Positions 1 to 64,000 of a DNA stretch of 64,000 nt are shown here, piece by piece. Origin of the DNA: Siphonodentalium dalli (Eukaryota; Mollusca; Scaphopoda; Gadilida; Siphonodentaliidae); assembly GCA_032622095.1 (NCBI GenBank), contig CP136064.1, positions 175,910,247 through 175,974,246 on the forward strand, in the 5' to 3' direction. The first letter of the stretch is position 1. Each line of letters begins with the position of its first letter. The translations under genes and the position numbers were made by a program. The notes under the pieces were generated by a model, which saw nothing but the letters and a program-made list of their open reading frames with translations, searched no databases and was not told the DNA's origin.

Positions 1-190
1 ATTCAATATTTTTTAATGGAGTTATGGCCCTTTGACATAGAATTCATGAATGCTTCGATAAATCAACAATTTTTCAACTGATAGGAACCAAATTTTGTAT
101 GTGAGTTTCTCAACTCAAAATACAGATCAAGTTCGAATATGGGTTTGATCCGGTACTTTTTACTGGAGTTATGGCCCTTTGATTATTTTA
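1..190 (+). repeat. Helentron-like internal module (fragment)
   Basis: The stretch repeats a module seen inside the family II and III elements of this window: an 'accaaattttgtatg' box, then 'aatacagatcaagttcgaa', then 'gggtttgatccg', then 'gagttatggcccttt'. The same order occurs at 16090-16360 and 18140-18420. No termini are visible, so it is either a truncated piece or the tail of an element that starts before the window. Confidence 0.6.
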
Positions 191-975
191 TTAATCGCTA
201 AAATATATCAAAGATACACAGGTGGCACTGTCTAGATAGTATCTAATAAATCAGGTTCAGGATGCTATGAAGTTGTCTTCTCACACAGAGATAGTATCCT
301 GTTACAATACCATGCAGTTGGTTCTCTCTTGTATTGAGTTAATTAACTGCTAGGAGATGTGTTGGCTGTATCAGATATACTTTATACTCTATAAGTATCT
401 CTGGCCATATCATAGGTGGAATGTTTATACTATTATATTTTATATGCATGGTTATTTAAATTTCATCTTAAAGGCATAATCTGGTTTCATTGTTTAATAG
501 CATTACCATTGGAATTTTGTTGGTTGCATGGGAAGACAACTTTGGTTTTCAAAGTTTTAAAAACTTGAGAGCTCTGTATCAGTCTATGGGAAAAAAATAA
601 TTGTTCATAACACTTTTAGTACTGTAGGTCTAGTTTCTCAAAATAATCACGTCCCAAACGAGTTAAAAGTCATTAAGTCAACATTTTTTATTTTTAAATT
701 AAAGTTATAAATTTAGGAAATACAAGTTCATGTTATCTATCTATACAGCTATTCTACTTGTGCTATCTTTCTATTTTTGGTAACCATGTATGTTTTATCT
801 TGTTATTTAATCTTTTTATTGATGTTATAAATAAATCGATATTTGAAAATTGATAAGTGTTCTTATGTTTTTCTTAAGTCTCGCCACTTCTCCCTAGTTT
901 GGGCTGAAGTCTCCCTAAAATCTCCAGAGGGAGAAGTCACTTCTCCCTGTTTTCAACCCCTAGCTTGGGCCCTGC
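191..975. other. AT-rich sequence, nothing recognised
   Basis: I see no credible coding frame or intact element. At 880-975 there is a small patch with inverted 'agggagaagt'/'acttctccct' words that looks like the end of a decayed inverted-repeat element, but no target duplication can be found. Confidence 0.5.
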
Positions 976-1535
976 TCTTGCGTAACAGTTAACATAGAGG
1001 GATGACTCCTGCATAACAGTTAACAGAGGGTGACTCATGCATGCCAATCAACTGAGGGTGACTCCTGCATATCAGTTAACATAGAGGGGTGACTTCTGCA
1101 TACCAGTCAACATAGGGTGACTCCTGCATATCAGTTAACATAGAGGGGTGACTTCTGCATACCAGTCAACATAGGGTGACTCCTGCATAACAGTTAACAT
1201 AGAGGAGTGACTCCTGCATACCAGTCAACAGAGGGTGACTCCTGCATACCAGTCAACAGAGGGTGACTCCTGCATACCAGTAACAGAGGGTGACTCCTGC
1301 ATACCAGTCAACAGAGGGTGACTCCTGCATACCAGTTAACAGAGGGTGACTCCTGCATATCAGTCAACAGAGGGTGACCACTGCATGACAGTTAAGATAG
1401 AGGAGTGACTCCGGCATACCAGTCAACAGAGGGTGACTCCTGCATAACAGTTAGCATACAGGGGTGACTACTGCATACCAGTTAACAGATGGGGGTGAAT
1501 ACTGAATACCAGCTAACACAGAGTGGTGACTCCAA
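976..1535 (+). repeat. 28-33 bp minisatellite
   Basis: About 18-20 tandem units built on 'gtgactcctgcatacc' plus 'agtcaacagagg'. The commonest unit is 28 bases; a longer variant carries 'agttaacatagaggg'. Single-base differences are scattered through the units. The array directly precedes a block of family-I monomers at 1536. Confidence 0.9.
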
Positions 1536-2872
1536 AATTTACAGGCATGTTTAGGATCACCTCCAGGTAGTAGCTATCAAATTTGAAGGATTTTTGATGA
1601 AAAACATGGCTGCCGGCAGCCATCTTGGATTTTACTCTTTGCACAGCCTACAGATGACATCCCTCATATGATCATCATCATGGATCTTCGGGTGACCACT
1701 AGATTGGAGCCATCAAATTTTTCCGCATTTCTTTGAAAAACATGGCTGCCAGCAGCCATCTTGGATTTTACTCTTTACATGACTAAATCCTCGGCTCACC
1801 CTACATGCCACATCCCTCATCCGATCGAACCAAACTTCATATGGATCTTCTGGGTGGCCTCGGAGATCGGAGCCATATTTTTTTCTTAAATTTGTCAAAA
1901 AACATCGCTGGCAGCAGCCTTATTTGTTTTCAAATTTAAATCCATCAGTACAACCTGCAGCCTGCGTTTATTGGAGAAAATTGAAAAAAATTTATTTAGG
2001 CATGTTTAGGATCGCCTAAATGGGAGCTATCAAATTTGAATGATTTTCAATGAAAAACATGGTCATTGGCAGCCATGTTGGATTTTATTCTCTGCATGAC
2101 TAAATCCATTGGCATCCCCCTACAGCCAAATCCCTCATCCAATAATCACCAAACTTTATATAGATCTTTGAGGTGACCTTACGATGGGAGCCACTAACTG
2201 TTGTGACGGTCCCTTATTCGACAAAACATATGGCATCTAGTGGCCATCTTGGATTTCACATTTGAATCCATTGGCATATTTTGCAGCCCGCATTTATTGG
2301 AGAATTGTTTTGAAATATATAGGTAAGATTTTTTATGAAAACAATGTCGCTGGGAACCATCTTGGATTTTACTGTTTGCTTATCTAAATCCATCACCCCT
2401 ACAGGCCACACCCCTCATCCAATTGTCACCAAACTTTATATAGATCTTCGGTGTGACCTCAAGATGGGAGCCACCAATTTGTTCCCATATCCGACAAAAC
2501 ACAAGGCCTCCAGTGGCCATCTTGGATTTCACATTTGAATCCATCGGCATATTCTGCTACCACATTTATTGGAGAAATGTTTTGAAAATTTACAGGCATG
2601 TTTAGTATCACTCTAGATGGGAGCTATAAAATATGAACGATTTTCGAAGAAAAACATTACTGCCAGCAGCCATCTTGGATTTTACTCATGACTAAATACT
2701 TCAGCACGCCTTACAGCCAACATTTTTAATCCAATCGATCGAAAACATCGGGTTGACCTCTGATATTGTTTAAACATTTGAACTTTCGGCAGTCTTTATC
2801 ACTCCATTAACTAATGTATGACATTATCACCTCTTCAAGTTGAGCTAAAGTGACATTGACACTTTCATTTTT
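1536..2872 (+). repeat. Decayed family-I (HINE/pearl-like) array
   Basis: Diverged ~160-bp monomers share the boxes 'aaaaacatggctgcc', 'agccatcttggattttact' and 'catgactaaatcc'. The right end (2838-2872) carries the family 3' signature: 'aagttgagct' followed by a degraded hairpin 'agtgacattgacact' and 'ttcat'. No 5' terminus is visible. The sequence is more diverged than the 42.3-46.3 kb copy, so it is an older insertion. Confidence 0.75.
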
Positions 2873-3349
2873 CTAACAAACACCGATAGTAATTGTAATA
2901 GTAAAATTACTTTTGAAAGTAATGGTGATGATAATGCAATACTTTTCATTTTGAATGGGAATGGTAAATTGGTAATTGTAATGCAGAAAATGGCAAGTAA
3001 TGATAATGCATTATTTTGAAAGTAATTGACCCACCCCTATCACTGAATAGACCTAAAATTTTGAGGCATCAGATAAAAGAACAGTGTCTGTCCATAATGT
3101 ATTGAGATATGACTTGAGGGTATTTGAAATTGATACCTCAACATTTCCGACTTTCAGATGAATGATTGGAAATTGTTCAACGTAATATGGCCACTTCAGT
3201 TAAAATTGTTTTCTGAAAGTAGGAAAATGTTTTACTCTAGGCCTAAAACTGGCATATTTTGCACTAATATTGGTTGGAAATTTAACAACTATCATATCAA
3301 TTTCACCATATTTCTGCTCTTAAATTTCCAGTAACTTTTTCAGGCAATT
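2873..3349. other. Unassigned, with low-complexity AATG/AATGG patch
   Basis: 2890-3020 is rich in 'aatggtaa', 'gataatgca' and 'gtaatgata' words and looks like a degenerate simple repeat. I see no coding frame. Confidence 0.5.
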
Positions 3350-4154
3350 TAGAGCCCTGCGAATCGATTTGATGTGATTCGGAATAGTTTGTCTGATTCG
3401 ATTCGATTCAAAATCGGCTGCCCTGATACAAATTTTATCGAATCTGTTCTCTCGGGTGCATTGACTGCGTTCCCATGGTTTCTATAGACTACAGATTACT
3501 TACAACATCTCTTTTGTGCTGAGAAATCTTTGCGATACTAGCGAACACATGCACATACAGATAACACTGTCGCAAATGATTTATAAATAGACCGCCCAAT
3601 TATTTAAGTAATTATAGTCTCAGTAAGAATGACATAAACCAAACATGACTCTGGGATTCCAGGAGTTGAATGTCACAAGCGAATTACAGACAAACCTCAC
3701 AAGTCTCCATTCCATATAGTGCCATGCCATGGTCAAAGAGTTCATTCAGAATGATACAATTTAGCAGATTTCAGTACAATGCGGAGATCAACGAAGTTTG
3801 CTGAGTGTGATGGTTTGAAAGCACATTTTACTCCCCATCCACCACTCATTGCATTGAATGAGACACATCCATTAGTATTTATGAGGAAAATAAGATGCAT
3901 GCATATTGCACAGAAGATGCATTAATAAGGTACATGTAATATAAAATCAATTTGTGATGAGTTATTAAGAGGTTTCGGTTCATTACAGCTATCAATTTAA
4001 GTCTTTCCCAAATTGTTCCACCTCTTTACTAATAATACACTCAATATAATGATTCGATTCGAGATTCGTGCGATTTTGATTCGAGATTCGATGCGATTTC
4101 GAATCTCTTACATGATTCGATTCGAAATGAAAATCCCTGATTCGCAGGGCCCTA
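3350..4154. mobile_element. hAT-like non-autonomous element
   Basis: The left end is TAGAGCCCTGCGAATC and the right end is GATTCGCAGGGCCCTA, giving ~16-bp terminal inverted repeats. The 8-bp flanks 'aggcaatt' and 'tggcgatt' agree at 6 of 8 positions, as expected for an old 8-bp hAT-type target duplication. Subterminal GATTCGATTCGA words are repeated at both ends. There is no transposase frame. A fragment of the same family lies at 5366-5459. Confidence 0.7.
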
Positions 4155-4226
4155 TGGCGATTATATAATTTGTTTTCAATCGAGTTAGTCACTAGAGACT
4201 GCAAATTCAGTTGAGAATTTCGGGAA

Positions 4227-4333
4227 CTGAGAGCTTTCTGATGAATGGCAACAAGCCATATTTCCGACCAAATCCTGAAAAGTTACCCATAATTCTGCTG
4301 TGGTTAAGGAGTCGATTATTTAGGGCATTACTG
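4227..4333. mobile_element. Half copy of palindromic TA-flanked MITE
   Basis: Only one arm of the hairpin element described at 51173-51351 is present: 'atgaatggcaacaagccata', 'ttacccataattctgctgtg' and 'gagtcgattatttagggc', ending CATTACTG|TA. The opposite arm has been lost. Confidence 0.8.
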
Positions 4334-4335
4334 TA

Positions 4336-5365
4336 AATAAAGAAATTTGAAAAGCTAACACCCTGATATTAGAGAAAAAATTGTGATTTTATTGGATGAA
4401 AAAGATTTATCTTCCGATTAATATACATGTAATAAAATAAAAATATATAAATTGGTAAAAAAAAATCTTTTGCAGCTGAAGACCATGCCAATCGAGATAT
4501 AGTATACAGTATCCATCCAGTGATGTCTCCCCCAGCAATATAGTATTCCCTCTACATGCAGCAGTGATAGACTATACCAGCCTCATCATGGCAGTGTAAG
4601 TTCAACCACACAATTTTAATACTTGCAGTTACTAATTGCATATTAATCATTTTAATTCCCCAATAATGTTAATATCCAACGATCCACCTATATATTTAAT
4701 GCACATAGTGATTATATAGAGTTACCTCCCATCAAACGGAATGCATTATTACCATTCTGGACTCCTCGACCTATGACCTCTGGGGTCTATGGACTCTGAC
4801 GAGGATTGCCGAATGGCATTATTATAAGTATAGCCCATCCAGGTACTGCAATCGCAACTTCTCGGATTATCTACTTGGCAGAAATAGATATTTGCGTATG
4901 GTTACTACAGAAATCACTGAGGTTGGCTAATTTCTGGGTACTGATGCGGCATGCCATTGTTTATGATACAGCATGTACATCAGTCTTGAAATCCTTAGAA
5001 TACACTGTCATAGTCATTGACGACTATCAAATTAATTAATAAGCACTATTATATATATACACTATACTACAGTAGTCGAGTAGGGTATCTTCAGTAGTAT
5101 TTACTCATTTTATAGTGGTTAAGGTCTGTGCTCAGATGATGTATATGTCACATGTTATACTAAGTGATATAGTTTTGATTTTCGTTCAAAAATAAATTGA
5201 AAACAATGTCAGTCACAAAACGTTTGTTAGTGAACTCTGTCTTGGTTATTTGTTTCATATTTGAAAAAAAAGTCTCAGCGTTTATGAAAATTAAGTGAAC
5301 AATAATTAGAAAGATAGGCCTGTCCGATGTTGAGCTATGATTTTCTTCATCTAGTGCTTGTCCCG
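4336..5365. other. AT-rich sequence, nothing recognised
   Basis: I find no coding domain or complete element. A 77-residue frame at 4806-5039 has no recognisable motif and I regard it as chance. Confidence 0.5.
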
Positions 5366-5459
5366 ATTTGATTCGGATTTTATGTCGATTTCAAAATTGG
5401 ACAACTGATTCGATTCGAGATTCGATTCAGTTGCCGAATTTCTGATTCGCAGGGCCCTA
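5366..5459. repeat. Right-end fragment of GATTCG hAT-like family
   Basis: Repeated 'gattcgattcgaga' words end in GATTCGCAGGGCCCTA, identical to the terminus at 4139-4154. The left end is missing. Confidence 0.7.
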
Positions 5460-5734
5460 AATGGATCAGCCGCAGGCAAAGATCATACTATTTGCTGAAT
5501 AATGTACAGTTTGAAGCTATTATTCGGCTTAAAACACAACATCGTCCAAAACATCACCTCTGATCAGAATGGTTTACCTGAAATTTGGTAAAAACAGTGG
5601 ATGTATACCACATTGTTTGCCCTGTCCACCGCTCATTGGCTGCGTGGATGATTTGACATCTGAATCCATCATCAACTTAGTGGACTGTCACTACCCCATT
5701 GTTAGCTCAACTTTACTTATTTGTAAAACGGGCT

Positions 5735-6978
5735 ACATGTCGTACCTTTAGTCTGATCATCATGAAATTTGTCATGGCTGTTGAAATTAGAATGTAGATG
5801 GGAACGAGTCATTTTGGGGTCATTCGGACAAAAAACATGGCCGCCAGTGGCCATCTTTGTTTTCAAAATTCAATCCATTAGCACGGGCCACAGGTCGCAT
5901 TGTTCGTCTGATCATCATGAAATTTGTCATGGATGTTAATATTGACATGTAGATGGGAACGAGTAATTTTGGGTTCATTCGGCCCAAAAACATGGCCGCC
6001 AGCAGCCATCTTGGATTTTACTCTTTGTATGACTAAATCCTTTAACACGGGCTATAGATCGTACCTTTAGTCTGATCATCATAAAATTTGTCATGGATGT
6101 TAACAATGACATGTAGATTGGAACGAGTCATTTTGGGGTAATTCGGCCAAAAAACATGGCCGCCAGCAGTCGTCTTGGATTTTACTCTTTGTATGACTAA
6201 ATCCTTTAGCATGGGCTACAGGTCGTACCTTTAGTCTGATCATCATGAAATTTGTCATGGCTGTTGAAATTAGAATGTAGATGGGAACGAGTCTTTTTGG
6301 GGTCATTCGGACAAAAAACATGGCCGCCAGTGGCCATCTTTATTTAAAAAATTCAATCCATTAGCACGGGCCACAGGTCGCATTGTTCGTCTGATCATCA
6401 TGAAATTTGTCATGGATGTTAATATTGACATGTAGATGGGAACGAGTAATTTTGGGTTCATTCGGCCCAAAAACATGGCCGCCAGCAGCCATCTTGGATT
6501 TTACTCTTTGTATGACTAAATCCTTTAACACGGGCTATAGGTTGTACCTTTAGTCTGATCATCATAAAATTTGTCATGGATGTTAATATTGACATGTAGA
6601 TGGGAACGAGTCATTTTGGGGGTCATTCGGCCAAAAAACTTGGCCGCCAGCAGCCACCTTGTATTTTACTCTTTGTATGACTAAATCCTTTAGCACGGGC
6701 TACAGTTCGTACCTTTGTTCAGATCATCATAAAATTTTTCATGGCTGTTAACAATAACATGTAGATGGGAACGAGTCATTTTGGGGTCATTCGGCCAAAA
6801 AACATGGCCGCCAGCAGCCATCTTGGATTTTACTCTGTGTGTGACTAAATTCTTTACTGCTCATTTTTACACTCCTTTTTAATCTCTCTATTCATTGCTC
6901 ATCACAAAAAAATTACCTTCTTTACAAAGTTGAGCTACAGTGTCATTGACACTTTCATTTGTCTAACTGTTGACCGCT
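5735..6978 (+). repeat. Family-I (HINE/pearl-like) array, about 7 monomers
   Basis: Tandem units of roughly 160-165 bp share 'tctgatcatcatgaaattt', 'gtagatgggaacgagtcat', 'aacatggccgccagcagcc' and 'ttttactctttgtatgacta'. The block ends with the family 3' signature: 'aagttgagctacagtg', hairpin AGTGTC-att-GACACT, then 'ttcatt'. No 5' terminus is found. Better preserved than the 1.5-2.9 kb array. Confidence 0.85.
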
Positions 6979-8107
6979 CATGACATGCTGAGCAGACTTG
7001 TTAACTTCAGAATGTCGGAACTAGTGAGATTTTATAATGGCTTAAAAATCTTCTAAAGAGGCATTTTTAAAATGACATTTTACATTATGCAGTGTATCCA
7101 CATATACTAATCATATTGCAAGTCCGTAGCCAGCCACTAGCAAAGACAGTTCGTCATATATTATGAGGGCATTGGAACGAGCTGTGAAGCAACGGGAGGG
7201 GTGTCCCCTATCGCATTGAGGGGGGGGGGTCCGGGGTTTCTTCCCCGGGGAAAATGTTGGAAAAATACGATGCAAACGGCGTATACTTTAGATCCGCCCT
7301 GAAGCAAACAAGTTGAGCTTTGATTTTTCCAAGTTTTCTCTCACAGGTCTGAATCTGAACGGTATCTATATAGCCTAGCAGTTCTAAATGAACCAATTGT
7401 CTTGTGCATGGGGGAGTAACATAATCCACTGGGCCTAACCATGGATCGAACCAGTATCAGACAAGTTTGTGACCTGAACCTGAAAATGTCTAAATCCTAA
7501 CATCTATAGTAGTCCATCTGCAGGGAATATCACCTCCCCCCGATTTGTTTTTCTTAAGTTATTTATAAGTTTTTAACTGACCATATGGGAGGGACCAGGA
7601 CACACTGTGCCGACCATGGATCGGCCCTGTGTGAGAAAATTTTGAAATCTGAACATACAAATTACAAAATCCTAGTATCTATTGAGTAGCCTCAATGTTT
7701 CCAAATGTTAGAAACTTTAAACCTGACACCCCCTATAAGGTTGGAAAATTTCCAATTGATGGTCATTTCAGTCCAAAATTTGGACCAAAAGTAGGAAAAT
7801 ATGTAAATGATGGTCTAAAACAAAATATTCCCCACCAATAGATTGTTGGAAAATCGATCTACGAAATCGATTTTAACCTATTGTTTCGTGTGACATTTCC
7901 AACTATTGTTATGTCGGGCATGATATTTCGAACAGTTTTGACCAAGGTTGATGGACATAGCTTAATTGACAATCTGTAGTATTTTCGTGTACCTGCCTCT
8001 GCCCCGGCTATGTGCAGTATGATATGGCTCTATATATCCAGTGATTCCGACAGGCTACTTTTAGTTGGTTATGTTGATGAACCACATGCAGGTCGAACTC
8101 CGGAGCC
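6979..8107. other. Unassigned sequence
   Basis: There is no credible gene. A short poly-G run lies at 7220. Two stretches near 7440 and 7610 share 'catggatcg' followed by 'ctgaac' and 'aaatccta' and may be a diverged ~170-bp repeat. The 73-residue minus frame at 7208-7429 has no recognisable domain. Confidence 0.45.
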
Positions 8108-8286
8108 TTAAGCTGCTTTCACATACCTGCGGCTGATGCAGTTTGGACGTATCCGATTTCAAAACGTTGCGGTTAACTGCGTTCATGCACCGCAACCCCA
8201 GTGATATATATGTATGGTTTGAAACGTTGTGCCTATATAATCCGATAGCCGCATGCATCAGCAGCATGTCAGTGAAAGCAGCTTTA
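8108..8286. mobile_element. Short MITE with AAGCTGCTTTCAC ends
   Basis: Imperfect ~30-bp terminal inverted repeats: the left begins 'taagctgctttcaca', and the right ends 'gtgaaagcagcttta'. The element is about 178 bp. A TTA at each end could be a 3-bp target duplication, which would suit a PIF/Harbinger-type MITE, but the TTA could also belong to the inverted repeat. Confidence 0.65.
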
Positions 8287-8673
8287 TACTCACGTGTGTT
8301 GGCGGTCTATATGTGTTGAATTTGTGTGCACCAGTCTATATTCAAACTAAGCCTGCATGTAGTATATGACTATATCTATATACGTACATACGTCGTTTGT
8401 TCGACGGGAGGTCCCGCTAATCAAAATTTTGCCGTTTGGTCAACTGCTGCACATGACACGTTCACCCAGCGAACGGCAATTACCACCACCGGGCACATGC
8501 AGGCAGAAGGGCCGTTCGTTCGAAGGGTACGAACCCCCTTGGCTACGGGCTTGTATTGTTGGTTTTTGGAAACAGCAAATTGTGCTTTGCTATGAAGTTT
8601 TAATATGATGAGCTACGTCTTCCACACTTTTAAGTTTAATCAATTTGTTCTGCCGGTCCATTTTGTAACTGCA

Positions 8674-8780
8674 AAATGTACACCCAAACATGATCATCAG
8701 AGCATGCTCTAGCCTATGTGAATAAATTGTACACCCATGCATGATCATCACAGAGCATGCATTAGCCTATGTCAATAAAG
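8674..8780 (+). repeat. Two-unit tandem duplication (~53 bp)
   Basis: Two adjacent units share 'tgtacaccca', 'catgatcatca', 'agagcatgc', 'tagcctatgt' and 'aataaa'. They are roughly 85% alike by eye. Confidence 0.8.
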
Positions 8781-9045
8781 CACACTGTCTTTTTAAAATG
8801 TTTATGCATTTACACTCTAAAAATATCCATGAATTTTTATTTTAAGAAAGTACTTTGTGTCTGACTCCGTTTCCCAATCCAACTTTTTTACTTTTGGGAG
8901 TTGCAAATATATTTTGTAAACAATAGCACGTGCTTGCTTACTATTAAAAAGAGAGATTTGAATGTGCATTGAAAGTAGTTAATTTGATGTTCTTACTTAA
9001 AACAAAGATCTTCATAACAACCTTATACTATAAATACTCATTTAA

Positions 9046-9306
9046 AGGTACTCAATCCATTTGATGGTCATTTTGGGGTCATTCGGACAAACAACATGGC
9101 CGCCAGCGGCCATCTTGGATTTCAAAATTCAATCCATTAGCACGGGCTACAGGTCGTACCTTTGGTCCGATCTTTATGAAATTTGTCATGAATGTTGAAA
9201 TTGTCATGTAGATGGGAACGAGTTATTTTGGGGTCATTCGGCAAAAAACATGGCCACCAGCTGCCATTTTGGATTTCAAAATTCAATCCATTGGCACGGG
9301 CTACAG
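9046..9306 (+). repeat. Family-I array, left part, preceded by MITE end
   Basis: 9042-9060 is a TTAA followed by AGGTACTCAATCC, the left terminus of the TTAA-flanked MITE seen at 25468. It is joined directly to family-I monomers ('cattttggggtcattcgg', 'gccatcttggatttcaaaa'). The array stops at 'ggctacag', where the 2.3-kb element at 9307 interrupts it, and resumes at 11618. Confidence 0.75.
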
Positions 9307-11617
9307 CCCCAGTTTCCTGACCATGAATTATTCATGATTATTCACAGATAATTCATGAATAACCATGGTTATTTAACCATGAATATTCATGGTTATTCAT
9401 ACTTTTTAACCATGGATATTCATGGTTGTTAAATGGCCCATATTCATGGTCCATGGATAGTCATGGTCCATGAATATCCATGAACAATGAATATCCATGA
9501 ATAACCATAGATATTCATGATTAACCATAGATATTCATGAATAACCATAGATATTCATGATTAACCATAGATATTCATGAATAACCATAGATATTCATGG
9601 TTAATAACCATACATGTAGATATATCCATGAATAACCATAGATATTCATGGTTAATAACCATAGATATTCATGGTTAATAACCATGGATATTCATGGTTG
9701 ATGAATATTCCCCAACCATGTCAAATGTTTTCAGGTATGAAAGATACAAAATGTCTGCTGGTTTCCACATAATATAATTGTTCTGTTTTGGTCGATAACA
9801 ACAACTTCTATACAGATGCATATAATATAGAACTAGCAGTTTTACACAATTTAAGTTTGTACGTCATGCAGTACTGTCACCTGCACTGCAGTGGCATCGC
9901 CATCAGAATTTCAGTACGAAAACGACACAGGTCGGCATGGGCTGGCCTAGATCCTACTAGTAATATACCTGAATGTATATGGAACATCACTGGAATTTCA
10001 TGGTTGATCAACTGAATCCGAATTTCATGGTTATTGAATTTTCCTATCCAGTCTCCACTGTTCATCCCATTCAAAATCGGCGAGCTCGCCGGTTTCCGTG
10101 TCAAGACACCATTTCACTTCGAATTGAAATTTTGATGTATTGTAAACAGTACTATTGCTTTCACATAATAATGACCAAGAATGATTACGGTATTCCAATT
10201 TTATAGTTTTACGATGTGCACACACTGTCATAATAATCATATTCCATATAATTATATTCCTCAAAGTTCCCTCAATTTCAACAGATCCACTGATTGTGTG
10301 CGACGGTTTTCAATTTTTAAAATTATACCGCGTAAATTTCGTCTGTTTGAAAAAGCGGCTTGCAGAAAGAAACGGATCGTTGAGGTTGTTTTATGGGTAT
10401 TTTGCTTCATCAGGATTATTTCTACACAAAGTATATACAAACAATGATTTACATTGGCATTATATTAATAAATGATATATCTAAAACGTCGCACATTTTG
10501 TATGACTCAATTCCATATTCCAGTTCCCGTTTTTCACTTTTCAAATTATTACTTTCGATTTCAAAGGGCACATCCCCCCACGATATATTTGATTTGTTTT
10601 CATGATTATAAACCCAGGATCGCGACAATAAAGCTATTGTCCATAAATAGCTTAATCCATCGCTTGTTAGATCAGAATTTAAAAAACATAATCAGCCCAC
10701 GAAATTAGGAAAAATGTCGCCACAGCAAATTTAATCAAGCTGTAATATAGATATCACATGTTACCACGGTGTTTCACACAGCATTGCTTTATTTTGCTGT
10801 GGATTATGTTGAAATTAATGATGCAAATTATCAAACACAAAAAAACTAAAGTTTGCTGCAAAGATCTGCGAATATGTGCAATTGACTTTCTGCGAACAAA
10901 CCATTTGCTGCAAACATGCCACACATTTGCTGCTAACTTGCAGCAAACAACCATTTCGATAAGGGATATATATGTCAACTTCCTTATCATATTAGAAAAT
11001 ATTTATATAAAATGAATATTAATTGATAGAAGCATTTCCAGACAGGTGTCTTCGACATTATTACTTACCGCAAAATAAATAAAACGTGTTTACGAAGGGA
11101 TAATCCATCTTTAATTAGTAAACACAGTCTGGTCTGCTTTGATTGTTATAATTGCTTATTGTTCATGGTTGTTCATGGAAGGATGAATTTCAGAATTTTT
11201 TTTATTAAATATTAGACTTAAAATATTCATGGTTATTCATGATATAAAATTGCTATCCTATTTGTATTAAAATGTTAAACACACTGCATTAGACTAACAT
11301 TTCTTTACTCAAAATATATACAAAAACTATTATATATAAATCCATTAATACATTCATGTTTATTCATGCTTATTCATACTTCCATGGCTATTAGAATTTA
11401 ATGTTTGCATTGCAATAATTTTTCCTACCTTATAAACCTGCAAAATTTACTATTTCCAAAAGTTCATATATATTCATGCTAATTCAGCCTTTAAAACCAT
11501 GATTAACCATGAACAAGCATAACCATGAATATGCATCATGAATAAAGCATGAATATTCATGAATAATCATGAATATTCATGCTTTGTTCGTGCTCCATGA
11601 ATTACAGGAAACTGGGG
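9307..11617. mobile_element. 2.3-kb element with CCCCAGTTTCCTG inverted ends
   Basis: The left end CCCCAGTTTCCTG is matched by CAGGAAACTGGGG at the right. Two other copies lie at 31169 and 39066. It interrupts a family-I array, whose sequence resumes after it. Subterminal regions are full of ATTCATGG/CCATGAAT words that can pair. Relative to the 31-kb copy it has an extra ~545 bp near the left (9363-9907) and lacks the TTAA MITE and ~64 bp near 10636. No transposase domain is recognisable. The superfamily is undetermined, and no target duplication is evident at this copy. Confidence 0.8.
9316..9720. repeat. ATTCATGG/AACCATAG minisatellite
   Basis: Tandem ~19-22 bp units of 'ataaccatagatattcatg' type. 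The unit is partly self-complementary (CCATGAATATTCATGG), so the whole block could fold into hairpins. It is almost absent from the two other copies of the host element. Confidence 0.85.
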
Positions 11618-12190
11618 ATGTCATACTACTCGTCTGATCATCATGAAATTTGTCATGGATGTTAATATTGACATGTAGATGGGAACGAGTCATTTTGGGG
11701 TCATTCGGCCAAAAAAAATGGCCACCAGGAGCCATCTTGGATTTAACTCTTTACATGACTAAATCCTTTGGCGCGGCCTACATGTCGTAGCTTTGGTCAG
11801 ATCTTCATGAAATTTGTTACGGATATTAACAATGACATGTAGATGGGAATTATTCATTTTGGAGTCATTTGGCCAAAAAACATGGCTGCCAGCAGCCATC
11901 TGGGATTTTACTCTTTGCATGACTAAATCCTTTGACACAGGCTACAGGTCGTATCATTTGTCAGATCATCATGAAATTTGTACTGGATGTTAATAATGAC
12001 ATGTAAATGGGAACAAGTCTTTTTGGGGTCATTTGGCAAAAAAACATGGCTGCCAGCGGCCATCTTAGATTTTACTCTTTGCATAACTAGGCCTTTCAAC
12101 TTTCCACATTCCTAATCACTCCATTGACTTTAACACATGAAATAATTCCCTTTCCAAGTTGAGCTACAGTGTCATTGACACTTTCATTTC
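11618..12190 (+). repeat. Family-I array, right part
   Basis: Continues the array broken at 9306 with monomers carrying 'ctgatcatcatgaaatttg', 'gtagatgggaacgag' and 'catggctgccagcagccat'. Ends with the 3' signature 'aagttgagctacagtg', hairpin AGTGTC-att-GACACT and 'ttcattt' at 12155-12190. Confidence 0.85.
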
Positions 12191-12570
12191 AACTTTTTAT
12201 TTACTTAGAAAATTTCTCACTTTTTCGGTTTCTGGATGATATCTCAAGTTTGGATCCTTTAATTGCAAATTCCGTTTTTTTGTGGGTTGTTCATATCAAA
12301 ATACAGGTCAAGTTCGAATTTGAGTTTGATCCAATGTTTTTCCCAGAGTTATGGGCCTTTCGACTTTGAAAAACATTTTTTATAATTTTCTGTATGAGGG
12401 TACCTTCATGGTGTAATCAACTCCTCCTACAGTTTTGATCGTAGATATTTGAAACTTCAGAGTATTGTTACCCACATATTGCAGATGTGCAACATGTATA
12501 TAGATGACAGAAAAATTATTTTTTTACAGAATTATTAACCCTTTCGAATTAACATTTCAACATTTTTTTT
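12191..12570 (+). repeat. Family-III internal module
   Basis: Shares long boxes with 30240-30850: 'tctcactttttcggtttc', 'gatgatatctcaagttt', 'caggtcaagttcgaattt' and 'tatgagggtaccttcatgg'. No ends are present. It starts right after the family-I 3' end, so it is either an insertion target or part of a chimeric element. Confidence 0.65.
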
Positions 12571-12636
12571 AATTTCTTTAACAAAGCGGCATCGACTTGC
12601 CACGTTGTCGGGGGACACTGTGGTCGGCCGACCTTT

Positions 12637-12660
12637 TATTATTATTATTATTATTATTAT
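12637..12660 (+). repeat. (ATT)n microsatellite
   Basis: About eight perfect ATT repeats at 12637-12660. Confidence 0.95.
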
Positions 12661-12736
12661 AGGTCACAGCGTTATTGTTGCTCGTTACCGGCGTACTCCA
12701 CGTTATTTTTTTCGTGGCCACACCACACGTAACCAC

Positions 12737-13786
12737 TAGAGCTGGGACGGTTATGGGTTTTTCGTGACCGGTTATGAACGGCAAAAAAACGCGATTAACC
12801 GGTTAACCACATATTATAGGTACTATTATGGGTGGGTAAGCCCAGTATGCAGAACGGCGATGATTGTGATGCTCACTGACATGGTAAGTTTGAGAACGGC
12901 TCCTGCCCATTATACAAAGAAGTTGTCACCCATGACACACATAATCACATACCGGTACTGTAAAAACATATGTTTCGTGTTCAGTGACAACGTAGACCTA
13001 TGTGTTCCTACATGTGGCCAAACACAAAGAACTGGCCTCTTGGTTATGTAAACACACAGTGGGTATCATAATGGAGCAGAAGGGGGGAACTTGTCAATTA
13101 ACAAAAATGTCTTCCAAACTGCGTCAACTTTATTCACTCGAAACCAAAATATTCAAACACGTGCTTTTGTATACGTTTTTTAATTCGGCAAACCTCGTCA
13201 GATTCCGTCACCGTTTGCCCCCAGAGGTCACAGGTCGAGGAGTTCAGAATGCCGTTTTAGTAGAAATACAACTGCCTTGTCAGTGCTGTTAAATAATTAC
13301 TCACTGGCTTTTGTTAAACATGCAATTAGTCGCCATGTATGTAGACAATGGATGACGAATAAAGCGCCGGGCTTATTGTTTTCCTAATCAGTCCTAATCG
13401 GATTAAATCGGAACATTGATATAAACTATAGTCAGACTATAGATAACCCACATTGCCGCTTACATAATAACCAGGGCATTCCTGACTCCAAGCATACACT
13501 TTGTGAACAAGACGGCTGTCCTTTGATGTTTCGTTTTGACGTCGGCAGGCTGTGAAATGTAGCCTTCAAAGAGCCGACACACCGCGTTTGATGTTGTTCC
13601 GTCAATCTCGGATTCATTTTAATTGACGGAGACAGATTAACCCTCTTATAGCCAGTTATAGCTGACCATCACAGTGATCATACACTATAATAGTGATGTT
13701 ACGGTTAACCGACCACGGCAAATCCGTGACCGGTCACGGCCATAGTTGGTGGTTAACCGGTTAACCGCATAACCGTCCCAGCTCTA
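12737..13786. mobile_element. hAT-type MITE, 1050 bp, with 8-bp TSD
   Basis: The ends are TAGAGCTGGGACGGTTATG and its inverse CATAACCGTCCCAGCTCTA. Both flanks carry the exact 8-bp direct repeat GTAACCAC (12729-12736 and 13787-13794), diagnostic of hAT-like insertion. Further inside, 'aaccggttaacc' palindromes recur near both ends. No transposase domain is present, so it depends on an element elsewhere. Confidence 0.9.
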
Positions 13787-13889
13787 GTAACCACGTTCAA
13801 TTTACCGCTAACCGCCCTCCACCGCGAAGTGAAAACATGAGTGAAAAGGCGGCCTGCGGGAATTCACTTCGAGATTTATACCTTGTTTT

Positions 13890-14563
13890 GTTTTTACACC
13901 CTCTTTAAAAAAAAAAGGGGGTATACTGTTTTGCACCTGTCCGTCCGTCCGTACGTCCGTCCGATGTCTGTTCATGTCATAACTTGAACAGTAGTGCTCG
14001 GATCTCAATGAAATTTTGTATAGCTGTTCATTACTATGAGGGCATTCAATAGAGGGTTACATCGTTTTGTTCGGATTTTCCATTCTGGAGTTATTCATCT
14101 TTGTTTATCTGGAAATGTTGGCTTTTTGGTCCGTCTGGTGTCTGTTCATGTCGTAACTTCAACAGTTGTGCTGGGATCTCAATGAAATTTGGTCTGGATG
14201 TTCACTACTATGAGGACATTAAAAAGAGGGTTCCAATGTTCTGTTCTGCTTTTCCATTCTAGAGTTATTCATCTTTGTTTATCTGGAAATGTTGGTTGTT
14301 TGGTCCATCCAACTTTCTGTTCAGCTCATAACTTGAACAGTAATGCTCGGATCTCAATGAAATTTTGTATGGATGTTCACCACTATGAGGACATTTAATG
14401 GCACATTCAAATGATTTGTTTTGTTTTTATTGTTCTATAGTTACTCATCTTTGTTTATATGAAAATGCTGGTGTTTGGATCCATCTGTCTGAGTATAGCC
14501 CTCATAAGTTATAGATATGCCCACACGAGGCGGTATGCACCGGACGACAGTCCATCTCTTGTT
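13890..14563 (+). mobile_element. Helentron-like element, family III relative
   Basis: The head 'acaccctcttt' + A-run + 'agggggtatact' can fold back and is followed by a (CCGT/CTGT)n microsatellite, as in family III. The body has three ~150-bp repeats with 'catctttgtttatctggaa', 'gatctcaatgaaattt' and 'gttcactactatgaggaca'. It ends 'ccatctcttgttt', resembling the CTCTTGT ends of 30004-31079. Confidence 0.65.
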
Positions 14564-15127
14564 TAACTTGGTGTTGAAAAAAAAAATGCTAATTAACTTT
14601 TTATTACTGCCGACCTATATGTTTCACAATATACAGCAATTCAAATAAAAACAAAATCGTTTTGTGTCTGATATGTGCAATAATAATCAGTTGTTGATGC
14701 TTTATTGAATATTAAAACTTGGACATGGCTGTCGCAGATCAACATATTGTCAATTTCTGGGCAAGTAGCCGAATAAGTGGAATAATCTATATCAATTCCG
14801 GCTGGGGGTGCAAAACGAAACACGTGGTTTGAATAACTATTCTATTTCTCACGACAGAATCAGTGTACCAGTACTGGAATTGTCTTCTAATAATATTTTC
14901 AAATCCATCTGAACATACCAAAGATCTATTTATTGTGTCCAATTTCTGAATATTTATATTGATTGCGGTTTTTAATTCAACGTTGATCGAGTGGGAACAT
15001 AAAACAACGTGTTTGTAATTATGTTGCCAGTCGGAAGAGCTGGTCATTTGGGGGGGAGATTTTATGGAAGATCCGGACCAATCCATTGATAGCAGGATCG
15101 GGTCACTCAAGAGCCTCACCCAAATAA
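14564..15127. other. Unassigned, with one unrecognised minus frame
   Basis: A 110-codon minus frame (14787-15119) runs through this stretch. It shows no domain, no repeats and no obvious splice context. Because the area is not clearly a repeat it could be a fragment of an exon, but nothing supports that beyond length. Confidence 0.3.
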
Positions 15128-15640
15128 GGAAGATTTATCTCAACTTTACTTTGTAAAGTTTGAGCTATTGCCATGGCTTGGTATCCGTCGTCCGTGTGTG
15201 TGCGTCTGTCAACAATTTCCATTAACACAGGCTACAGGTTGTATCATGAAATTTGTTATAGCTGTTGACATTGACATGTAGATGGGAACGAGTCATTTTG
15301 AGGTCATTTGGCAAAAAAAACATGGCCGCTAGCGTACCACTCATCTTTGATTTCAATAGTCAATCCATTAGCACGGGCTACAGGTTGTACTCTTCATCTG
15401 ATCATCATGAATTTGTCATGGATGTTAATGTTGACATGTAGATGGGAACGAGTCATTTTGGTTTGGGGTCATTCGGCCATACAACATGGCCACTGGCAGC
15501 CATCTTTGATTTTACTCTTTGCATCACTAAACCTTTTGGCATGTGCTACAAGTCGTATCTTTGGTTGGATCATTATGACATTGGCATGTAGATGGGAACA
15601 AGGCAGTTTGGGGTCATTCAGCAAAAAGTCTTTCATGAAT
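15128..15640 (+). repeat. Family-I element, 5' part with intact head
   Basis: Begins with the 5' fold-back 'ctcaactttactttgtaaag' followed by 'tttgagctattgccatgg', then 'cgtccgtcgtccgtgtgtg' and 'gtcaacaatttcc'. This is the same head as the 42.3-kb copy. Three or so monomers follow. The 3' signature is missing, so the copy is truncated. Confidence 0.85.
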
Positions 15641-15969
15641 TGAAAGTTACATCATTTATATAGTCTGGCTTTGGCAGCTGAACATCAAAGATGCATGATG
15701 TCATCACTGGTGTTCCGACACCCAGGAAGCACGTGCATTGAGTCATCAGCAAAGATCAATGCAATCGATTGCAATGCAGTTCGGCCTTGTCTTTTAACAA
15801 CTGTCTGACTGGCTGGATGGTATCATCGTGGGTGTATATATACACAAAACTGTCATGGATACTCGAGCAAGGCATACATGTAAATCTGAACTAGCAACAC
15901 GCCGTTGCCAAGTTAAATTGGAGTAAACTCAGTGGATAAAGTTCCTATGAAATCGCATCGAACTGGTTT
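15641..15969. other. Unassigned sequence
   Basis: No gene or repeat recognised. Confidence 0.4.
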
Positions 15970-18038
15970 TTATGTTTACCCATACCATAGTATGGTAAAC
16001 ATAGTGTCGTTGCCCGGATTGACCACTCGTCGTCCGTCCGTCTGTCTGTCTGTCCGTCTGTCTGTCTGTCTGTCCGTAGACACTTTACGAGTAATGCGAT
16101 AACTCAAATATTTTCTATCCGATCGAAACCAAATTTTGTATATGGGTTTCTCAGCCAAAAATACAGATCGAGTTCGAATTTGGGTTTGATCCGAGTTTTT
16201 GTTACAGAGTTATGGCCCTTTTTCAACTTATAATTCACGCATTCTGCCATAACTCAATCATTTTGGTATTTGAGTTTCACAGACCAAAATACAGATCGAG
16301 TCCGAATATGGGTTTGATCCGATTAATTTTAAAGGAGTTATGACCCTTTTTCGAGAATTTTTTTTTTTTTTTTTTAAATTAAATTTTTTTTAGATTTAGC
16401 TTCTTGCTAAATTTAGCATATACAAATATTAAATTTTGTTTGAACTTTAAATAACAATAAAAAAAAATATTAAATAATAAAAAAAAATTGACATTTTCAT
16501 TTATTTTAGTTTTATACGATTAATTAGGTGTGATATCCTGTTTTGAATATATGAAGATTTTATTGCAATAGTTTCATGTAATATAATGATATCAATAAAT
16601 TACATGTGATCATCCAACATCCAGAGTATATGAGAGGATTTTTATAGATGTTGTCATTCCAAGTGAAATCTGTTATGACATGAGTGATGACATATGATAC
16701 AGAGCTCTGGTGGGTCAAGCAAGATAAACAACACTGGTGGCTGGCTGTTTGTTTATTCTAACTGTCAAATTGATTAATGGCAGCACAAGACTGGTGTTTT
16801 TCCTATTCTTGAAATTTCATTACAGGGTGATATAAGGGCCCCCCTCACCTATATAAGTGTCTTCTAAATTCCATTAATTTGCTTCAAAAATAATTAACCC
16901 TTTCCAAGGTTTCCATAGACAACATGCTATAATGTACATGGACTCTTCCTCATATCTCTTAATATCTATTGGGTATCTTTGCACACTATTCACTTCTATC
17001 AATTTTGGTATTGACTGATTAATTGATTTTTGAAAAATATATTAACCCTTCAGACACGTGCTTTCAATTTGAAATTAAAACAACAGCTGATAGCCAATAT
17101 GATTTATCTATGCAATGGGAAACAGGCAGATAAATATACATGACTATTGTAAGTGAAGACTTGTTTTGAAAACTAATATGGTAGATGTTAGTATTTCCAG
17201 GAACTTTATTTTCCCATTTGTTCACATTTTCATGGTTGATTGAATTTTAGGGGCCACAGAGCACTTAGAAGATTAACATTGAAGGTTGTGGCTTTTAGTG
17301 CCCAAGCTACTTGTAAAACATTGTAATGTGTGAAACCATTCAAATGAGGGCTAACTTACTATCTTTTATATGAACGATTTAGTGGTCATAGGGGCCAACA
17401 TCCCCATCATATTATGTCTGTATAACATTATATAGATAATACTTTTGAATTGTATAAACTACATATATTTTTGAAAACCATACACCCCTGTTATGAAACA
17501 CTTAATCTTATTTAATACACAGGTCAGATCTGATCTTATATCTGTCCATATTTGATAAACAAATAACTGGGGAGAATGGGGGAAGGGGGGGGGGTAATTA
17601 AAGTACCATTTAAATACGAGATGGAATCCCCTACATATATGTCATTCTAAGCAATTATAATTTCTCTTTAGAAGTGAATAATAAATTTTGAATATCTGGC
17701 ATGTCAAAAGTGGCAAAGATAGGGATTTATCACTTTTGCTTCTAATGAGTTAACTTAAACTCCTAAACATGTCTTCCGAAATCACTAAACCATTGGATCT
17801 CACAGTGAGAGGTCCTTGTGTGAATAGGGACAGAGTTATGAGATTTAAAACTACTCCTCCCCAACCCAAATACTTTAACCCTTTCTTAAGACAAATTATT
17901 TGAGCTTTTGATTTCAAGTTGGGTACTGATATATGGATTAATTCCTGTGATCATATCTTTGACAAATTATCAGTTATGGCTAGTCGCTATCGCCAAGGTA
18001 TGGGTTAAACATCTGCCGATCGTGATCGGCCTCTCGTT
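15970..18038 (+). mobile_element. Family-II Helentron-like element, copy a
   Basis: The 5' end is the palindrome GTTTACCATACTATGG/CCATAGTATGGTAAAC, followed by 'atagtgtcgttg', 'ccggattgaccactcgtcg' and a (CCGT/CTGT)n tract. The 3' end carries GGTATGGGTTAAAC, inverse of the 5' 'gtttacccatacc', then the hairpin GCCGATC-gt-GATCGGC and terminal 'ctctcgtt'. Subterminal inverted repeats plus a 3' hairpin is the Helentron/HINE plan. No Rep/helicase frame is present. Confidence 0.8.
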
Positions 18039-20262
18039 ATGTTTACCCATACCATAGTATGGTAAACATAGTGTCGTTGTCCGGATTGACCACTCGTCGT
18101 TCGTTCGTCCGTCTGTCCATAGACACTTTACGAGTAATGCGATAACTCAAACATTTTCTATCCGATCGGAACAAAATTTTGTATTTGGGTTTCTCAGCCC
18201 AAAATACAGATCGAGTTCGAATTTGGGTTTGATCCGAGTTTTTGTTACAGAGTTATGGCACTTTTTCGACTTAGAATTCACGCATTCTGCCATAACTCAA
18301 ACATTTTTTATCTGATTGGAACCAAATTTGGTATGTTAGTTTCACAGCCGAAAATACAGATCGAGTTCGAATATGGGTTTGATCCGATTTATTTTAAAGG
18401 AGTTATGACCCTTTTTCGAAGAAAAAAAAGTTGATTTTTTTTTTTTTTTTTTTAGATTTATTTTTTACTTTTATAATAATGATAAAAAAAATGTTATTGA
18501 CTCTTTCATTTGTTTTCATTTAGATATTGATGATTATGATACAAGTTGATAAAAAGGTTCCCAATGTGTCCCTTTAAATATTCAGTAATGAACCCATAAA
18601 TTAATAGTGTTAATGTGCCATTACAGGACCGAGCCGTTTTTGCATACAGCACCGACCCCCCATTAATGTCAAGTAGCAGTTAAATAACAGAATTCCTCCT
18701 GATATCTGATAAAAAACACATGTGTAGTTCACAATATTGGAGTGTACTATATAGACTGACACTGGTTAATAGAATGTTATTTATTTGGTGATAGACTGTA
18801 TCCCACAGACCAGTTAATTATGATGGACAGTCTGTGAAAGATTTCCTGATAAAACAGTGCTTTTTAAAGTTTGCTGGATGCTGCATTGCACAGCTGAATA
18901 TATAACTCTACAGATGGTCTGAGGTCATTATAAATGTTATGGTATTAATAGAGATGCCAGCATCAATATAAACAATGTCTGTGATTTGTTGACAGCTCTG
19001 CTATATAATTGATATTAATGGGTCAGCAGTGAGGTGTCTTTATCTTGATGGGTGTTGTTGGTAGAATTTGAGATATTATCATTGTAAACTTAAATTGGAC
19101 TCTCTTAACCCAAGTATTCCATGTCCAGGTCCAGGGACCAGCCTAGACCATATTTTCAGGGCGAAATGACTTCGCCCTACTATAAAAATAAGGCGAAGTG
19201 GCCGTTCTATAGGGCGAAGTGAGTCTACAAAACTTAAATTGAACAGTACTACGACAGGAGTCGCTATAGAACGAAAATAGGAGAGATGTAATATGTCAAT
19301 TAAACTTATGAAACAATGGTTGAAATATGGAGTCTTTATGTTCACTTCATGACCCTAATAACTATTAATAATACCCAAACATAATTGTGAGAGGATAGCA
19401 GCATTTTATATCGTAATTGTGGGAGAATGACAAGATTTTATTTCATATTTTTCGGGTTTTTAAAAATGCCAACAATATTTATCAAACCGAAACAAAATGA
19501 AATCATGAACACCTTCACTGCGCTCTATTAGTAATCCCGTTTGAAAATTTAATATGCTTCACATCTGAATTTGTTTTAAAATTTCTTTAACCAAACTCCA
19601 TAGAGGGAGTGATGAACTGACACATTGTGAGAGCTGTGAGTTGTAATCTTCATTGTAAGGTGTGGTAATCACGGTAATCTAAAAATCACAACAACCAGAT
19701 TAACACTTGAGGCCCGACGATGTTTTCACAGCTGCCAGTAATCAGACTCCGTTGTCAACATGCTTCCAGATTGGAGCAATACAGGTGTTAATTGTTTTAC
19801 AACACCCTGATAGTGGAGTATTGTGTGCAATCACTGTTGACAGTTGTAAATTATCATAAATTATTTGGGGAATTTTGCCGATTTTCGTCAGTCAACTTTG
19901 GAATTTTCAGGGCGACTTGAACTTCGCCCGACTGCAAAAATAAGGCGAAGCGGACGGCGCTAGGGCGAAGAAGTCGCCCACGTCGCCCTCTCGGCTGGTC
20001 CCTGTCCAGGTCACCTTTTTCACATTTAACTCAAGTCTGTGGTGGTGCAGCATTACAGATGCTGTCCCAGTGCATTCTCTTATATAAATGCGAGTGACCC
20101 ATAAATTCCAATAATTTGTTTTATGTACATTTGTCTATAATAGTACATAACAGTATACTCTATAATTCAACATCAAAACTCTCATTTATGATTCCGATCA
20201 TAGTAATTTACTATTGCCAAGGGATGGGTTAACATCTGCCGATCGTGATCGGCCTCTCGTTT
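18039..20262 (+). mobile_element. Family-II Helentron-like element, copy b
   Basis: Starts immediately where copy a ends ('ctctcgtt|atgtttaccc') in the same orientation. The same head and the same hairpin tail ('gccgatcgtgatcggcctct' at 20238-20257) are present. The first ~400 bp match copy a closely; the middle differs. It is interrupted by the hAT-type element at 19132-20004. Confidence 0.8.
19132..20004. mobile_element. hAT-type MITE, 873 bp, nested in family II
   Basis: The ends CAGGGACCAGCC and GGCTGGTCCCTG are inverted, and each is flanked by the exact 8-bp duplication TCCAGGTC (19124-19131 and 20005-20012). Subterminal 'cagggcga'/'tcgccct' and 'aaaaataaggcgaag' blocks repeat at both ends. 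There is no transposase frame. Confidence 0.9.
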
Positions 20263-20946
20263 CATGCAGTCAGACTCATTTACAACATACTGCATGGCTA
20301 AGTTCTCAGAATTTTATTATTTTTAATTTTAAGTTGAACAGAAAACACTGTTGTCAGCTTGTTATACATAATGTTCATGAAACTTCACAATTGTGTTTAA
20401 CTATCGTCAGTTGTCCTTATAGATGATGCCTGTTAGATGTCGGATATATTTATATTAGCATTCATCTAAAAGCCCCGAAGAACACCCAGTAGTTAGACTG
20501 TTAAAATACCTGAGTCACATGACCCGATATTTGCCAATGCCATGCTAGAATGACAATAAAAAGATGCTGCAATTTGAAGGTTCAAAAATATATACCCTTT
20601 GTTCAATCAACAAACGTGAACGATAACAAATCAGGTATAACCAGTCGCGACTACAATGCAAACAGGTCAAGTATGTCACGTCTATTTATAAAACTGTGAT
20701 CTTTAGTTTACTGTGTCATCATCAACATGTGGCTTATTACCATTCGTGCGTTTATTGGTGATTAACATTCGTTTAATACAAGCTTTGTCTGCATGTGTAA
20801 TCATTAAATAAGATCAACCATTTCAGCACTAGACCAAATGATCAAACTACCAACAGTAAAATAAATAAATCAGTAATTCCCCAATGGTTGGTGTCCATAG
20901 TTGGTACACAAACATGGACAGAGACCATGTCAATGAACTCCTTTTT
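20263..20946. other. Unassigned sequence
   Basis: AT-rich spacer between two family-II copies. No coding frame with recognisable content. Confidence 0.4.
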
Positions 20947-23834
20947 ATGTGTACCCATACCATGTACTGTAAAAGTACATTTATTCGTGGGGGTCCAATT
21001 TTCGTGGTTTCCGTGGTTGCTGCTAACCACGAAATTAAAAACCCCACGAAAAATTAATCTTCGAAACTAGATCGTTTTTGAGAAATAAGAAATGTCACGT
21101 GGGAGGTAACTCTATTGTCCCAGGGAGGTAACTCTATCAAACTGGGAGTACATTAATGAAAGAGTAGCTACGGTCTAATTACAATGTTTAATCACATACT
21201 TGCCATGTTTTCTTTTTCGAGATTGTTGACAGGAATTGGAGCCGAGTTTGTTGTCAACATAATCGTTAGCTACTTGCATAAGTAGAGCAGTAACATGATC
21301 CAAACTATTGTTCGGATCATGTAAATCAAGGAGTTGTAGGAGGACGAAAATCAATCTTACCACCTTGTAACCAGCTTTGAGAGACATATTTGCATTATTT
21401 GGGGTTGTATTTCATATGGTGCAGACAAATAGATGTTGGCTTCGGTAAATAATCCCCAGTCTCACACTGATTGTGTTGAGAATTAAGCGAGTACTTTCAT
21501 CTAGCTTTTGTATGCTTAAGTTAAGTAATACAATCCCGTCGTTAATATTCTCGATAGCCGGCAACAAAAGCTTATACACGGGACGTGCTAATTACGCCTG
21601 CGGTGCGGATGCGCAATTACCGATGGCTCATCGAGGTGTCTACACTTCTATCAGTTCGATTTGATTGTTTGTTATTGGGGATTTGGAGGTGACATTTAGC
21701 ACCGGCGGAACCACAAATTTACGAACCCACGAAAAAGTCATGAATGGCTGAACCACGAAAATTGATACCAACGAATTTAAAGCCATTCACAGTATGGTAC
21801 ACATAATGCCGACGTCCGGATCAACCATCCGTCGTTCGCCCGTCCGTCTGTCTGTCCATCTGTCTGTCTGACCGTAGAAACTTGCTATCCGATTCGATTA
21901 CTCAAATATTTTTTATCGGATCGTGTTCAAATTTTATGTACATGTTTATGATGACACACTCCTCACCTGTATACTTTTTGGTATCGATCGGTTGATTGGT
22001 TTAGAAATTATTAACACTTTACATCCGCACATAGGCATGAGCTATCCATCCGATGCTGTAACCAAAGTATTTTTTGTCTGATTTTTTTCATATTTGATAT
22101 GTAGGTTTATGATGACACACCCCTCACCTGTATAGTTTTTGGTATCGATTAGTTGATCAGTTTAGAAAATAATTAACCCTTCACACACATGCTATCCAAT
22201 GCATCTAAGTCAAACAATTTTCTTCTGATATGCCTCATATTTCTTACCTAGGTTTTTCTTAGTACGTCTTTATCTGTATGGTTTTTGGTATCGTTTAGTT
22301 AACCCTTTGTGCTCTTGTTTTTAAATAGAATTAATCCAAGCTGTATTGACTTTAATATTTTTCATCTGATCAGCACCAAATTTGGTACATATGGTCCTCA
22401 CCCCGAAATACAAATGAGGTTCGAATTTGAGTTTGATCGGGTATATTTTAACAGAGTTATGGCCATTTAAAATTAAAGTGACTGATAATGTAATTTAATA
22501 ATGCCTGCTCTGTAGGCTCTGTGAGAAGAGAAGCTCTCACATAACAGTCAGTGGATTATTAGCAATGTTTATCTGGACACTAGATAGAGATAAAATATCA
22601 TGGCTGGCAGAGTCTGTTGATAAAACCTGTCAAAACTGATTGATGACTCTCTGGCTAGTTCTGCTTTTCTGTGCAATTTTGAGTTAACCCCTTTGTTGTA
22701 ATAGGTTCATGACATTAGGGACTGGCTTATTGTATGGGTTTTGCTAAATCCAATGACATGCTTTTTATAGACTTTTTTGTGTTTATCAGTTCACTAGTTT
22801 GGGTCAGATTAACCTCATTCTATCCCATTTCATAACTCAAATATTTCCATTGATTATGTTTATAGTTCTTGGCATAGTTTATGATAACACACCCCTAACC
22901 TGCATAGTGAGGGTCATTTGGTTTATTTGCTTAAAAATATTAACATCCTCCACCAATCCTGTTGACACAATGTGATAACTAGATATTTTTCACATGATCA
23001 CTATATATATATATAATTGCATCCATGTTAATGATGATACATTCTTCACCTGTATAGATTTTGGTATCGATTGGTTTGAAGATATTAACCATAACTTTAA
23101 TTATATTTCCGCTGTTTACATTATATCTTTCCAATGTTCAGCTTAGAAGAAAATTAACCCTACCCATTCCATGGTCATACAGTATGCTATCCAATGTAAT
23201 GAATCTATTTTCAATCTGACCAATCTCATACTAGTACCTCTAGCTATCTAAAAATTCAGCATCAAAATATTTTATATCGAATCATTAGCAATCATTTTAT
23301 ATCCAGGTCTATACATCCCTCACTTGTACAGTTGTTCATGTATTGATTGTTTTTTAATGCAAATTATTAACCCTTTTCTCCCATCTAAATGATCCCATGA
23401 ATTTTTAATATGCAGCTAACACAAAACATAAGAAAAAAATAGCAATAATAAAAAAAACATAATATGTTATGTCTCACATTCCCATGTGATAAGCAAATAA
23501 ATGGAGTTGCTATGATGTTTATCTACTTAATATCTTAACTATTTTGTCTTTAACTGCTATGGTGTATCTTTCTGACTATGGATTTAGCTTAATTAGATTT
23601 ATCACTCTATAAGACATATCTGGTTGAAATCGAATGCCACATCCATGTTCCTATTGTGCTTATGTGAGCAAGGTGCCCAGTAAGTCTGATTCCACTTGTG
23701 ACCTCAATAGTAAGGTGTGAATTGTTGAAACTTTTCCACTCATGAAAAGGTTGGTGTAAGGATTTATTAAAATAGCTAATCGGTATCGCCAAGGTATGGG
23801 TTAAACATCTGCCGATCGTGATCGGCCTCTCGTT
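20947..23834 (+). mobile_element. Family-II Helentron-like element, copy c
   Basis: The head 'gtgtacccataccat' is split by a TA-flanked insertion and continues as 'agtatggtacacataatg', 'ccggatcaaccatccgtcg' and a CTGT tract. The body holds ~150-165 bp repeats of 'cacctgtat', 'tttttggtatcgat' and 'attaaccct'. The tail has GGTATGGGTTAAAC, the GCCGATC/GATCGGC hairpin and 'ctctcgtt' at 23796-23834. Confidence 0.8.
20967..21792. mobile_element. TA-flanked MITE, 826 bp, nested in family II
   Basis: The left end CTGTAAAAGTACATTTATTC and right end matching CTGTGAATGGC on the other strand are inverted, with a second inverted block 'aattttcgtggtt'. Both flanks are TA (20965-20966, 21793-21794). Removing it restores the 'accat..tatggta' palindrome of family II. 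A TA duplication suits the Tc1/mariner group, but the assignment is tentative. Confidence 0.75.
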
Positions 23835-24946
23835 TGCAGATTGGCAAAAACACATCGCCTCCCGTCATTAACCTCTGTACAAAATGGGAGGTAGTGTCAC
23901 TGCGGTTCATTACTGCAGGTCACCACATTACTAGCATTCGTTACCACGAGTAACAGCAAACATTGCAGTAGGAGGTTGTGCAACCATGATTCGGCGGTAT
24001 CTCGCGGTATTGCACCAGAGTATTCACTCATGTACACCCCCGTTAAAGTAGGTTGCTTATTGAGATCATATCTGTATATGTGGTATGCTAAATCAAAACT
24101 GTTACAGTGATTTGTCAACAAACATCGCTAATCGTGTAGTAATTAAGTTGAGATATTTTATTCTGAATATGATTTTAATTATATTTTTCAATGCTTTTGA
24201 CCTTTTCCAATGTTTGCCATCTAGTTATGATTTAATTTTTGTATCTTATTGGATTTTTATTGGTAATTCCACTGTAACAGTAATGTTTACATACAAATGG
24301 TTTTTCATGCAAAATCTCTTTATTGGAAAGTTATTAGTATTGAACATAATAAAAAAAATCATCTATTTTTTTATGGTAGTTATTTGATGGACTTTCATGT
24401 TATTTCGCATGAACCCACTTCAAAGTCCCTTTATCTACATTCAGAATAATTATTGATTTGCCTATTGACAATCTATTCGATGCTAGTTATTTTGCTCCGT
24501 GAAGTTTACAGGCTTATCATTAAGATTTATATAACAATATGAGCAGCGTTTTCCTTCCACTATAGCAAATTTTCCTTGCCAGCATGGTTCTTGTGCTTAA
24601 TATCTTAATATCTTCATGACAAATGCTGTCTGTACAAGAGAGTGCTAGCCTTTGTTTATTAAGAGTAACATCACTGCTATTTACGAGGGATACCTATATA
24701 CTCCCCCATGACACATTTAGAATCAAACAATAACAGGTTTTCACACGCCTCTTTCGGAACAATGTGACGATCAGCAGGCCTTGAAGCCATGACAAAAGGG
24801 CTTTGAGAAAGAAGCTCTAATCAATGTTTTACTTATTGTTCTAAAAATGGTATTTTGTCTGAGGTAGGCGTTGGAGACAATTCCTATAGAGTAGAATTCT
24901 TCACTCCTCTTTTCAAATATCATTCACTGACGTGTTAGATTCAGAC
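23835..24946. other. AT-rich sequence, nothing recognised
   Basis: The 100-residue plus frame at 24085-24387 is a hydrophobic translation of AT-rich DNA with no domain. I do not treat it as a gene. Confidence 0.45.
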
Positions 24947-25260
24947 TGACATTCAAGGATTTGAAAAAAAAATAACAAAAATATTCTTGTTTACATTTCG
25001 GATAGCAAGGTAATATATGGCACCTACTATCGGGCTCAAAATAAAATATTCTTATTTATGTTTTTGGATGGCAATGTTCAGACTTTGACATTCAAGGATT
25101 TGAAAAAAATAACAAAAATATTCTTGTTTAAATTTTCGGATGGCAAGGTAATATATGACATCTACTATCGGGCTCCAAATTAAATATTCCTGTTTATGTT
25201 TTTGAATTGCAAGGTAATAAATATGATAAATGGTATCTACTCTTGGGCTCAAAAATTGTG
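24947..25260 (+). repeat. ~139-bp tandem repeat with ~65-bp subunits
   Basis: 'gacattcaaggatttgaaaa' recurs 139 bases apart. Within each unit 'aaatattc(t)tgttta', 'ggatggcaa' and 'ctactatcgggctc' recur at about half that spacing. About 2.2 units are present. Confidence 0.8.
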
Positions 25261-25467
25261 GTTTGATGGAGTCTGGCTCATTCACTTTAAATTGTTTCTA
25301 TTTTCACTGAGTTTGGTTTAGGTAATATAGTGGAGTCGCTTAGCACACAATAACAGAAGTATCGTTCACTTCCGGATTAAAGCACCAAACTTCGCACATA
25401 TATTGTCCACTATATCCCTGATCATAATCCAGCTGGTTCCAGCTTTCGGTTAAGTGGAATCTGTTAA

Positions 25468-25947
25468 AGGTACTCAATCCAATAAACCTCCTCTCAATTA
25501 CTATTTTAATGGCTTCGGGGGTCAAAAATATTTGATTCGAGTCGAGGAAGTCGCCCATCAAAGCTCAGATTTTTTAGATATCGATTTTAGAAATCTATTA
25601 TTTTTCATTATCGGGAATACTTTCTGGCCCAGAACTCAGTCAAAATTGCGTTATTATTACCACTTGATTTTAGAGTTATCCATCCTTGTCTGTTTGAAAA
25701 GTGTTTTGGTGTACACATCTCGCGCAGGTTACGAAACTGACGGCAATTATTAGTACTCATCTCGAGAAATTAACAAATTTCAAAAATCAATATCTAATAA
25801 CTCTGAGCTTTGTTTGATGGGTTCCTCGACTCGAATCAAATATTTTTTACCCCCAAAGCCAAAGAAATAGTAATATAGGACCCTCTGATCGGATTGTTGT
25901 TGTTGGAATCTGTTGAGATGGGGACCCTCTGTTCGGATTGAGTACCT
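25468..25947 (-). mobile_element. TTAA-flanked MITE (AGGTACTCAA family), 480 bp
   Basis: The ends AGGTACTCAATCC and GGATTGAGTACCT are inverted, flanked by TTAA at 25464-25467 and 25948-25951. Inner boxes 'aaaatatttgattcgagtcg' and 'cccaaagcca' mirror each other. Same family as 32744 and 40641 but in opposite orientation. TTAA targeting is typical of piggyBac-type transposases; none is encoded here. Confidence 0.85.
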
Positions 25948-26099
25948 TTAAATTGAAGATGGCGCCCAACATGGCCACCGTTTTTCAGACGGGTCACTAA
26001 GTCAGTTTGATGCAAATTATAGTGAGACAATCTTGTCATATGTATACAAATGTATACATTTTTGTGAAGATAAGATAAAATGCCACCATTATATGATAA

Positions 26100-27230
26100 A
26101 ATTGGAACTCACCGTCCAAGGTGGCCGTCAAAATGGCAGCTGGAAGTGGAAAATTTGATTTTTTTCTCTAATATCTTTTAGTTTAAAGGCACGTGTGGCC
26201 TTTGTTGTCGAAAATATTCATATTTGTTCCAATCACCGTAAACAGAAAAACATTAAAACGCATACAGTTTCGTTCATATATACCATGACCACCGCGTAAA
26301 CAGCATGTTATCATCAAGACCTACTATATTTTACCTAAGCAAGAGTATGATTGTGTTACAGAAGACAGCAGACTGCTACTGGCTAATCACACATAAATGG
26401 CATAAACGCTCTTTATTAATTCCATATCAGGAATTCACCAACAAAGAACGCTCTTTATGTTTACCATCATAATATAAACAAACACCAGGAAAGTAACTTT
26501 TTATGCTTTTGTTTACATAACAATGGTCAAACATATGTCAATACCATACAGTTTATGCGATATTTCTTATTTGTATACGGACAAAGTCTGTCTACATTTT
26601 GATGTTCTTTCTGTTTGTGGCGGTTTTTAACGGGTGGAAATATTTTCACAGGATACCCACCGCCAAGGCCAACCGTATCTTTAAGATCAGTTTATGCTGT
26701 TTGGGGCTGGTTGAGAATTGTGACTTTATGTTGTATTGCTCATGTTAACTGACCAATGGAGCAATGAAATATGCCATTCATGGAGTCAGAAACCCTTCTG
26801 ATCCCTCAAAAATTCGATATACAGAAAGCGGTATAAAATTTTACCAGAAAACACCATTGGGATTTCTTGTCATATTTCATCAAGAAATGGGCAGAACTGT
26901 GCAATTATAGTGGAGCATTCCATTTCTTATGCATATTCCAACTCATTAGTACCAAAATTGTAACTTTGGCTCAAAATGGCTGTAAAAATGGCGGCCAAAA
27001 TGGCAGCTGGAAGTGGAAAATTTGATTTTTTTCTCTAACATATTTAAGATCAGTTTATGCTGTTTAGTACTGGTTGAGAATTCTGACTTTATGTTGTATT
27101 ATTCATGTTAAATGACCATTGGAGCAATGAAATATGCCATTCATGGAATCAGAAACCCTTCTGATCCCTCAAAAATTTGATTTTTAGAGAAAGCGGTATA
27201 AATTTTACAAAAAATCACCAAAATAAAAGT
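26100..27230 (+). repeat. Dispersed repeat V (internal direct duplication)
   Basis: 'aaaatggcagctggaagtgg' occurs at 26132 and again near 26999. 'gagcaatgaaatatgccatt' and 'cagaaacccttctgatccct' also occur twice, ~360 bases apart. An inverted copy lies at 34150-34520. Ends are not defined. Confidence 0.75.
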
Positions 27231-27829
27231 GCTCTATATATGTTAGGTGACGTAATAATGAATCGATACACTATGGGATTCTCTGAAAAACTAACTATAG
27301 TCTGTTTTCAATAAGTATGCGACAATTCCACACGGTTTCGGAACCGCGACGCATGTTCACGTGGAACATTGATTGACTACAGATATTGGTGTAAACAATA
27401 TTTATTTCAAAAATCAAACATATCACACAAACACAATACACATATAGATACAGATATTAGAAAAATTCTTGTCCGCTGGAATTTTTTAGGTGGCTGATGA
27501 CGGGCGGGGGCCTCAGAATGACAAGCCTGCTGACTGACAGTTTATAACTGGATGTAGACTTTAAAAGTAGTCATTGTAATATCGCATTTATCACTTGTTT
27601 ACCTGGGTGTAATATAGGCCGCATATATGATCGATTAATCGACTAACCGTCGACTATAACGGTCAAATAGTCGATTATGGAAACTCATAGTCGTGGCAAC
27701 CCTACTGAAGAAAAACAATTAATGACAAAATTTCCCTCAAATCAAACATACCTGTAGTCTTCACTCGTGCCCGCAACAGGGTTTACTCAATATTTGCCCG
27801 CAGCGGATATTATAGGATGACCAGCATGT

Positions 27830-28600
27830 TATAGCTGTACATGGAACGGCTGTATGGTCATGAATGTTGAAGTGTATATGTATACATGTATAGATGGATG
27901 GTCATATTCGGGCGAGCGTGTTGGTATATATGAAGTGTCATTGTGATCATAGGTGTATATGGTATGTATGTGCATCTTTGCTGTTGGTCTATTGTTTTTA
28001 GGGGGTATATATACATGTATACAGGGAGTCGCTGTATGATCATAGGATGTATGAGTATACAGCGAATGGCTGAATTGTCATGCGTGAGGTGTATATGCAA
28101 GTATGGAGTATACAAATGGCCGTGTGTGTGGGGGTATTGGTGTATCCATTCAATGCTGAGGTATATATGTATACATGGAATGACTCTATGTCCATGTGGG
28201 GTGTATATGTATATCCTGAGTGGCTATATGCCATGCATGTGTTAATAGGTATGAGGGAGATACCATACGGCCCATGGTGAGGTGGTGTACAGGGAACTGG
28301 TATGTCTTGAAGGGTTGTATGGCAATTGGTGAGGTGTATACGTACAACTGGAGTGACTATGGTCATGAGTGGGGTGTATATGTATATCTTGAGTGGCTAT
28401 ATGATCATGGGTGTGGTCAATAGGTATACAGGGAGTGACCGTATTGCCAATGGTTAGGCGATGTGCAGGGTATTGGTATGTCTTGAAAGCTGCATGGCCA
28501 CTGGTGAGGTGTATATGTATACCTGGAGTGACTTTATAGGCATGGGTGGGGTGTATATGTATATCTTTAGTGGCTATATGACCATGTGTTTCCCGAGTTG
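27830..28600 (+). repeat. Degenerate 42-bp minisatellite, copy 1 block A
   Basis: Units carry 'ggtgtatatgtata', 'ctggagtgact' and 'tatatggtcatg'. The spacing of the first box measured at 28511 and 28553 is 42. Because 42 is a multiple of three, minus-strand frames stay open with a 14-residue His/Thr/Ile-rich period. Confidence 0.85.
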
Positions 28601-29415
28601 GGGGAGTAACCACGCCAAGCTTATTGAACATGTTGCTTTAACCTAGAATGACAAAAAATAAATAATAGAAAAAACATATCATAATATCCGTTCGCATGTG
28701 ATCACACAATGCACCATCTAGACCACACAGATGTGAGTAATACATTGAATCCAATACATATAACTTGAAATATGCCATCACCAAGACAATAGAGTATAAT
28801 GAAAAATATAATAAAACTTTGATAAATAGTATAAACCTATCCACGACCATATACGTGTGAAATGAATGTGAACTGTAGATGAATAAATGAGACGAAACAA
28901 GTGGTATGAGGATGTTATGCAAGGACACGAAATGAAAAATAGAAAACGCCCATACGGATGTTACATATGTTAGATGAAGTATGGAGAAACAGATGAATAG
29001 ACAACATGAATACAATTGACGTGACATGAGCATATGAATAAATGAAGTTGCAAATGGGAGTGAACACATATGACAGTGAATTCTGAATAGATGGACATGA
29101 GCCTATAAATGTGTACTGTTAAAGATGATAAGAAGTATAGAACGTTCCAATTGATTGATTGAACATCCATTGTAAAAAAAATTAATATAAACTTCAAATT
29201 ACACTTGTTAAACATATAAACAACAGATGAGATGACATTAAATTAAACTTAGGCATTGGCGGGTATACATGTAAATACTGTTCGTTTTGCAAATAGTTAA
29301 GTATATATAAAAGAACAAATCCGAGCGAATTAAGTTGTGCGATGTCAGACAGCAAAAAGTTGGTATCGATGATATGCACCACTCAAGGACGTTCACCATG
29401 AATAACGATCATAAA
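28601..29415. other. AT-rich spacer between minisatellite blocks
   Basis: The longest frame (143 codons, minus, 28638-29069) is hydrophobic and is broken by the extra A in the other duplicate (36534-36964 region). I therefore see no gene. Confidence 0.6.
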
Positions 29416-30002
29416 TCACAGAGTGATACACCATGGGTGTGGCCAATATGTGTATATGGAGTAACCATATGGCCAATGGTTAAGTGAATTGGTAAACAAT
29501 GATTGACTATATGACCATGTGGTTATGAGTATACAAAGATTTGCTGAATTGTCATGAGTGAGGTGTATATGCAAGCCTGGAGTGTATGAATGGTCATGTG
29601 CGCGTGGTATTGGTATCTGTAGAACGTCTGTATGGCCATTGGTGATTTGTATATGTATACTTGGAGTGACTCTTTTGTTATGGGTGTGGTGTATATGTAT
29701 ATATTGAGTGACTATCATGGCCATGGGATTGGCAAATACATATACATGGAGTAATTGTATGGCCAATGGTGAGGCAAATATGTTACAAGAAGTGACTGTA
29801 TGATCATGAATGTGATGTAGAGCTATATATAGAGTGACTATACAGTCGTGGGTGAGGTGTAGAAGTACCTGGTGTGCCTGCGTGGTGACTTGTAGCTATA
29901 TAGTCAAGTGCGTGGTATACGGGTATACCTTAGTTTGGCTGAACGGTCATGGATGAGGTATATGTGTAAAAGGTGAGTGGCTACTTGGTCATTTATGTGG
30001 TG
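29416..30002 (+). repeat. Degenerate 42-bp minisatellite, copy 1 block B
   Basis: Same boxes as block A ('gaggtgtatatg', 'ggagtgact', 'tatggccatgg') but more diverged. Confidence 0.8.
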
Positions 30003-31079
30003 TTATTATACCCCCACTTTCGAAGAAAATGGGGGGATATACTGGATTGACTGCGTCTGTCTGTCACGCTTTCTCCCTCCGTGTGTCGTTCCGTCTGTCC
30101 GTCCGTCCGTCCTCATAACTCGAACAACTATGAACCAATTTCAATAATTTATTGTATGCAATCTCCTTAGGACTGCCTCTCTGCATGATGCTAATTGCGG
30201 TTCGGTTCGACTTTTTTGTTTAAAGTTACACCTCATTTTCGACTTAGAAAATTTCTCACTTTTTCGGTTTCCGGATGATATCTCAAGTTTTGATCCTTTA
30301 ATTGCAAATACCGTTTTTTTGTAGATCAGTCATATCAAGATACAGGTTGAATTCGAATTTGAGTTTGATCCGATGATTTTTTCTAGAGTAATGGACTTTT
30401 TTGACTTAGAAAATTCAATTTTCTTCTTTTTTTTTTGGTTTCCAGATGATCACTAAAGTTTGGACTGTTCAATTGAAAATTACGTCTTTGTGTGAGTCAA
30501 TGATATCATAATACAGGTCAAGTTCGAATTTGAGTTTGATCCGATGATTTTTCTCAGAGTTATGGGCTTTTCGACTTATAAAATTAAATTTTACTTGTTG
30601 TTTTCTTTGGTTTCCGGATGATAACTCAAGTTTGGATTGTTTAATTGGAAATTCTGTTTTTTTTGTGGGTCGTTCATATCAAAATACAGGTCAAGTTCGA
30701 ATTTGATCCAATGATTTTTCCCAAAGTTATGGGCCTTTCGACTTTGAATTTTTTTTTTTATAATTTTCTGTTTTTCGGTATGAGGGTACCTTCATGGTAT
30801 ATTCAACTCCTCCTACAGTTTGGTCGTAGATATTTGAAACTTCCTTTTTTTTTGGTTGCTATCACACTCGACAAAAGCCATCTTAGATGTTAAGGTTGCG
30901 TTTCATTTTCTACCCTTTTTGGGGTTTCTGCAATCATTCAAACAAATATGAACCAATATCAAAATTATTAATCTAAATTTTTCTTTAAAGTTAAAAATCT
31001 TTTTTGTTAGGTTTACGGATAATGCGGGTTGAATTTGCCACAGTGGGGGAATGCTAGCACTCGAGTGCACACCTCTTGT
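30003..31079 (+). mobile_element. Family-III Helentron-like element, copy 1
   Basis: The head is 'tatacccccactttc' folding onto 'gaaaatgggggg', then 'tatactggattgactg' and a (CTGT/CCGT)n tract. The body has ~120-bp repeats with 'ggtttccggatgata', 'caggtcaagttcgaattt' and 'gagttatgggc'. The tail has AGTGGGGG (inverse of the 5' CCCCCACT), the hairpin GCACTC/GAGTGC and 'acacctcttgt'. This is the same plan as families I and II with different terminal sequences. No protein is encoded. Confidence 0.8.
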
Positions 31080-31168
31080 GTATATATGGAGCGAGTGTAT
31101 GGTCATGGGTGGGTTGTACATGTGTAAATTTGGGTGGCTATCGCTTTACATAATAACTCAGGGATATA

Positions 31169-33497
31169 CCCCAGTTTCCTGACCATGAATTATTCATGAT
31201 TATTCACGGATAATTCATGAATAACAGAATTTCAGTACGAAAACGACACAGGTCGGCATGGGCTGGCCTAGATCCTACTAGTAATATACTTGAATGTATA
31301 TGGAACATCACTGGAATTTCATGGTTGATATACTGAATCCGAATTTCATGGTTATTGAATTTTCCTATCCAGTCTCCACTGTTCATCCCATTCAAAATCA
31401 GCGAGCTCGCCGGTTTCCGTGTCAAGACACCATTTCACTTCGAATTGAAATTTTGATGTATTGTAAACAGTACTATTGCCTTCACATAATAATGACCAAG
31501 AATGATTACGGTATTCCAATTTTATAGTTTTACGATGTGCACACACTGTCATAATAATCATATTCCATATAATTATATTCCTCAAAGTTCCCTCAAGTTC
31601 AACAGATCCACTGATTGTGTGCGACGGTTTTCAATTTTAAAAATTATACCGCGTAAATTTCGTCTGTTTGAAAAAGCGGCTTGCAGAAAGAAACGGATCG
31701 TTGAGGTTGTTTTATGGGTATTTTGCTTCATCAGGATTATTTCTACACAAAGTATATACAAACAATGATTTACATTGGCATTATATTAATAAATGATATA
31801 TCTAAAACGTCGCACATTTTGTATGACTCAATTCCATATTCCAGTTCCCGTTCCCGTTTTTCACTTTTCAAATTATTACTTTCGATTTCAAAGGGCACAT
31901 CCCCCCACGATATATTTGATTTGTTTTCATGATTATAAACCCAGGATCGCGACAATAAAGCTATTCGATAAAAGAACTGATAAAGCCACATGGGGCATTG
32001 AACCTTTTAAAAACATTATTTGGAATTTTGTTGTCCATAAATTGCATAATCCATCGCTTGTTAGATCAGAATTTAAAAAACATAATCAGCCCACGAAATT
32101 AGGAAAAATGTCGCCACGGCAAATTTAATCAAGCTGTAATATAGATATCACATGTTACCATGGTGTTTCACACAGCATTGCTTTATTTTGCTGTGGATTA
32201 TGTTGAAATTAATGATGCAAATTATCAAACACAAAAAAAACAAAAGTTTGCGGCAAAGATCTGCGAATATGTGCAATTGACTTTCTGCGAACAAACCATT
32301 TGCTGCAAACATGCCACACATTTGCTGCTAACTTGCAGCAAACAACCATTTTGATAAGGGATATATATGTCAACTTCCTTATCATATAAGAAAATATTTA
32401 TATAAAATGAATATTAATTGATAGAAGCATTTCCAGACAGGTGTCTTCGACATTATTACTTACCGCAAAATAAATAAAACGTGTTTACGAAGGGATAATC
32501 CATCTTTAATTAGTAAACACAGTCTGGTCTGCTTTGATTGTTATAATTGCTTATTGTTCATGGTTGTTCATGGAAGGATGAATTTCAGAATTTTTTTTAT
32601 TAAATATTAGACTTAAAATATTCATGGTTATTCATGATATAAAATTGCTATCCTATTTGTATTAAAATGTTAAACACACTGCATTAGACTAACATTTCTT
32701 TACTCAAAATATATACAAAAACTATTATATATAAATCCATTAAAGGTACTCAACCCGTAAAGAGGGTCCCCATCTCAACAGATTCCAACAACAACAATCC
32801 GATCAGAGGGTCCTATATTACTATTTCTTTGGCTTTGGGGGTAAAAAATATTTGATTCGAGTCGAGGAACCCATCAAACAAAGCTCAGAGTTATTAGATA
32901 TTGATTTTTCAAATTTGTTATGTTCTCGAGATGAGTACTAATAACTGCCGTAATCTGCTCTGGATGTGTACTCCAAATCTATTCAAACAGACAAGGATGA
33001 ATAACTCTAAAATCAAGTGGTAATTTTAACGCAATTTTGACTGAGTTCTGGGCCAGATAGTATTCCCGATAATGAAAAATAATAGATTTCGAAAATCGAT
33101 ATCTAACAAATCTGAGCTTTGATGGGTGACTTCCTCGACTCGAATCAAATATTTTTGACCCCCGAAGCCATTGAAATAGTAATTGAGAGGAGTTTTATCG
33201 GGTTGAGTACCTTTAATACATTCATGTTTATTCATGCTTATTCATACTTCCATGGCTATTATAATTTAATGTTTGCAATAATTCATGCTTATCCACACTT
33301 TTTCCTACCTTATAAACCTGCAAAATTTACTATTTCCAAAAGTTCATATATATTCATGCTAATTCAGCCTTTAAAACCATGATTAACCATGAACAAGCAT
33401 AACCATGAATATGCATCATGAATAAAGCATGAATATTCATGAATAATCATGAATATTCATGCTTTGTTCGTGCTCCATGAATTACAGGAAACTGGGG
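31169..33497. mobile_element. CCCCAGTTTCCTG element, second copy
   Basis: The ends CCCCAGTTTCCTG and CAGGAAACTGGGG are flanked by TA (31167-31168, 33498-33499), possibly a TA target duplication. The body matches 9908-11617 closely but carries a TTAA MITE at 32744-33212 and an extra ~64 bp near 31966, and lacks most of the left minisatellite. Confidence 0.85.
32744..33212 (+). mobile_element. TTAA-flanked MITE (AGGTACTCAA family), 469 bp
   Basis: The ends AGGTACTCAACCCG and CGGGTTGAGTACCT are flanked by TTAA (32740-32743, 33213-33216). The related element at 9307 has the uninterrupted site 'ccattaatacattc' near 11340, so the pre-insertion sequence is visible in this window. Confidence 0.93.
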
Positions 33498-34150
33498 TAT
33501 GTTAATCGATATAGAGGTAATGTCAGAGAGTTCTACATCCTGGTGATGGTTTATATGCACAATGGGGGAAACGGTTTTCCTGACATTGGTCATTTCGATG
33601 CCAATGAGCCACAATTTTATTGGCCTGAGTAGCCTCATAATAATGCCCCTTTCAGTTCATTTTCAAAGTTTTGTCCATTTCCGTACAAAAACATGGTCAG
33701 AATCCCAAAAGAGTTTTTGGCAAAATTCCGTACTGCATCCTTTATAATTAATTTGTCATGCCCCATAAGTGACATGGTTAATACAAAGTGAGTCACAATT
33801 TGCTACCTTTTTGGAACATCAGATAATAATATTCGGGATATATATGAATAATAAACTTTTTTACCAAATTTGGTGGCCATTTTGCAAACCATCTTGCAAA
33901 CCATCTTGAGTAATTTTGTCCAAAAACAGATCAGTGTGACCCATTTTAGACAGATCAAAACAATAAACACCTTCGATACCAAAGATAGTTCCATTTTACT
34001 TGAGAAAATTGTCTTAACCTGAAAAGTGAATTTTTGCTGATTTTGATGTCAAGTTTGTGATAGAAAAATCCAATAATTCTGGTAATGTCAGTGTTTAAAA
34101 TAGTAAAAATTAACCAAGGTGCATCAGAAATGGTAGTATTCAATCTATAA
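33498..34150. other. Unassigned part of duplicated unit
   Basis: No coding domain. It may belong to repeat V, whose clear inverted match starts at ~34150. Confidence 0.4.
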
Positions 34151-34520
34151 GACAGAATAGTCATTTTTTTATCGACCACAACTTGACATTTTGAGCCAAA
34201 GCGACAATTTGGGTACAATTGAGTTGGAATATTCATAAGAAATGGAATTTGTCACTTAGATTGCACAGTTCTTCCCATTTCTTGACGAAATGTGACTAGA
34301 ATCCCAATGGTGATTTTTGGTGAATGTTTATACTGTGTTCTGTAAAATCGAATTTTTAAGGGATCGGAGTTGGCAGGGAGCCCATGAATGGCATACATTT
34401 TTCATTGCTCCAATGGTCAGTTAACATGACCAATACAAAATAAAGTTACAATTCCCAAACAGTTTCAAAAAGCAGAAACTGATTTTAAAGAAATTAGTAC
34501 AAAAACGTCAATTTTTTAAA
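34150..34520 (-). repeat. Dispersed repeat V, inverted copy
   Basis: Reverse-complement similarity to 26685-26985: 'cattgctccaatggtcagtt', 'ccaatggtgatttttggtg' and 'cacagttcttcccatttctt' are all mirrored there. In copy 2 this repeat is the target of the ~4-kb family-I insertion. Confidence 0.75.
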
Positions 34521-34756
34521 TTTTGGCATCCATTATTGCGGCCATTTTGGATTATAGAAGACAAATTGATTGTGGATACAAAGGCGGACATCCAGGTATC
34601 GCTTCAATGTCAAGGTCAATTTGAAGGTCAAGGGGTCACCAAAATCCTGGAACCAGCTAACTGGTTGATGTGGACCGCATACCCAACCAACCCTGAAAGT
34701 TTCATGCTTTAATCCAAAAGTGAATGATTTTGCATTAAGCTACTCCACTAATATTT

Positions 34757-35193
34757 TTCTATTCCCCTACTTTTCAAAGAAAAGTGGTTGAAGGCTATGC
34801 TGGATTGACGTTGTCTGTTTGTCTGTCTGGGCGTTCATCCATCCAGGAATGTATCTCTGCCACATGTTATGTTTATATGGGATCTGATGTGAAATTTAGT
34901 TTGGAAGCTTGCCATCAGCGGTGCTTTCAACAGAGGGGCCAATTACATTATTCGTGTTTTCTGTTCTAGAGTTATGCCCTGACCCCAGAAGGTGGTTCAG
35001 GGTATATAGTCTAGGGCTCTGACTGTCTGTCCATCCATCCATCCATCCATACGAACATATCAACTTGTAACTCAGCCTCATAACAGATCACTTCTCAGAT
35101 CAATTGGTTAATTACATATGTTGACCATTTTCCCCATGCGTTGTCAAACACAACTGTTGTTGGAAAACCGAATACAGGCGATATATCCATAAT
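34757..35193 (+). repeat. Family-III-related fragment
   Basis: The head 'cccctacttttcaaagaaaa' + 'gtggttgaagg' is followed by 'ctggattgacg' and a CTGT tract, echoing the family-III head. No hairpin tail is found. Confidence 0.5.
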
Positions 35194-35242
35194 TATACCC
35201 CCACTTTCAAAGAAAATGGGGGGTATACTGGATTGACTGGAT
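35194..35242 (+). repeat. Truncated family-III head at duplication junction
   Basis: 'tatacccccactttcaaaga' ... 'ggtatactggattgactg' is the head of the element that continues normally at 47066 in copy 2. Here it is cut at 35239 and joined to the start of the next duplicate ('cgacgcatg'). Confidence 0.85.
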
Positions 35243-35725
35243 CGACGCATGTTCACGTGGAACATTGATTGACTACAGATATTGGTGTAAACAATATTTA
35301 TTTCAAAAATCAAACATATCACACAAACACAATACACATATAGATACAGATATTAGAAAAATTCTTGTCCGCTGGAATTTTTTAGGTGGCTGATGACGGG
35401 CGGGGGCCTCAGAATGACAAGCCTGCTGACTGACAGTTTATAACTGGATGTAGACTTTAAAAGTAGTCATTGTAATATCGCATTTATCACTTGTTTACCT
35501 GGGTGTAATATAGGCCGCATATATGATCGATTAATCGACTAACCGTCGACTATAACGGTCAAATAGTCGATTATGGAAACTCATAGTCGTGGCAACCCTA
35601 CTGAAGAAAAACAATTAATGACAAAATTTCCCTCAAATCAAACATACCTGTAGTCTTCACTCGTGCCCGCAACAGGGTTTACTCAATATTTGCCCGCAGC
35701 AGATATTATAGGATGACCAGCATGT

Positions 35726-36500
35726 TATAGCTGTACATGGAACGGCTGTATGGTCATGAATGTTGAAGTGTATATGTATACATGTATAGATGGATGGTCA
35801 TATTCGGGCGAGCGTGTTGGTATATATGAAGTGTCATTGTGATCATAGGTGTATATGGTATGTATGTGCATCTTTGCTGTTGGTCTATTGTTATTAGGGG
35901 GTATATATACATGTATACAGGGAGTCGCTGTATGATCATAGGATGTATGAGTATACAGCGAATGGCTGAATTGTCATGCGTGAGGTGTATATGCAAGTCT
36001 GGAGTATACAAATGGCCGTGTGTGTGGGGGTATTGGTGTATCCATTCAATGCTGAGGTATATATGTATACATGGAATGACTCTATGTCCATGTGGGGTGT
36101 ATATGTATATCCTGAGTGGCTATATGCCATGCATGTGTTAATAGGTATGAGGGAGATACCATACGGCCCATGGTGAGGTGGTGTACAGGGAACTGGTATG
36201 TCTTGAAGGGTTGTATGGCAATTGGTGAGGTGTATACGTACAACTGGAGTGACTATGGTCATGAGTGTGGTGTATATGTATATCTTGAGTGGCTATATGA
36301 TCATGGGTGTGGTCAATAGGTATACAGGGAGTGACCGTATTGCCAATGGTTAGGCGATGTGCAGGGTATTGGTATGTCTTGAAAGCTGCATGGCCACTGG
36401 TGAGGTGTATATGTATACCTGGAGTGACTTTATAGGCATGGGTGGGGTGTATATGTATATCTTTAGTGGCTATATGACCATGTGTTTCCCGAGTTGGGGG
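35726..36500 (+). repeat. 42-bp minisatellite, copy 2 block A
   Basis: Duplicate of 27830-28600, with a few substitutions such as 'gcaagtctgg' for 'gcaagtatgg'. Confidence 0.85.
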
Positions 36501-37312
36501 AGTAACCACGCCAAGCTTATTGAACATGTTGCTTTAACCTAGAATGACAAAAAATAAATAATAGAAAAAACATATCATAATATCCGTTCGCATGTGATCA
36601 CACAATGCACCATCTAGACCACACAGATGTGAGTAATACATTGAATCCAATACATATAACTTGAAATATGCCATCACCAAGACAATAGAGTATAATGAAA
36701 AATATAATAAAACTTTGATAAATAGTATAAACCTATCCACGACCATATACGTGTGAAATGAATGTGAACTGTAGATGAATAAATGAGACGAAACAAGTGG
36801 TATGAGGATGTTATGCAAGGACACGAAATGAAAAAATAGAAAACGCCCATACGGATGTTACATATGTTAGATGAAGTATGGAGAAACAGATGAATAGACA
36901 ACATGAATACAATTGACGTGACATGAGCATATGAATAAATGAAGTTGCAAATGGGAGTGAACACATATGACAGTGAATTCTGAATAGATGGACATGAGCC
37001 TATAAATGTGTACTGTTAAAGATGATAAGAAGTATAGAACGTTCCAATTGATTGATTGAACATCCATTGTAAAAAAAATTAATATAAACTTCAAATTACA
37101 CTTGTTAAACATATAAACAACAGATGAGATGACATTAAATTAAACTTAGGCATTGGCGGGTATACATGTAAATACTGTTCGTTTTGCAAATAGTTAAGTA
37201 TATATAAAAGAACAAATCCGAGCGAATTAAGTTGTGCGATGTCAGACAGCAAAAAGTTGGTATCGATGATATGCACCACTCAAGGACGTTCACCATGAAT
37301 AACGATCATAAA

Positions 37313-37899
37313 TCACAGAGTGATACACCATGGGTGTGGCCAATATGTGTATATGGAGTAACCATATGGCCAATGGTTAAGTGAATTGGTAAACAATGAT
37401 TGACTATATGACCATGTGGTTATGAGTATACAAAGATTTGCTGAATTGTCATGAGTGAGGTGTATATGCAAGCCTGGAGTGTATGAATGGTCATGTGCGC
37501 GTGGTATTGGTATCTATAGAACGTCTGTATGGCCATTGGTGATTTGTATATGTATACTTGGAGTGACTCTTTTGTTATGGGTGTGGTGTATATGTATATA
37601 TTGAGTGACTATCATGGCCATGGGATTGGCAAATACATATACATGGAGTAATTGTATGGCCAATGGTGAGGCAAATATGTTACAAGAAGTGACTGTATGA
37701 TCATGAATGTGATGTAGAGCTATATATAGAGTGACTATACAGTCGTGGGTGAGGTGTAGAAGTACCTGGTGTGCCTGCGTGGTGACTTGTGGCTATATAG
37801 TCAAGTGCGTGGTATACGGGTATACCTTAGTTTGGCTGAACGGTCATGGATGAGGTATATGTGTAAAAGGTGAGTGGCTACTTGGTCATTTATGTGGTG
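37313..37899 (+). repeat. 42-bp minisatellite, copy 2 block B
   Basis: Duplicate of 29416-30002. Confidence 0.8.
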
Positions 37900-38976
37900 T
37901 TATTATACCCCCACTTTCGAAGAAAATGGGGGGATATACTGGATTGACTGCGTCTGTCTGTCACGCTTTCTCCCTCCGTGTGTCGTTCTGTCTGTCCGTC
38001 CGTCCGTCCTCATAACTCGAACAACTATGAACCAATTTCAATAATTTATTGTATGCAATCTCCTTAGGACTGCCTCTCTGCATGATGCTAATTGCGGTTC
38101 GGTTCGACTTTTTTGTTTAAAGTTACACCTCATTTTCGACTTAGAAAATTTCTCACTTTTTCGGTTTCCGGATGATATCTCAAGTTTTGATCCTTTAATT
38201 GCAAATACCGTTTTTTTGTAGATCAGTCATATCAAGATACAGGTTGAATTCGAATTTGAGTTTGATCCGATGATTTTTTCTAGAGTAATGGACTTTTTTG
38301 ACTTAGAAAATTCAATTTTCTTCTTTTTTTTTTGGTTTCCAGATGATAACTAAAGTTTGGACTGTTCAATTGAAAATTACGTCTTTGTGTGAGTCAATGA
38401 TATCATAATACAGGTCAAGTTCGAATTTGAGTTTGATCCGATGATTTTTCTCAGAGTTATGGGCTTTTCGACTTATAAAATTAAATTTTACTTGTTGTTT
38501 TCTTTGGTTTCCGGATGATAACTCAAGTTTGGATTGTTTAATTGGAAATTCTGTTTTTTTTGTGGGTCGTTCATATCAAAATACAGGTCAAGTTCGAATT
38601 TGATCCAATGATTTTTCCCAAAGTTATGGGCCTTTCGACTTTGAATTTTTTTTTTTATAATTTTCTGTTTTTCGGTATGAGGGTACCTTCATGGTATATT
38701 CAACTCCTCCTACAGTTTGGTCGTAGATATTTGAAACTTCCTTTTTTTTTGGTTGCTATCACACTCGACAAAAGCCATCTTAGATGTTAAGGTTGCGTTT
38801 CATTTTCTACCCTTTTTGGGGTTTCTGCAATCATTCAAACAAATATGAACCAATATCAAAATTATTAATCTAAATTTTTCTTTAAAGTTAAAAATCTTTT
38901 TTGTTAGGTTTACGGATAATGCGGGTTGAATTTGCCACAGTGGGGGAATGCTAGCACTCGAGTGCACACCTCTTGT
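37900..38976 (+). mobile_element. Family-III Helentron-like element, copy 2
   Basis: Duplicate of 30003-31079 with the same CCCCCACT/AGTGGGGG subterminal repeats, CCGT tract and terminal hairpin. It is here by segmental duplication, not by a separate insertion. Confidence 0.8.
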
Positions 38977-39065
38977 GTATATATGGAGCGAGTGTATGGT
39001 CATGGGTGGGTTGTACATGTGTAAATTTGGGTGGCTATCGCTTTACATAATAACTCAGGGATATA

Positions 39066-41394
39066 CCCCAGTTTCCTGACCATGAATTATTCATGATTAT
39101 TCACGGATAATTCATGAATAACATAATTTCAGTACGAAAACGACACAGGTCGGCATGGGCTGGCCTAGATCCTACTAGTAATATACTTGAATGTATATGG
39201 AACATCACTGGAATTTCATGGTTGATATACTGAATCCGAATTTCATGGTTATTGAATTTTCCTATCCAGTCTCCACTGTTCATCCCATTCAAAATCAGCG
39301 AGCTCGCCGGTTTCCGTGTCAAGACACCATTTCACTTCGAATTGAAATTTTGATGTATTGTAAACAGTACTATTGCCTTCACATAATAATGACCAAGAAT
39401 GATTACGGTATTCCAATTTTATAGTTTTACGATGTGCACACACTGTCATAATAATCATATTCCATATAATTATATTCCTCAAAGTTCCCTCAAGTTCAAC
39501 AGATCCACTGATTGTGTGCGACGGTTTTCAATTTTAAAAATTATACCGCGTAAATTTCGTCTGTTTGAAAAAGCGGCTTGCAGAAAGAAACGGATCGTTG
39601 AGGTTGTTTTATGGGTATTTTGCTTCATCAGGATTATTTCTACACAAAGTATATACAAACAATGATTTACATTGGCATTATATTAATAAATGATATATCT
39701 AAAACGTCGCACATTTTGTATGACTCAATTCCATATTCCAGTTCCCGTTCCCGTTTTTCACTTTTCAAATTATTACTTTCGATTTCAAAGGGCACATCCC
39801 CCCACGATATATTTGATTTGTTTTCATGATTATAAACCCAGGATCGCGACAATAAAGCTATTCGATAAAAGAACTGATAAAGCCACATGGGGCATTGAAC
39901 CTTTTAAAAACATTATTTGGAATTTTGTTGTCCATAAATTGCATAATCCATCGCTTGTTAGATCAGAATTTAAAAAACATAATCAGCCCACGAAATTAGG
40001 AAAAATGTCGCCACGGCAAATTTAATCAAGCTGTAATATAGATATCACATGTTACCATGGTGTTTCACACAGCATTGCTTTATTTTGCTGTGGATTATGT
40101 TGAAATTAATGATGCAAATTATCAAACACAAAAAAAACAAAAGTTTGCGGCAAAGATCTGCGAATATGTGCAATTGACTTTCTGCGAACAAACCATTTGC
40201 TGCAAACATGCCACACATTTGCTGCTAACTTGCAGCAAACAACCATTTTGATAAGGGATATATATGTCAACTTCCTTATCATATAAGAAAATATTTATAT
40301 AAAATGAATATTAATTGATAGAAGCATTTCCAGACAGGTGTCTTCGACATTATTACTTACCGCAAAATAAATAAAACGTGTTTACGAAGGGATAATCCAT
40401 CTTTAATTAGTAAACACAGTCTGGTCTGCTTTGATTGTTATAATTGCTTATTGTTCATGGTTGTTCATGGAAGGATGAATTTCAGAATTTTTTTTATTAA
40501 ATATTAGACTTAAAATATTCATGGTTATTCATGATATAAAATTGCTATCCTATTTGTATTAAAATGTTAAACACACTGCATTAGACTAACATTTCTTTAC
40601 TCAAAATATATACAAAAACTATTATATATAAATCCATTAAAGGTACTCAACCCGTAAAGAGGGTCCCCATCTCAACAGATTCCAACAACAACAATCCGAT
40701 CAGAGGGTCCTATATTACTATTTCTTTGGCTTTGGGGGTAAAAAATATTTGATTCGAGTCGAGGAACCCATCAAACAAAGCTCAGAGTTATTAGATATTG
40801 ATTTTTCAAATTTGTTATGTTCTCGAGATGAGTACTAATAACTGCCGTAATCTGCTCTGGATGTGTACTCCAAATCTATTCAAACAGACAAGGATGAATA
40901 ACTCTAAAATCAAGTGGTAATTTTAACGCAATTTTGACTGAGTTCTGGGCCAGATAGTATTCCCGATAATGAAAAATAATAGATTTCGAAAATCGATATC
41001 TAACAAATCTGAGCTTTGATGGGTGACTTCCTCGACTCGAATCAAATATTTTTGACCCCCGAAGCCATTGAAATAGTAATTGAGAGGAGTTTTATCGGGT
41101 TGAGTACCTTTAATACATTCATGTTTATTCATGCTTATTCATACTTCCATGGCTATTATAATTTAATGTTTGCAATAATTCATGCTTATCCACACTTTTT
41201 CCTACCTTATAAACCTGCAAAATTTACTATTTCCAAAAGTTCATATATATTCATGCTAATTCAGCCTTTAAAACCATGATTAACCATGAACAAGCATAAC
41301 CATGAATATGCATCATGAATAAAGCATGAATATTCATGAATAATCATGAATATTCATGCTTTGTTCGTGCTCCATGAATTACAGGAAACTGGGG
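39066..41394. mobile_element. CCCCAGTTTCCTG element, third copy
   Basis: Duplicate of 31169-33497, including its internal TTAA MITE at 40641-41109. Confidence 0.85.
40641..41109 (+). mobile_element. TTAA-flanked MITE, duplicate copy
   Basis: Duplicate of 32744-33212, carried along by the segmental duplication. Confidence 0.9.
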
Positions 41395-42297
41395 TATGTT
41401 AATCGATATAGAGGTAATGTCAGAGAGTTCTACATCCTGGTGATGGTTTATATGCACAATGGGGGAAACGGTTTTCCTGACATTGGTCATTTCGATGCCA
41501 ATGAGCCACAATTTTATTGGCCTGAGTAGCCTCATAATAATGCCCCTTTCAGTTCATTTTCAAAGTTTTGTCCATTTCCGTACAAAAACATGGTCAGAAT
41601 CCCAAAAGAGTTTTTGGCAAAATTCCGTACTGCATCCTTTATAATTAATTTGTCATGCCCCATAAGTGACATGGTTAATACAAAGTGAGTCACAATTTGC
41701 TACCTTTTTGGAACATCAGATAATAATATTCGGGATATATATGAATAATAAACTTTTTTACCAAATTTGGTGGCCATTTTGCAAACCATCTTGCAAACCA
41801 TCTTGAGTAATTTTGTCCAAAAACAGATCAGTGTGACCCATTTTAGACAGATCAAAACAATAAACACCTTCGATACCAAAGATAGTTCCATTTTACTTGA
41901 GAAAATTGTCTTAACCTGAAAAGTGAATTTTTGCTGATTTTGATGTCAAGTTTGTGATAGAAAAATCCAATAATTCTGGTAATGTCAGTGTTTAAAATAG
42001 TAAAAATTAACCAAGGTGCATCAGAAATGGTAGTATTCAATCTATAAGACAGAATAGTCATTTTTTTATCGACCACAACTTGACATTTTGAGCCAAAGCG
42101 ACAATTTGGGTACAATTGAGTTGGAATATTCATAAGAAATGGAATTTGTCACTTAGATTGCACAGTTCTTCCCATTTCTTGACGAAATGTGACTAGAATC
42201 CCAATGGTGATTTTTGGTGAATGTTTATACTGTGTTCTGTAAAATCGAATTTTTAAGGGATCGGAGTTGGCAGGGAGCCCATGAATGGCATACATTT

Positions 42298-45200
42298 TTA
42301 GCTCAACTTACTTGTAAGTTTGAGCTATTGCCATGGTTTGGCGTCCGTCGTCCGTGTGTGCGTGTGTCCGTGTGTCCGTCAACAATTTCCTTTGGCGCGG
42401 GCTACAGGTCGTACCTTTGGTCTGATCTTTATGAAATTTTGCATGAATGTTGACATTGACATGTAGATGGGAACGAGTCATTTTGGGGTCATTCGGCCAA
42501 AAAACATGGCCGCTGGTAGCCATCTTGGATTTCAAAATTCAATCCATTGGCGCGGGCTACAGGTCGTACTGTTCTTTTGATCATCATGAAATTTGTCATG
42601 GATGTTAATATTGACATGTAGATGGGAACGAGTCATTTTGGGGTCGTTCGGCCAAAAAACATGGCCATCAGCAGCCATCTTGGATTTTACTCTTTGCATG
42701 ACTAAATCATTTGGCGCAGGCTACAGGTCGTAGTTTTGATTGGAACTTCATGAAATTTGTCATGGATGTTAACAATGACATGTAGATGGGAACGAGTGAT
42801 TTTGGGGTTGTTCGGCCAAAAAACATGGCCGCCAGCAGCCATCATGGATTTTACTCTTTGCATGACTAAATCCTTTGGCGCGGGCTACAGGTCGTACCTT
42901 TGGTCTGATCTTTATGAAATTTGTCATGAATGTTGACATTGGCATGTAGATGGGAACGAGTCATTTTGGGGTCATTCGGCTAAAAAACATGGCCACTGGT
43001 GGCCATTTTGGATTTCAAAATTCAATCCATTGGCGCGGGCTACAGGTCGTACTGTTCGTCTGATCATTATGAAATTTGTCATGGATGTTAATATTAACAT
43101 GTAGATGGGAACGAGTGATTTTGGGGTCGTTCGGCCAAAAAACATGGCCGCTGGCAGCCATCATGGATTTTACTCTTTGCATGACTAAATCCTTTGGCGC
43201 GGGCTACAGGTCGTACCTTTGGTCTGACCTTTATTAAATTTGTCATGAATATTGATATTGACATGTATATGGGAACGAGTCTTTTTGGGGTCATACGGCC
43301 AAAAAACATGGCCGCTGGCAGCCATCTTCGATTTTACTCTTTGCATGACTAAATCCTTTGCCGCAGGCTACAGGTCGTAGTTTTGATCAGAACTTCATGA
43401 AATTTGTCATGGATGTTAACAATGACATGTCGATGGGAACGAGCGATTTTGGGGTTGTTCGGCCAAAAAACATGGCCGCCAGCAGCCATCATGGATTTTA
43501 CTCTTTGCATGACTAAATCCTTTGGCGCGGGCTACAGGTTGTACCTATGGTCTGATCTTTATGAATTTTGTCATGAATGTTGACATTGACATGTAGATGG
43601 GAACGAGTGATTTTGGGGTCATTCGGCCAAAAAACATGGCCGCTGGTGGCCATTTTGGATTTCAAAATTCAATCCATTGGCGCGGGCTACAGGTCGTGCT
43701 GTTTGTCTGATCATCATGAAATTTGTCATGGATGTTAATATTGACATGTAGATGGGAACGAGTGATTTTGGGGTCGTTCGGCCAAAAAACATGGCCGCTG
43801 GCAGCCATCATGGATTTTACTCTTTGCATGACTAAATCCTTTGGCGCGGGCTACAGGTCGTACCTTTGGTCTGACCTTTATTAAATTTGTCATGAATATT
43901 GATATTGACATGTATATGGGAGCGAGTCATTTTGGGGTCATACGGCCAAAAAACATGGCCGCTGGCAGCCATCTTGGATTTTACTCTTTGCATGACTAAA
44001 TCCTTTGGCGCAGGCTACAGGTCGTAGTTTTGATCAGAACTTCATGAAATTTGTCATGGATGTTAACAATGACATGTAGATGGGAACGAGTGATTTTGGG
44101 GTTGTTCGGCCAAAAAACATGGCCGCCAGCAGCCATCATGGATTTTACTCTTTGCATGACTAAATCCTTTGGCGCGGGCTACAGGTCGTACCTATGGTCT
44201 GATCTTTATGAATTTTGTCATGAATGTTGACATTGACATGTAGATGGGAACGAGTGTGTTTGGGGTCATTCGGCCAAAAAACATGGCCGCTGGTGGCCAT
44301 TTTGGATTTCAAAATTCAATCCATTGGCGCGGGCTACAGGTCGTGCTGTTCGTCTGATCATCATGAAATTTGTCATGGATGTTAATATTGACTTGTAGAT
44401 GGGAACGAGTGATTTTGGGGTCGTTCAGCCAAAAAACATGGCCGCCAGCAGCCATCTTGGATTTTACTCTTTGCATGACTAAATTCTTTGGCGCGGGCTA
44501 CAGGTTGTAGCTTTGGTCAGAACTTCATGAAATTTGTCATGGATGTTAACAATGACATGTAGATGGGAACGAGTGATTTTGGGGTTGTTCGGCCAAAAAA
44601 CATGGCCGCCAGCAGCCATCATGGATTTTACTCTTTGCATGACTAAATCCTTTGGCGCTGGCTACAGGTCGTACCTATGGTCTGATCTTTATGAATTTTG
44701 TCATGAATGTTGACATTGACATGTAGATGGGAACGAGTCATTTTGGGGTCATTCGGCCAAAAAACATGGCCGCTGGTGGCCATTTTGGATTTCAAAATTC
44801 AATCCATTGGCGCGGGCTACAGGTCGTGCTGTTCGTCTGATCATCATGAAATTTGTTATGGATGTTAATATTGACATGTAGATGGGAACGAGTGATTTTG
44901 GGGTCGTTCAGCCAAAAAACATGGCCGCCAGCAGCCATCTTGGATTTTACTCTTTGCATGACTAAATTCTTTGGCGCGGGCTACAGGTTGTAGCTTTGGT
45001 CAGAACTTCATGAAATTTGTCATGGATGTTAACAATGACATGTAGATGGGAACGAGTGATTTTGGGGTTGTTCGGCCAAAAAACATGGCCGCCAGCAGCC
45101 ATCATGGATTTTACTCTTTGCATGACTAAATCCTTTTGCGCGGGCTACAGGTCGTACCTATGGTCTGATCTTTATGAATTTTGTCATGAATGTTGACATT

Positions 45201-46274
45201 GACATGTAGATGGGAACGAGTCATTTTGGGGTCATTCGGCCAAAAAACATGGCCGCTGGTGGCCATTTTGGATTTCAAAATTCAATCCATTGGCGCGGGC
45301 TACAGGTCGTGCTGTTCGTCTGATCATCATGAAATTTGTCATGGATGTTAATATTGACATGTAGATGGGAAACGAGTGATTTTGGGGTCGTTCAGCCAAA
45401 AAACATGGCCGCCAGCAGCCATCTTGGATTTTACTCTTTGCATGACTAAATTCTTTGGTGCGGGCTACAGGTCGTACCTATGGTCTGATCTTTATGAATT
45501 TTGTCATGAATGTTGACATTGACATGTAGATGGGAACGAGTCATTTTGGGGTCATTCGGACAAAAAACATGGCCGCTGGTGGCCATTTTGGATTTCAAAA
45601 TTCAATCCATTGGCGCGGGCTACAGGTCGTGCTGTTCGTCTGATCATCATGAAATTTGTCATGGATGTTAATATTGACATGTAGATGGGAAACGAGTGAT
45701 TTTGGGGTCGTTCAGCCAAAATGGCCGCCAGCAGCCATCTTGGATTTTACTCTTAGCATGACTAAATTCTTTGGTGCGGGCTACAGGTCGTAGCTTTGGT
45801 CGGAACTTCATGAAATTTGTCATGTATGTTAACAATGACATGTAGATGGGAAACGAGTCATTTTGGGGTCGTTCAGCCGAAAAACATGGCCGCCAGCAGC
45901 CATCTTGGATTTTACTCTTTGCATGACTAAATCCATTGGCACAGGCTACAGGTCATACCTTTGATCAGATCATTATGAGATTTGTAAAGGCTGTAGATGG
46001 GAACAAGTCATTTTGGGGTAATTCGGAAAAAAAACATGGCTGTCGGTGGCCATTTTAGAATTTACTCTTTGCATCAATAAATCCTTGGGCACACCATAAT
46101 CACCACATCCCTGATCCGATCATTATGAAACCTGTTATGAATGTTGATATTGACATGTACATCTAGTCTTACTTAGACATTTCAATTAGCACTTTTCCTA
46201 TTCCTCCATTTACTGTCGACCATTAAATTATTCCCCTACCTAAGTTGAGCTACAGTGTCATTGACACTTTCATT
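42298..46274 (+). mobile_element. Family-I HINE/pearl-like element, ~3,975 bp
   Basis: Copy 1 reads 'catacatttttcattgctcc' without a break at 34393-34412. Here the same sequence is split after the T-run and resumes at 46275, so both edges are fixed to within two T bases. The 5' end has a fold-back of AGCTCAACTTA with TAAGTTTGAGCT, then 'cgtccgtcgtccgtgtgtg' and 'gtcaacaatttcc'. About 23 monomers of 155-165 bp follow. The 3' end has TAAGTTGAGCT (inverse of the 5' repeat), hairpin AGTGTC-att-GACACT and TTCAT. Insertion between T residues, subterminal inverted repeats and a 3' hairpin are Helentron/HINE traits. No protein is encoded. Confidence 0.88.
42394..45938 (+). repeat. ~160-bp satellite-like array with higher-order periods
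   Basis: The box 'ggcgcgggctacaggtcgt' recurs at 42394, 42549, 42713, 42877, 43032, 43196, 43360, 43524, 43679, 43843, 44007, 44171, 44326, 44490, 44654, 44809, 44973, 45137, 45292, 45457, 45612, 45773 and 45938. The 155-base monomer ('tttcaaaattcaatccattgg') and 164-base monomers alternate in fixed order. 43032-43678 and 43679-44325 form two 647-bp tetramers. 44326-44808 and 44809-45291 form two 483-bp trimers. 45292-45611 is a ~320-bp dimer. Confidence 0.9.
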
Positions 46275-47065
46275 CATTGCTCCAATGGTCAGTTAACATG
46301 ACCAATACAAAATAAAGTTACAATTCCCAAACAGTTTCAAAAAGCAGAAACTGATTTTAAAGAAATTAGTACAAAAACGTCAATTTTTTAAATTTTGGCA
46401 TCCATTATTGCGGCCATTTTGGATTATAGAAGACAAATTGATTGTGGATACAAAGGCGGACATCCAGGTATCGCTTCAATGTCAAGGTCAATTTGAAGGT
46501 CAAGGGGTCACCAAAATCCTGGAACCAGCTAACTGGTTGATGTGGACCGCATACCCAACCAACCCTGAAAGTTTCATGCTTTAATCCAAAAGTGAATGAT
46601 TTTGCATTAAGCTACTCCACTAATATTTTTCTATTCCCCTACTTTTCAAAGAAAAGTGGTTGAAGGCTATGCTGGATTGACGTTGTCTGTTTGTCTGTCT
46701 GGGCGTTCATCCATCCAGGAATGTATCTCTGCCACATGTTATGTTTATATGGGATCTGATGTGAAATTTAGTTTGGAAGCTTGCCATCAGCGGTGCTTTC
46801 AACAGAGGGGCCAATTACATTATTCGTGTTTTCTGTTCTAGAGTTATGCCCTGACCCCAGAAGGTGGTTCAGGGTATATAGTCTAGGGCTCTGACTGTCT
46901 GTCCATCCATCCATCCATCCATACGAACATATCAACTTGTAACTCAGCCTCATAACAGATCACTTCTCAGATCAATTGGTTAATTACATATGTTGACCAT
47001 TTTCCCCATGCGTTGTCAAACACAACTGTTGTTGGAAAACCGAATACAGGCGATATATCCATAAT

Positions 47066-48188
47066 TATACCCCCACTTTCAAAGAAAATGGGGGGTATAC
47101 TGGATTGACTGCATCTGTCCGTCCGTCCGTCATCTGTCTGTCCGTGTTTACATATGGGCATATATTGGTTACTTTGTGGGTACAATGGGCACTTGTTGGG
47201 TATTTTCCACCTTGTTGGGTATTTTCCCTGTTGTTGGGTATACCCAATAGCCCTGACAAGTTATTCTTTGTCCAAACATATTTTTTGGCTTTCATGTGAA
47301 TGTACTCAACAGGTGGTTTGGACTTCATTTGTCCTAAAAAAAAGTCCATAATGTCCAAACCAGAACCCAACAAAAAAATATTGGATGACCCACTATGTGC
47401 CTATTTGTGAGATTTTTTTCATACCCAACAAGGGATTTTTTTCATACCCAACAAGGGAACCCAATAAGATTTTGGACAACTGACCCAATTTGTGCCCAAA
47501 TGAGAACCCAAGATGACTTCAACTTATTTGAATTTACTCAACAATGTCTGCATTTTTTAGCCAATAAATATCTGAACAGATCTATGCAGCCAACAATATT
47601 TTAATTGTGCCCAACCAGAACCCAACAAAAAAATATTGGATGACCCACTATGTGCCTATTTGTGAGAACACATTTTTCATACCCAACAAGGGAACCCAAT
47701 AAGATTTTGGACAACTGACCCAATTTGTGCCCAAATGTGGGTCAGTGCGTCTGTCTGTCCGTCCGTCCGTCACACTTTCTCCCTCCGTGTGTCCGTCCGA
47801 CCTCATAACTCGAACAACTATGAACCGATTTCAATAATTTTTTGTGTGCAATCTCCTTAGGACCGCATGATGCTAATTGCGGTGCGGTCCGACTTTCTTT
47901 TTTTAAGTTACGCCTTACTTTTCGACTTATTTTGACTTAGAAAATTCTGTCCGACTTAATAACTTTAACAAATATGAACCGATTTCAATAATTTTTGGTA
48001 TACATGCTTCTCACAACACCCTCTCTACATGATGTGGGTCATGGTTGGCTCGGACTGTTTTTCCTAACATTACACTTCATTTTCGACTTATTTTGTGTGT
48101 GGATGCTATCAAGTTAGGGTTTACGTATAATGCAGGTTGAATTTGCCACGGTGGGAGTATGCTGGCACCCGAGTGCACAACTCTTGTT
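47066..48188 (+). mobile_element. Family-III Helentron-like element, third copy
   Basis: Head 'tatacccccactttcaaaga' plus 'aaatggggggtatactgg' and a CCGT tract. The tail 'ccacggtgggagtatgctgg' has the hairpin 'gcacccgagtgc' and 'acaactcttgtt'. The right breakpoint of the segmental duplication falls at 47111, just before its CCGT microsatellite. The interior is split by the insertion at 47146-47740. Confidence 0.75.
47146..47740. mobile_element. Inverted-repeat insertion with ACATTTGGGCA ends
   Basis: The left 'acatatgggcatatattgg' and the reverse complement of the right 'caatttgtgcccaaatgt' pair with few mismatches. Inside, 'ttggatgacccactatgtgc' and 'ataagattttggacaactga' each occur twice (47382/47635 and 47464/47699). 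Removing it joins two CTGT/CCGT tracts of the surrounding family-III element. The target duplication is not clear. Confidence 0.6.
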
Positions 48189-48639
48189 CATTATACATGT
48201 ACTCATCGCAATATAGGAGACATTATCTTTGAGTTTTTATCAGTCAACGATATTCATGACTGATTATTCTTTCACATATTGTTGTATTTATAACTATTTC
48301 TAAATACTACGATTCTCACAAACATTCACAACGCCTGGAATGCACTCCATATTTGGAAATATAATTAACAAATATAGAGATGTACATCCGTTAGGACTTT
48401 CGTCGGCTTTTCAAAGAGACTTGAAGAAACAGCTGGTATTATTTGACACTGACTTATTTATATGGGTTTCTAAATTATATGCCCATTGTTGGAATAACAT
48501 GTTGAATACGGGGTATACCTTAGTCCCATCTGGGACAGGCCCATTTCCATTTCCAGTTTGATGATTTTGACGACGTATTATGTTATTGGTCTGTCCCCGT
48601 CCGTCCATTCACTTTTTTCGTTTCTGGATGATAACTTTA
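48189..48639. other. Unassigned sequence
   Basis: A 73-codon plus frame at 48340-48561 has no recognisable domain. Confidence 0.4.
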
Positions 48640-49066
48640 GTAAGTCTGAAATGAATGGGAAAAAAATTGGTAATTGGGTTTAGTAAGGGTCATCTGATTG
48701 ATTTGGTTAAAAATATGAACATACTCCCCCAATTCCGTTGACACAATGTTTTCAGTGATAACTAGATAGTTTTCACCTGATCACTCTCATAATCATATCC
48801 AGGTTAATCATGACACATTCTTCACCTGTATATATAGATTTTGGTATCGATTGATTGGTTTTGAAAATATTAACCCTAACATTAACCAGGACATGAACAC
48901 ATGCTATCCAAAGCTATACTTTATCTGGTCAGACTCATATTTATACCTATCCAAGTTAGTGATGCCCCCCCCCTCCAATATATCTTTCCAATCATCTCCA
49001 CATTATGTGAATAGGTGTATTGCTGATTTTGAGTCCGTACATTAGAAGGTATGGGTTAAGCATCTA
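48640..49066 (+). repeat. Family-II fragment with decayed tail
   Basis: Matches 22950-23100 ('gttgacacaatg', 'cattcttcacctgtata', 'ttttggtatcgattg') and ends near 49045 with 'aaggtatgggttaagcatct', a decayed family-II 3' subterminal repeat without its hairpin. Confidence 0.65.
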
Positions 49067-50094
49067 GACCTGTTATTTAGCTAAATTTTGACTATGCTAA
49101 AAAATTACCTTGGCCAGAAATATTTTATTTGGCTAAAAAGGTTGGGTCTGGCTTTAATAACATTTCTGATTGACAATCTTCATGTGTAATGAATGTTTCC
49201 TTCAGTAGTCCTTGGCATTCAACAAATTAATTTTTGCTGTCTGCAGATTTCCACAGTGGGACACTGAGACAATGTCTGGAACAGTTTGTTTCAATTTTGC
49301 ACAAAACATTGGCAGGTTCTGAGATTTGCCTCGGCAAAAAAATAGCTGACAAAATTTCTTTTGCCTAGGTATTTACCTTGGCTCAGCTGATAGCCGACGC
49401 TTATTATCAGGGCTGAGCATATATATGTAATTTTTTGCCCTGGTCTACCCATTACAGCCAAGCAATATGAATGGAATCGGCCCTATTGGTACCAGATTGT
49501 AACCTTTACAGGCCAACCTTACCCAGAATTTCAGTTTTTGAGTGACTATAGGGATGTTACTTGCCCACCCACTCATTCATTCGAGCATCTGTACATCTAT
49601 CTAGATTTACATTACATGTGATTAGGTTCTCCTTTAATAATTTGTAGTATGCGGACCTAACACTTTTGGGGATTGTTTTCACACCTTTTATCATCTATTT
49701 AGAACGGGTATACATTTTGTGAACCAAAATGGTGTAATCAACTGCTAATATTTTAGTGTAGAGCCTTGAAACATTTAGAGATGATTGCCTACATATCGGA
49801 GATTTGCAACATATACGTGTATGCACCAAAGATGGTATTACTATCTTGGCTACTATGCATCCATATTAACATAAAATGTTACACAGTGTATTATATGTCC
49901 ATCTGAGTATGCGTGGACCTAATTCCGCGCATTAAGAGTTTGTCAATATTCATACTTACTTAAGGTTACTTAAGGTTGTTCCTGACAGCAGGCGTGGCCT
50001 CTTTTTGTCAACTCTTCATTAGTTATCATTTCCATTATTGGTGCGTCATACATGTATATGTTTTTATTTGTTTAGAAATTGATCAAGACTGTTT
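49067..50094. other. Mostly unassigned; weak family-III traces
   Basis: 49725-49860 resembles 12405-12510 ('ggtgtaatcaact', 'gagatttgcaacatata'), so part is decayed family-III body. No gene is seen. Confidence 0.45.
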
Positions 50095-50098
50095 TTAA

Positions 50099-50240
50099 AG
50101 GTACTCAATCCGATTAGTTGCTCCTAAAATACTATTTCTTTGGCTTTGATGGTAAAAAATATTTGATTAGAGTCGAGGAACCCACCCTTCAAAGCTCAAG
50201 AGTGATCAGATATCGATTTTTGAAGTTTGTTAATTTTTGG
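50099..50240 (+). repeat. Left end of AGGTACTCAA MITE
   Basis: TTAA (50095-50098) is followed by AGGTACTCAATCCG, then 'tactatttctttggctttg' and 'gagtcgaggaaccca', as in 32744. I could not find a matching right terminus. Confidence 0.7.
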
Positions 50241-50544
50241 AAATGTGGACCACTTCCACATGCTCAAACAGACAAATTGCAGTTGTAAGATGGATAACTC
50301 AAATAGTAAACCTCCAATGGACAAACTCAGAGGTGAAGGTCATTTTCAAAAGTGCTCTTATTTGCTAATCACGACAATTTACATTAATTATTATCCAAAA
50401 AGTTGTTCTTTCCCCAGTGGTCAAAAGAATGCATAATTGCTCTAAAATAGTGAATTTTCTACAACCAGGTCAAGGTCACCTAGAGTTCACAGTGAGGTAA
50501 AATTTCCAAGAGTGACCATGTGACATTTTTAGCTCAGAAGTTGA

Positions 50545-50770
50545 AATTTGACTGCTACCAATTAAGCCTGATTATAATTTTCCGAAGGGTTATTATTCAG
50601 GCTTGATTTCCAAGTTAATATTTAGAGTTCAGTCTCTCGGAATAATGCAGAGTGAATTATAACCGATAAAAGTCTTAAACAAAAAATGTAAGGCTTAGTT
50701 ACATTCTGTATACGTGATGGCAATACAGGCAAGCGGAGTGAGGGAGGGGACTAAACTCTACCTTTCAGTT
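50545..50770 (+). repeat. Repeat shared with 58190-58410
   Basis: 'caggcttgatttccaagtta', 'taatgcagagtgaattataa' and 'aggggactaaactctac' each have a close counterpart at 58.2-58.4 kb. It is probably a truncated copy of the 58138 MITE. Confidence 0.65.
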
Positions 50771-51170
50771 TGACAACATATTGAGTTGGAAGATGAAAAA
50801 CATAATTTTACCTCTCTCACAAAGTGAACTATGACCTGCTGCGACATCAATATTTTAAAGATAAAATTCAGTGGTTGTTGTTGTCAACCTCCAATTAGAT
50901 TTATATCTCATACCACACACATTTCACAAGTTCTTCAAAAGCAAGTATATTAATATCTAACTTCATATCTAGGTCAGTAATGATAAATATTTTTATACTA
51001 CATTTCAATTTGTTTTATTTAAAACACTTAAATTTGTTTGCATCTTGAGCGTGTTCTACATCGCCTGCAGCTATTTAAAGCAATAGTTCAGTTGATGTCA
51101 CAGTCCAATTCTTCAGCATGAATTCAATTAATTCATGTCACAAATTTTTCTAATAAGATGTACAGTAATG
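50771..51170. other. AT-rich sequence, nothing recognised
   Basis: No frame or repeat worth naming. Confidence 0.4.
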
Positions 51171-51172
51171 CC

Positions 51173-51351
51173 CTAAATAATCGACTCCTTACCTCAGCAG
51201 AATTGTGGGTAACTTTTCAGGATTTAGTCTGAAATATGGCTTGTTGCCATTCATCGGAAAGCTCCGATGAAAGCCATATTTCCGACTAAATCCTGAAAAG
51301 TTACCCATAATTCTGCTGTGGTTAAGGAGTCGATTATTTAGAGCATTACTG
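51173..51351. mobile_element. Palindromic TA-flanked MITE, copy 2
   Basis: A near-perfect hairpin: the left arm CAGTAATGCCCTAAATAATC... is the reverse complement of the right arm ending GAGCATTACTG. The arms are ~80 bases with a short centre ('gaaagctccgatg'). TA flanks both ends (51171-51172, 51352-51353), as expected for mariner-type targeting. Confidence 0.92.
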
Positions 51352-51556
51352 TACTTTCTTTACTGAATACTGACTGATATGTAATTCCCTTGGGAAATAT
51401 TCAGATAATAAGTGCAGCAAATGTTTGTTGAACATATTTGAACATTTCCCAACAATAAATAGGAATCCTTCTGCACTTGCAATATATCTGTCGTCTGCTC
51501 ATATGTATCTTATGAACATCCCCCAGATAAATTACAGACCATTCCAACGTATACTT

Positions 51557-51561
51557 TTATG
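51557..51561. repeat. Target-site duplication of copia element (left)
   Basis: TTATG here is repeated at 56790-56794, immediately outside the two LTRs. Confidence 0.95.
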
Positions 51562-51666
51562 TGAAAAGTTGATATTATTCATTGCTCATAAGTATTAAAG
51601 ACTCCAGCACCTACAAGGTAAATGCCTTACATTAGTATAAAGTGGTAAACATATATGAACATAACA
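51562..51666 (-). repeat. 3' LTR of copia element
   Basis: 105 bp starting 'tgaaaagttgatattattc' and ending 'aacataaca' on the plus strand. Differs from the 5' LTR only in 'cctacaagg' versus 'cctgcacgg'. Confidence 0.95.
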
Positions 51667-51946
51667 GACTCCTGTGTGTTCTTTAAAGTAAAGAAGTGCT
51701 AAGGAAAAAAGAAAATGTTAGTTAGTGTGCATGTAACGTAAAGTATAGAAGTGCTAAAAAGAAAGAAAATGTTAGTTAGAGTAAGTGAGCACTGATGAAT
51801 GATCTGCTCGCCCAGAAATTAAACTTAAACATTTTGAGCACATAGCAGTCACTTCATGAACATAAGTCACTTCCGGAATATATTGGTCCATAAAGTCATT
51901 GAAACACTTAGCAGTCACTTCCTAAACAAACTGTCCAGTCATCTCC
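51667..51946 (-). other. 3' untranslated part of copia element
   Basis: Lies between the pol stop/MITE and the 3' LTR. It contains a ~50-bp imperfect tandem duplication ('aagtgctaa', 'gaaaatgttagttag') at 51688-51782. A clear polypurine tract next to the LTR is not obvious. Confidence 0.5.
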
Positions 51947-51950
51947 TTAA

Positions 51951-52278
51951 CCTCTTCGCTGCTATGACGTCCGTAACTATTACGGACATAAAAGTGCACA
52001 CCGTGTGCTATATGGTCCGTAGGTACTACGGACCTACTTCAGCACACTAGAAGTAGGCCATTATACATAACTGGAACTCAGAGATTAGTGCATCGGAATA
52101 ACTGTATCTCTACGTTTCAAAAAGTGTATGATGTCCCACGATTGTGAACGATAATAGCTTTCAGCTCAGTCAGTTGTGTGGTTCTTGTGACATTCCCGCT
52201 ATATTTTCCCATCGGAAAATGCCAATAACGTCAACAGCCCAGCACACGACGTCATAACGTCATTTAGCAGCGAAGAGG
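51951..52278. mobile_element. piggyBac-like MITE, 328 bp, in copia 3' end
   Basis: The ends CCTCTTCGCTGCTATGACGT and AGCAGCGAAGAGG are inverted over at least 15 bases and flanked by TTAA (51947-51950, 52279-52282). TTAA target and CCTCTTCGCTGC-type ends fit piggyBac-derived MITEs. Internal palindromes 'gtccgtaactattacggac' and 'gtccgtaggtactacggac' are notable. The right TTAA supplies the TAA stop of the retrotransposon pol frame, so the insertion leaves the coding sequence intact. Confidence 0.88.
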
Positions 52279-53376
52279 TTAACTAGTAACATCCAAATCA
52301 GGTTGAATCATTCCAGAGCTCAGGACATCTACTAGACTATGGAAATTGGCACCTGCCTTGGTCATACAGTCCGATATCTGTCTACTTGCAGCAATCCATT
52401 TCACTTCCACTTCGCCTTTTTCAACACTTTCCTTGATGCTGGCCAACTCAACTCTCAACCGTTTTTCAGATACTAGTTTAGTAGAGTGAATGTTCTCATA
52501 CAGTGATTTGTTGTCTGTCATACAGACAATTGGAATGTTCTGTTTTTCAGGAACAATTTCCTTAAGAATGTTCTGTACATATATACATAAATCTATCCCA
52601 TCAACTAGAGCTAGTGCTTCTGCGGCCAAAGTGCTTTTAACCACTCTCCTTATTTTCTTTGAGAACCATGCAATAGGGCAGCACAGAATTGAACCTCCAG
52701 CGCTAGAAACTCTGTCTGATAAATTGGCATATGATGCGTCAGAATACACCACAATCTCAATGTTGTCAAGACTGCCCAAACTTGGAAACATCATTTTATA
52801 CTGATTATTCTTGGCTTTTCGGATCACTTTGTTAATCTTTTTGCCTAGTTTACAAGGATTCTCTTCACTTGTGGTGCTAAGATCTAGTATGTCAAAGCTG
52901 AGATCTGGCCTGGTTTGTGTGGCGATCCAATGTAACTGTCCAATGATTACACTGAGAAGTCGGTCTTGTCTGGAAACAGAACTAACTTGCTGTAATTCCT
53001 CAATATAATTGTTCTGATGAAGTTGAATGATGTCATTATTTTGTGTGATATCCAGTCCAATATACTTAAATATCTTGTCCTGTTTTTTTCCACACTGAAA
53101 CCTAGACATAACATTGTCTACCACATTCTTCTTAAAATCTCCTGTACCTGCCCACAGGAAATCGTCCACGTGCATAAAAAATAAACCACTTAAATTTTCT
53201 CCATCTTTAAAGTAGAACAGTGAAGGGTCCATTCTTGATTGAACACATCCCAGTTTGATCAGTTCTCCTCTCACACTCACAAACCAGTGTCTCGAAGCAT
53301 CGACCAATCCATATACACACTTTTTTAATTTCCACACCTGCTGTCTATCGTGGAGAGCTTCTTCTGGTGGTCGCAC
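52279..53376 (-). CDS. pol: copia pol: C-terminal RT and RNase H frame
   Basis: 365 codons; the apparent start is not a real start, since the frame continues upstream into the RT domain before a 1-base slip. It carries the RT box VYGLVDASRHWF, the catalytic HVDDF (Asp pair near residues 71-72, the YVDD position) and an RNase H domain with VVYSDASYAN, an AAEALALVDG helix and CMTDNKSLYENIHST, then KWIAASRQISDCMTK. These make cDNA from the element RNA and remove the RNA template. The TAA stop lies within the TTAA of the adjoining MITE. Only the frameshift upstream separates it from the rest of pol. Confidence 0.93.
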   Translation of the reverse strand: MRPPEEALHDRQQVWKLKKCVYGLVDASRHWFVSVRGELIKLGCVQSRMDPSLFYFKDGENLSGLFFMHVDDFLWAGTGDFKKNVVDNVMSRFQCGKKQDKIFKYIGLDITQNNDIIQLHQNNYIEELQQVSSVSRQDRLLSVIIGQLHWIATQTRPDLSFDILDLSTTSEENPCKLGKKINKVIRKAKNNQYKMMFPSLGSLDNIEIVVYSDASYANLSDRVSSAGGSILCCPIAWFSKKIRRVVKSTLAAEALALVDGIDLCIYVQNILKEIVPEKQNIPIVCMTDNKSLYENIHSTKLVSEKRLRVELASIKESVEKGEVEVKWIAASRQISDCMTKAGANFHSLVDVLSSGMIQPDLDVTS

Positions 53377-53386
53377 AAATATGTCT

Positions 53387-53809
53387 CTATCTATGTTTCT
53401 CCCCTGCAGAAAATGCAGATTTTACATCAATGGAATGAATCATATATTTTAATGTTGAAGAAAGCACAAGAAACAGTCGAAGACATTCTTTGTGAACTGT
53501 AGGAGAGTCAGTTTTTGTATCAATCACTTCTTGAAATCCTCTTATCACTAGTCTTGCTTTCACAGCTGTTTCACCATTCACCTCTTTTTCCGTTATAACC
53601 CATCTGGTAGTCACACATTCTTGGTTAGTATACGTCATTTCTTCGTATACTTGAAATTCTTTCCAGTTATCAAGTTCTTTCTGTTTTGCCAATCTGACAA
53701 TTTCTTGTTTGTGCTCTTTCGAGGGAACCGTCACAATATTACTTTCCTCTTCATCATCTGATACTAACTCCCATTCTTCCACATCATTACTGAAACTCAA
53801 TCCGATCAT
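53387..53809 (-). CDS. pol: copia pol: N-terminal RT frame
   Basis: 140 codons covering the first part of the RVT_2 reverse-transcriptase domain: WKEFQVYEEM, the ARLVIRGFQE motif and DVKSAF with the first catalytic Asp near residue 128. It runs out after DVKSAF because one extra T in a TTTT run (about 53413-53416) shifts the frame; the following RT residues are in the frame of 52279-53376. Its start overlaps the stop of the integrase frame as ATGA. I think that overlap also reflects a 1-base slip, although stop-restart coupling cannot be excluded from sequence alone. Confidence 0.9.
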   Translation of the reverse strand: MIGLSFSNDVEEWELVSDDEEESNIVTVPSKEHKQEIVRLAKQKELDNWKEFQVYEEMTYTNQECVTTRWVITEKEVNGETAVKARLVIRGFQEVIDTKTDSPTVHKECLRLFLVLSSTLKYMIHSIDVKSAFSAGEKHR

Positions 53810-56256
53810 TTCTGCATTTCTTCTTTCAAATTCATATATGCCCAGTTCTTTCCAGTAGCTTTGCCACCTCTGCTAATCACTTTAGCTTTCCTCCATCGGT
53901 CACTTCCTTTCATCTTAAATTTAATTTCTGTATTCAGTTGCGGTAGCTGTTTAGATGTAACTTGCTCTGATGATACACTAGTTTTACTAACTGTCTGATC
54001 ATTACTTGCTGACATTTGCTGGTTATCACTTACATCATTATTGGGCATACCAGCATCATCTTCTTGCTTAACATCATCTGAAGGTAACTTGATACTTTCT
54101 TTATCTGTTTTTTCATCTTCTGTGTTGCCAACCTCTGAAACTGTTCTGAATTCATCGCCACATCTGGTTAGCCGGCAGGGATGGACACGAACATACACAC
54201 TTCCATGTCTCACAAATACAACTTTTGCATCTTGTCCAATTACCACTGCTGGACCTTTCCACTTATTGTCATTGTCTCTTTTATAATACACTCTGTCTCC
54301 ATTTACAAAAAATTCTTGGGATGCTCTGATTTGATGTCTCAAGGCTTTTCTGATTCTTTCAGATGACTCTGTTTGTATAAAAGAGCGTCTACTAGAATGA
54401 AGGGCATTCAGATGTCTTGCAAATGTTTCAGAGATGATAGTGTTCTCTAATGCTGGCGGTTTGTCGGTTAACACAGAAGGTAGATTGGGATTCTTGCCAA
54501 AAACCAACTGGTATGGACTCCATCCATAAACCATGCTTAACGAGTTCTTGGCATTGATGGCCCACACCAAAGCAACTTCAAGATTCAACTTAGGATGATC
54601 TTCAAGAATTTTTGCCACACAATCATCCACTACCGCATGATTTCTTTCGCATAAACCATTTTGCCAAGGACTGTATCCGGCTGTGTTAAGCATCTCAATG
54701 TTCAAGTTCTGACACATGTCACTAAAAACTTCATTTGCAAATTCCCCGCCATTGTCAGCAAGAAATTTCTTGGGTGCACCCATTCCACTCCCAATCCAAA
54801 GAGTCATGACCTTCTCTACTATCACTTCAGGTGTCTTCCTCTTTATCACAGCCACTAGACTGAAGCGCGTAGCCATGTCAATCATATGTAGAAAATACAG
54901 TCCTGGTGACCACACCTTTAAATCAAGTGCTACTGCTTCATTAAATTCTGTTGCCATAGGTAAGGAAACTGCTGGTCGTGCTGGAGTCTTTTTGTACATC
55001 TTACAGGTTTCACAAGAATCAGTCACTTTATCCACACACTTCAAATGACCATCAGCATATCCACCAGCATCTTTCAGCAATGATTTCAGTCTTTTAGCTG
55101 ATGGATGAGCAAATTGCTTGTGCAACTTCAGAATCACCTTTTCCTTGTCTTGTTCAGACACTGAAGCAACAAGTGCTTCCGCAGTCTCATTAACATTAAC
55201 TGATACATGACCAATCGGAACACAATAATGTCCTGATGTTGTACATTGTAACTGAACCTGCCTTCCAAATATGAGTGCACTATCATTTTCCAAGTCCAGT
55301 ACCATCCTTGCTTTTTTCATGGCATCCTTACTGAGGAGCAAGGGAATGTCACTTTTCACAACATCGGTCTCTATTTCACATTCCATTCCTGCAAGCAAAC
55401 ATGGAATTGTAACTCTCCCTTCCGATTTCAGAACAGTTCCACCTCCAAATTTGAAAATCTTGTCACTTGAAGAGTATTTCACTTTCTCTCGCTCAGCAAC
55501 AGTCAGAGAATCAACATAGCAGTTTATCCAAGCTCTACCGGTAACTGTTGCACTACAGGCACTGTCTAAAATAGCTGCATTCCGAGCTTCTGTAGCAAGC
55601 ATAACAGACTCAATCCCTCTGCTTCCTGTGAACAGAACAGCATTTTGAACAGGCTTAGCCATATTCTCATATGAATGAGGACAGTTTTTTACAAGGTGTC
55701 GAATAGAGTCACAACTGAGGCACCTCAGTGGCAAGCCATCAGGCCCACTAGGATTGATGGATTTGGTGGACTTTGGAGTAACATCAGTCCTGTTATGAGA
55801 ATATTGCCCATGCTGATCGACCGAATTATTGTTCCAACGCCCTCTGTTTGTCCTCTGCCTTTGTCCTCTGAAGTAACCACGTCCACTCACTCTCCCCGCA
55901 TAATTTACTTCTTCAGCCACCATGCAGGATGGTTCCACTTTAATGTTCAAACCAAGATCACATTTACTAGCTGAGGCTGCGTGTTGACCGAAAAACTTTT
56001 TTAGAGAATCACGCATTTGCTTGAACAAAGTTTCAACTTTGGCATAGTCCACACCAGTTAATGCTAACTGCCTATCTTTCATCTCCAGATTAGATGCTTC
56101 CAAGAGCTTGAATGCCAACACAGACTGAGGGAGCTCCATTTTATGTTTCTTTGTCTGGTTATAAAGTTTTTCAAATTCTGTGACAAAGTTATCCATAGAC
56201 TCTGATGTACGTTTATATCTGTCAAATGAAGTGTAGATCTCGTATGCTTCACTCAA
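53806..56256 (-). CDS. gag-pol: copia gag C-terminus, protease and integrase frame
   Basis: 816 codons from the first Met; the frame is open up to ~56347, so the Met at 56256 is probably not the true start. In order: gag helices; a CCHC knuckle C179-X2-C182-X4-H187-X4-C192; protease with D231-S-A at the active site; the integrase HHCC zinc site H379, H384, C415, C418; and a DDE core D445, D501, E537 with the standard 35-residue gap between the last two. The C-terminal part is acidic and low in complexity. Functions: RNA packaging, polyprotein cleavage and insertion of cDNA. The catalytic residues visible here are intact. Confidence 0.95.
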   Translation of the reverse strand: MSEAYEIYTSFDRYKRTSESMDNFVTEFEKLYNQTKKHKMELPQSVLAFKLLEASNLEMKDRQLALTGVDYAKVETLFKQMRDSLKKFFGQHAASASKCDLGLNIKVEPSCMVAEEVNYAGRVSGRGYFRGQRQRTNRGRWNNNSVDQHGQYSHNRTDVTPKSTKSINPSGPDGLPLRCLSCDSIRHLVKNCPHSYENMAKPVQNAVLFTGSRGIESVMLATEARNAAILDSACSATVTGRAWINCYVDSLTVAEREKVKYSSSDKIFKFGGGTVLKSEGRVTIPCLLAGMECEIETDVVKSDIPLLLSKDAMKKARMVLDLENDSALIFGRQVQLQCTTSGHYCVPIGHVSVNVNETAEALVASVSEQDKEKVILKLHKQFAHPSAKRLKSLLKDAGGYADGHLKCVDKVTDSCETCKMYKKTPARPAVSLPMATEFNEAVALDLKVWSPGLYFLHMIDMATRFSLVAVIKRKTPEVIVEKVMTLWIGSGMGAPKKFLADNGGEFANEVFSDMCQNLNIEMLNTAGYSPWQNGLCERNHAVVDDCVAKILEDHPKLNLEVALVWAINAKNSLSMVYGWSPYQLVFGKNPNLPSVLTDKPPALENTIISETFARHLNALHSSRRSFIQTESSERIRKALRHQIRASQEFFVNGDRVYYKRDNDNKWKGPAVVIGQDAKVVFVRHGSVYVRVHPCRLTRCGDEFRTVSEVGNTEDEKTDKESIKLPSDDVKQEDDAGMPNNDVSDNQQMSASNDQTVSKTSVSSEQVTSKQLPQLNTEIKFKMKGSDRWRKAKVISRGGKATGKNWAYMNLKEEMQK

Positions 56257-56333
56257 ATCATCTTTTTTGAAAATCGAGTCCAGGAACTTAATTAGCTTGT
56301 CCAGACCATCATCAGTATTCAGTTCCGCTACAC

Positions 56334-56549
56334 TTAAGTCACTGAAAACTTATCACGCACACCACTGCTGTCATCTTCAGGAAACGATAATGCGACCGCT
56401 AGACCTTGTTTCTTTTTGTCCACATCAGTAATTGTTTTCCACGCCTTAAGTTCTTCCACCCATCGGTTGTATGGCTTCTTGTCTGAGAAAATGGGAGGGA
56501 CTTTATAATTAACCGAAGACGCCATGAGTCCAAACTGACCGCTATACAC
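56334..56549 (-). CDS. gag: copia gag N-terminal frame
   Basis: 71 codons from Met at 56549, with a second Met nine codons in (56525) that is equally plausible. It shows the copia gag pattern PPIFSDKKPYNRWVEELKAW. It stops at 56334 a few codons after RDKF; the adjacent frame continues the gag domain, so a 1-base loss near 56344 is the likely cause. It lies 135 bases inside the 5' LTR. Confidence 0.85.
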   Translation of the reverse strand: MYSGQFGLMASSVNYKVPPIFSDKKPYNRWVEELKAWKTITDVDKKKQGLAVALSFPEDDSSGVRDKFSVT

Positions 56550-56672
56550 TGCTCTATGTCCGTAATCACGCTACGCTGTCACTAAACTGTAATGTCGCTA
56601 ATATTAAGACACTGCATCCATATACGCTATGATTTCATCACATCAGGTAGAATCCTCTGCATGTGGTCCTCG

Positions 56673-56684
56673 CTCCTGCTTCCA
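56673..56684 (-). promoter_or_regulatory. Possible tRNA primer-binding site
   Basis: Directly after the 5' LTR, the minus strand reads TGGAAGCAGGAG. The TGG next to the LTR and the match at most positions to the TGGTAGCAGAGG-type complement of initiator tRNA-Met 3' ends suggest a primer-binding site. It is not a perfect match. Confidence 0.45.
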
Positions 56685-56789
56685 TGAAAAGTTGATATTA
56701 TTCATTGCTCATAAGTATTAAAGACTCCAGCACCTGCACGGTAAATGCCTTACATTAGTATAAAGTGGTAAACATATATGAACATAACA
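56685..56789 (-). repeat. 5' LTR of copia element
   Basis: 105 bp, TG...CA, two differences from the other LTR. Followed outside by TTATG. Confidence 0.95.
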
Positions 56790-56794
56790 TTATG
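56790..56794. repeat. Target-site duplication of copia element (right)
   Basis: TTATG, identical to 51557-51561. Confidence 0.95.
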
Positions 56795-56940
56795 ACTGAA
56801 TGGGAGAATCAGTTTAGTAAAAAAAATGGTTAACTTAACTTAATGGTCAATAATCTTTTGTTCGGGAGAGCAATCAAGTATGAGAAATAATGCATAAATG
56901 TATTTCTTGGAAAAATTTGAGATCCCATGATCCTGAACTA

Positions 56941-57151
56941 CAGTAGTGCCCTAAATAATCAACTCCTTCACCACAGCAGAATTATGGGTAACTTTTCAGG
57001 ATTTAGTCAGAAATATGGCTTGTTGCCATCCATCGGAAAGCTCAGTGAGAGCTTTACGATGAATGGCAACAAACCACAGTTCTGACTAAATCCTGAAAAG
57101 TTGCCCATAATTCTGCTGTGGTTAAGGAGTCGATTATGTAGGGCATTGCTG
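56941..57151. mobile_element. Palindromic TA-flanked MITE, copy 3
   Basis: The arms CAGTAGTGCCCTAAATAATC and the reverse complement ending GGGCATTGCTG form a long hairpin around 'gaaagctcagtgagagcttt'. TA at 56939-56940 and 57152-57153. Confidence 0.92.
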
Positions 57152-57153
57152 TA

Positions 57154-57700
57154 AATAAAGAAATAAAAATGATACGGATCAAATCAGATGTTAGTTGAGG
57201 ATCTGATCTGATTGGTTCTTAGAGGAGATGGCTCTATATAAGCATCTGATGCTTGTGTCAAATCCTCTTCCTCCATTCTATTCTTTACATACATGTGTCA
57301 TATTTCATAATTATATGTTTTTGGGAAGAAATAAATATTGTTCAAACCATTGGTTCTTAGAGGTAACAGGGTGTTAACCTGTTCTAATTAATATTTACAT
57401 AGCCGGTGTGTTTGTTACACTAAATCCTGTGTGGTGATTGGTCAACTGCCAATTGGGTCATGCATTTCATATCCCAATAAAGTGCACCATAACAGTACAC
57501 AAACCGATGTCACATCTTGTTGACCTATATGACTGAACACACTACATAGAATAACTGGGTCTGTTCACAGCCACAAGACTAATCAGTCGATAATTCATAG
57601 GTAGAATAAGAATAAACTGCAGACAGATTTCAGCAAAACAATTCAGCTGAGTTTATAGAAATTGGTAATGAAAAAGCTGTATAAATATAAGAATTGAATA
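57154..57700. other. Unassigned sequence
   Basis: No credible gene or repeat. The 10 bases after the MITE ('aaataaagaa') match those after the half copy at 4333, hinting that the element may extend slightly or share a target. Confidence 0.4.
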
Positions 57701-57702
57701 TA

Positions 57703-57914
57703 CAGTAATGCCCTAAATAATCGACTCCTTAACCACAGCAGAATTATGAGTAATTTTTCAGAATTTAGTCGGAAATATGGCTTGTTGCAATTCATCGGAA
57801 AGCTCTGTGAGAGCTTTCCGATGAATGGCAATAAGCCATGTTTCTGACTAAATTTTTAAAAGTTACCCATAATTCTGCTGTAGTTAAAGGAGTCAATTAT
57901 CTAGGACATTACTG
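57703..57914. mobile_element. Palindromic TA-flanked MITE, copy 4
   Basis: 212 bp, TA on both sides (57701-57702, 57915-57916). The centre is 'ggaaagctctgtgagagctt'. A few mismatches between the arms show independent decay. Confidence 0.92.
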
Positions 57915-58137
57915 TAGTTTGAGTGTGTTTTATTGAGGGGTATATCACTGAGGTCGTTTGAGCACATATGGTGTGAACCCCGAAACGCTAGGGTGACCGA
58001 AGCAACCGAGAGCAAGAAGGGGGCACAACTTTCAGAAAAGGGCACTTTTTTCAATCAGATGTATTGGCCCAATTTTGATAATCATAACACATTTTAAAGC
58101 ACTTTCCAGGTCCAAGCTCATAATCAAGCTGCAAAAC

Positions 58138-58406
58138 AGTTCAGTCCCCTCGATGTGCGATATCTGAACGCTGCCGGGATGTGTATTTTTTTAATTAAAT
58201 CTAATATTTTTTACTGAAATGTTTTGTCAGTTACAATACATTCTGGCTTGATCTAGACAATTTTCAAATTAATATGGAGAGTTTAGTTTCTCAGAATAAA
58301 GCAGAATGAATTGTAACCTACAAAAGACTCAAATAAATAAATGCGGCATTTCTTCACATTACATGTAGGTGCGGGCAGCGGTAAGTCCTGCATAGGGGAC
58401 TGAACT
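58138..58406. mobile_element. Small MITE with AGTTCAGTCCCCT ends
   Basis: AGTTCAGTCCCCT at the left is inverted as AGGGGACTGAACT at the right, 269 bp overall. The interior matches 50545-50770. The target duplication is unclear. Confidence 0.65.
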
Positions 58407-58624
58407 CTGCATGAAGCTTGGCTCATAATAAGCTGCTAGAATGGGTATATTTGTCTATTAGGACAATGGCGGATAGGAGTAGGTTATCTTCCGCATAGAG
58501 GGCGCTACGCGCAAAGTCGGTCCTGCAATGTAAACAATTAATTCCATCGCTCTATAGAATCAGCGTGGAATGATTGGAATCGGATGTTCTTCTGCGTGTT
58601 CTTTCTCTCAAATTCGTTTTTAAA

Positions 58625-60328
58625 ATGCCTTCTAACTGTTGTTCTGTGCCACATTGTGGAGGACGGGGTGGACATACATTTCCGAAAAATGACAACACGA
58701 GATCGGCTTGGATTCATGCTATTAGAAGATCTAATAATGACGATAAATTCACGAAATTTCAGCCGGTGAAATCAAGCGTTGTCTGTAAGAGACATTTCCT
58801 AGAATCGGACTACAAACAGATCACCAGATACGGTAAGTTTATATAATATTGACATATATATATGTATACATTTTATATAGAGGATACCTACGTTTTTGTT
58901 AGAATATACCAGAGATATAGCTCATGCATGGATATGTGGCTCACGTGACTGGACATAAATACCAGCCGAATCTGGCCGATTTTGCTATATTTTCAGAAAA
59001 TTCCACATTTCTGTTCAGCCACGAATGATATGTTTCTTCTGTTCCAATAAATTTAAAATAATTATTTGATTATGTGCCGTACTAAGTTGCGATAATGATG
59101 TGGCATAATTCGCTATTGGTTTATTTAATATGTTGTAAGTTGAGTGAAATGACCCCCGTCCATTGACTTTGCCATGTGCATGTTGCGGGTGTGTTGTTTT
59201 GAGAAATCATATGTACACGAAGTGATGATATATGCACAGCATCGTCCGATTTTTATGACATAAACTGTATCGTGTTACAGTTATACATGCATGCTGCTAT
59301 CTCTTAAGTCTCCAAAATAAATAGAGGCTGCACGAGGGTGCAATAAAATTATGTAATGACAGGGACGTCCTGGTGCAGATGTGATTCCTGTCAATGCTCG
59401 AGTTATAAAAAAAAAAAATATGTCGGTGAGACAGAATGCCTCCTTCTTTACCAGTCATTGGTCAGCTGTCCCGCGATTATTTGATACAAAATACCATTGT
59501 CATCATGAATTATAAACTGAGTTAAGTGATCTATAGTTTCTGTGAGGTGTTTTATTTTTTATTGACCTCATTAAATAAAAAATGCAGCCCTGTTGATTAA
59601 ATATTATAGATATACATATCAACATTCGTGAAACTGTGAACTTGTTGACATATGTGATTATAGTTAGAATCAGGCATTGTTTTATCTAGAACACTATTTA
59701 TCCTTCAGGGACAAAGCCAGCAGGTGATTATTTAAAGAAAACGGCGGTAACGAGTCGATTTCCTTGGATGGATCCACCAACCGCGGCACAACTTCAAAGA
59801 GATAGCCGACTCAAAAAAAGAAAAGCCGCTTTGGAAAGATGCGACGACAGGCTAAAGATGTTAAAACTGGAAATCGAACAAGTTTCTATGTTGGATACAT
59901 GCAGCATGGAATTTGATGTCGTTGAAGAGGTTGTCACGACGGACAGTGCGGAAGCGGACCAATACGTAGACCTGTCATCGGAAGACATTGTTACAACAGA
60001 ACATGCTGAGAGAGATGTCGAGTTTATATGTGACAGACTTCGCCATTTCCGCGTGACACGAACTTCGAATGAAATACAGCTCACTCTTGTCGTCGAACAT
60101 TGTCCTGATATATTTCAAGTATCTTTCTTCATACATAGTGGCAGCCTCGTCATCCATAGACTTGTCGAAGTCACTCAAGTAGGTTGTCACATACTCTCGC
60201 AAAACGATGGGCAGTTTGGATGCGCTATTGAGATCCCTATACAACTTATCGTCTGGAAGTTCCATAATATACTCGGGCTCAAGCTCTTTGTTGTTTTTGT
60301 AAAATTCCAATCTGGAATACCAAATTAA
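58625..60328 (+). CDS. THAP zinc-finger protein gene, two exons
   Basis: Exon 1 is 58625-58832 and exon 2 starts at 59709. The intron runs from GTAAGT to a pyrimidine tract ending CAG. Joining them in phase (G|GG) gives a complete THAP domain: MPSNCCSVPHC start (C6, C11), W29, C54-X2-H57, then YLKKTAVTSRFPW across the junction, matching the family's LK..AVPTIF end. The start at 58625 is chosen over an upstream Met at 58574 because THAP domains begin at MPxxC. A Lys/Arg-rich, probably coiled-coil stretch (QRDSRLKKRKAALERCDDRL) follows, then an acidic region. THAP domains bind DNA with one zinc; they occur in transcription factors and P-element-type transposases. The frame stays open to 60328, but beyond ~60085 it is antisense to the SAP gene exon and turns hydrophobic, so the real end is uncertain. 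Confidence 0.85.
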
Positions 60329-61037
60329 TTTGTTTCAAATTCTAATTAGACCCTAATTAGTGATATTTGTCATCAATATATATAAACCGCTAATGGCCAG
60401 TGTCATTGTGAACAAGCGACATGTGGGGATTTATTACTTGAGCATCCCTTTGGGCGTTATGTAAACATAGTATACAGACGGATGTGTCATTCTCAATGTC
60501 GGAAGACATGTTGACAGTTAATCTAATTACAAATCACACTGGTGGTCACAAGCAAGGGGACAATGCTACATTGTACGAGGAATCCTAAATACCCTATAAA
60601 ATTACGTCATCACACTACCATGCGCTCGGCTAGCACGTGCCGCCCACGCGTGTACCTATATATAGTTTGCCGTTGTGCATACATCTGATGGGAATCTTTT
60701 AATGTAAAAATAAATTTATTTGATGCATAAGTTTCTTTTATGTTATATGTTATTTTGTTCTGTTTGGGTGTAAATAAATGTATTAAACCACGATATACGC
60801 CTATGACTTTGCGTGCTATATACAATCGGTGGAATCTTTCCTCTGATGTACAGATAATATAAGAATAAAATGGCACAATAATACAATGAGCAACAAGTAT
60901 GAGAGGTGATATCGGTGAGAGATGCATGTTTATAATTCGATAATATTTCAAACATACCTCTGTTGTAATATATGTTTTCGGCCCGACAATTTAGCGCCAT
61001 GCTTTCTCAATTCATCTTTCAGTTGTAACAAGTTCAT
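60085..61037 (-). CDS. SAP-motif protein gene, first two exons (partial)
   Basis: Exon 1 is 61037-60958, starting MNLLQLKDELRKHGAKL with an in-frame stop just upstream. The donor is AG|GTATGT. The acceptor TATTCCAG gives exon 2 from 60311. Joined in phase 2 they read LSGRKHILQQ-R-LEFYKNN, a good SAP motif (helix, G.KLSGRK turn, helix). SAP motifs bind DNA, often at scaffold/matrix regions. Exon 2 continues with an acidic segment (SDFDKSMDDEAATMYEERYL) to a possible GTGAGC donor at 60084; without that splice the frame closes at 59975. Later exons are not identified. SAP motifs also occur at the start of large invertebrate element-derived proteins, so host gene versus domesticated element is open. 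Confidence 0.7.
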
Positions 61038-61470
61038 TTCATATCATTTACGATCCATAACTACGATATATACATGTAAGAACATACGAGCTATCTAATT
61101 TCTGATCGAAAATATACTGTTCTTCGTTAATTACCACTGCTGTTCTTATAGCCACTTATCGCTTGGAGTTAATCAGTTATCGATTGGACCGACTTTGCCT
61201 CCAAGCGGCGACAGCCGCAGACAACCGACTCCTACACATGTATCTCTCATAGCAATGCTGTTTTAGCTGATATCTGAGGTATTTCTTGCCATGCTATGAA
61301 GTTTGAAAGGGCACTTTATGTCCCCATTTAAGGAGGGCATAGGGGGCATGTCCACCATCTGCCCACTGCTCTGGCGCCCCTGCCAAAACGGTTCACACAA
61401 TGTGCCAAACTGCCACAGCGCTATACCCTTCAATCAAACACACTCAAACTACATCAAGTTCTTTAATAAA
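61038..61470. other. Upstream region of SAP gene
   Basis: No clear TATA box. 61140-61240 is locally GC-richer ('ccaagcggcgacagccgcag') and could be a promoter for the minus-strand gene; this is inference from position only. Confidence 0.3.
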
Positions 61471-62040
61471 TACGTTCAAGTTTGTTAAAATGCAAATGGT
61501 GAGATGAGCTGAACTCAAGTCTGAGTTTAGTGTGCCTGTCATTTGCAGAATGAGGTCCCCAGAGGATGATTTTGTGACACTAGCAAGCATCACCAAATTC
61601 ACCATCTATGGACCTCACTCTGCATGGCCTCATCTGCTATGGGAGACAACTATTCAGTTTGAAGTTCCCAAATGGTGAATATTGTGATGTACACCCATTG
61701 GGAACCTCAATTATGCAATGTGTCATCTGCCAATTTGGGGATATAGAGAAACTAAAAAAGAAATAGAATCTATGTGAAGATGTTTCTATATAAATTTGAT
61801 AATAAAGAAACTTTCCCAAGAAGATGAGGCCTAAGCAGATTGAGGTCCCCAGAGGGTGAATTTAGTGATGCTAGCCTGCTATGACAGCGCACACTAAACT
61901 CAGGCTTGGCTGGACAAGGGGTAGGTTATGTTACTATCCGTAACAGGATGTTAGTCTTAAAGCTGTTAAAGATTGATAAAATAAAAAAAAGTATTCTAGG
62001 GTTCAAGTTTGTTCAAATGCACATGATGAGGTGAGCCAAT
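61470..62040. repeat. Cluster of direct and inverted repeats
   Basis: 'gaggtccccagag' occurs at ~61552 and ~61842 in the same direction with similar sequence after it. 'tgagtttagtgtg' (61522) is inverted at 61889-61901 ('cacactaaactca'). 'gttcaagtttgtt' occurs at ~61473 and ~61999. It is probably two pieces of one element family; ends are undefined. Confidence 0.6.
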
Positions 62041-62262
62041 TTGGGGCGGTGGTAGATACCGTTAATCCCATGAAAAAAGTTAAGCATTCCTAAAATGTTG
62101 TTTTTTTCAGTGTGTTATTAAGGTTGCTAGTTTTATAAAGTCAAGATATGCAGAGGTGGACCGCAAGTATCTTATAAAGCAAATATCGAGTTGCTGTTTA
62201 TTGTGAGTGGGGAAAAAAACATCCAGAAGCGAAACTAATTAGGTAAGTGCTTTTAGCAATTA

Positions 62263-62424
62263 CAATAATGCTCTAATTAATCGGAAATATGGCTTGTTGC
62301 CATTCATCGGAAAGTTCTCGAGAGCTTTCCGATGAATGGCAACAAGCCATATTTCCGACTAAATCCTGAAAAGTTACCCATAATTCTGCTGTGGTTAAGA
62401 AGTCGATTAATTAGAGCATTACTG
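62263..62424. mobile_element. Palindromic TA-flanked MITE, copy 5
   Basis: The right arm is complete ('ccgatgaatggcaacaagcc' to GAGCATTACTG). The left arm has lost ~50 bases near the tip (CAATAATGCTCTAATTAATCGGAAATATGG). TA lies at 62261-62262 and 62425-62426. Confidence 0.9.
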
Positions 62425-62440
62425 TAGTTCACAGCTATTA

Positions 62441-62762
62441 TATCTCCCAATTTTCAAAGAAAAATTGGGGGTATACTTGATTGACTTTGTCTGTCCTTGT
62501 AGTGGTCCGCATATGTCTTAATGTCTGTACGTCCAAGCATATATCTAAGCAATGGTTTATTGGATGTGAATGAAATTTGGTCTGGATGTTCGCCATCATG
62601 ACTGCTTTCAAAAGAGGGGGCACATGACATTGTTTACATTTTCTGTTATAGAGTTATCCTTCTTTATTTATCTGGAAATGTGGGTTTTTTCTCCGTCTGT
62701 GCAGATATCTCAGCCATGGGTTATTGTATCTTATTACACACTAAGAGGTGATTTATAAGAAT
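62441..62762 (+). repeat. Family-III-related fragment
   Basis: The head 'tctcccaattttcaaagaaa' + 'aattgggggtatact' folds back as in family III and is followed by 'tgattgactttgtctgtcc'. The body resembles 14160-14300 ('gaaatttggtctggatgttc', 'tttatctggaaatgt'). No tail. Confidence 0.65.
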
Positions 62763-62766
62763 TTAA

Positions 62767-63237
62767 AGGCCCACTTAATTTTAAAGTCGCCGATTATTTT
62801 TTTTATGGTGACTTGGTATAACGGTTTTAATAACAATCTATGCCATAAAATATGATTAAAATACTATAATTCATCACTATTTGAAACATCTGTGTCTCAG
62901 AAGATGCCCACGGGAGAAATAGAAAACTGCTGAATCATTTAATGACTTCCCCCTGTGACACCCAGAATACAACAGAACTCAAACTTTTTCAATGGAAGGG
63001 GAAGGACTCTATCTTTAATATATAGTGTTATTCCCCCTGAATTGAAAATAGTACTGATTTGTACTTCAATCTTGATGACAAAACGTGTTGGCAACTCAAC
63101 AAAAACAACATGTCCACAGTTTATTATACAGGATACGTTGATAATACAATGTTTTGGAGCTTCCTCTTTCAAATGGTATGTAATATGGCATATATTTTAT
63201 ATAATGTAATCTGGGGGTTTGAAAATTAAGTGGGCCT
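62767..63237. mobile_element. TTAA-flanked MITE (AGGCCCACTTAA family), 471 bp
   Basis: The ends AGGCCCACTTAATTTT and AAAATTAAGTGGGCCT are perfect inverted repeats, flanked by TTAA (62763-62766, 63238-63241). This is a second TTAA-targeting MITE family, distinct in sequence from AGGTACTCAA. No coding frame. Confidence 0.92.
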
Positions 63238-63241
63238 TTAA

Positions 63242-64000
63242 TAGCAAATTAAAAGTCATAATGTCCCACCTGTGAATAACATCCCTGGTGCATGCACATG
63301 CTTGATGTCGGAACTATATTTGTTCACACAAACATGTACGAAGCTCTCAATTTGAAGTTTTGAAATATCATCTTCGACTGTCATAATGTCTTGACAACAA
63401 AAGTATTGATGTTGTACTGCAGTCCAATGAGTTGTGAATTATTTTTGTGCGAAATTGATTCAATGAAATATTTTACAGCACTTAACGTTTTCACAATGTG
63501 CAACAGGAATTTTACGAACTTGGGAGTTTGCTTATGTTGGGAGGAGACAGGTTATGGGGGGTGGGGGTGTGGTTGTCACTGGTGTGCAGTCAAAAATATT
63601 TAAGGTGGACAGCCCACTGCTCAATGGATCCCTCTAGCTACATCCCTGTTTAGAAATACTTGGTTTTAAGTTATTGACAGGAACTGACTTGTGGTCTTCA
63701 GAGTCCCAGTCTTTTCAGTCTTTACAGTAAGGTGGGCGACTACAATCATTGACTGTCTTGTATACATGTAGTAGGAATCATACATTTCAAATAAAATATG
63801 AAGAAAAATATAGCAAATACAAAAAAAATATATTTATTCAAAAAGACAACCTGAAACTGGGTCAGGTGGTCAACCTTTCATACATCAGGAGCTGTAAGCT
63901 GCCAAAAGTCAAATGATGCATGTGATTGACAGATGTTCTCACATATGGATACAAATTTATTATATTTTCCATACATGAAAAAATCGGGCTATGGAATAAA
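63242..64000. other. Unassigned sequence to window end
   Basis: AT-rich; G-rich patch 'gggggtgggggtgtgg' near 63557. No recognised coding or repeat feature. Confidence 0.4.

Follow-up and report, generated by a model that had tools for sequence, protein, structure and literature searches.

The closest described systems to the element reported here are the Cg_HINE elements of the Pacific oyster. HINEs are non-autonomous partners of Helentrons. In the available text of the oyster study (PMC7492417), Cg_HINE elements have a 5' subterminal inverted repeat (subTIR) of 11-12 bp with a short complementary inverted repeat, a central array mostly of 140-180-bp units that always run in one orientation, and a 3' subTIR with a palindrome. 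Several also carry a GTCY/GTCC/GTCK microsatellite. The target is TT with no indication of target duplication, empty sites were found, and no helper is named in that text. It also covers bivalve central-repeat elements whose architecture is comparable by description, namely Pearl (oyster, ark), MgE (mussel) and DTC84 (clam); Pearl arrays have up to six repeats of about 160 bp. In the part of PMC4067079 available, HINE-Mo/Helentron-Mo of a mite and DINE-1 of Drosophila are likewise non-coding, with subTIRs and a 3' palindrome, and their T-rich targets are flanked by TT with no target modification seen.

How satellites spread between places in a genome is an open question, and the carriage of a whole array is usually hard to distinguish from its regrowth after landing. 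One model states that mobility falls as the number of units rises (PMC8268682, available part). No unit-by-unit test of en bloc array inheritance was found in the HINE and satellite literature searched, which was mostly without subscription papers (PMC7492417, PMC4067079, PMC12628747, PMC8268682, in the text available for each). Herein, we describe W, an inserted non-autonomous Helentron-like element of a scaphopod mollusc that carries an ordered satellite-like array and whose empty site is preserved next to it.

An insertion with its empty site in the same window

The window is a 64,000-bp stretch of the genome of Siphonodentalium dalli and corresponds to 175.91-175.97 Mb of contig C4; the assembly has nine contigs and totals 2.23 Gb. 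All features are given in window positions and lie on its forward strand. The window contains a tandem duplication, of which copy 1 (27347-35243, 7,897 bp) is empty and copy 2 (35243-47115), placed head-to-tail directly after it, contains W. The preliminary description had reported 3,975 extra bases in copy 2 at a T-run through which copy 1 reads uninterrupted. This was confirmed: W occupies 42300-46274 (3,975 bp), directly after the TTTTT of the target (42295-42299), and is absent from the paralogous position between 34402 and 34403. A query made of the joined flanks of W (90 + 90 = 180 bp) matched 34313-34492 in copy 1 at 100%. The site there reads GGCATACATTTTT up to the junction and CATTGCTCC after it, and no base is lost relative to the flanks in copy 2. 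The absence of base loss at the target, also claimed at the outset, holds for W, and a 2-bp TT duplication is equally compatible with the site. With TT both at the end of the insert and at the target site, the breakpoint can be placed within two bases; the ends can be set in three ways, which include a 2-bp TT duplication, and such a duplication is indistinguishable from its absence. The same ambiguity is stated for mite HINEs (PMC4067079, available part). The start at 42298 given earlier differs from 42300 by the two ambiguous T only.

From 5' to 3', W consists of the subTIR AGCTCAACTTA (42300-42310, 11 bp), a short spacer, a complementary inverted repeat (TAAGTTTGAGCT, 42315-42326, read from the sequence), a GTCC/GTGT microsatellite (42350-42379) whose length varies between copies, a satellite-like array of about 22-23 units of 155/164 bp (42388-45985, with multi-unit periods of 319 and 483 bp), a tail of about 290 bp, the subTIR TAAGTTGAGCT (46241-46251, 11 bp), a terminal hairpin AGTGTC-ATT-GACACT (46254-46268) and TTTCATT. 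The subterminal inverted repeats were therefore as first described. The pair, listed as 12-bp arms at 42299-42310 and 46241-46252, was the sole one with 100% complementarity among the 14 inverted pairs listed for 42200-46400. The AGTGTC/GACACT hairpin is real as a repeat, but its fold is unremarkable (-3.8 kcal/mol, z -1.45; matched by 20 of 200 shuffles). The predicted DNA fold of the 5' subTIR with its adjoining inverted repeat reached -7.6 (z -3.67), and 1 of 200 shuffles was as good. W was classed as non-coding, with one of the 56 stop-to-stop ORFs of at least 90 aa in the window lying inside it (94 aa, within the array).

Compared with the mite families, the 3' subTIR and hairpin of W lie nearer the 3' end, and its inverted repeat and microsatellite resemble those of DINE-1 (PMC4067079, available part). 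Because W has the structural HINE features that were tested, we assign it to the HINEs, with a layout like that of Cg_HINE (PMC7492417, available text). This assignment is part of an overall explanation that we hold with high confidence. The Helentron-like insertion with an empty paralogous site proposed in the preliminary description is thus supported by the exact empty site and by the HINE anatomy.

Sequence comparison revealed further relatives in the window. An older, shorter relative with both ends and a shortened 5' block lies at 5704-6959, a 5'-truncated one with an array remnant and the 3' end at 11630-12188, and the diverged 3' end of another at 2835-2869. A 3'-truncated relative at 15137-15640 (right edge judged by eye) retains the 5' end, the microsatellite and a few units. 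Six frames of the window were also searched against Pfam; three gave matches, two to a copia-like retroelement and one to a THAP domain.

Sister copies and their ends

The genome was searched with a query of 50 bp of left flank plus the 5' end of W, and 40 of 2,157 first-look candidates were scored. The resulting list of 40 loci contained the window itself; from the 39 remaining loci the first 20 were fetched, which with W gives a set of 21 elements. The 20 sister copies were taken in order of similarity to this query, which contained the 5' end and the preceding TTTTT, and the selection thus favoured both features; the 3' end and the unit order lay outside the query and were not so favoured.

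Both ends were present in the same orientation in 20/20 sister copies (of the 39 other loci listed). Other copies of the family ending at different sequences had been named at the outset as a refutation; all 20 that were read, of the 39 listed, end alike. A standalone satellite array without an element was rejected, because both ends recur in 20/20 fetched copies. Perfect 11-bp subTIRs were found at both ends in 20 of the 21 elements, the exception being L027. Over the last 60 positions, 20/21 elements (W included) differ from W at 0-2 positions, and L027 has small deletions with no ungapped alignment. The exact 33-bp 3' end was present in 18/21 elements (L014, L025 and L027 differ from W there) and occurred 9,599 times in the genome (4,790 + 4,809). 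The reversed control occurred 0 times, indicating that this 3' end is not a product of chance. The AGTGTC/GACACT palindrome is common to most of the family, and the 5' inverted repeat complementary to the subTIR, the microsatellite and the tandem array in one orientation were seen in 21/21 elements.

In this set, chosen by likeness to W, element length ranged from 1,714 to 4,942 bp (median 3,011). The number of unit anchors per element in the same W-like set was 9-29 (median 17), whereas Cg_HINE clusters average 2.3-5 units (PMC7492417, available text). Elements differed pairwise by a mean of 1.55% in the left part, compared with 0.88% in the right. A source copy identical to W was looked for and not found; the closest copies differed from W by about 0.7-1% in the aligned head units, and with a tail query the best matches besides W were at 98%. 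One of these tail matches, L041, is an element with 7 unit anchors and without a 5' end in the stretch examined.

Target preference and other empty sites

The left flank ends in TT in 21/21 elements and in TTTTT in 17/21, with the T-run in the query favouring both counts. A genome search for insertions between two T with the same two ends had been suggested at the outset; the shared ends were recovered in 20/20 fetched copies, and the TT before the 5' end was favoured by the query. TT likewise precedes the two relatives in the window that retain a 5' end, which were located by motif alone. The base after the terminal CATT varies among elements.

The search for further empty sites covered the sequence fetched for the loci and the window. 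The joined flanks of L028 matched L004 over 597 bp at 99.5%, with an exact junction after TTTTT. For L013, an empty site was found in L037 (89% over 93 bp), where the junction reads CATTTATT followed by GGAG. No base was lost at the insertion sites of W, L028 and L013. Two other elements, L025 and L026, are inserted within monomers of another satellite family, and their empty relatives were at 73-87%.

The target of W itself sits in a dispersed repeat. Among the 40 loci scored from 1,633 candidates, the 39 other than the window's own were 90-93% identical and without the insert, indicating that the empty state is ancestral for the host repeat. Their matched stretches were shorter than the query by 4 bp (33 loci), 3 bp (5 loci) or 5 bp (1 locus). 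The letters CATT stand just left of the T-run in both duplicates and are missing in three aligned host-repeat loci and in two diverged copies in the window. They equal the last four letters of the element, which may be chance or the trace of an earlier event. CATT at copy 1 as an excision footprint of W was rejected, because both duplicates carry it left of the site.

The array was probably carried whole

The arrays of the 21 elements were divided at a common anchor into 327 units, and clustering at 7% gave nine types. The unit string of W is BCABACABACABDABDABABDE. Those of L024 and L028 are BCABACABACABDABDAFGE, with the head order in common with W, and the tail of L014 is ABABDE, the same as that of W. 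The arrays start with BC and end with E in 21/21 elements. Such conservation of unit order between copies is a difference from Cg_HINE (PMC7492417, available text).

Units also corresponded by position. Over the first 16 units, W and L028 differed by 0.97% when compared by position versus 3.2% when shuffled within type, and 0 of 5,000 shuffles were as good. The same was true of W versus L024 and versus L009 (0/5,000 each); for L010 and L018, 1 of 5,000 shuffles equalled the positional comparison, which may be the unshuffled order itself. Among the 47 pairs with a shared prefix of at least 8 units, position did at least as well as all 500 shuffles in 45. In a nearest-unit count, 246 of the 327 units were nearer to a unit outside their own element, 67 tied and 14 were nearer to their own array; this count favours outside matches, since far more candidate units lie outside an element than within it, and the shuffle test is free of that bias. 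Two of the 47 pairs and 14 of the 327 units therefore stand against positional inheritance.

The preliminary description left two readings side by side, an array that moves or one that rapidly expands. Had a short element landed at the W site and its array expanded there, near-identical units within W would be the trace to look for, and units 5 and 9 of W are indeed identical. L017 and L023 each hold several identical unit pairs, which are signs of block duplication in those lineages and show that arrays of this family can grow. However, L009, L018 and L028 show the same identity between their units 5 and 9, the head order is common to L024 and L028 and the tail ABABDE to L014, and 16 of the 22 units of W are nearer to a unit of another element, with 6 ties and none nearer to another unit of W. 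We give hardly any credence to expansion in place. Since its units match those of sister elements by position, the array of W, judged from these alignments, most likely formed before landing and was not regrown there. Movement is the part of the earlier proposal that the unit-by-unit matching favours. To call it direct evidence of a moving array was too strong, given that the dispersal of satellite-like arrays by HINEs has already been described in oyster (PMC7492417, available text).

Order of duplication and insertion

As first described, the duplicates are otherwise nearly identical, with 10 substitutions and one one-base indel in 7,897 bp, and one of the substitutions is at the junction. 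Ten of the 11 differences fall within the first 3.9 kb, and none in the following 4,012 bp, which hold the W site. Under uniform placement, the chance of so long a gap without differences is about 0.01. With zero differences, the 95% upper bound of divergence in the 4,012 bp around the site is about 0.075%.

The arrival of W after the duplication, proposed in the preliminary description, is the simplest reading: duplication first, then insertion into copy 2. It is not forced, because an exchange between haplotypes, gene conversion or an assembly that joined two haplotypes would give the same picture, and the uneven spread of the differences leaves room for exchange or conversion between the copies. 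W may have inserted in one haplotype, and an unequal exchange between the empty and the filled haplotype may then have made the duplication, in which case the insertion would be the older event. Exchange or conversion could leave a mosaic such as the one seen here, but this history requires a second event, and 11 differences in 7,897 bp also fit a simple recent duplication, a point whose weight depends on the heterozygosity of this animal. We consider the exchange rather unlikely. Less probable still is an assembly fault in which filled and empty haplotypes were joined end to end. False duplications are known to arise where contig ends overlap but differ by a 4-kb insertion, and the two copies do meet with about one shared base at the junction. 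The window, however, is without N and the nine contigs are 190-301 Mb long; even if such a fault had occurred, the pair would represent an empty and a filled allele, and the insertion itself would stand. Finally, W could predate the duplication and have been precisely removed from copy 1 by excision or gene conversion. The identity of the copies across the 4 kb containing the site makes conversion there possible, but the 39 other scored copies of the host repeat also lack the insert and, to our knowledge, precise excision is not known for Helentron-type elements. Removal from copy 1 is very improbable.

Rep-helicase genes and a proposed mechanism

The genome contains candidates for a helper. 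At least 151 matches to Helitron_like_N were found (150 of 457 candidates scored), against none in 14 control genomes. At one locus, a stop-free frame of 2,864 aa carries OTU, Helitron_like_N (Rep), PIF1 and Exo_endo_phos domains, and its set of Rep, helicase and endonuclease is the domain set of Helentrons. The Rep motif RG(S/L)(P/L)HxH, used to separate Helentron and Helitron groups, is absent from this frame, where the text is RGAKHWH; because this fails the motif rule in the available part of PMC4067079, the frame belongs to neither the standard Helentrons nor the standard Helitrons. The ends of W had no close match in the 14 kb around the frame. They were also not found in four stretches of 1.5-1.6 kb downstream of other Rep-helicase loci, which were placed by estimate and may stop short of the ends of those elements. 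Two of these four loci belong to the same family as the locus of the 2,864-aa frame. In the mite, by contrast, an autonomous partner is known (PMC4067079, available part), whereas none was found for W in the stretches searched.

The layout, the TT target and the lack of base loss are consistent, as far as sequence can tell, with Helentron-type transposition. We propose that the 5' subTIR, together with the 3' subTIR and hairpin, was probably recognised by a Rep-helicase protein encoded at another place in the genome. The whole element, array included, would then have been copied by a rolling-circle-type mechanism, and the copy pasted at a TT dinucleotide without the removal of target bases. 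The array would have arrived ready-made, with its unit order intact. Unit number would change mid-array in the source lineage, probably through slippage or unequal exchange, and the two unit types at the start and the one at the end would stay fixed during such change. Taken as a whole, it is highly probable that W is a young HINE with an ordered satellite array as cargo, presumably moved by rolling-circle-type copying through a Rep-helicase. The ends, the target, the empty sites, the order of the units, the copy number of the 3' end and the presence of Rep-helicase genes, one of them with an endonuclease domain, were observed; rolling-circle copying, the particular helper and an insertion later than the duplication are inferences.

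Discussion

Two properties of this locus bear on the question of whole carriage or regrowth. The empty neighbouring site fixes the boundaries of the insert to within two bases, and the variant monomers, serving as bar codes, point to inheritance in order. We regard as evenly balanced the broader proposition that a HINE can copy a long array of about 20 ordered satellite units as one heritable cassette, that long arrays are no bar to mobility, and that source lineages gain and lose units in the middle of arrays while the types of the terminal units stay fixed. The closely similar copies in this genome, with a median of 17 unit anchors, are the basis for the view that long arrays stay mobile. 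The family of W provides an example that can be weighed against the simple rule of lower mobility in longer arrays (PMC8268682, available part). If the proposition is true, it would qualify the model of falling mobility with rising unit number, and the genealogies of arrays would be readable unit by unit. One chromosome-scale assembly holds thousands of identical 3' ends, which makes it possible to test the genealogy by which arrays of this family have grown and been lost.

Tandem duplication and target site

We compared the two tandem duplicates, of which copy 1 (27347-35243) holds the empty site and copy 2 (35243-47115) holds W, the satellite-bearing HINE at 42300-46274. Apart from one difference at the junction, all differences between the duplicates lay in the first half (27347-31227) rather than the second (31228-35239). 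This restriction suggests that the second half underwent conversion or exchange. Two inverted, diverged host-repeat copies (26676-27220, minus strand, 78-80%) lay shortly before the start of the duplication. The right edge (47080-47140) sits at a GGGGGTATACTGG...GTCCGTCC stretch, and a similar stretch occurs near 13900-13960. A different HINE-type family may begin at the edge stretch.

At 34396-34402 and 42293-42299 in the two duplicates, CATT stands immediately left of the target T-run. The T-run belongs to a dispersed repeat, here called the host repeat; three of its copies that were aligned have no such CATT, and the host-repeat matches were 3-5 bp shorter in 39/39 other loci (40 of 1,633 candidates scored). 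The same four letters end W.

Related elements and coding regions

The termini of further satellite-bearing stretches (18041-18510 and 16488-16501) were compared with the W 3' end. One such stretch starts near ATGTTTACCCATACCATAGTATGG and ends in TTGACTCTTTCATT, and a third stretch terminates in TTGACATTTTCATT; the W 3' end differs from each of these two ends by one letter. One terminus type may be common to unrelated arrays.

A Pfam domain search of six frames from the window detected Copia-like retroelement ORFs (52279-56349, minus strand), with a clear RVT_2 reverse transcriptase and an integrase core slightly below the cut-off, and a THAP domain (58574-58843), the latter indicative of an animal genome.

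Elsewhere in the genome, a stop-free frame of 2,864 aa (G000:C8:82471748-82480339, minus strand) carries OTU, Helitron_like_N, PIF1 and Exo_endo_phos domains; its Rep motif is non-standard. We consider this locus a candidate autonomous Helentron-like element.

Among the sister copies, L025, L026 and the flanks of L028 show W-family HINEs inserted into monomers that belong to other satellite families; these are nested satellite-bearing elements.
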